The notes beneath the pieces are model-generated. The model saw only the letters and a program-made list of their open reading frames with translations. It ran no database searches and was not told where the DNA came from. From IMG/VR virus record IMGVR_UViG_3300007735_000933, positions 1 through 29,503 of that record: a stretch of 29,503 bases of DNA; one strand, 5' to 3'. Below are positions 1 through 29,503 of this stretch, one piece after another; the first letter of the stretch is position 1; each line of letters begins with the position of its first letter. The translations under genes were made by a program, and so were the position numbers. This stretch comes from a virus.

Positions 1-914
1 AAAAGATTGCGAATCAGTATTACATTTCGCAGATTGGAACGGACGGGGATTACAACATTTACACGGACACTGACTCTGTGTATTTTTCAGCTCTTCCGCT
101 TGTAAAGCATAGAAATCCATCTATTAACGAACAATCGGATGAGGAAATGGTGCCTGCTATTCTATCAGTTGCAAAGGAGGTGCAGGAGCATATTAATAAA
201 ACCTATGATGTAATGTCAAAAAGGTTGTTCAATATAGAGAAACACCGATTTGATATTAAGCAGGAAACTATTGCTAAGTCTGGATTTTGGATTGCCAAAA
301 AACGATATGCTCAATGGATTATCAATGATAACACCGTCCCGTGTGATAAGATTGATGCAAAGGGGTTAGATGTTAAACGCTCTGATTTTCCAACTTACTT
401 TAAGGGTGTGATGGAGCAGGTTCTATCGGATATCTTAAAGGGGGTAAATAAGAATGATATTGATAAGAAGATATTGGATTTTAAGGAGGGAATGGAAACT
501 CAACCAAAGAAGGATGTAGCAAAGAACTCCGCTGTAAAAGAATTGAGTAAGTATGATGATGGTACATATTCATTGGGTAAGTTCCCTAAAGGAACACCTG
601 CGCATGTCAAATCAGCCATTGCATATAATCAACTATTGAAATACTACAAATGTCCATTTAAATTTGAACCAATGAAAGATGGTGATAAGATTAAGTGGGT
701 TTATTTGAAAAGAAATAATTTGGGGTTAGACACCGTTGGTTTTACGGGATGGAATGACCCGCCGGAGATTGAAAAAATAATTAACGATTACACCGACTTG
801 GATGCTATTTGGGAAGGTGCTCTTCAAAACAAAATAGATGATTTCTATAATGCGATGAAGTGGGATTTACCAAATAAAAATTTACAAAAAGCTTCACAAT
901 TTTTTGGATTTTAA
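1..914 (+). CDS. 43: DNA polymerase family B (T4 gp43-like), C-terminal part
   Basis: This is the 3' end of a replicative DNA polymerase whose start lies before the window; the reading frame begins at base 3. Bases 60-77 encode YTDTDS, the palm motif C that carries the catalytic metal-binding aspartates of family B polymerases. The KKRY and KGLDVKRSD stretches that follow are typical of the palm-to-thumb region in phage and other family B enzymes. About 304 residues are present, so the exonuclease domain and most of the palm are outside. The protein ends in KASQFFGF, close in style to the C-terminal clamp-binding peptide of T4/RB69 gp43 (inference), and the clamp gene lies about 600 bases downstream. 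A GTG at 78 is not a real start, because the frame stays open through it and through motif C. Confidence 0.95.
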   Translation, partial: KIANQYYISQIGTDGDYNIYTDTDSVYFSALPLVKHRNPSINEQSDEEMVPAILSVAKEVQEHINKTYDVMSKRLFNIEKHRFDIKQETIAKSGFWIAKKRYAQWIINDNTVPCDKIDAKGLDVKRSDFPTYFKGVMEQVLSDILKGVNKNDIDKKILDFKEGMETQPKKDVAKNSAVKELSKYDDGTYSLGKFPKGTPAHVKSAIAYNQLLKYYKCPFKFEPMKDGDKIKWVYLKRNNLGLDTVGFTGWNDPPEIEKIINDYTDLDAIWEGALQNKIDDFYNAMKWDLPNKNLQKASQFFGF

Positions 915-918
915 AACG

Positions 919-1497
919 ATGATTTTAGTTGAAGTTAAAACACAATCTCAAAAAGATATTGTTAAAAAAATAATTGAAAACTATCATTCGTATGTTCCAC
1001 ATAACGCTTCTGTTGGTAGGAGAATTGATTGGTTAATATATGAAGAAAATTCATTTCCATCTCAGCCTGTTGGTATGATTGGTATAGGTTCTTCAGTATA
1101 TCCACCACCAAAAGATTTGCTAAATAAGTTACAATTAAGTAAGTTGGAGTATAGAGAAGTTTTCAACACAATATGTAATAATTGGAGATTTTGTATGGTA
1201 AAATCAATAAAGAATGCAGGAACTCGTGTTTTAAAAGAATTGAGAAAAAAAGGCCCGATTGCTTGGAAACAAAAATATGGAGATGAGCTTAAACATATCA
1301 TTACATTTGTAGCGGGTGGTAATACTGGAGCAGTTTATAAAGCAGATAATTGGCAATCTATTGGTTTTACAGCAGGCTTACCCGAACATAAATCATCATC
1401 TATGAAATGGGATAATTCAGAAGAGTTATCTAAAAAGTTTGTAAAGCCAACTGGTGAAAATCGTAAAATTATTTTCTATAAATGTTTGGATAATTGA
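919..1497 (+). CDS. Mom/DruA (DUF4338)-like protein, possible acyltransferase-fold DNA modification factor
   Basis: This is a 192-residue protein. I chose the ATG at 919, just after the polymerase stop; a TTG at 904 would overlap that gene. Visible elements are a His near residue 23, GRRIDW (about 33-38), VGMIGIGSS (52-59), an Asn-rich segment NNW, and GAVYKADNW followed by GFTAG (about 137-154). This order resembles the GNAT-like fold shared by phage Mu Mom, which adds a carbamoylmethyl group to adenine, and by DUF4338/DruA proteins of the Druantia defence system. The match is from pattern memory and is moderate. If right, it may modify DNA bases and protect phage DNA. It sits between polymerase and clamp, so it is probably co-expressed with the replisome. 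It could also be an unrelated GNAT-like protein. Confidence 0.5.
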   Translation: MILVEVKTQSQKDIVKKIIENYHSYVPHNASVGRRIDWLIYEENSFPSQPVGMIGIGSSVYPPPKDLLNKLQLSKLEYREVFNTICNNWRFCMVKSIKNAGTRVLKELRKKGPIAWKQKYGDELKHIITFVAGGNTGAVYKADNWQSIGFTAGLPEHKSSSMKWDNSEELSKKFVKPTGENRKIIFYKCLDN

Positions 1498-1516
1498 TAA
1501 AAATTTCGTATATTGT
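1485..1516 (+). promoter_or_regulatory. candidate Bacteroidetes-type promoter before the clamp gene
   Basis: TTTG at 1485-1488 is followed after 20 bases by TATATTGT (1509-1516). This approximates the Bacteroidetes vegetative promoter pattern TTTG, about 19-21 bases, then TAnnTTTG, with mismatches in the last two positions. It overlaps the end of the upstream gene and lies about 24 bases before the clamp ATG. The leader is A/T-rich without a Shine-Dalgarno, as is usual in this phylum. This is a pattern match only. Confidence 0.35.
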
Positions 1517-1539
1517 ATAAACTTTAAAAATTAAAAACT

Positions 1540-2238
1540 ATGAAAAAATCTTCGTTAGAGGGATTCATAAGCCGCTATAATTTAGGTGGTGAGATTGAAT
1601 CGGTAAAAATCGTATCAGATAAAACTGGTATGAGTGTTAAATTCATTTCAGATGATAAAACCCTATTGGGAACTGTTACATCTGAAGATGCTGAATTTGC
1701 TGATGGTGAATTTGGTGTCTATACTACATCCCAACTCAAAAATCTATTAGGTGTGTTGGATGCTAATATCAATGTAACTGCGGGAAGTGCTGCATTGGAG
1801 TTCTCCGATAATTCAACTACGGTGAACTATATGATGGCTGACCTATCAGTTATTCCTGCTGTGCCGGATATCAAACAGGTGCCTGATTTTGAATCTGAAA
1901 TCACTTTGAGTGATGAATTTATTAGTAGGTTCATCAAGTCAAAAGGTGCTTTAAGTGATTCCGATACTTTTACATTCCAATGCAAGGGTGGTAAGGGTGA
2001 GATTATTTTAGGGTATTCAAAGATTAACTCAAATAGAATTTCTATTAAGGTTGATTGTACTTGCACCAAAGATTCGGTAGGACCAATTTCATTTTCAGCA
2101 AAGTATTTGAAAGAAATCCTAAATGCGAACCGGACACCAAAAGCGGCAACTTTGAAAATCGCAACTGCGGGTTTGGCGCATTGTACATTTGAGAGTGAAG
2201 GTTTTAAATCAGAATACTTTTTAGTTGAAGTGAAATAA
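1540..2238 (+). CDS. 45: Sliding clamp, DNA polymerase processivity factor (T4 gp45-like)
   Basis: This 232-residue protein is nearly the same length as T4 gp45 (228). Gp45 forms a trimeric ring on DNA, tethers the polymerase and activates late transcription. The early stretch SLEGFISRYN, the middle segment with MMADLSVIPAVPD, and a second-domain series of alternating strands ending in FKSEYFLVEVK follow the two-domain clamp layout. The identification is strengthened by its neighbours: polymerase upstream and clamp loader ATPase downstream. The ATG at 1540 follows a 42-base gap, has no Shine-Dalgarno and sits in an A-rich leader. The gap holds a host-type promoter candidate, so the clamp may start its own transcript. 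Confidence 0.85.
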   Translation: MKKSSLEGFISRYNLGGEIESVKIVSDKTGMSVKFISDDKTLLGTVTSEDAEFADGEFGVYTTSQLKNLLGVLDANINVTAGSAALEFSDNSTTVNYMMADLSVIPAVPDIKQVPDFESEITLSDEFISRFIKSKGALSDSDTFTFQCKGGKGEIILGYSKINSNRISIKVDCTCTKDSVGPISFSAKYLKEILNANRTPKAATLKIATAGLAHCTFESEGFKSEYFLVEVK

Positions 2239-2285
2239 TATGTTTTTCTTCAAACGGGGGGTGTATCTTGCACCATTCTACGAAA

Positions 2286-2519
2286 ATGGTAACGAATTTC
2301 GTGAAGGGGGAGATAGAAGAAGATAAATTGGTTATGAAGGATAAGTTTGTTAAAGGTGATGAATATACTATAAATTGGTGGAAACCTAAAGCAATTCGCA
2401 GATACACCCCTCTGTTTGATGAAGGGAAAATTAAACCCGAAGCACTTTTTTATGTAGATATCATAGGAATGAGCTGGGAACAAGCAAAAGAAACATATTT
2501 AAAAGAAGTAGGAAGATGA
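2286..2519 (+). CDS. Small unknown protein between clamp and clamp loader
   Basis: I do not recognise this gene. The frame is open from before 2268. The first ATG is at 2286 and another is at 2334; the well-formed part is KGDEYTINWWKPKAIRR onward, ending YLKEVGR. Its stop overlaps the ATG of the clamp loader gene by four bases (ATGA), so translation is probably coupled. No start here has a ribosome site. An ATG at 2240, one base after the clamp stop, opens a different frame for 28 codons. The interval 2240-2519 is 280 bases, one more than a multiple of three, so one extra base near the G run at 2306-2310 would explain two joined halves of a protein of about 92 residues. The composition is soluble and charged, with no membrane segment. 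Confidence 0.6.
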   Translation: MVTNFVKGEIEEDKLVMKDKFVKGDEYTINWWKPKAIRRYTPLFDEGKIKPEALFYVDIIGMSWEQAKETYLKEVGR

Positions 2520-3433
2520 GTAACAGTGAAAATAGCTTATGGGTAGAACGGTATAGGCCGTCTGGACTTGAAGGGTATGTTGGTAATGAACATATCATAC
2601 AAAAAGTTAATATTTATATAGAAAACAACGATGTCCCACACTTGTTACTACATGGTGAGGCAGGGACTGGTAAAACCACATTAGCAAAAATTATAGTAAA
2701 TGCTATTGATTGTGATTATCTTTATATCAACGCATCCGATGAAAGGGGTATTGATACTTTAAGAGAGAAAATCAGAGGATTTGCAGCATCGGTTGGATTT
2801 AAAACTTGGAAAGTAGTAATATTGGATGAATCAGATTACCTAACAAGAGATGCACAAGCAGCTCTTCGTAATCTAATGGAAACATTTAGTAAGAGTACGA
2901 GGTTTATATTGACTTGTAATTATCCTGAAAAGGTTATTGACCCAATTCAGAGTAGATGTCAAACATTTGAAATTATACCACCAACTAAAAAAGATGTGGC
3001 TAAAAGATTGAATGATATCTTAATTAATGAGGGTATTCAATTTGAAATGCAAGACCTTGCGGTTATTGTTAATAGTGGATACCCCGATATTCGCAGGGTA
3101 ATAAACGCTGCACAACGGCAGGTTATTAATGGTAGGTTGGTTATTGATAAACAATCCAGCATTGAATCAACCTATTCCGAAAAAATTGTGGATATCTTAA
3201 AAAGTGGAGTAGATACCAAAAGTAAGTTTACTCAGATTCGTCAAATATTGGCAGATTCAAAAGTAAGAGATTATACAAAGTTGTATTCAACCCTATATGA
3301 AAGGGTGGATGAGTATGCGGGAAATAAGGTTGGAACTACAATTGTTAATATAGCCGAAGCGCAATATAAGGATTCGTTGGTGGTGGATAAAGAAATAAAT
3401 GTAATGGCAATGTTTGTAAATATTTTAATGTAA
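2516..3433 (+). CDS. 44: Clamp loader ATPase subunit (T4 gp44-like, AAA+)
   Basis: This 305-residue AAA+ ATPase is the large subunit of a phage clamp loader, which opens the gp45 ring and places it on primed DNA using ATP. The N-terminus WVERYRPSGLEGYVG is the standard RFC/gp44 opening. Walker A is GEAGTGKTT at residues 47-55, Walker B is VVILDESD with D104 and E105, and the SRC motif with the arginine finger is near R147. Sensor 2 is in the DIRRVINAAQ segment. The length is close to T4 gp44 (319). It starts inside the upstream stop (ATGA). The small subunit is two genes downstream, as expected for a gp44/gp62 complex but with a zinc-ribbon gene in between. Confidence 0.95.
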   Translation: MSNSENSLWVERYRPSGLEGYVGNEHIIQKVNIYIENNDVPHLLLHGEAGTGKTTLAKIIVNAIDCDYLYINASDERGIDTLREKIRGFAASVGFKTWKVVILDESDYLTRDAQAALRNLMETFSKSTRFILTCNYPEKVIDPIQSRCQTFEIIPPTKKDVAKRLNDILINEGIQFEMQDLAVIVNSGYPDIRRVINAAQRQVINGRLVIDKQSSIESTYSEKIVDILKSGVDTKSKFTQIRQILADSKVRDYTKLYSTLYERVDEYAGNKVGTTIVNIAEAQYKDSLVVDKEINVMAMFVNILM

Positions 3434-3435
3434 AT

Positions 3436-3441
3436 AAAGGA
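3436..3441 (+). promoter_or_regulatory. Shine-Dalgarno AAAGGA
   Basis: AAAGGA lies five bases before the ATG at 3447 of the zinc-ribbon gene. It supports that start and is one of the few clear ribosome sites in the replication module. Confidence 0.6.
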
Positions 3442-3446
3442 TAAAA

Positions 3447-3728
3447 ATGGCAAAATTAGTAGATTTTAAAGGGGGAGCACCCCAACAACCTGAACAACCG
3501 ATTCAGTTGAATGTAGACCCGATGAAGCTTCAAACAGTTACTTGTCCAAATTGTGATAGTATCTTTTTTGAAGAAAAAATGATGTTCAAAGAACTACCTG
3601 CAATTCAATCTCCAAATGGGAAAGCATCAATGATTCCTATCCCAGTGGTAGTTTGTAATGAGTGTGGAACTGTTCATCCAAAATTTGTACCAAAAGGTTT
3701 ATTCGATGCCCCCGAAGAAAAAAAGTGA
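3447..3728 (+). CDS. Small zinc-ribbon protein
   Basis: This is a 93-residue protein with two CxxC knuckles, CPNC (residues 33-36) and CNEC (about 71-74), which should bind one zinc ion as a ribbon. The spacer contains FFEEKMMFKELPAIQSPNGK. The N-terminal 25 residues are Pro/Gln-rich and probably flexible. A Shine-Dalgarno supports the start. It lies between the two clamp loader subunits and overlaps the start of the small subunit gene by 23 bases, so it is probably made with the replisome. A role as a replication or transcription accessory factor is inferred from position only; I do not recognise a named family. Confidence 0.75.
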   Translation: MAKLVDFKGGAPQQPEQPIQLNVDPMKLQTVTCPNCDSIFFEEKMMFKELPAIQSPNGKASMIPIPVVVCNECGTVHPKFVPKGLFDAPEEKK

Positions 3729-4185
3729 TAGTTCTGAAGGAACGATAAAAGCTAAAACTCTTTTTGACCATTTGAGTGGTTTGAAAGAAAACAAAACGAA
3801 ATGGGAATCCCTTTCAGATGTTGATAAAAAATCGTTTTCGGTTTATCTTATCAATCGTTATTTGAGTATGAATTTTGAATTCATTGATTTAGTAAATGAA
3901 GTTCAAAGATTCACCAATGGTCAAATGGGTGCTAGGGAGGTGTATAAGGTATATTATGATTTTTTACCAAAAGAAAAAACTTTTGATAAATACATAAAAA
4001 AATCTGGCGGAAATGTTGTTTCTGAAGAAATTATTTCGTATATTTGTAAGTACTTTGAGGTCTCAAGCAGAGAAGCTGATGATTATTTAGAGATATTATC
4101 AGAGGATGAGGTTAGAAGTATTATAAAAAAGTATGGAGTTAAAGATTCTCAAATTGATAAAATGTATAAAGATGCAGCAAAGTAA
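3706..4185 (+). CDS. 62: Clamp loader small subunit (T4 gp62-like)
   Basis: I start this gene at the ATG at 3706 (MPPKKKSD), giving 159 residues; the frame is open earlier, but those codons lie inside the zinc-ribbon gene. T4 gp62 is 187 residues and is the non-ATPase partner of gp44. The match is a pattern: INRYLSMNFEFIDLVNEV, then YYDFLPKEKTFDKYIKK, then a C-terminal helix run ICKYFEVSSREADDYLEIL. These parallel cyanophage-type gp62 proteins, which have a short N-RxLS motif, a basic FxKWIK segment and a final tyrosine-rich YxVSxREAxxxL helix. Location next to gp44 and the clamp supports this. Sequence divergence in this family is high, so confidence is not complete. Confidence 0.72.
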   Translation: MPPKKKSDSSEGTIKAKTLFDHLSGLKENKTKWESLSDVDKKSFSVYLINRYLSMNFEFIDLVNEVQRFTNGQMGAREVYKVYYDFLPKEKTFDKYIKKSGGNVVSEEIISYICKYFEVSSREADDYLEILSEDEVRSIIKKYGVKDSQIDKMYKDAAK

Positions 4186-4402
4186 AGAAATGGTAAACCA
4201 CCCCAATCATTATGGTGGCGTAGATAATCCTTATGAGGCAATTAAGGTTATAGAAGCATGGGATTTAGATTTTCATTTGGGTAATACAGTCAAATACATA
4301 TCCCGTGCCGGAAAAAAGCATCAAGATAAAGAATTAGAAGATTTATTAAAAGCAAAGTGGTATTTAGATAGAAAAATTCAAAACTTACAAAATGGAAAAT
4401 AA
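4172..4402 (+). CDS. DUF3310 family protein (T7 gp1.7-like nucleotide kinase family)
   Basis: This 76-residue protein has a start at 4172 (MQQSKEMVNHP), overlapping the upstream gene by 14 bases; a second ATG at 4190 would remove that overlap. The family signature is clear: VNHPNHYGG near the N-terminus, HLGNTVKYISRAGKK in the middle, and a final helix DLLKAKWYLDRKI. DUF3310 proteins are common in phages. Phage T7 gp1.7, a member, is reported as a dTMP/dGMP kinase, so a role in nucleotide supply is possible; this short version may not have the same activity. It belongs to the compact replication operon and overlaps the next gene. Confidence 0.85.
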   Translation: MQQSKEMVNHPNHYGGVDNPYEAIKVIEAWDLDFHLGNTVKYISRAGKKHQDKELEDLLKAKWYLDRKIQNLQNGK

Positions 4403-4646
4403 CATATTAGATGATGTTTATGATGGTATGATTGTATTGGATGGATTTGATGATTGTATTTTAGGTAGGGTTGAGCAGGCAGGTAGTGATACAAAAATAC
4501 TCTATTCAATTAAAGCCATTCTATCAAAACTTATGGAGAGGGATGGTATGAGTTATGAAGAGGCCTATGAGTTTTATGAATACAATATTTTAGGTTTGCA
4601 TGGACAAGAACCATTCCCAGCTTTTTTGATTGATTATGAAAAATAG
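4392..4646 (+). CDS. Small acidic phage protein of unknown function
   Basis: This 84-residue acidic protein has no membrane segment. It has the layout of a widespread phage hypothetical family: a short N-terminal strand with GFDDCILGRVEQAG, then a helix ending in LMERDGMSYEEAYEFYEYNI, then GLHGQEPFPAFL. The DGMSYEEAxEFxxYNI core is the recognisable part. It overlaps both neighbours by about ten bases, so it is translated within the same operon. No function is known to me for this family. Confidence 0.75.
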   Translation: MENNILDDVYDGMIVLDGFDDCILGRVEQAGSDTKILYSIKAILSKLMERDGMSYEEAYEFYEYNILGLHGQEPFPAFLIDYEK

Positions 4647-5679
4647 TTTTAATAGTATACTTGATTTTACAACCCCAACGGAGTCTCCAGGCGATGTGAA
4701 GGTTTCTTACTCTCAGTTCACAATGTGGGTTAATTGTCCTAAAAAATGGAAATTAACCTATATGGATGGGCATAAAGAGGATGAGCCTTCTATTCACCTG
4801 CTGTTTGGGACAAGTATGCATGAAACTATTCAGGAGTGGTTAAAAACACTTTTTACAAAATCTCCATTAGAATCCGATGAAATGGATTTGGGGGCTTTGT
4901 TAAGAGATACAATGGCTCGAGAGTATAAATCTCTTTTAGAAAAGAGAGCTGATTTAAAAGAGTGGATTACAAAATCTCAAATGAATGAGTTTTATTTGGA
5001 TGGGATAGAAATACTGAATGAGCTAAAGAAAAGTAGGGCAGAGTTATTTTCAACCAGAAAGTGGAAGTTATTTGGTATTGAAACAAAGTTGTACCAACCC
5101 ATAGTAAAGGGTATGGAAAACATAAAAATGATTAGTTACTTAGATTTGGTTTTTGAGGAAATTGAAACGGGTAACATTTTGATTGTTGATATCAAAACAT
5201 CCACCAATGGTTGGAATAGTTATCAGAAAGCAGATGAAACAAAAACTGCACAGCTTATTTTATACAAACACTTTTTCTCACAACAATTTGGGATTGAATA
5301 CAAAAAGATTGATGTAAAGTATTTAATCTTGAAAAGAAAGTTGAATGAGGCGATGATGTATAATGTAACCCGATTACAAAAGTTTTCACCAACAAATGGT
5401 GGTAGAACTATAAAGAAAACTCTTAAAATGTTTGAGGACTTTGTAAAAGAGGGATTCAACAAAGATGGTTCTCATAGGGTTGATAACAATTTCCCAGCAA
5501 CTGCTGGATTTAATAATAAGCAATGTAAGTTTTGTCCTTTTAAAAGTAGATACGATTTATGCCCAAAAACTGATAGAATTAAAACCGATTTTTTATTGAG
5601 TATTTATCGTAGAAAAGATGAAAGTAACACAGAGATTTTACAGGAGCAAGATTATGACCAGGGTAGCATTAATTGGTAG
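4636..5679 (+). CDS. PD-(D/E)XK nuclease with iron-sulfur cysteines (Cas4/AddB-like)
   Basis: This 347-residue protein starts at the ATG at 4636. It has the RecB/Cas4-type nuclease core: a GTSMHE motif with H62, D170 in a YLDLVFEE strand, and D185-I186-K187 in a VDIKTS strand, the catalytic D-(D)xK set. Four cysteines fit the iron-sulfur staple of Cas4, AddB and related exonucleases: C34 near the N-terminus, then C297, C300 and C309 near the C-terminus. Such enzymes resect DNA ends; in a phage it may process replication or recombination ends or degrade host DNA. It starts inside the end of the preceding gene. There is no helicase domain and no cas1/cas2 nearby, so a CRISPR role is not suggested. 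Confidence 0.85.
   Translation: MKNSFNSILDFTTPTESPGDVKVSYSQFTMWVNCPKKWKLTYMDGHKEDEPSIHLLFGTSMHETIQEWLKTLFTKSPLESDEMDLGALLRDTMAREYKSLLEKRADLKEWITKSQMNEFYLDGIEILNELKKSRAELFSTRKWKLFGIETKLYQPIVKGMENIKMISYLDLVFEEIETGNILIVDIKTSTNGWNSYQKADETKTAQLILYKHFFSQQFGIEYKKIDVKYLILKRKLNEAMMYNVTRLQKFSPTNGGRTIKKTLKMFEDFVKEGFNKDGSHRVDNNFPATAGFNNKQCKFCPFKSRYDLCPKTDRIKTDFLLSIYRRKDESNTEILQEQDYDQGSINW
5641..5646 (+). promoter_or_regulatory. Ribosome binding site CAGGAG
   Basis: GGAG-containing site seven bases before the ATG at 5654. It decides the start of the SLOG-like gene, because the same frame is open upstream into the nuclease gene. Confidence 0.5.
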
Positions 5680-6052
5680 TGAACGATATGAAAACCGAAT
5701 GGAAATCAAAGATTTGGTTTTTAAGTTAAAAAATTTGTATGGTGATAACCTAATACTGATTTCAAGAGGTAATCAAAATGGGGTTGAAAAGTGGGTTAAG
5801 AAATGGGCATTGGAAATGGGTGTTAAGTATATTGAATACAACTTAGCATCCACTCCAATGAACCTATACAGCGGAATGACCGAATCGTATTATGAAAAAC
5901 CTTATCACGCAACACAAAAACTGCATCAATATGAGTTGATTGCTAGGAACGCAGATAAGATTCTATATTTTGGAGAAATATCACATGGAGAACTATCTCA
6001 TTTCAAAAAAATGTTGAAAATAACTGGTTCAAAAGTAACTTTTATTGGGTAG
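5654..6052 (+). CDS. SLOG-like (YspA/DUF2493-type) Rossmann protein
   Basis: This 132-residue protein starts at 5654, set by the ribosome site before it; it overlaps the nuclease gene. It begins with a hydrophobic strand VALIGSERY, followed later by LILISRGNQNGVEKWVKKWA and VKYIEYN, then a C-terminal ARNADKILYFG strand. This order (strand with Gly-Ser, SRGxxNGVE helix cap, helix, strand) resembles the SLOG superfamily of nucleotide-binding Rossmann proteins related to YspA/DUF2493 and DprA. Such proteins bind nucleotides or nucleic acid. It closes the replication operon, before a 37-base gap that holds a promoter-like motif. The family call is from pattern recognition. Confidence 0.55.
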   Translation: MTRVALIGSERYENRMEIKDLVFKLKNLYGDNLILISRGNQNGVEKWVKKWALEMGVKYIEYNLASTPMNLYSGMTESYYEKPYHATQKLHQYELIARNADKILYFGEISHGELSHFKKMLKITGSKVTFIG

Positions 6053-6059
6053 AAAATAA

Positions 6060-6076
6060 TATTTATAATAAAGTTA
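6060..6076 (+). promoter_or_regulatory. candidate promoter element before the glycan cassette
   Basis: TATTTATAATAAAGTTA lies in the 37-base gap before the first glycosyltransferase gene. The 18 bases 6059-6076 match 16 of 18 with 25891-25908, just after the cassette. TATTTATA is also the reverse complement of the T4 late promoter core TATAAATA. AT-rich DNA makes such matches cheap, so this is only a candidate. Confidence 0.3.
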
Positions 6077-6089
6077 GTTACGAAAATTT

Positions 6090-7511
6090 ATGGAATTAAA
6101 ATTACCAAAGCTTAGGAAAATAGACCCTAACAAACCAAAGAAAAAGAAGATACTCCTTCTTTCAGATGATTTAAGATTATTTAGTGGAATAGCAACTCAA
6201 TCAAAAGAGTTTGTTCTAAAAACCCTACACAAATACGATTGGGTTCAATTAGGTGCTGCATTAAATCACCCAGAAAACGGAAAAGTTTTAGATGTATCGC
6301 AGGATGCTGCAAAAGAAACTGGTGTTGAGGATGCATATCTAAAAATATACTGCACCAATGGATATGGAAATCCTGATATTGTTCGTCAATTGATAAATGT
6401 GGAAAGGCCTGATGCTATTCTACACTTTACCGACCCAAGATATTGGATATGGTTGTATCAGATGGAGCATGAAATCAGGCAGATGATTCCAATATTTTAT
6501 TATAATATTTGGGATGACTTGCCCGACCCATTGTGGAATTCACCTTATTACGCAAGTTGTGATTTGCTGATGGCGATATCAAAGCAAACATATGGTATCA
6601 ACAAAAGGTGTTTGAAAAAGTATGGTATGGATTTACCTGATTGGACATTTAAGTATGTACCGCATGGTGTATCCGAACACTTTAAACCACTACCAAAAGA
6701 TAACGAAAAGTTGGTGGAGTTTAAGAAAAAGTATGGCATTGATAAGATGGAATTTGTGGTGTTGTGGAACAATAGAAATATTCGTAGAAAACAGCCAGGT
6801 GATTTGATTATTGCGTTTGATAGTTTTGTTCAACAATTACCAAAGGAGAAGCGTGATAAGGTTTGTTTGTTTTTACACACACAACCTGTAGATGAAAATG
6901 GAACTGATATACCCGAAGTTATTAAGAATTGTTCTAATGGTGGTAAATATGTATTTACAAATCCTGGCATATCAACTGAAGAATTAAACCTGTACTACAA
7001 CTCAGGCGATATAATTGTAAACCTTACATCCAATGAAGGGTTTGGATTGAGTACTTGTGAGGGGATGAGAGCTGGCTTACCAATTGTGGTAAATGTTACT
7101 GGTGGATTGCAAGACCAATGTGGATTTAAAATGGATGGTAAGTTCTTAACCGAAGATGATTATTTGGAATTGGGTTCATTGCATGATGTTCGTTCCGATT
7201 ATTTGAGTAGATTGACTTGGGGTGAATGGGTAAAGCCGGTATGGCCATCAAATCGTTCATTACAAGGTTCACCATTGACACCTTATATATTTGATGATAG
7301 ATGTGATTTCAGAGATTTTGGAAACGCAATTAAGGAATGGTATGATACCCCAGCAGATGAAAGAGCAAAAGCGGGGATGTTAGCGCACGCATTTGTAAAT
7401 GGTGTTGGTAATATGACAGCTGAAAAAATGGGTGAAACCTTTATTGAATCAATGGAGGCGGTATTTGAAAATTGGAAACCTCGTAAAAAGTTTGAAATAG
7501 TAAAAGTATGA
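6090..7511 (+). CDS. Glycosyltransferase, GT-B fold, GT4-like
   Basis: This 473-residue protein transfers a sugar from a nucleotide donor. After a basic N-terminal tail (KLPKLRKI at residues 4-11, then four lysines), the first strand is ILLLSDDLRLFSGIATQS, a GT4-type N-terminal glycine loop. The C-terminal domain has VVLWNNRNIRRKQPG and the retaining-GT EX7E motif, E316 to E324 in EGFGLSTCE, followed by GLPIVVNVTGG. There are no membrane segments, so it is cytosolic or loosely membrane-bound. Its stop overlaps the next gene, another GT4-like enzyme, by four bases. Donor and acceptor cannot be read from sequence. The N-terminal KLP motif recurs at the C-terminus of the next protein. Confidence 0.88.
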   Translation: MELKLPKLRKIDPNKPKKKKILLLSDDLRLFSGIATQSKEFVLKTLHKYDWVQLGAALNHPENGKVLDVSQDAAKETGVEDAYLKIYCTNGYGNPDIVRQLINVERPDAILHFTDPRYWIWLYQMEHEIRQMIPIFYYNIWDDLPDPLWNSPYYASCDLLMAISKQTYGINKRCLKKYGMDLPDWTFKYVPHGVSEHFKPLPKDNEKLVEFKKKYGIDKMEFVVLWNNRNIRRKQPGDLIIAFDSFVQQLPKEKRDKVCLFLHTQPVDENGTDIPEVIKNCSNGGKYVFTNPGISTEELNLYYNSGDIIVNLTSNEGFGLSTCEGMRAGLPIVVNVTGGLQDQCGFKMDGKFLTEDDYLELGSLHDVRSDYLSRLTWGEWVKPVWPSNRSLQGSPLTPYIFDDRCDFRDFGNAIKEWYDTPADERAKAGMLAHAFVNGVGNMTAEKMGETFIESMEAVFENWKPRKKFEIVKV

Positions 7512-8875
7512 AGAAGTTATGTATAGTTAGTTGCCCAATAGCAACCCGTAGTGGATACGGTGCGCGTAGTCGTGACTTTGTCCGTAGTTTGATAAAAGCA
7601 AGACCGGATTGGGATGTTAAGATTTTACCTCAAAGATGGGGTGCTACACCTCAAAACGCTTTGATATCACCAATGGATGATGATTTGGTGAGTAGATTGG
7701 TTTTAGGGCAGATTAATCAAAAGCCTGATGTTTGGATACAAATTACAATACCAAATGAGTTCCAACCTATGGGTAACTATAACATTGGTATAACTGCGGG
7801 GATTGAAACAAATCAGGCTTCACCTCAATTTATTGAGGGGTGTAATAGAATGAATCTAACTTTGGTATCATCCAAACACGCTAAATCTGGGTTAGAGGTA
7901 AAGTATGATATGCAGGATGAAAAAACTCAGCAAAAGGTTGGTGAGTTAGGATTAACAAAGCCGGTTGAAGTTCTCTTTGAAGGATTTGATGAGCAGATAT
8001 ACGATAATAAGCTGCCTGTTGAACAATCTGTAAAAGATGTATTGAGTGATGTTTCAGAAGAGTTTTGCTTTCTATTCGTAGGACATTGGTTGCCTGGCGA
8101 ATGTGGGCAAGACCGTAAGAATGTATGTGCGATGATATATACCTTTCTACAATCATTCAAAGGTAAAAAAACCCCACCTGCTCTTGTTCTAAAAACAAGT
8201 TTAATGGCGCCTTCTTATGTGGATACTCATGAAATACGAAAAAGAATTGATTCGTTGAAAGAGCAAGTCCGAAAAGAAAGTGGGGAATCAAAACTACCTA
8301 ATATTTATTTATTGAGTGGTGATTTATCAGATATTGAAATGAACTCCCTATACAACCATACAAAGGTTAAAGCCCATCTATCATTCACAAAGGGTGAAGG
8401 ATTCGGCAGACCACTATTAGAAGCAATGATAAGTGGTAAACCAATCATTGCTCCTAAATGGAGTGGGCATATGGACTTTTTGGATAATGGGTTTAATGTG
8501 TTAGTTAGTGGGGAATTAGAAGAAATACATCAATCAGCTGTGAATGATTGGTTGATTAAAGGTTCTAAATGGTTTAAAATCAATATAAATGAAGCAGCTG
8601 GGTATATGAAGGATATCTACGAAAATTACAATAAGTATTTAGAACTATCCAGAAAGAATCGTAAGTATGCAAAAGATAACTTTACCTTTGATAAAATGAC
8701 CCAAAAGTTATCTGAATACTTGGAAAAGTATGGGGCAGACTCCACTCCTCAAATGGTTGGTTTAAAACTACCAACACTTAAAAAGATTGAATTACCAAAG
8801 CTTAAAAAAGTTGGTGAAACAAACGAACCACCAAAAATAAAACTACCTGAATTGAAAAAAGTAGATGTCAACTGA
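7508..8875 (+). CDS. Glycosyltransferase, GT-B fold, GT4-like, with KLPxLKK tail
   Basis: This 455-residue protein opens with LCIVSCPIATRSGYGARSRDF, a glycine-rich first loop as in GT4 enzymes. The retaining motif EX7E is at E297 to E305 (EGFGRPLLE), followed by SGKPIIAPKWSGHMDFL. It ends in an unusual tail with three tandem-like motifs, KLPTLKKI (420-427), ELPKLKKV (428-435) and KLPELKKV (445-452), separated by a short NEPP linker. The ATG overlaps the upstream stop (ATGA), so the two transferases are translationally coupled and may act one after the other or as a complex. Sugar specificity is unknown. Confidence 0.88.
   Translation: MKKLCIVSCPIATRSGYGARSRDFVRSLIKARPDWDVKILPQRWGATPQNALISPMDDDLVSRLVLGQINQKPDVWIQITIPNEFQPMGNYNIGITAGIETNQASPQFIEGCNRMNLTLVSSKHAKSGLEVKYDMQDEKTQQKVGELGLTKPVEVLFEGFDEQIYDNKLPVEQSVKDVLSDVSEEFCFLFVGHWLPGECGQDRKNVCAMIYTFLQSFKGKKTPPALVLKTSLMAPSYVDTHEIRKRIDSLKEQVRKESGESKLPNIYLLSGDLSDIEMNSLYNHTKVKAHLSFTKGEGFGRPLLEAMISGKPIIAPKWSGHMDFLDNGFNVLVSGELEEIHQSAVNDWLIKGSKWFKININEAAGYMKDIYENYNKYLELSRKNRKYAKDNFTFDKMTQKLSEYLEKYGADSTPQMVGLKLPTLKKIELPKLKKVGETNEPPKIKLPELKKVDVN
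8765..8863 (+). repeat. KLPxLKK coding repeat at the glycosyltransferase C-terminus
   Basis: Three copies of an (K/E)LPxLKK(I/V) peptide are encoded here, and a fourth lies at 6099-6122 at the N-terminus of the preceding transferase. The 15 bases AATTACCAAAGCTTA are identical at 6100-6114 and 8790-8804. That length of match can arise by chance in AT-rich DNA, but the shared peptide spacing makes common origin or shared binding more likely. Confidence 0.6.
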
Positions 8876-9383
8876 TAAGAAATTCATAAATCAACACTTA
8901 CTCAGATTGAGTGATGCTCAACCTCTAAACAAAATGTATTTGGAAAGGGGAATGGTAGCAAAGCTTCAGTATGAAAAGGTAAATGGTGAATTAAATTATT
9001 ATTGGGTGCTTGTTTTAGAACCAAGATACAAAAACTACTTTCATTGCTTAGACTTGAATTATTTAAAACCTCAAATATTTGAAAGATTATCAAAAGAATT
9101 TCCTGAAATAATATCCGAATCAGCGAGAGTTAAAAAATTACAATTAGCAAAGTTAGAGTTCAATGAAGCATCAAAGGGGATATATACCGCAAAAATTAGA
9201 AACAAATTGTTGCAAGAAGGATATAGAACCTTTATATGGAAAAACATCAAATCAGCAGTAGTTTACAATTACAAATACAAACCTGTTGATATGGTAGAAC
9301 CAAAGAATGTAAGAGAAGCACAACAAAAAACAAACGAACAAGAAATAAATGAAACTAAGTTACGGATTAACAGTCAAAAATGA
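8865..9383 (+). CDS. Phage protein of unknown function inside the glycan cassette
   Basis: This 172-residue protein has an ATG inside the end of the previous gene. The core is ERGMVAKLQYEKVNG, then a strand pair YYWVLVLEP and YFHCLDLNYLKP, and later YRTFIWKNIKSAVVYNYKY. This layout (GxMVxFxY, a PLVLVL-type strand, xLNLxYL, then a YRxFxxxxIKS end) resembles short proteins found in many T4-like phages, whose role I cannot name with confidence. It does not look like a glycosyltransferase. The last 25 residues are charged and low in complexity. It overlaps the next gene by 35 bases, so it is tightly placed in the operon. Confidence 0.6.
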   Translation: MSTDKKFINQHLLRLSDAQPLNKMYLERGMVAKLQYEKVNGELNYYWVLVLEPRYKNYFHCLDLNYLKPQIFERLSKEFPEIISESARVKKLQLAKLEFNEASKGIYTAKIRNKLLQEGYRTFIWKNIKSAVVYNYKYKPVDMVEPKNVREAQQKTNEQEINETKLRINSQK

Positions 9384-9972
9384 AGAAGTAGAAATCCAAA
9401 GATTGCTTGGATTCCTTTTAGAAAAAAAGAGGGAAGAAGATGAAATTGTTGTTCTTTTTGATTCTAAAAATGGAACATCTAAAGTTTTGGATATACTCAA
9501 AGCCTACTCCTTATTGGACTGGTATAAGTGGTATAGTAGGGATTTTGATAATCATTTTGCAGACCATAAAAATTATCTAAATTCTCTTTGTAGTGGTGAT
9601 TACATTTTTCAGATTGATGCGGATGAATTACCACACGAAAATCTGATATCTCAATTACCTTTGGTTTTAGAAAACAATTCTTCAGTTGATTTATACGCTG
9701 TTCCAAGAGTAAACACGGTAGAAGGTTTAACACCTCAGCACATTCAAAAGTGGGGGTGGAATGTAAACGAAAAAGGATGGGTGAATTGGCCTGATTTTCA
9801 AACTCGTATTTATAGAAACACTCCTGAAATAAAGTGGATAAATAAAGTACATGAGAGACTTGATGGACATAAACAATTCGCTTACCTCCCTATGGAAGAA
9901 GAGTGGTCGTTGTATCATCCCAAAACAATTGAAAGACAAGAAAAGCAAAACAATTATTACGAAACATTATGA
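9349..9972 (+). CDS. Glycosyltransferase family 2 (GT-A)
   Basis: This 207-residue protein is a short family 2 transferase. The first strand LSYGLTVKNEEVEIQRLLGFL and the segment DEIVVLFDSKN are typical of the GT2 nucleotide-binding half. The metal-binding DxD is D90-A91-D92 in FQIDADELP. The later part, DFQTRIYRNTPEIKWINKVHE, matches the acceptor-side motif of WaaE/KdtX-like LPS core transferases. It is shorter than many GT2 proteins (about 250-300) but complete in the catalytic core. Its stop overlaps the start of the aminotransferase-fold gene. No transmembrane segment is seen. Confidence 0.85.
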   Translation: MKLSYGLTVKNEEVEIQRLLGFLLEKKREEDEIVVLFDSKNGTSKVLDILKAYSLLDWYKWYSRDFDNHFADHKNYLNSLCSGDYIFQIDADELPHENLISQLPLVLENNSSVDLYAVPRVNTVEGLTPQHIQKWGWNVNEKGWVNWPDFQTRIYRNTPEIKWINKVHERLDGHKQFAYLPMEEEWSLYHPKTIERQEKQNNYYETL

Positions 9973-11111
9973 AAAAAGTATGGTATGCCCCCAACAAATT
10001 TGAATCGTATGGGGAACAAGAAATTCAAGCAGTAGTTGAATGCTTACGCTCAGGTTGGTTAGCGGGATTTGGTCCGAAATCAATTGAGTTTGAAGAAAGG
10101 GTTGCAAAACATTTTGGAAAAAAGTATGGTGTATTTGTAAATTCAGGCTCATCGGCATGTTTACTTGCTTTAGCAAGTTTACTCCTTCCAAAAGGAACTA
10201 AAGTGGTTACACCCGCTTGCACTTTCTCAACAACACTCGCACCAATAATTCAGCTGGGTTTAGTGCCTGTATTTGTAGATGTTGATTTGAATACTTATGT
10301 AGCAAATGTAGATGAGGTATTGAGTGTAATAACTGATGATGTTAAAGTCCTAATGTTACCTAATTTGATTGGTAATAAACCTGATTGGAAAAAAATCAAA
10401 GAGGGTTTAATTGCTATGGGTAGAGAAGATATCATTTTAATTGAAGATTCAGCTGATACAGTTACCCACACACCTGAAACGGATATTGCTACTACAAGCT
10501 TTTATGCATCGCATGTTATTACTGCCGGAGGAGCAGGTGGTATGGTGATGTTCAATGAAGAAAAATATCGTAATACTTGCTTACAATTTAGAGATTGGGG
10601 TAGGATTGGTGATAACTCCGAAGCAATGTCAGATAGATTCAATCATAGTGTTGATGGGATACCATACGATTATAAGTTTTTGTATGGTGTTTTGGGTTAC
10701 AATATGAAATCATCGGAAATGAATGCCGCATTTGGACTTGTTCAATTAGATAGGTTTGGTGAGTTTGAAAAAATCAGAAGAGATAATATTGAAAGATATT
10801 TGGAAAATCTGAAAGATGTAGAGGAAATATTGTTGCCCGATGATAGCATTAAACCAAATTGGTTAGCAATCCCCCTACAAACTGAAAAGAGATATGAGTT
10901 GCTTCACTTTTTAGAAGATAATAATATTCAAACAAGAGTAACCTTTGCGGGGAATGTAACCCGCCATCCAATCTATAGAGAATATCTTCACCCATTCCAA
11001 AATTCAGATACTATTATGAAAAATGGATTTTTGTTAGGTGCTCATCATGGTATGACAATTGAAGATGTAGATTATGTTTGTGATAAGATAAAAGAGTTTT
11101 TCAGTAAATGA
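9969..11111 (+). CDS. DegT/DnrJ/StrS-fold PLP enzyme with His in place of Lys (ColD/DdhC-like sugar 3-dehydratase)
   Basis: This 380-residue protein has the fold-type I DegT layout: VECLRSGWLAGFGP at the N-terminus, NSGSSACLLAL (phosphate-binding, residues 58-68), a long PACTFSTTLAPI helix, and IEDSAD with D160, which should contact the PLP ring nitrogen. In ordinary sugar aminotransferases the SFYxxK motif holds the PLP lysine. Here it reads SFYASH, so H182 stands in its place. Histidine there is the known hallmark of ColD and CDP-sugar E1/DdhC, which remove the 3-hydroxyl instead of transferring an amino group. A 3-deoxy sugar product is therefore the leading inference. ColD acts without an iron-sulfur cluster, and no extra cysteine cluster is visible here. 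An inactive paralogue is the alternative. Confidence 0.82.
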   Translation: MKKVWYAPNKFESYGEQEIQAVVECLRSGWLAGFGPKSIEFEERVAKHFGKKYGVFVNSGSSACLLALASLLLPKGTKVVTPACTFSTTLAPIIQLGLVPVFVDVDLNTYVANVDEVLSVITDDVKVLMLPNLIGNKPDWKKIKEGLIAMGREDIILIEDSADTVTHTPETDIATTSFYASHVITAGGAGGMVMFNEEKYRNTCLQFRDWGRIGDNSEAMSDRFNHSVDGIPYDYKFLYGVLGYNMKSSEMNAAFGLVQLDRFGEFEKIRRDNIERYLENLKDVEEILLPDDSIKPNWLAIPLQTEKRYELLHFLEDNNIQTRVTFAGNVTRHPIYREYLHPFQNSDTIMKNGFLLGAHHGMTIEDVDYVCDKIKEFFSK

Positions 11112-12085
11112 AAATAGCATTCTTAACCGAAATGGGGTTTACTGGTAAAATTCCAAAAGAACACCCTAATATGCGAACTGAATTTGCGTGGATGTATGCC
11201 TTAGATGCAGACCATTATAACATATATTCACGAGTGGAAGGTTATGATGCTGTTTTTGTAATATTTCCAAAGGGGATGGTATTTTTAAATGCGGTTGGTG
11301 GTAAATTATCAAATGAAAAAAACCCAGTATCAGACCTTTTAGAGCTTAATATTATAGAAAAACTAAAACAAACTAACAAAAGGGTTTATTATATACAAGA
11401 AGGACCGCATTGGTTATGGAATGATTATGAACTAAATGACCAAATTAATTTTTATAATATGTTGGCTTCAACCGACGGTATATTTGCACACAATGAAGAA
11501 GATGTTAAGTATTATAAAGGTTTATTTCCAAATCAAAAAGTAGATACAATACCTACTTTAATGATAGAAGATAGTATTACGGATATTACACCAATAACCG
11601 AAAATAAAGTTATCATTGGTGGTAATTTTGCAAGATGGTATGGTGGATTTGAAAGTTATATGGTAGCTCAAGAGTTTGGGCTTCCAATTTGGGGTCAAAC
11701 ATCACACGCGATGCGGGAGGGGGAAGAACAAATAATTAATCATCTACCACGTGTGTTTTGGACTGACTGGATGACGCAGTTGAGTTCATTTAAATACGCT
11801 GTACATTTAATGCCTACTGTTGCAGCAGGAACATTCTCCCTAAATTGCGCATACTTTGGTATCCCTTGTATTGGAAATATTAATGTAGATACCCAACGAT
11901 TATGCCACCCACAATTATCAGTAGATGTGCATGATGTAGAAAAAGCAAAAAAGTTAGCAAAAAATTTGGTAAATGATGAAGAATTTCGTATATTGTGTAT
12001 AAATCAAGCGAAAGAAAATTATAAATTACACTATTCTTCTGTGGCAGAATGGAAACATAATATAAACAAAATGATAAATCAATGA
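11108..12085 (+). CDS. Probable glycosyltransferase, GT-B-like
   Basis: This 325-residue protein begins MKIAFLTEMGFTGKIP and has a Rossmann-like first half with YDAVFVIFPKG and VYYIQEGPHWLW. The second half has VIIGGNFARWYGG, then HLMPTVAAGTFSLNCAYFGIPCIGN, which occupies the place of the donor-binding end of GT-B transferases, and a final long helix. There is no clear EX7E pair, so the exact CAZy family is uncertain. It starts in the previous stop (ATGA) and ends in the next start, placing it firmly in the glycan operon. It could also be a glycan-modifying protein of the same fold. Confidence 0.65.
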   Translation: MKIAFLTEMGFTGKIPKEHPNMRTEFAWMYALDADHYNIYSRVEGYDAVFVIFPKGMVFLNAVGGKLSNEKNPVSDLLELNIIEKLKQTNKRVYYIQEGPHWLWNDYELNDQINFYNMLASTDGIFAHNEEDVKYYKGLFPNQKVDTIPTLMIEDSITDITPITENKVIIGGNFARWYGGFESYMVAQEFGLPIWGQTSHAMREGEEQIINHLPRVFWTDWMTQLSSFKYAVHLMPTVAAGTFSLNCAYFGIPCIGNINVDTQRLCHPQLSVDVHDVEKAKKLAKNLVNDEEFRILCINQAKENYKLHYSSVAEWKHNINKMINQ

Positions 12086-14463
12086 TAATACAGATAACAA
12101 TGATTAGGAACGAGAAGTTCCTATTAGAAAAGCTACTGCCCATTTGGATGAAGTATGTAGACGGTTTTGTATTTCTAGTAGATACGGATAATGATGGTAC
12201 AGAGGAGTTTCTTAGAGGAGTGGCTAAGGAGTATAATATCATTGACATAATGACCATAGAAGCCGATGATAATACTCTGTGGGTAGCCTCTGAGCTGAGG
12301 CAGAAGATGTTTGATAAAGCTAAGCAATATACTACTAAAATAGTATGTTTAGATGCGGATGAGTATTTTGATGGTTCGATGACTAAAGAAGATTTAGAAA
12401 GTATGTTAGATTCGCATCAAAATACTCTCTTCAATCTAAGATGGGTTCAATACACATCTTCTAACACCATTAGAGTTGATGGACCGTGGAAAAATAACAC
12501 AAAGGGTAGGATAGGTGTTTTCAATCAAGACCACACCTTTAGATATGACACAATGCACGCAACTCATCTACCAATACCACAAAACCAGTATTTACTCTCT
12601 GAAGATAGTTTATTTATTGCTCACTTACAATGGTTGGATAGAAATATAGTTGGTATAAAACAATATTGTTACAAGATACAAGACTATGCAAGTCGTGAGA
12701 AGTTTGGAGCCGATGTTGTGGAAAAAGAAGCATATGATGCGTCTGTAAATGATTTTAATTGGGATGAAGAGTACTATGATTACCCCCTCAAAGTGAGGGA
12801 GGACATCTATGAGCACATAATTAACAGTGAATACTACAGAACAAATATCATAAAACAGCATACCGAAGAGTTGGGTATTCCAAACTTAGGAGACTGGGGG
12901 TTAAATATCCACAATAGTGTTCCAATGTACTTCTGTACAGCAGCAGATGAGAAACATTATCCACTTCTATTAAATTTGATAGGAAGTATCCACAAGCATA
13001 ACTATTACGATGTAGTAGAGATTCGAGTGTACGATTTAGGGTTTAATGACAAGCAAAGAGAAGAGCTTAAAAACTTCAAAAAAGTTAATATATACGAAAT
13101 AGAACAAACAAATTCAGAAATTTTAAAAAACATACAAACTAGTCCAACTAGATTTGTTAGAGGATTATTTTCATGGAAACCAGTCCTAATAAAAGACTCG
13201 CTAGAACACCATCCTTATGTTCTATATTTAGATGCTGGGACAGAGATAAAGAGGCCTCTGAATAATCTTTTCAAACACATAATTCAGAACAAATATCTAT
13301 TTTTCGATTGCGGTCACTCTATAAAGTGGATGAGCACAGACTATAACATTGAAAACTTCGATTTACAATCAAAAGAAAACTCTTGGATATTAGAAGATAG
13401 TACTTTTGGAGTTGATGCTGGCTTTATGGGATTATCTAAGGATGTCTATGAGGATTTCGTACTACCGGCATACGAACTGTCTAAAAATATAAAAAACTTC
13501 GAAGACAACGGCACCTGTCCAGATGGACTAGGCTGTGGAAGACACGATCAGACGTTGTATAGTATATTAGCTAGAAAGCTAGGATACGATATTAAAGTGA
13601 GTGAGAGTGATTACAAGGATTGTACTTTGTTGGTTGATGGAAAGAAGCTAGAATTTCACATCACCCACACCAAAGGAGATGTGAAAGATAAAACCGTCGT
13701 TTATAGATCTAGATGGGACCTAAACTACAATGGCTACAAAAGCAATGTAGCATCCATTAAGAGAAACTACACACTTTCCGTAATAACTGCAATAGGAAGT
13801 CTTCATAAATACGGAAGGTTTATAGATCGGTATTTTCAAAACATAACACAACAAGTAGGCTTTGCTAGATTTGAATTTATAATAGTATATAGTGAGTGGA
13901 GTGATATTTTTGATAAATACCATAGTTATGCTAATATTAAATTCGTAAAAGAAGATACGCAAAATGGCGTCTACAATGCATGGAACATAGGATTAAGTTG
14001 CGCAACAGCAGAGTTTGTAACAAATTGGAATGTGGATGATATAAGATTCGACATCAATACCATCATAAAATATCATGTACTCACTAAAGATTTAGACACA
14101 GATTTAGTGTATAGTTACTACATAGGAGTAGATGAGAGTGAAGTAGGTACTGTAGATTTGAGTGAGCGAGATTATATACAATATCCTGATAGGTTTCACG
14201 AGCAGGCGTTATCTATGTGTATGGCAGGTCCTGACCCTGTATGGAGAAAGTCAGCGCACATTTTTTACGGATACTTCGACTATCAAAACTACAGCATAAT
14301 AGGTGATTGGGAGATGTGGGTAAGAATGGCTAAGTATGGTTTGAAGTTTAGACTAATTCCCCACGTACTTGGAGTGTACATTAATCACGATAACACAGTA
14401 AGCCGGAGCAATAATCAAGAACTTGAAAATCAAAAAGTACAACTAATGAAGCAATATAGATAA
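12082..14463 (+). CDS. Three-domain glycosyltransferase (GT2-like, GT8/DUF1647-like, GT2)
   Basis: This 793-residue protein is about three times the size of a single GT-A domain. Domain 1 (about 1-270) opens with ITMIRNEKFLLEKLLPIW and has D91-A92-D93-E94. Domain 2 (about 288-560) opens VPMYFCTAADEKHYPLLLNL and has YVLYLDAGTEI with D384, resembling GT8- or DUF1647-like folds. Domain 3 (about 570-793) is a GT2 domain with SVITAIGSLHKYGRF, D652-D653 in NWNVDDIRFD, and GDWEMWVRMAKYG, the usual acceptor ED-type helix replaced by GDWEMW. It may add two or three residues in sequence. Codon use looks different from the flanking genes to the eye, suggesting separate acquisition. It starts in the preceding stop. 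Confidence 0.8.
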   Translation: MIIQITMIRNEKFLLEKLLPIWMKYVDGFVFLVDTDNDGTEEFLRGVAKEYNIIDIMTIEADDNTLWVASELRQKMFDKAKQYTTKIVCLDADEYFDGSMTKEDLESMLDSHQNTLFNLRWVQYTSSNTIRVDGPWKNNTKGRIGVFNQDHTFRYDTMHATHLPIPQNQYLLSEDSLFIAHLQWLDRNIVGIKQYCYKIQDYASREKFGADVVEKEAYDASVNDFNWDEEYYDYPLKVREDIYEHIINSEYYRTNIIKQHTEELGIPNLGDWGLNIHNSVPMYFCTAADEKHYPLLLNLIGSIHKHNYYDVVEIRVYDLGFNDKQREELKNFKKVNIYEIEQTNSEILKNIQTSPTRFVRGLFSWKPVLIKDSLEHHPYVLYLDAGTEIKRPLNNLFKHIIQNKYLFFDCGHSIKWMSTDYNIENFDLQSKENSWILEDSTFGVDAGFMGLSKDVYEDFVLPAYELSKNIKNFEDNGTCPDGLGCGRHDQTLYSILARKLGYDIKVSESDYKDCTLLVDGKKLEFHITHTKGDVKDKTVVYRSRWDLNYNGYKSNVASIKRNYTLSVITAIGSLHKYGRFIDRYFQNITQQVGFARFEFIIVYSEWSDIFDKYHSYANIKFVKEDTQNGVYNAWNIGLSCATAEFVTNWNVDDIRFDINTIIKYHVLTKDLDTDLVYSYYIGVDESEVGTVDLSERDYIQYPDRFHEQALSMCMAGPDPVWRKSAHIFYGYFDYQNYSIIGDWEMWVRMAKYGLKFRLIPHVLGVYINHDNTVSRSNNQELENQKVQLMKQYR

Positions 14464-14540
14464 AGGGGGATGCTATCAAATCAATACAATCAAAATACAA
14501 ACACCAAGCGATAACAAATATTATAAATAAAACAATAACT
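14464..14540 (+). other. Intergenic gap with a TATAAATA element
   Basis: This 77-base A-rich gap is the largest in the window. I see no hairpin, tRNA or small gene. TATAAATA at 14522-14529 is the exact T4 late promoter core and lies 12 bases before the next ATG. It may start a transcript for the second half of the cassette. Confidence 0.6.
14522..14529 (+). promoter_or_regulatory. candidate T4-type late promoter TATAAATA
   Basis: This is an exact match to the core recognised by the gp55/gp33/gp45 system in T4. The clamp gp45 is encoded in this window; gp55 and gp33 are not. The distance to the ATG (12 bases) would leave a very short leader. Chance occurrence is plausible in AT-rich DNA. Confidence 0.3.
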
Positions 14541-15362
14541 ATGAATAAAACTTCTCATTTCATTGTGACAATTCACAACAAACAAGATTTGATTGAATCA
14601 GTGCTACAAGGTATAGTTAATTCAACAAAGGATACAACCTACAAAGTGAACATCATATGTGTGTTAGATGGGTGCACTGATAATTCAGAATTGATAATAG
14701 ATGCATTTGTAAATAGCAATAAAGACATCGACATCCACAAACTATATCAAAACGATGTGCATGAGTTGCTATCACTAAACGCAGCTTTTAGGTATATTGA
14801 AACATTGGATTCAACAAAGGATGATCTTATATTTTTACTTCAAGATGATGTTATTCTAAAAGAGGAGCATTTGAATGAGTATATGGAAGGGCTGTATAAA
14901 AATTACGATAATTTAGGTTATATATCCTTTAGATGCGGGTTATCAACTAATCTACAACATGGTTTATTATACGAACACAACTTTATTGAATCTGTTGATG
15001 GGCATTGGAGCCAATTAAAACTGGACCATTTTCATAAAATGGAGAATAGAGATTTTGGTTTTGTTGAAATAGCTATAAAAAGTCCAACATGCATAAAGAA
15101 ATCTGTGTTAGATGCAGTTGGTTATTTTGATGAAAACCTAGCACCATTTGGACATGATGATTTGGATTTATGTATTAGACTCAATAAGTTGGGTTATAAA
15201 AATGCAGTTTTTGGTGCCAGTTTTGATAGTAAATTAGATTGGGGTGGTACAAGAGAAGCAAAGAACCAATCCAAGCCGTATCACAAACAATACAACGATA
15301 TCATACTAAGAAACAAAATTTACCTAACACACAAACACGCAGATTATTATGCAGCTAAATAA
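14541..15362 (+). CDS. Glycosyltransferase family 2 (GT-A)
   Basis: This 273-residue protein has the GT2 opening HFIVTIHNKQDLIESVLQGI, the donor-site segment ICVLDGCTDNSELII, and the metal-binding LLQDDVIL with D102-D103. A second-half motif FGHDDLDLCIRLNKLGYKN is the classic ED/DLDLCxR acceptor helix of GT2 enzymes. Length is normal for the family. It follows the widest gap in the region, with an A-rich leader and no Shine-Dalgarno. Its end overlaps the following methyltransferase gene by 14 bases. Substrate is unknown. Confidence 0.9.
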   Translation: MNKTSHFIVTIHNKQDLIESVLQGIVNSTKDTTYKVNIICVLDGCTDNSELIIDAFVNSNKDIDIHKLYQNDVHELLSLNAAFRYIETLDSTKDDLIFLLQDDVILKEEHLNEYMEGLYKNYDNLGYISFRCGLSTNLQHGLLYEHNFIESVDGHWSQLKLDHFHKMENRDFGFVEIAIKSPTCIKKSVLDAVGYFDENLAPFGHDDLDLCIRLNKLGYKNAVFGASFDSKLDWGGTREAKNQSKPYHKQYNDIILRNKIYLTHKHADYYAAK

Positions 15363-16104
15363 AAATACATTACGAAGCGATTTTACAAAATTTAGTAATG
15401 AGTGGACTAACACACCTGAGTACAATGATTACATATATAATTACTTTGAACAGCAGGTGTCAAAAATAGAAGCACTTTCCTTGCACAATGACATTGTAGC
15501 TAGATACCAGCTTGGATACGGTGAGAAGGCATTTAGGTACTTGTGGGCCTTAGTTTTTTCACAAATACCATTAGATGGTAAATTTCTTGAAATCGGTGTG
15601 TACAAGGGTTCAATATTAGCACTTTCTCAGTTAATATCGAAGGAATTGAATTTAAACATACAAACATTTGGACTTGCACCACTCAATAACACTGGTGATA
15701 AGTATTCTACATACCCACTTGATAACTATGAGTATGCAATAGCGTATTTGTACAATCAGCTTAATCTAGATATGAATAACACTCAGTTTATACAGGGGTT
15801 ATCAACGGAAGACGTTATCAAGCAAGTTGCCAAGAAACAAGGTCCATATGATATTATTTACATAGATGGTGGGCACGATTATGGCACAGTTATTAGTGAT
15901 ATTAATTTATGCAATGAGATGCTTGTAGATGGTGGATTGCTTGTAATGGATGATGCTTCATCTCATCTTAACTTTAAATCAACACATGGCTTCACTGGTC
16001 ATGCTGATGTGGCTACAGCTATTGCTGACAACTTGGATAATAACTCAGACTATAGACACTTATTTGCATGTGGTCATAATAGGGTTTGGATTAAAAATAA
16101 ATAA
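15349..16104 (+). CDS. SAM-dependent methyltransferase (Methyltransf_24/TylF-like)
   Basis: This 251-residue protein should transfer a methyl group from S-adenosylmethionine, probably to a sugar hydroxyl in this setting. Motif I is FLEIGVYKGSIL with E81. The YIDGGHDYGTVISDI segment (D173, H176) is typical of the TylF/macrocin O-methyltransferase and Methyltransf_24 group, where the Asp/His cluster binds metal. LLVMDDASS follows as motif VI-like. About 70 N-terminal residues form a helical cap. It ends directly against the next ATG. It may cap or decorate a glycan made by the neighbouring transferases. Confidence 0.85.
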   Translation: MQLNKNTLRSDFTKFSNEWTNTPEYNDYIYNYFEQQVSKIEALSLHNDIVARYQLGYGEKAFRYLWALVFSQIPLDGKFLEIGVYKGSILALSQLISKELNLNIQTFGLAPLNNTGDKYSTYPLDNYEYAIAYLYNQLNLDMNNTQFIQGLSTEDVIKQVAKKQGPYDIIYIDGGHDYGTVISDINLCNEMLVDGGLLVMDDASSHLNFKSTHGFTGHADVATAIADNLDNNSDYRHLFACGHNRVWIKNK

Positions 16105-17082
16105 ATGAACTACATTATAATTACTTCCATTAATAGTGTGACTGAAGCGATAGAAAAGTATTCGCAGATACAGGATTGGCATATCTTAGTTGTTGGTGAT
16201 GTTAAAAGTACAACTTACTCACACTACAACACAACATTTTTAAACATAGAGCAACAGCACAAGTTACCATACAAATCTATCACTACAACACCCTACAAGC
16301 ACTATTCAAGAAAAAATATTGGCTACTTGTATGCAATTGAACATGGTGCAAATCTAATATTTGATACAGATGATGATACTATACCTTATAATAAAACATT
16401 GCATAGAGATTTTACGTGTGAAACAACCATTGGTGGATTGAAAAGCATTAACCCATATGCATTATTCACCAACGATTATGTTTGGCCTCGAGGTTATGAC
16501 CTTTCTTTATTGGGTAGAGAATCTGAGTATGTGTACTCAAAAACTACATCCAATGTTGGCGTATGGCAAGGCATAATTGACTCTGATACAGATGTGGACG
16601 CAATCTACAGACTAGCAAACAACAAACATATACATTTTGATTCAAATCCAGATATATGCATTGACTACAATTGCTTTGCTCCATTCAATACTCAGAGTAC
16701 TTTATGGAATAATAAACTCTACCCCCTTCTTTACATACCATCATCAGTTGATTTTAGATTTACCGACATACTACGTGGTTATGTAGCGCAACGTATCATG
16801 TGGGATTACGGCTATAAGGTTGGATTCCATGCACCAAATACGCACCAAATTAGAAATGCTCACAATTATTATCATGACCTATTAGGTGAACTCACAATGT
16901 ACAAATGTGTGCCAAATTTGCTAGACATACTAAGAGGTATGGAGTTTAATAATAAATCCATAGAAATGGATTTGCTAGATTGTTATAAGAAGTTGCATAT
17001 TAACAATATTGTTGAGGAGAGTGAACTGCAAAATTTGCAAAATTGGACTCTCGATATCGAATATATAAAGGACAAAAAATGA
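16105..17082 (+). CDS. STELLO/DUF288-like glycosyltransferase
   Basis: This 325-residue protein begins MNYIIITSINSVTEAIEKY. It has the signature NIGYLYAIEHGANLIFDTDDD, with D87, D89, D90 and D91, and later VWPRGYDLSLLG and QGIIDSDTDVDAIYRL (about 155-170). These three motifs in this order are characteristic of the STELLO/DUF288 family, first named for Golgi proteins in plants. Reversibly glycosylated proteins share the DDD motif. A later FRFTDILRGYVAQRIMWDYG is acceptor-side. No transmembrane anchor is seen, unlike the plant proteins. It starts immediately after the methyltransferase stop and overlaps the 4,6-dehydratase start by four bases. Confidence 0.7.
   Translation: MNYIIITSINSVTEAIEKYSQIQDWHILVVGDVKSTTYSHYNTTFLNIEQQHKLPYKSITTTPYKHYSRKNIGYLYAIEHGANLIFDTDDDTIPYNKTLHRDFTCETTIGGLKSINPYALFTNDYVWPRGYDLSLLGRESEYVYSKTTSNVGVWQGIIDSDTDVDAIYRLANNKHIHFDSNPDICIDYNCFAPFNTQSTLWNNKLYPLLYIPSSVDFRFTDILRGYVAQRIMWDYGYKVGFHAPNTHQIRNAHNYYHDLLGELTMYKCVPNLLDILRGMEFNNKSIEMDLLDCYKKLHINNIVEESELQNLQNWTLDIEYIKDKK
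17068..17073 (+). promoter_or_regulatory. Shine-Dalgarno AAAGGA
   Basis: AAAGGA is five bases before the ATG at 17079. It sets the start of the 4,6-dehydratase, whose frame is open upstream. Confidence 0.55.
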
Positions 17083-18032
17083 CTAAAGTAGTATATATAA
17101 CTGGTTGCTTAGGATTTATAGGTTCTTATGTAACCAAAACTTGTTTGGATTTGGGTTGGTATGTTAAAGGTGTAGATAAAATAACTTATGCTGCAAATAA
17201 AGACCTATTAACACAATTTAAAAAATACCCAAATTTTTCATTTGTTAATTGTGATATAAACGATTTAAAATTTTTATACGATTGTGATTATGTAATTAAT
17301 ACTGCCGCAGAAACTCATGTCGGTAATTCAATATTTGAAAGTGGTGTTTTTGTTGAATCAAATGTAAAAGGTGTTCATAATTTATTAGAACTAATTAAAA
17401 ATCATAGAGGAGAAAATATAGATAAACCAACATTATTACATTTTAGTACTGATGAAGTTTATGGTGATATTGAAGAGGGTGAGCACATTGAAACGGATTT
17501 ATTAAAACCATCAAACCCATATTCAGCTACAAAAGCAGCGGCAGATATGTTAGTTATGGCGTGGGGAAGAACATACGGATTACCATATATTATAGTAAGG
17601 CCTACAAACAACTATGGTATTGGGCAATATGTTGAAAAGTTAATACCAAAAACTTGTAAATACTTAAAATTAGGTAGAAAAGTTCCATTACACAATGGTG
17701 GAACACCCATAAGAAATTGGTTACATGCACAAGATACCGCTGATGCTATAATCACAATTATAAACGCAGGAGTTAAAAATGAAATTTATAATATTTGTGG
17801 TGGATTTGAGCAAAATAATTTGGAAACTGTAAAAAAGATTTGTATATTAGACAATAAAAATTTAGAAGAGTTGGATAATTATATTGATTTTTCTTGTGTA
17901 AGACCAGGACAAGACGTTAGATACGCTTTAAATGATTCTAAATTACAAAGGTTAGGGTGGGTGCCAAAAAAAGAATTTGATAACGAATTACCATTAATAA
18001 TTGAACATTATAAAAATAAATTTATATGGTAG
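17079..18032 (+). CDS. Nucleotide-sugar 4,6-dehydratase (RmlB/SDR family)
   Basis: This 317-residue protein is an extended short-chain dehydrogenase. The NAD-binding loop is GCLGFIGS (residues 9-16). The catalytic set is T124-D125-E126 in HFSTDEVYG and Y148/K152 in NPYSATK; the TDE triad is specific to 4,6-dehydratases. Later segments VRPTNNYGIGQYVEKLIPK and NWLHAQDTADAI match RmlB. It would convert an NDP-hexose, perhaps dTDP- or CDP-glucose, to the 4-keto-6-deoxy sugar. That product is the normal substrate for ColD/DdhC-type enzymes such as the one at 9969. Nucleotide specificity cannot be read. No rmlA nucleotidyltransferase is in the window, so the host or another phage region must supply it. 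Confidence 0.9.
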   Translation: MTKVVYITGCLGFIGSYVTKTCLDLGWYVKGVDKITYAANKDLLTQFKKYPNFSFVNCDINDLKFLYDCDYVINTAAETHVGNSIFESGVFVESNVKGVHNLLELIKNHRGENIDKPTLLHFSTDEVYGDIEEGEHIETDLLKPSNPYSATKAAADMLVMAWGRTYGLPYIIVRPTNNYGIGQYVEKLIPKTCKYLKLGRKVPLHNGGTPIRNWLHAQDTADAIITIINAGVKNEIYNICGGFEQNNLETVKKICILDNKNLEELDNYIDFSCVRPGQDVRYALNDSKLQRLGWVPKKEFDNELPLIIEHYKNKFIW

Positions 18033-19816
18033 GTGAGCATAAAATTGGGGCTGATTTAATTGTAGATTTTTTAGTTGAAAAAGAGATAGATACTGTATTT
18101 GGTGTGATTGGATCAGCAAATGCATATATATTTGACCGTATCGTAAGAAGAGGTTACACTAAAATTATATATATGCATCATGAACAATCTGTAGTAATGG
18201 CCGCTGGGGCATATTACAGAGCTAGCGGTAAGCTATCAGCCGCTATAGTAACAGCCGGGGGTGGTGCTGCTAACGCAGTAACTGGTGTGGTTTGTAATTG
18301 GGCTGATTCTATTCCTTGTCTTATTATTGCTGGGCAGGAAAGCTCATTATATATTAAAGACCATAATTGTCTTAGAATGTATGGTACACAAGGATTTAAT
18401 ACCATAAAAATGATACAAGGTGTTACTAAGTATTCTATATGTGTTACTAATAAAAATAAACTACTCAGTAACCTACAAGAAGCTTATTATCAAGCAATGG
18501 TGGGTCGGCCAGGTCCAGTGTGGGTTGATATTCCATTTGATATTCAAGGGGCAGTAGTTGATGAAAACCAATTACAACAATTCACCCCAGAAGTATTACC
18601 ACCAAACAATAATCATATTGCTGAAGTATTAGAGTTACTATCTAAATCAGAGAGACCAGTAATTTTAGCAGGGCATGGGGTTAAACTATCTAACTCAATA
18701 CCAAACTTTAGATGTCTTATTAATAAGCTGAAAATTCCAACTGTACTATCGTGGCTTGGTATTGATATTTTACACGAAAATCACCCCTATAATTTTGGCC
18801 GTCCGGGATTGTATGGTCAAAGACGTGCTAATTTTGTTATACAAAACTGCGATTTACTAATTGTGTTAGGAAGTAGGTTATCACTACCACAAACAGGATA
18901 TAATATAAAAAATTTTGCACCTAATGCAAAAATCATAATCATAAATAATGACTCAGAAGAATTAGCAAAGCATGTAAATCGTTATGAACTACCCATCAAT
19001 ACAGATTGTGGTGAGTTTATTAGAGAGCTACTAGAACATGCTATCGATTGCTTTAAACCTGAATGGTATAGTAAGTGTGTTTCATATGCCAATAATTTTC
19101 CACCAATTGAACCCTATCATTTAGAAGATAACAAAAAGTACAATAATTCTTATGTGACTGTTGATAAATTATCAGATATACTAGATGAAGATGCCATTAT
19201 AATTTTAGATCAAGGTACTCCTTTAGCGAGTGGGCACCAAGCTTTAAAAATTAAACAAAATCAGATTGTATTCTCATCAAATGGATTAGGAGAGATGGGT
19301 AATGGATTACCTTCAGCCATTGGTGCGGCGGTTGCTAATCCAACAAAGCAAGTAGTTGCATTAATAGCAGATGGGAGTACGATGATGAATCTGCAGGAGT
19401 TCCAAACTGTAATTGGATATAATCTTCCTATAAAATTTGTATTATTTAATAATGAAGGTTATTTATTTATTAAACATACCCAAAAAATGTTATTTAATGG
19501 CCGATATACTGGAGTGAATAGTAATACTGGGGTTTCAATGCCAAATTATGAAAAGATTGCTAATGCCTTTGGTTTAATCTATATGAATACATATACCCAT
19601 AGTATTGAAAATGCTCTAAAAACTGAAGGCCCAGTATTATTTGAAACTTTTATGAATCCCGAACAAGAGCTTTTACCTAAAGTTAAAGGGATTGTTACTA
19701 ATGATGGTATATTAGCCCCACCGTTAGAAGAGATGTCACCACTTTTATCTCTAAAGCAGGTAAAGAGTAATATGATATTAGGTCTAAATGAAATTTCACA
19801 TAAAATCCAAAGATGA
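18026..19816 (+). CDS. TPP-dependent enzyme, acetolactate-synthase-like
   Basis: This 596-residue protein has the three-domain thiamine diphosphate enzyme layout. The N-terminal domain holds the activating glutamate E53 in MHHEQSVVMAAGAYYR, then TAGGGAANAVTG and WADSIPCLIIAGQE, as in acetolactate synthase. A middle domain with LILAGHGV and IVLGSRLSLPQTG follows. The C-terminal domain has GEMGNGLPSAIGAA and the TPP/Mg motif ADGSTMMNLQEF with FVLFNNEGY about 20 residues on; the usual first Gly of GDG is Ala. It would bind or decarboxylate a 2-keto acid such as pyruvate. In Yersinia, YerE of this family adds a two-carbon unit to a keto-sugar. It starts inside the 4,6-dehydratase end, so a sugar-linked role is favoured over amino acid synthesis. 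Confidence 0.88.
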   Translation: MVGEHKIGADLIVDFLVEKEIDTVFGVIGSANAYIFDRIVRRGYTKIIYMHHEQSVVMAAGAYYRASGKLSAAIVTAGGGAANAVTGVVCNWADSIPCLIIAGQESSLYIKDHNCLRMYGTQGFNTIKMIQGVTKYSICVTNKNKLLSNLQEAYYQAMVGRPGPVWVDIPFDIQGAVVDENQLQQFTPEVLPPNNNHIAEVLELLSKSERPVILAGHGVKLSNSIPNFRCLINKLKIPTVLSWLGIDILHENHPYNFGRPGLYGQRRANFVIQNCDLLIVLGSRLSLPQTGYNIKNFAPNAKIIIINNDSEELAKHVNRYELPINTDCGEFIRELLEHAIDCFKPEWYSKCVSYANNFPPIEPYHLEDNKKYNNSYVTVDKLSDILDEDAIIILDQGTPLASGHQALKIKQNQIVFSSNGLGEMGNGLPSAIGAAVANPTKQVVALIADGSTMMNLQEFQTVIGYNLPIKFVLFNNEGYLFIKHTQKMLFNGRYTGVNSNTGVSMPNYEKIANAFGLIYMNTYTHSIENALKTEGPVLFETFMNPEQELLPKVKGIVTNDGILAPPLEEMSPLLSLKQVKSNMILGLNEISHKIQR

Positions 19817-20505
19817 ATTTAACATTACAAAGTATTCCCTCACCATTAGTATCCGAAGTACTTGCGAGTACACAACTAGATGGTATTGTACTAGATACAG
19901 AGCATGGTTACTATAATAATGAAACCTTGTTTAGTTGTATACAAATTATTACATTAATGCAAAAAAAATGCTTTGTTCGCTTTACCGACCTTAATAAACA
20001 ACTAATACGAATGTGTTTAGACGCCGGTATTGATGGGGCAATTTTTTCTACTATTGAATCATATCAACAAGGTATAGAAGCTATAAAGTATTGTACTTAT
20101 CCAATTCATGGGGGTGTTCGTGGTAGTGCATTGGTAAGAGAAAATAAGTATGGAGAGTTGGAAATTGGAAAAAAAAGACCTATATTAATAGGACAAGTTG
20201 AAACAAAAGAGGCAGTAAACAATCTATCAGATATACTCAAGTGTGGTTTTGATTACTATGTAATTGGCCCATATGATTTATCTGCAAGTTTAGGCTGCAC
20301 GGCAGATTGGAATAATCCATTATATAAAGAATATTATGAAAAGATTAATCAGTTTATCCCACAAGATAATTTAGGTGCATTCTTGCCTTCAAAACAAGAT
20401 ATAAATAAATTTTTAGCTGATAACAAAGCAAGACCTAGTCTATTAATCTGGGGGTTAGATGTAGATTTTATTAAACAAGGAATTAAAAATATAAAAGTAA
20501 TATGA
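19813..20505 (+). CDS. HpcH/HpaI-family aldolase
   Basis: This 230-residue protein is a class II pyruvate-type aldolase. DTEHGYY holds the catalytic His (H31). VRFTD has the conserved Arg. The metal ligands are the Glu of GQVETKEAVNN and the Asp of IGPYDLSASLG. The ordinary family length is about 250-265, so the N-terminus is slightly short, but every catalytic motif is kept. Family members cleave or form 4-hydroxy-2-keto acids from pyruvate and an aldehyde. It is coupled to the TPP gene by an ATGA overlap and to the DJ-1-like gene in the same way. Both enzymes use 2-keto acids, so they may share a metabolite. Confidence 0.88.
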   Translation: MNLTLQSIPSPLVSEVLASTQLDGIVLDTEHGYYNNETLFSCIQIITLMQKKCFVRFTDLNKQLIRMCLDAGIDGAIFSTIESYQQGIEAIKYCTYPIHGGVRGSALVRENKYGELEIGKKRPILIGQVETKEAVNNLSDILKCGFDYYVIGPYDLSASLGCTADWNNPLYKEYYEKINQFIPQDNLGAFLPSKQDINKFLADNKARPSLLIWGLDVDFIKQGIKNIKVI

Positions 20506-21056
20506 AACAAAATAAAGCATTAATAATGACCTATGAAGGTTATAAAGACTACGAAGCTATTTATCCATACTATCGTCTACTCGAAGAAGGGTTTCAAGTA
20601 GATGTTATATCAAATACTATCAATAATGTAAAAGGAATATTAGGAGGATCAATTCCAAGTCATTTTTTGCTTAAGGAGCTACAAGATCTAAATAAGTTTG
20701 AAAAATTCCTAAACGAATATGATATCCTTATTATCCCAGGTGGTGTAACGTCATTAGAAAAGCTTCGTTTGGAAGTTACAGCAGTTAAGTTTATTATTAA
20801 GTGGAATAAACTAGGTAAGATTATTGGGAGTATCTGTTCTGGTGCTCAAATGCTTATCACAGCAAAAATCTTACAAGGAAGAAGAGTGTCTGCTTATTAT
20901 AGCATGGAGCAAGATATTTGGAATGCTGGAGCTACATTTATTGATGCACCAGTAGTAGTTGATGATAATATTATAAGTAGCCCACATTATAAATGGGTTG
21001 GTCATTGGATGAAAGAGGTAATACAAACCTATAATAAGTTAAGTTATGAGCCATAA
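20502..21056 (+). CDS. DJ-1/PfpI superfamily protein
   Basis: This 184-residue protein has the class I glutamine amidotransferase-like fold. The conserved Glu is E18 in the KDYEAIYPYYRL segment, and the nucleophile elbow Cys is C112 in SICSGAQ. FLNEYDILIIPGG and GRRVSAYYSMEQDIWNAGATF complete the usual PfpI/DJ-1 series. Members include glyoxalases, isocyanide hydratases and small-molecule hydrolases. The elbow is CSG instead of the CHG of proteases, so a proteolytic role is unlikely. In this operon it may act on a keto or aldehyde intermediate, or repair glycated products. It overlaps both neighbours. Confidence 0.82.
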   Translation: MKQNKALIMTYEGYKDYEAIYPYYRLLEEGFQVDVISNTINNVKGILGGSIPSHFLLKELQDLNKFEKFLNEYDILIIPGGVTSLEKLRLEVTAVKFIIKWNKLGKIIGSICSGAQMLITAKILQGRRVSAYYSMEQDIWNAGATFIDAPVVVDDNIISSPHYKWVGHWMKEVIQTYNKLSYEP

Positions 21057-21726
21057 TAAAAATGTTGTAAAAAAACCATGGGGGTATGAGTATCTTGCTT
21101 ATGAAAATGAGGAAGTGGGTTTGTGGTTTCTTAATATTAAGAAAAATCAAAGTACCTCAATGCATTGCCACCCAACTAAAACTACAGGATTAGTTCTTTT
21201 AGATGGAATTGCAGAGATATCTTTTTTAAGTGATAAGAGAATACTACAAGGTTTAGATAAGGTTATGATACGTAGAGGGTTATTTCACCAAACTAAAGCA
21301 TTATCCGATCAGGTATTATTACTTGAGATTGAGACCCCAAAAGATAAACATGACCTGGTTCGATTGTTTGATAAATATGGAAGAGAGTCTAAACCATATG
21401 AGGATAATAGCTTTGAGTATCCGAAAGAGTCTGATTGTCTTTGGATTAAAGAACCGGAACTTAATCAATCTTACATCTATAATTTTGGCGGAAACACTCT
21501 TATAGTAGAAAATATAAATGATATAGATGTTATAAACAGAAAAAAAGACACAGATCTACTTATGTTTCTTAAAGGTGGTTTAGTTAGAAATATCAACAAT
21601 AAAGCTTATCTAGTTACTATTCCTGGTGATGTAGGCTTTGCAAATATTATTAAACAAGTATCAAGTCAACTAGATGGTGTGGCTGATAATACTATTATAA
21701 TGACAATACAAAAGTATGATAGATAA
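21046..21726 (+). CDS. Cupin-domain protein
   Basis: This 226-residue protein opens with VVKKPWGYEYL, as in mannose-6-phosphate isomerase-type cupins. The metal motif is H40-x-H42 in SMHCHPTKTTGLVLLDG, with a later His in MIRRGLFHQTKAL. A second, more degenerate beta domain follows from about residue 140 (NFGGNTLIVEN, LVTIPGDVGFA), so it may be a two-domain protein with one working site. Sugar isomerase, epimerase or small-molecule binding are all possible. It sits between the DJ-1-like and HAD genes with short overlaps, in the six-gene metabolic block. Confidence 0.8.
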   Translation: MSHNKNVVKKPWGYEYLAYENEEVGLWFLNIKKNQSTSMHCHPTKTTGLVLLDGIAEISFLSDKRILQGLDKVMIRRGLFHQTKALSDQVLLLEIETPKDKHDLVRLFDKYGRESKPYEDNSFEYPKESDCLWIKEPELNQSYIYNFGGNTLIVENINDIDVINRKKDTDLLMFLKGGLVRNINNKAYLVTIPGDVGFANIIKQVSSQLDGVADNTIIMTIQKYDR

Positions 21727-22105
21727 ATTCCCTCCTGGATTTGAAAAAGATGTTAATAACATCGCAATTGACTTTGATGGAGTCATTCACAACTTCGACA
21801 AGGGTTTTCACGATGGTACCTGTTATGGTGACCCTTTGCCTGGGTCACTAGATGCTATTAAAAAGCTAGCTACACAATACAATATAATTATATTTACCGC
21901 TAAGGCAAAACCAAACCGACCACTAATAAATGGTAAGACTGGTACTCAACTTGTATCTGAGTGGTTAGAGAAGCACAATGTGCTAGACTACATCTCAGAA
22001 ATAACATCAGAGAAACCTAGGGCCTTTTTATACATCGATGATAATGGTTATAGATTTAATAATTGGAATGATACTTTAAACTTTATTAAGAATGGTTTTA
22101 ATTGA
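21716..22105 (+). CDS. HAD-superfamily phosphatase
   Basis: This 129-residue small HAD protein has motif I IDFDGVI with D19 (nucleophile) and D21 (acid), motif II FTAK with T61, and motif III/IV around K100 and D108-D109 in FLYIDDNGYRF. There is no cap domain beyond a short insert, so it probably acts on small or exposed phosphates such as a sugar or acid phosphate. The family includes phage and LPS-cluster phosphatases similar to KdsC in role. Its stop overlaps the start of the Ldh2-like gene by 14 bases. A step that removes phosphate before or after an aldolase reaction is a reasonable inference. Confidence 0.82.
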   Translation: MIDKFPPGFEKDVNNIAIDFDGVIHNFDKGFHDGTCYGDPLPGSLDAIKKLATQYNIIIFTAKAKPNRPLINGKTGTQLVSEWLEKHNVLDYISEITSEKPRAFLYIDDNGYRFNNWNDTLNFIKNGFN

Positions 22106-23126
22106 TTCTAACAAATTCAGAGCAGTAATGTATGAGTGTATGTTATCAACTGGTGTTGAGGTTGAAGTTGCTAATGCAGTAACTGAATCTCTAATTGAAA
22201 CCTCTTTAAGAGGTGTTGACTCTCATGGTATTCACTTATTCCCACACTATTATAAGGAATTAACTCTTAATAGGCTCAACAAGAATTCTAATATTGAAAT
22301 AGAACAAAAAAGTCCTTCTGTATCTATACTAGATGCTAAAAATACATTTGGGCATTTTGCTGGAAAAAAAGCTATGTTAGAAGCAATTCAATTAGCACAA
22401 CATACTGGAATTGGGGTTGTTAGTGTAAAGAACTCAACACATTTCGGGGCAGCTTGGTACTTCACTAATATTGCTGCAAGATATGAAATGATTGGGCTGG
22501 CATTAACTAATACTGAAGCATTAGTTAATGCTTATGGAAGCAAAGAAACTTTTTTTGGAACTAATCCAATAGCCTTTTCAGCTCCAATGAGAGATGAAAA
22601 TCCTTATTGTTTAGATATGGCAACTTCTACAATACCTTGGAATAAAGTTAAAAATTATAAAAGACAAAATAAGCCTTTAAAATTAGAATGGGCCTATGAT
22701 AACAATGGACAACCAACTATAGATCCTCATCATGCCGCATCACTCAGTAGTATTGGTGGTTATAAAGGATTTGGATTAGGAATGCTTATTGAAATATTAT
22801 GTTCAGGACTAACCACAGGTCCAATGAGTAAACAGATTGCACCTCTTTATGACTTATCTATAACTTATAATAGAAATATAAGCCACTTTTTTATGGCTTT
22901 AGATATCTCTAGGTTTGTATCTGTTAATTGGTTTAAAGGTTATCTTTCAGACATGGCTACTCAAATCAGGAATTTACCAAAAGTAGGAACGAATGATGTT
23001 ATGGTAGCAGGTGATAAAGAAAAAATGTCATATGAACATAGAAAGCTTAATGGTATACCTATAGAAGATTCTATGTTATTAGAATTTCTTTCAATTTCAA
23101 ATAAATTTAATCATACTATTTTATGA
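22092..23126 (+). CDS. Ldh2/MdhC-family malate/lactate-type dehydrogenase
   Basis: This 344-residue protein belongs to the Ldh2/YlbC (type 2 malate/L-lactate) dehydrogenase family, which reduces 2-keto acids or imines with NAD(P)H. It keeps RGVDSHG with the catalytic H45, NSTHFGAAWYF, GTNPIAFSAP, DMATSTIPWNKV, and the GGYKGFGLGMLIEILCSGLTTG substrate-cofactor region. Length matches the family (330-360). It is the last gene of the metabolic block; with the aldolase and TPP enzyme it could reduce the keto group of a product to a hydroxy acid. The stop overlaps the next gene by four bases. Confidence 0.87.
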   Translation: MVLIDSNKFRAVMYECMLSTGVEVEVANAVTESLIETSLRGVDSHGIHLFPHYYKELTLNRLNKNSNIEIEQKSPSVSILDAKNTFGHFAGKKAMLEAIQLAQHTGIGVVSVKNSTHFGAAWYFTNIAARYEMIGLALTNTEALVNAYGSKETFFGTNPIAFSAPMRDENPYCLDMATSTIPWNKVKNYKRQNKPLKLEWAYDNNGQPTIDPHHAASLSSIGGYKGFGLGMLIEILCSGLTTGPMSKQIAPLYDLSITYNRNISHFFMALDISRFVSVNWFKGYLSDMATQIRNLPKVGTNDVMVAGDKEKMSYEHRKLNGIPIEDSMLLEFLSISNKFNHTIL

Positions 23127-23974
23127 AAATAGCAATTATAGGTGCAAACGGATTTTTAGGTTCAAATTTTGTAAAAAAATTACAAAATGAGAAACACGAA
23201 ATTTGTTCAATAATACGGAGTACAATTAATCCATTTGAAAAAATATTAGAATTTGAACCTGATGTAGTTGTTCATTTTGCATGGAATGGTGGTAATAATT
23301 ACGAAAGTGTGAGTGATATAAAACAATTTGATAATGTTATAAATGGTATTGAATTACTGAACCCATTAAATATATTATCAAAAAAACCAAAATTTATTGG
23401 AATCGGAAGCTTTTCAGAATATGGAAATTTAAAACACCCAGCAAGTGAAACTGATAAAGAATGTCCAAATAATTTATATGGGTTATCTAAATATACATTC
23501 AAAAATTATAGTAAAATGTTATGTGAAAAATTTAATATGAATTGGGTTTGGGTAAGACCTTGTTACACTTATGGGCCGGGTGACATTTCTACAAGATTAA
23601 TTCCTAAAGTAATTAATACTATTATAAACAATCAAAAATTAGAATTGGATAGTTGTAATAAAATAATAGATTATCTTTATATTGATGATTTTACTAATTA
23701 TTTATACAAATTGGTTATTGGTGATAATACCGATGGCATATATAACTTATGTTCTGGTAATCAATATAATTTAAAAGAGGTTATACACACAATATGTAAA
23801 TTAATGAATAGCTCTGATAATATTATTTTTAACGCTACTAATGGCAGAAATTTAACATCCCCAATCATATGTGGATACAATCATAAAATAAAAAAATACA
23901 GTAAAATAACAAAATTAACAGAACTAACCGATGGGTTAAATAAAACAATAAATTATTATAAAAATGAAAGATAA
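23123..23974 (+). CDS. NAD-dependent epimerase/dehydratase (sugar reductase-like SDR)
   Basis: This 283-residue extended SDR has the cofactor loop GANGFLGS (residues 8-15), the Ser in IGIGSFSEYG, and the catalytic YGLSK. VWVRPCYTYGPGD and DYLYIDDF follow. The SFSEYG plus YGLSK pair, with no TDE triad, points to a 4-reductase or epimerase of the RfbJ (CDP-abequose synthase) or WcaG type, not a dehydratase. It could reduce the keto group left after the 3-dehydratase or TPP steps. It is more AT-rich to the eye than the six-gene block before it, like the two genes after it. Nucleotide specificity is unknown. Confidence 0.85.
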   Translation: MKIAIIGANGFLGSNFVKKLQNEKHEICSIIRSTINPFEKILEFEPDVVVHFAWNGGNNYESVSDIKQFDNVINGIELLNPLNILSKKPKFIGIGSFSEYGNLKHPASETDKECPNNLYGLSKYTFKNYSKMLCEKFNMNWVWVRPCYTYGPGDISTRLIPKVINTIINNQKLELDSCNKIIDYLYIDDFTNYLYKLVIGDNTDGIYNLCSGNQYNLKEVIHTICKLMNSSDNIIFNATNGRNLTSPIICGYNHKIKKYSKITKLTELTDGLNKTINYYKNER

Positions 23975-24602
23975 AGTAACAATAAAAGATGATAAGTGGG
24001 TGTGGCCTTTAATTGATGAAAATTCTTGGGAAGGACAAAATGAATTTACCGAAATAGCTGAAAAACTATTACCCCATGTCAAAAATAAAAATATAATGAT
24101 TCAGGCGGGTGGAAATTGTGGATTTCTTTTAAGTAAATTCGTTGAGCATTTCAATATCATATATACATTTGAACCAGACCCTATAAATTTTTATTGTCTT
24201 AATCAAAATGTAACATCGCAAAATGTGATAAAAATGCAGGCGTGTTTGGGAAACACACCATCAACTGTAAAAACCCAACAACTTATAAGACCTGAAAGAT
24301 TACATGATATTGGCGGAGTTCATATTGTAGGCGAAGGTTATACACCAACAATTTTAATTGATAATCTTAATTTAAGTGGTTGTGATTTGATTCAGTTAGA
24401 TGTAGAAGGTTATGAATTAAATGCTTTATTGGGTTCTATTGAGACTATTAAAAAATATAAACCTGTTTTATGTATTGAATTTTGTGAAAAATGGTTAAAT
24501 AGATACGAATGTAATTCTGATAAACTATATGAATTAATATCGGAATTGGGATATACTCAAGTTGATGAGTATGGTTCTGATAAAATTTTCATTTATAAAT
24601 AA
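23964..24602 (+). CDS. FkbM-family methyltransferase
   Basis: This 212-residue protein has the FkbM signature: QAGGNCGFL as the SAM loop, YTFEPDPINFYCLNQN (acidic end of strand 2), and LIQLDVEGYELNALLGS with D146 and E148, the family hallmark. A final IEFCEKW strand and YTQVDEYGSDKIFIYK complete the fold. FkbM enzymes are usually O-methyltransferases and are frequent in LPS and polysaccharide clusters. It overlaps the upstream reductase by 11 bases, so the two may act on the same sugar. Target is unknown. Confidence 0.9.
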   Translation: MKDKVTIKDDKWVWPLIDENSWEGQNEFTEIAEKLLPHVKNKNIMIQAGGNCGFLLSKFVEHFNIIYTFEPDPINFYCLNQNVTSQNVIKMQACLGNTPSTVKTQQLIRPERLHDIGGVHIVGEGYTPTILIDNLNLSGCDLIQLDVEGYELNALLGSIETIKKYKPVLCIEFCEKWLNRYECNSDKLYELISELGYTQVDEYGSDKIFIYK

Positions 24603-24603
24603 T

Positions 24604-25887
24604 ATGAAAAAAATTACTTTTGCCACCAATATAGGGCCTGATACATTAGAATATACTAAACTATTAGTTAAATCTTTAAAAGAAAATTTGGATGGTGCTG
24701 AACATGAATTATTATTTTTTGTAGATAACGATACAGATAATACATTGGATTATTTAAAATCGATAAAAAAAGATTTTTACAAAGTAACAATAATTAGGCA
24801 TAAACTAAATCCTATTGTTGGTCCTGAAAGAAATATAAATTTAATCGTAGATTTTTCATCAAATGATATAGTTAGTTATCTACAAACCGATATGGTTGTA
24901 TCTAAGCATTATGATACTGATATATTAAGAGATTTGGAAGAAGATTGTATTTTAAGTTCTACACGAATAGAGCCACCATTACATGGTGTATCCGATAAAA
25001 CTATTACGAAAAATTTTGGATTAACTCCATATGAATTTGATTGGGATTCTTTTTTAAAATTTGCTGACGAAATTAAGGAAAATAAAAGTATAGAATACTT
25101 TTTTGCTCCATTTACATTTTATAAAGATTCTTGGAAAAAACTTGGTGGATTTGATACTATATTTAGAAGGTCTAGATGTGATTCCGATTTGGTTCAAAGG
25201 TGTTTACTTGGTGGAATTAAACTAAAACAAACTTTTTCTGCGAATGTATATCATTTTACATGCGTTAGTTCTAGAGGTAAAAATTGGTATAATTTAAACA
25301 ATGATTTGGCTAAAAAGCGTGTAGAATTACAAAACAACGCAGATTTTATTGAACTAAGAAAGTTTGTTCGTAAGTGGGGTAGTTTTAATCATGGCGACTC
25401 TAAATTAATAAAATTTGATATAGATTTGGTTGTAGTGGGTAATATTACCAATAATTATAAACTAATTTATGATTTAGAACCATTTTTTTCAAGAGTTTGG
25501 TTTAATAATACCAATGATAGGGATAATACTAAAAACCTAAATTTGGATGAGAATGAATATGCTAATGTTTTATATAATTTTAAAAGTGGTGATTGGGATA
25601 AAAGTAAAATATTTTACAATCAAACCGATTATGATAGTATTTACAAAGTAGGTGCTCCTGATAAATTTAATATAAAAATTGAAGTAAATTTTAATAAAAT
25701 TAATTATATGGGTGATGAATTTTTGCAAAATGTGCAAAATATTCATTTAATATTAAGTGAGTATGGTGTGGGGGTATATGAATTTGGGTTTGCTAAAATA
25801 GAAATACTGAATTTAGCTATCGTATCACCCACTAATTCTTTAATTGATAATCCACCATTTGATAATAGTTTGTTAATTGTGGAATAA
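24604..25887 (+). CDS. Glycosyltransferase family 2-like protein
   Basis: This 427-residue protein starts at the ATG at 24604, just after the FkbM stop; the open frame extends upstream but would overlap that gene. The N-terminal 250 residues are GT2-like: ITFATNIGPDTLEYTKLLV, HELLFFVDNDTDNT, and YLQTDMVVSKHY with D96 in the DxD position. FAPFTFYKDSWKKLGGFD and SDLVQRCLLGG are the acceptor-side motifs. The last 170 residues, with many Asn and Asp, form a separate domain of unknown role. It ends the cassette and is followed by a 41-base gap with a promoter-like motif. Confidence 0.82.
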   Translation: MKKITFATNIGPDTLEYTKLLVKSLKENLDGAEHELLFFVDNDTDNTLDYLKSIKKDFYKVTIIRHKLNPIVGPERNINLIVDFSSNDIVSYLQTDMVVSKHYDTDILRDLEEDCILSSTRIEPPLHGVSDKTITKNFGLTPYEFDWDSFLKFADEIKENKSIEYFFAPFTFYKDSWKKLGGFDTIFRRSRCDSDLVQRCLLGGIKLKQTFSANVYHFTCVSSRGKNWYNLNNDLAKKRVELQNNADFIELRKFVRKWGSFNHGDSKLIKFDIDLVVVGNITNNYKLIYDLEPFFSRVWFNNTNDRDNTKNLNLDENEYANVLYNFKSGDWDKSKIFYNQTDYDSIYKVGAPDKFNIKIEVNFNKINYMGDEFLQNVQNIHLILSEYGVGVYEFGFAKIEILNLAIVSPTNSLIDNPPFDNSLLIVE

Positions 25888-25908
25888 AACATATTTATAT
25901 AAAAGTTA
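25869..25908 (+). promoter_or_regulatory. candidate promoter after the glycan cassette
   Basis: TTTG (25869-25872) is followed after 19 bases by TATTTATA (25892-25899), close in spacing to the Bacteroidetes -33/-7 pattern. Bases 25891-25908 match 16 of 18 with those before the cassette at 6059-6076. This lies in the gap before the envelope module, where a new transcript start would be expected. Confidence 0.35.
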
Positions 25909-25928
25909 ATAAAAATTGGTTAATAATT

Positions 25929-26096
25929 ATGCCTAAAATAGATTTAAAAAATTATGATTATGCAGAACCCGCAGGATTTGAAAAGTTTAAGCCCAAAAAA
26001 GGGAGAAAGGGTGAGAATGTTGATGACATTCTCCAACCACAGGGGAAGCCTGTTAGAAGGGGAGAGAGTTCAGATAAAAGAACTTCTGGGAAATGA
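25929..26096 (+). CDS. Small protein, first frame of a possibly split gene
   Basis: This 55-codon frame is too short for most gene callers. It starts at an ATG 41 bases after the cassette, with an A/T-rich leader. The first 24 residues (MPKIDLKNYDYAEPAGF, then EKFKPKK) look like a genuine phage protein start. The remainder, KGENVDDIL onward, is charged and low in complexity. A second frame, 25954-26160, overlaps it. If one base is skipped near CCCAAAAAAGGG (25992-26003), the start here joins the better-formed C-terminus of the other frame into one protein of about 76 residues. Confidence 0.4.
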   Translation: MPKIDLKNYDYAEPAGFEKFKPKKGRKGENVDDILQPQGKPVRRGESSDKRTSGK

Positions 26097-26160
26097 AATA
26101 AAAATTTTAGACCCGTTTGGAATGGAGTGGGTTATTCCAAAAAACTACCTATTTATATAA
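25954..26160 (+). CDS. Small SH3-like protein, second frame of a possibly split gene
   Basis: This 68-residue frame overlaps 25929-26096. The part from GERVRMLMTF to the end (MEWVIPKNYLFI) has alternating strands with Gly turns, a layout often seen in small SH3-like beta barrels. Its N-terminal 12 residues look arbitrary, and its ATGs at 25954 and 25960 lie within the other frame. An extra base in the A6 run at 25995-26000 or G run at 26001-26003 would explain the split. The shift site also contains A-AAA-AAG in this frame, a known minus-1 slippery sequence. I do not recognise a function. Confidence 0.55.
   Translation: MIMQNPQDLKSLSPKKGERVRMLMTFSNHRGSLLEGERVQIKELLGNEIKILDPFGMEWVIPKNYLFI
26150..26160 (+). 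promoter_or_regulatory. candidate promoter element TATTTATATAA
   Basis: This is the third TATTTATA at a gene boundary in the window, overlapping the end of the small gene and lying 58 bases before the first holin-like ATG. It shares 11 bases with the element at 25892. Chance is possible. Confidence 0.22.
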
Positions 26161-26205
26161 GGTTTTAAATTTGGTTTTGTCAATTCGGTTATGTTAAAAA
26201 CAATG

Positions 26206-26211
26206 AAAGGA
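26206..26211 (+). promoter_or_regulatory. Shine-Dalgarno AAAGGA
   Basis: AAAGGA lies seven bases before the ATG at 26219, supporting that start for the first small membrane protein. Confidence 0.55.
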
Positions 26212-26218
26212 CAAGACT

Positions 26219-26470
26219 ATGAAGAGATTTTTTACTGAAATCTTCCAAGACGAAAAAGGAGGATTTTCATCCAAACGATTTGTGGGTATTTTATCAGCAT
26301 TGACACTATGTGTTACAATGTACCACAATCAATTCACCGAATCCCACATCGCTCCAGCTGATTCATTAGTAAATGCAGTTGCCGCACTTGCTTTTGGAGC
26401 TTTAGGTTTAGCATCCGCAGATAAGATTTTCAAAAAGAAAGATTGTAACTGCGACAAAGGGGAGGAATAA
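26219..26470 (+). CDS. Small membrane protein, holin candidate
   Basis: This 83-residue protein has two hydrophobic stretches, about residues 21-37 (FVGILSALTLCVTMYHN) and 48-66 (SLVNAVAALAFGALGLASA), with a short hydrophilic turn. The C-terminal tail is charged and has two Cys (DCNCDKGEE). The N-terminal FQDEKGGFSSKRF is typical of a small phage membrane protein family annotated as holin. Holins form pores that time lysis. No endolysin is seen in the window, so the lysis role is inferred from size, topology and the adjacent second small membrane gene. It has a good ribosome site. Confidence 0.65.
   Translation: MKRFFTEIFQDEKGGFSSKRFVGILSALTLCVTMYHNQFTESHIAPADSLVNAVAALAFGALGLASADKIFKKKDCNCDKGEE
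26461..26465 (+). promoter_or_regulatory. Strong Shine-Dalgarno GGAGG
   Basis: GGAGG lies seven bases before the ATG at 26473, inside the end of the upstream gene. It is the best ribosome site in the window. Confidence 0.7.
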
Positions 26471-26472
26471 TT

Positions 26473-26817
26473 ATGGGACTTCTCAACAAACTATTATACA
26501 ACGAAGATTTTCAAAGAGTTGAAAATGACCAAAGATTCAATTTCATGCTTCAAACCATGCAATCAAATCGTTGGAAAATCACACTATTAATTTTATTTAC
26601 ATTCTTTTTTATCGTATTCGGTATTGTTTTGGCAGTAATGTTCAAAGCAAGTATTGAAGAAGCATGGAAAGAATTACTACTTATCCTTTTAGGTGCTTTT
26701 GTGGGTAATCTAAACAAAGTAGTAGACTTTTGGTTCTCTAACGAAGATAGAGATAAGATGCTTGTTCAGAAAATGGACGAAGAAGATGGGGTTTCGCTAT
26801 CATCAAATGAAGAATAG
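26473..26817 (+). CDS. Small membrane protein, second holin-like candidate
   Basis: This 114-residue protein has a soluble N-terminal 30 residues, a first membrane segment (about 36-57, ITLLILFTFFFIVFGIVLAV), and a weaker second one (about 67-80, ELLLILLGAFVGNL). The tail is acidic. It follows the other small membrane gene by two bases, so the two are surely co-translated. A pair of this kind may act as holin and antiholin, or as two parts of an envelope-bound complex. No named family is recognised. Confidence 0.6.
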   Translation: MGLLNKLLYNEDFQRVENDQRFNFMLQTMQSNRWKITLLILFTFFFIVFGIVLAVMFKASIEEAWKELLLILLGAFVGNLNKVVDFWFSNEDRDKMLVQKMDEEDGVSLSSNEE

Positions 26818-26826
26818 TTAAACCTT

Positions 26827-26833
26827 AAAGGAG
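26827..26833 (+). promoter_or_regulatory. Strong Shine-Dalgarno AAAGGAG
   Basis: AAAGGAG lies four bases before the ATG at 26838 of the T9SS-tagged protein. The start also gives a complete signal peptide. Confidence 0.65.
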
Positions 26834-26837
26834 TAAA

Positions 26838-28739
26838 ATGAAAAAACTTATTTTATTATTTGCGTTACTTTTACCATTTGGAGCATTTGCTCAAAACGGA
26901 AGAACGGAAGTATTAGTATCACCAAACTCAAACTCACCACACTTTTTGATTGATACGGTGTTTACATTGGGTAGTATATTACAGGATACTACTGTAGTAT
27001 ATCTACACTATCATAACCCAACTGCTACAAACTATGCTGGTTTTCAGGTTAGATTTTTCTATCCAACCACAGCGTTCAAACAACCTATTATAAAGTGGGG
27101 ACCGACCGCAGCAGGAATCGGTACAAAATATGGTTCTTATTATAGTCAGCCTGGTTGGGTAAACGCAACGGCAATTTACACTGGAGCATCAGCAGTATTT
27201 GATTGGCCCGATGGTGCTGTATTTGAAGTTTTACTCCCACACGCCGTTGGATTCAATCCTTCTGCCGTTGATTCATTGGAAGTTCAATCTACCCCTGCTT
27301 ACACAAACATAGCAACCACAACCGCGGGTGTTGATATTGCTTTGGGGGTTTATAGTTATGGTGGTAGATTCCAAATGGATACTTTGGTGTTCCCTGTAAC
27401 CTTATTAAATGTAGATGGAACACCTGCGCCGGATATGCCATTCGCATTTGATTACAAATTGAAAACTACACAAACTTATAGTCGTGGTGCAAGATTTGTA
27501 ACAAATAATACGGGTTTGGCAAGTATTAAAGTTCCATACGATACATCTTTCTACAATGTTAAGTTAGTATCCAATTTAGATACACTCTCTGATAATTCTG
27601 CTATCAACATTACCGATGCTTATAAATTATCCGATATGAGTATTTACGCTGATACCGCCCAAGCATATGAGTTCCAACAAGGTGATGTAAACCGAAGTGG
27701 AACATTATCCGTATCCGATGCTTATTTAATATTTAATCGTCTAGCAACAGGTAGAACCACTTGGTCTCCTGTAGTAGCAAATGAATACAATGTTAGGTAC
27801 TATACCGCAGGAGAATACGCTACTATTATGGCTAACCCAGATGTGTTTCAAACCAATATCATAGGTACAACTAATATTGATGTTCCGTTGAATGGATTAA
27901 GTTCATTAAGTTATAGAGGGTATGTTTTAGGGGATGTAACAAATACTGGATTAAACAACTTATCATTCCAAATTCAAAGAGTAAACAACCCAACAAGCGG
28001 AACATCTTATGTATTGGATGAAGGAACAATCTATCAAAACATTGAAGATTCGGTTCAATTTAGAATACCTAAATTAACTATTTCAGATGATAATACCGCA
28101 GATGTGGCTGTTACCTTTATCACACATGGAAACAAAGTAGGTGCAGCACAATTATCCTTAAAGTATGACCCAACCATTTTTAGGTTTACAAATGTTAATG
28201 TAGGGCCGGAAGCAAGTGCTTGGAACGCATTCATTTCAGCAAAGCCTGGTGAGATAACTTGGGGTGGACACGAATCTAAAATGTCTCCATCACTTATCAC
28301 TAACCCAACTCAAATGTTTAATTTCCAATTTGAAATCTTAAATCAAAACTGGGAACAATCACCTATTAAAATAACCAACAAAGCAGCAGGTAATGAAAAG
28401 GCAGAAGATTTGAATATCATTCCTTCACCTGTAGATGCGACTGTGGTCAATGGTAGAAGAGCAAGAGAACTTGTAAATGAGTTGGTAAACGGATTTAGAG
28501 TATATCCTAATCCTGTTCAAGATAACTTAAACATAGATTATTTCCAAACAAATTGGGGATATTTAACATACGAAATCTACGATTATATGGGTAAAAACTT
28601 TTATTCAGAAAAAGAGTTCGTAAATCAAAATCAAGTAGTTACGAAAACAATCAATGTTAGTGATTTAAAGACAGGTTTTTACTTTGTAAGATTAACCACT
28701 AACGAAAAGCAAAAAGTTTACAAAATATTTAAATTCTAA
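26838..28739 (+). CDS. Secreted protein with type IX secretion sorting domain and cohesin/dockerin-like parts
   Basis: This 633-residue protein starts with a signal peptide, a Lys pair, a hydrophobic run and a predicted cleavage after AFA (residue 19). A beta-rich N-terminal half follows. Residues 282-302, GDVNRSGTLSVSDAYLIFNRL, fit a dockerin-type calcium loop (D283, N285, S287, D294), with a weaker SAINITDAYKL unit before it. A cohesin-like domain lies around 420-530 (AAQLSLKYDPTIFRF). The C-terminus (about 550-633) is a type A T9SS sorting domain: YPNP at 556-559, a GxxTYEIYDYMGK-like core, LKTGFYFVRL and a basic KVYKIFKF end. Such proteins are exported across the outer membrane and anchored or released in Bacteroidetes. 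In a phage this implies the host's T9SS displays it. Function is unknown. Confidence 0.82.
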   Translation: MKKLILLFALLLPFGAFAQNGRTEVLVSPNSNSPHFLIDTVFTLGSILQDTTVVYLHYHNPTATNYAGFQVRFFYPTTAFKQPIIKWGPTAAGIGTKYGSYYSQPGWVNATAIYTGASAVFDWPDGAVFEVLLPHAVGFNPSAVDSLEVQSTPAYTNIATTTAGVDIALGVYSYGGRFQMDTLVFPVTLLNVDGTPAPDMPFAFDYKLKTTQTYSRGARFVTNNTGLASIKVPYDTSFYNVKLVSNLDTLSDNSAINITDAYKLSDMSIYADTAQAYEFQQGDVNRSGTLSVSDAYLIFNRLATGRTTWSPVVANEYNVRYYTAGEYATIMANPDVFQTNIIGTTNIDVPLNGLSSLSYRGYVLGDVTNTGLNNLSFQIQRVNNPTSGTSYVLDEGTIYQNIEDSVQFRIPKLTISDDNTADVAVTFITHGNKVGAAQLSLKYDPTIFRFTNVNVGPEASAWNAFISAKPGEITWGGHESKMSPSLITNPTQMFNFQFEILNQNWEQSPIKITNKAAGNEKAEDLNIIPSPVDATVVNGRRARELVNELVNGFRVYPNPVQDNLNIDYFQTNWGYLTYEIYDYMGKNFYSEKEFVNQNQVVTKTINVSDLKTGFYFVRLTTNEKQKVYKIFKF

Positions 28740-28740
28740 A

Positions 28741-28747
28741 AAAGGAG
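28741..28747 (+). promoter_or_regulatory. Strong Shine-Dalgarno AAAGGAG
   Basis: AAAGGAG lies six bases before the ATG at 28754, in the short gap after the T9SS protein. Confidence 0.65.
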
Positions 28748-28753
28748 AAAAAA

Positions 28754-29155
28754 ATGGCAGAAGAGACAGAAAATGATGGTACTTGGGGTGGATTAAAAAA
28801 GACTATCGTTGGAACACTCGCCACTGTAGTTACGGGTGGTGGTGTGTGGATTTCCACAACCTTATTCGGTGGTGGTGGAAACGATAGTGAAGAAACTAAA
28901 ACCGAACAAGCAGCACCTGCAGCAGCACCAGTAATCAATCTTAATTTGGAGAACAACAACCAAAGTAATGCATCCGCAGGTGGTGGTGGTGGAACTACCG
29001 TAATCAGAGAAAAAGAAACTATCAGAGAAGTAGCACCAGCTCAATCAACCGCAGCTCCTGCTGCAGCAGCACCTGTTGAAGAAAAGAAAGAAACACCTGC
29101 TGAAAGAATGAGAAGGTTGAGAGCTAAGCAAGCAGAACAGGAAGGTGAAGAATGA
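28754..29155 (+). CDS. Small membrane-anchored Ala/Pro-rich protein
   Basis: This 133-residue protein has a weak membrane segment near residues 17-35 (TIVGTLATVVTGGGVWIST) after an acidic N-terminus. Then comes a Gly-rich hinge, a stretch of Ala/Pro repeats (QAAPAAAPV, later AAPAAAAPV), an Asn-rich patch and a Gly run. A basic end (ERMRRLRAKQA) closes it. The layout suggests a tether that spans from membrane to another partner. Composition is low in complexity, so database matches may mislead. Its stop overlaps the next start (ATGA). It may belong with the CsgG-like gene. I do not recognise a family. Confidence 0.65.
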   Translation: MAEETENDGTWGGLKKTIVGTLATVVTGGGVWISTTLFGGGGNDSEETKTEQAAPAAAPVINLNLENNNQSNASAGGGGGTTVIREKETIREVAPAQSTAAPAAAAPVEEKKETPAERMRRLRAKQAEQEGEE

Positions 29156-29503
29156 GAGAAATAGTTTTAATTCCAATCGTAAGTTGCTTGTTGTTATTGG
29201 GTGGATGTAAATCATCTATTTCAACTACACAATATCAAGCTGATTTTGAAAAGACGGATAGAACATTAGAATCTATCTCTGCCTATACAGGTAAGAAGCA
29301 AACGCTTCAACTTTCAAAATTAAATGTAAACAAAGAACTTTGGGAGACATTTCCTGAATTGAGAGAGAAAAGACTCGGCTTAGGTGTATCTAATCGTATT
29401 ATAGAAAACCTATTATATACTAATCGTTTTGAATTTACTGAAGAAAAAGATGCCGTTGTAAACCAAATGTTGGATGCATGGGAAAAGAAGATTGATGGTT
29501 TAG
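29152..29503 (+). CDS. CsgG-like outer-membrane lipoprotein, N-terminal part
   Basis: About 117 residues are visible and the gene runs off the window end. The N-terminus has a lipoprotein signal, LLLLGGC, with the lipid-modified Cys at residue 19. After a variable segment, LGLGVSNRIIENLLYTNRFEFTEEKDAV closely resembles the CsgG/HfaB motif, where a G-x-G-xS-x-x-LxxxLxxxxRFxxxER run is typical. CsgG forms the outer-membrane pore for curli subunits. CsgG-like genes occur in some marine T4-like phages. The ATG overlaps the upstream stop by four bases. The beta-hairpin pore-forming part is beyond the window, so pore function cannot be checked. Confidence 0.7.
   Translation, partial: MREIVLIPIVSCLLLLGGCKSSISTTQYQADFEKTDRTLESISAYTGKKQTLQLSKLNVNKELWETFPELREKRLGLGVSNRIIENLLYTNRFEFTEEKDAVVNQMLDAWEKKIDGL

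Follow-up and report, generated by a model that had tools for sequence, protein, structure and literature searches.

The whole stretch of DNA analysed here, called the window, is a single linear IMG/VR virus record (29,503 bases). It encodes a protein with a signal peptide, predicted cohesin domains, a dockerin-like repeat pair and a type A sorting domain of the type IX secretion system (T9SS). Its gene is part of a conserved viral module that also encodes a lectin-type partner, and the C-terminus of the partner is homologous to the X-dockerin stretch of the tagged protein. The phage may build a lectin-bearing scaffold on the infected cell via the host T9SS, a reading to which we give a probability of about 0.5. 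Coordinates of the features are listed in Table 1.

Table 1. Features of the scaffold gene and its neighbours in the window.
Feature	Position	Strand	Basis or remark
tm83, small membrane protein, frequent neighbour upstream of the scaffold gene	26219..26470	+	ORF list, neighbourhood comparison
tm114, small membrane protein, frequent neighbour of the scaffold gene	26473..26817	+	ORF list, neighbourhood comparison
T9SS-tagged scaffold (cargo) gene	26838..28739	+	ATG to stop, 633 aa; ORF, translation, Pfam, NCBIfam, homologues
Predicted signal peptide, residues 1-19	26838..26894	+	Sequence pattern, hydropathy scan
First predicted cohesin-fold domain (Coh1), residues 30-182	26925..27383	+	AlphaFold model, VIA-align
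Ig-like X module, residues 183-246	27384..27575	+	Model strands; homology to same part of lectin partners
Dockerin-like repeat pair, residues 247-308, helical in model	27576..27761	+	Loop pattern, Dockerin_1 in relatives
Small domain after dockerin-like pair, shared with lectin partners	27762..27965	+	hhalign to lectin C-termini
Second cohesin domain (Coh2), residues 405-532	28050..28433	+	PF00963; fold match
T9SS type A C-terminal sorting domain, residues 552-633	28491..28736	+	PF18962, TIGR04183, fold match
TM132, single-TM protein, second module gene	28754..29155	+	86 of 91 contigs
Predicted CsgG-fold lipoprotein, incomplete at window end	29152..29503	+	Lipobox-like GGC; fold of L002 copy

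The tagged gene and its domains

Nearly every gene in the window is on the + strand. T4-type replication genes are present, including the end of a family B DNA polymerase, a sliding clamp, and large and small clamp-loader subunits. A gp23-type capsid protein was found by T4 capsid gp23 search in seven of ten long module-bearing records, including that of the cultured phage immuto. The scaffold ORF sits on phage DNA, and these genes answer the concern in the initial annotation that this part could be host DNA. The scaffold protein had no match in PHROGs. Between the replication genes and the scaffold module is a long cassette resembling glycosyltransferase and sugar-metabolism genes (6090-25887), with functions judged by eye except at 24562-25887 (PF00535). 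This region looks hypervariable, because the relative L002 has other genes at the same place.

The N-terminus of the scaffold protein, MKKLILLFALLLPFGAFAQ, has the pattern of a signal peptide by inspection and hydropathy scan, with a basic start, a hydrophobic core and A-x-A-Q, and is predicted to function in Sec export. Residues 555-632 match Por_Secre_tail (PF18962, E 2.5e-14, 53.7 bits, gathering score 27), and the protein matches TIGR04183 with 40.2 bits (cut-off 23). PF18962 was found in all 33 scanned relatives, so the match is not due to chance. In the structure model, the tail aligns to 8glk_D, the sorting domain of NucA as seen within a T9SS complex (VIA-align Z 8.8). The initial annotation proposed a signal peptide and a type A T9SS tail for this ORF; its coordinates proved exact, and the tail scores well above the curated cut-offs of the T9SS families. 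Eight of ten phage records encode one T9SS tail and two encode two; the tail is usually single and located at the scaffold gene. The second tagged ORF is away from the scaffold module in the records behind L020 and L010, near 7090 and 9322.

The AlphaFold model of the scaffold protein was built from 33 relatives and has a mean pLDDT of 81 and a pTM of 0.61. Sequence and model give the domain order signal peptide, cohesin, Ig-like X module, dockerin-like pair, small domain, cohesin, linker and T9SS tail. Coh1 had no sequence-profile match in the Pfam scan of the protein and has a cohesin fold in the predicted model, which aligns to CaCohA2 (6kgc_A) over 138 residues (VIA-align Z 13.3, rmsd 3.1). 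Coh2 matches PF00963 at residues 409-517 (26.0 bits, gathering score 24.1), and its model aligns to 4dh2_C and 1ohz_A (VIA-align Z 12.2). A cohesin was detected by sequence profile in 32 of the 33 relatives. Coh1 and Coh2 have no convincing profile relation to each other (hhalign probability 6%). The X module region has a CarboxypepD_reg match in one relative.

The second dockerin-like repeat contains a canonical calcium-loop pattern, DVNRSGTLSVSD, at residues 283-294 and may bind calcium. Loop residues D283, N285 and D294 are invariant (33/33). The first repeat keeps D260, has one extra residue and lacks the usual calcium-loop pattern. Dockerin_1 (PF00404) matches 8 of 33 relatives with E up to 0.01 (best 7.8e-5) and gave no match to the window copy in the Pfam scan. 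The term dockerin-like is used because the first repeat is off-pattern and the window copy has no Dockerin_1 match. Coh-X-Doc of Clostridium thermocellum CipA (3kcp_A) aligns to residues 33-308 in identical domain order, and the overall rmsd of 10.5 probably reflects different domain placement.

The scaffold protein resembles other T9SS type A cargo in its signal peptide, a sorting domain above curated cut-offs and the NucA sorting-domain fold. It differs in being phage-encoded, in being mostly the sole tagged gene of its record, and in having cohesin and dockerin-like modules instead of an enzyme. It shares the Coh-X-Doc order with the cellulosome scaffoldin CipA (Coh-X-DocII) and, with anchoring scaffoldins, a cohesin on a protein with a surface-anchoring signal. 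Unlike cellulosome scaffoldins, it is a phage gene product, carries a T9SS tail where they have an S-layer or sortase anchor, has lectin partners rather than cellulases, and its dockerin is divergent.

The whole ORF has a dN/dS of about 0.06-0.13 against near relatives with measurable synonymous distance (values above about 1 synonymous distance are near saturated) and is therefore under purifying selection. Low dN/dS also holds for each cohesin, for the dockerin-like part and for the tail.

The conserved viral module

Relatives were collected with two queries, the scaffold protein and its CsgG-fold neighbour, and 80 of 208 relatives were kept for the CsgG-fold query. Loci on one contig were merged to give 91 distinct viral contigs, the window not counted. 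The search of related phages for the same cargo, suggested in the initial annotation, recovered it in 83 of these contigs. The other families are TM132 (86), the CsgG-fold protein (90), a predicted outer-membrane protein (88), the lectin-type partner (79) and a small signal-peptide protein (79); all six occur together in 73 of 91 contigs. These frequencies depend on how the contigs were found, with scaffold and CsgG-fold queries. Among 59 contigs found through the CsgG-fold gene alone, 51 have the scaffold gene, and several others end at a contig edge. The initial annotation did not notice the cohesin and dockerin-like domains or the conserved neighbour genes.

The downstream module genes were read from L002 and L004 because the window ends inside the CsgG-fold gene. 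The L002 and L004 scaffold proteins are 96% identical to that of the window. The gene after the CsgG-fold gene, omp410, encodes a signal peptide and a C-terminal part that by inspection resembles an outer-membrane beta barrel. This predicted outer-membrane protein (L002 12987-14219) has a long low-complexity middle rich in Ser, Gly and Asn that varies in length. The small signal-peptide protein p133a (L002 15944-16345, L006 15954-16409) has a C-terminal stretch in common with the CsgG-fold protein (hhalign 95.6%, E 1.3e-8). In window-type phages, the module is followed by a GH19-type endolysin, a spanin-like ORF and a Phage_holin_4_1 match (L002 16802-18439).

The gene for the lectin-type partner lies outside the window and is known from relatives. 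The partner has a signal peptide and a variable head, and its C-terminus shares homology with the X module, dockerin-like pair and small domain of the scaffold. The scaffold X-dockerin stretch aligns to the partner C-termini with an hhalign probability of 99.6% (E 2.7e-24). Pfam scans of 35 partner proteins found Lectin_C heads in 16, PA14 in 8 and Laminin_G_3 in 5. No T9SS sorting domain was found in partner proteins by Pfam and NCBIfam scans. A diversity-generating retroelement was considered as a source of the variable lectin heads and rejected, as reverse transcriptase is absent from ten records.

The 35 partner proteins have lectin, PA14, laminin-G and Ig-like domains and no catalytic family in Pfam, and thus, unlike cellulosomes, no dockerin-borne catalytic domains. 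No catalytic domain was found in the scaffold protein either, which speaks against the surface enzyme listed among the initial options. Capture of the gene from the host was another option. One pattern scan of bacterial genomes with the scaffold protein found no relatives (such scans can miss distant ones). The CsgG-fold neighbour, used as a query in its turn, retrieved just three metagenome-assembled contigs, in which the genes stand in nearly the same order. These contigs (L120, L121 and L122) look like phage contigs binned with bacteria; one is filed under Sphingomonadaceae, and L120 encodes a divergent 597-aa scaffold-like protein. Recent capture is unlikely because the gene is in a conserved viral module and the bacterial scans were nearly empty.

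The scaffold and lectins could be virion parts that help adsorption or decorate the head with lectin folds. Phage particles commonly bear C-type lectin and Ig-like folds, and the partner heads vary like receptor-binding proteins. Signal peptides on the scaffold, partners and predicted outer-membrane protein, together with the scaffold T9SS tail, point to the host envelope instead, and either signal is rare on virion proteins. The immuto scaffold gene is also far from the capsid gene. A virion role is very unlikely.

Cultured phage immuto and the CsgG-fold neighbour

The cultured Flavobacterium phage vB_FspM_immuto (L006) carries the module as gp013-gp019. Its host, Flavobacterium sp. LMO8, agrees with the Bacteroidetes host proposed in the initial annotation. 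Immuto module proteins have mostly 27-39% identity, and their annotation goes no further than lectin, cohesin domain and hypothetical protein. The scaffold is encoded by two genes (L006 11598-13422): gp014 is Coh-X-Doc, with its cohesin predicted from homology to the modelled scaffold protein, and gp015 has a cohesin and T9SS tail by Pfam. gp013 (lectin-X-Doc) adjoins gp014 and gp015, and each of the three genes encodes a signal peptide. The split looks real and not a frameshift, because the second gene has its own signal peptide. The split form was found in 15 contigs, and one contig (L030) has two Coh-X-Doc genes ahead of the anchor gene. By domain content, the split layout reads as a small cohesin-dockerin scaffold with a putative anchor, adaptor and client. 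Immuto differs from the window phage in its two scaffold genes, a family A DNA polymerase, and a lectin gene upstream of the scaffold genes.

The tagged protein could also be a T9SS-displayed adhesin acting alone, with cohesin and dockerin-like parts as structural spacers and partners that work separately. Many non-cellulosomal proteins have cohesin or dockerin-like modules without known pairing, and the failure of Dockerin_1 to match the window copy fits such a role. We consider this unlikely, as it is difficult to account for the split immuto-type genes, and for a homologous X-dockerin on the lectin partner, unless the modules pair. The adhesin or receptor mask of the initial annotation may still apply to the surface role of the protein, but the domain anatomy favours a scaffold that holds separate lectins.

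The complete CsgG-fold gene was taken from L002 (12311-13006). Its model has a CsgG fold: the best Foldseek E is 1.2e-7, the top 25 chains are all CsgG or CsgG complexes, and VIA-align to CsgG 4uv2 gives Z 13.7 over 157 residues at 2.8 A. As the mean pLDDT of the model is only 68.6, CsgG is a fold assignment and no proof of a pore. PF03783 matched the CsgG-fold protein in 0 of 6 records and gave a weak match in 1 of 30 family members (E 1.9e-4). Single-sequence and profile searches of the PDB gave no link from this protein to CsgG, and comparison by hhalign with aligned CsgG sequences of E. coli and HTVC008M yielded a probability of 2%. A lipobox-like cysteine is present in window-type copies and absent from most immuto-type copies. 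No CsgF or curlin (CsgA/B) was among the matches of the general Pfam scans.

CsgG/CsgF curli clusters are known in pelagiphages and phage Melnitz (PMC7029224, PMC9004378, PMC9599517). The module resembles them in occurring in marine phages, of which the myophages are T4-like, and in carrying, within a conserved cluster, a gene of the CsgG outer-membrane pore type. It differs in a CsgG-fold protein that PF03783 misses except for the weak match above, in its Bacteroidetes hosts and in its T9SS scaffold. The Melnitz authors suggested a pinholin-like role for CsgGF (PMC9004378). The present module could likewise be a lysis or pore device, with a pore made by the CsgG-fold protein in the outer membrane, and with the T9SS protein and lectins as accessory parts to place or gate it. 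The CsgG fold of the module protein is consistent with this, as is the position of the module in window relatives, where it directly precedes endolysin, spanin-like and holin genes. In immuto, however, the module adjoins nucleotide genes and the endolysin is several kb away. A pore device also leaves the cohesins, dockerin-like modules, swappable lectin heads and T9SS tail unexplained, and we regard it as quite improbable.

Proposed function and relation to known systems

The ORF, T9SS tail, X-dockerin homology and gene order are observed, and the cohesin and CsgG folds are taken from models. From these we infer cohesin-dockerin binding, secretion, a surface location, glycan targets and a benefit to the phage. 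The scaffold protein would leave the cytoplasm by Sec and then by the host T9SS. Its C-terminal domain would be removed, and the scaffold would stay on, or be released from, the outer surface. Scaffold cohesins would dock the dockerin-like modules of phage partners whose head is a C-type lectin, PA14 or laminin-G domain, and scaffold copies may join one another through their own dockerin-like module. The outcome would be a phage-made lectin array on the infected cell.

The lectin clients, with a signal peptide and no T9SS tail, may be exported or anchored by the CsgG-fold and predicted outer-membrane proteins. Alternatively, the T9SS pore, which is wide, may let them through together with the tagged protein. 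One anchor for several untagged clients fits the presence of one T9SS tail in eight records and two in the other two.

The likeliest benefit would come from lectins that bind glycans on the surface of the same cell or of its neighbours. Such binding may keep new hosts close to a cell near lysis, an idea proposed as 'sibling capture' for the curli genes of pelagiphages (PMC7029224). It may instead cover receptors, so that infected cells and debris do not use up rival phages or the phage's own progeny. These two options are not separable from sequence. More tentatively, and at somewhat lower odds, phages of the T4-like group that infect Bacteroidetes may carry a portable, virus-evolved cohesin-dockerin system with an anchor, an adaptor, swappable lectin clients and its own CsgG-type outer-membrane component. 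This system would remodel the infected-cell surface via the host T9SS to capture neighbours or exclude rival phages.

The initial annotation called phage-encoded T9SS cargo rarely described, a fair statement given two reports. Cryophage encodes T9SS type A-tagged endoglucanase, GH39 and PA14 proteins, termed 'a unique occurrence' (PMC7468147), and gut phages have T9SS-tagged ORFs near BACON proteins (PMC6949934). The Cryophage proteins are similar in being phage-encoded T9SS type A cargo, one with PA14. Each of them is itself tagged and they vary between phages, whereas in the present module the tag is on a conserved protein and the variable lectin partner lacks it. In the open-licence PMC papers searched, we found no description of cohesin or dockerin proteins of Bacteroidetes phages, or of a T9SS-anchored cohesin-dockerin scaffold with swappable lectins. 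Phage T9SS cargo and pelagiphage curli pores are thus already known, and the scaffold-lectin module is apparently new.

The idea is directly testable, because isolates of both immuto and its Flavobacterium host exist. If it holds, the host T9SS serves a phage to display a modular scaffold on a doomed cell, and the sugar specificity of the scaffold would be changeable through the swap of one client gene. Cohesin-dockerin logic would extend to viruses. The reading would also assign a role to an unannotated gene set common to scores of aquatic phages, and the curli genes of pelagiphages, themselves unexplained, would gain a parallel open to testing.
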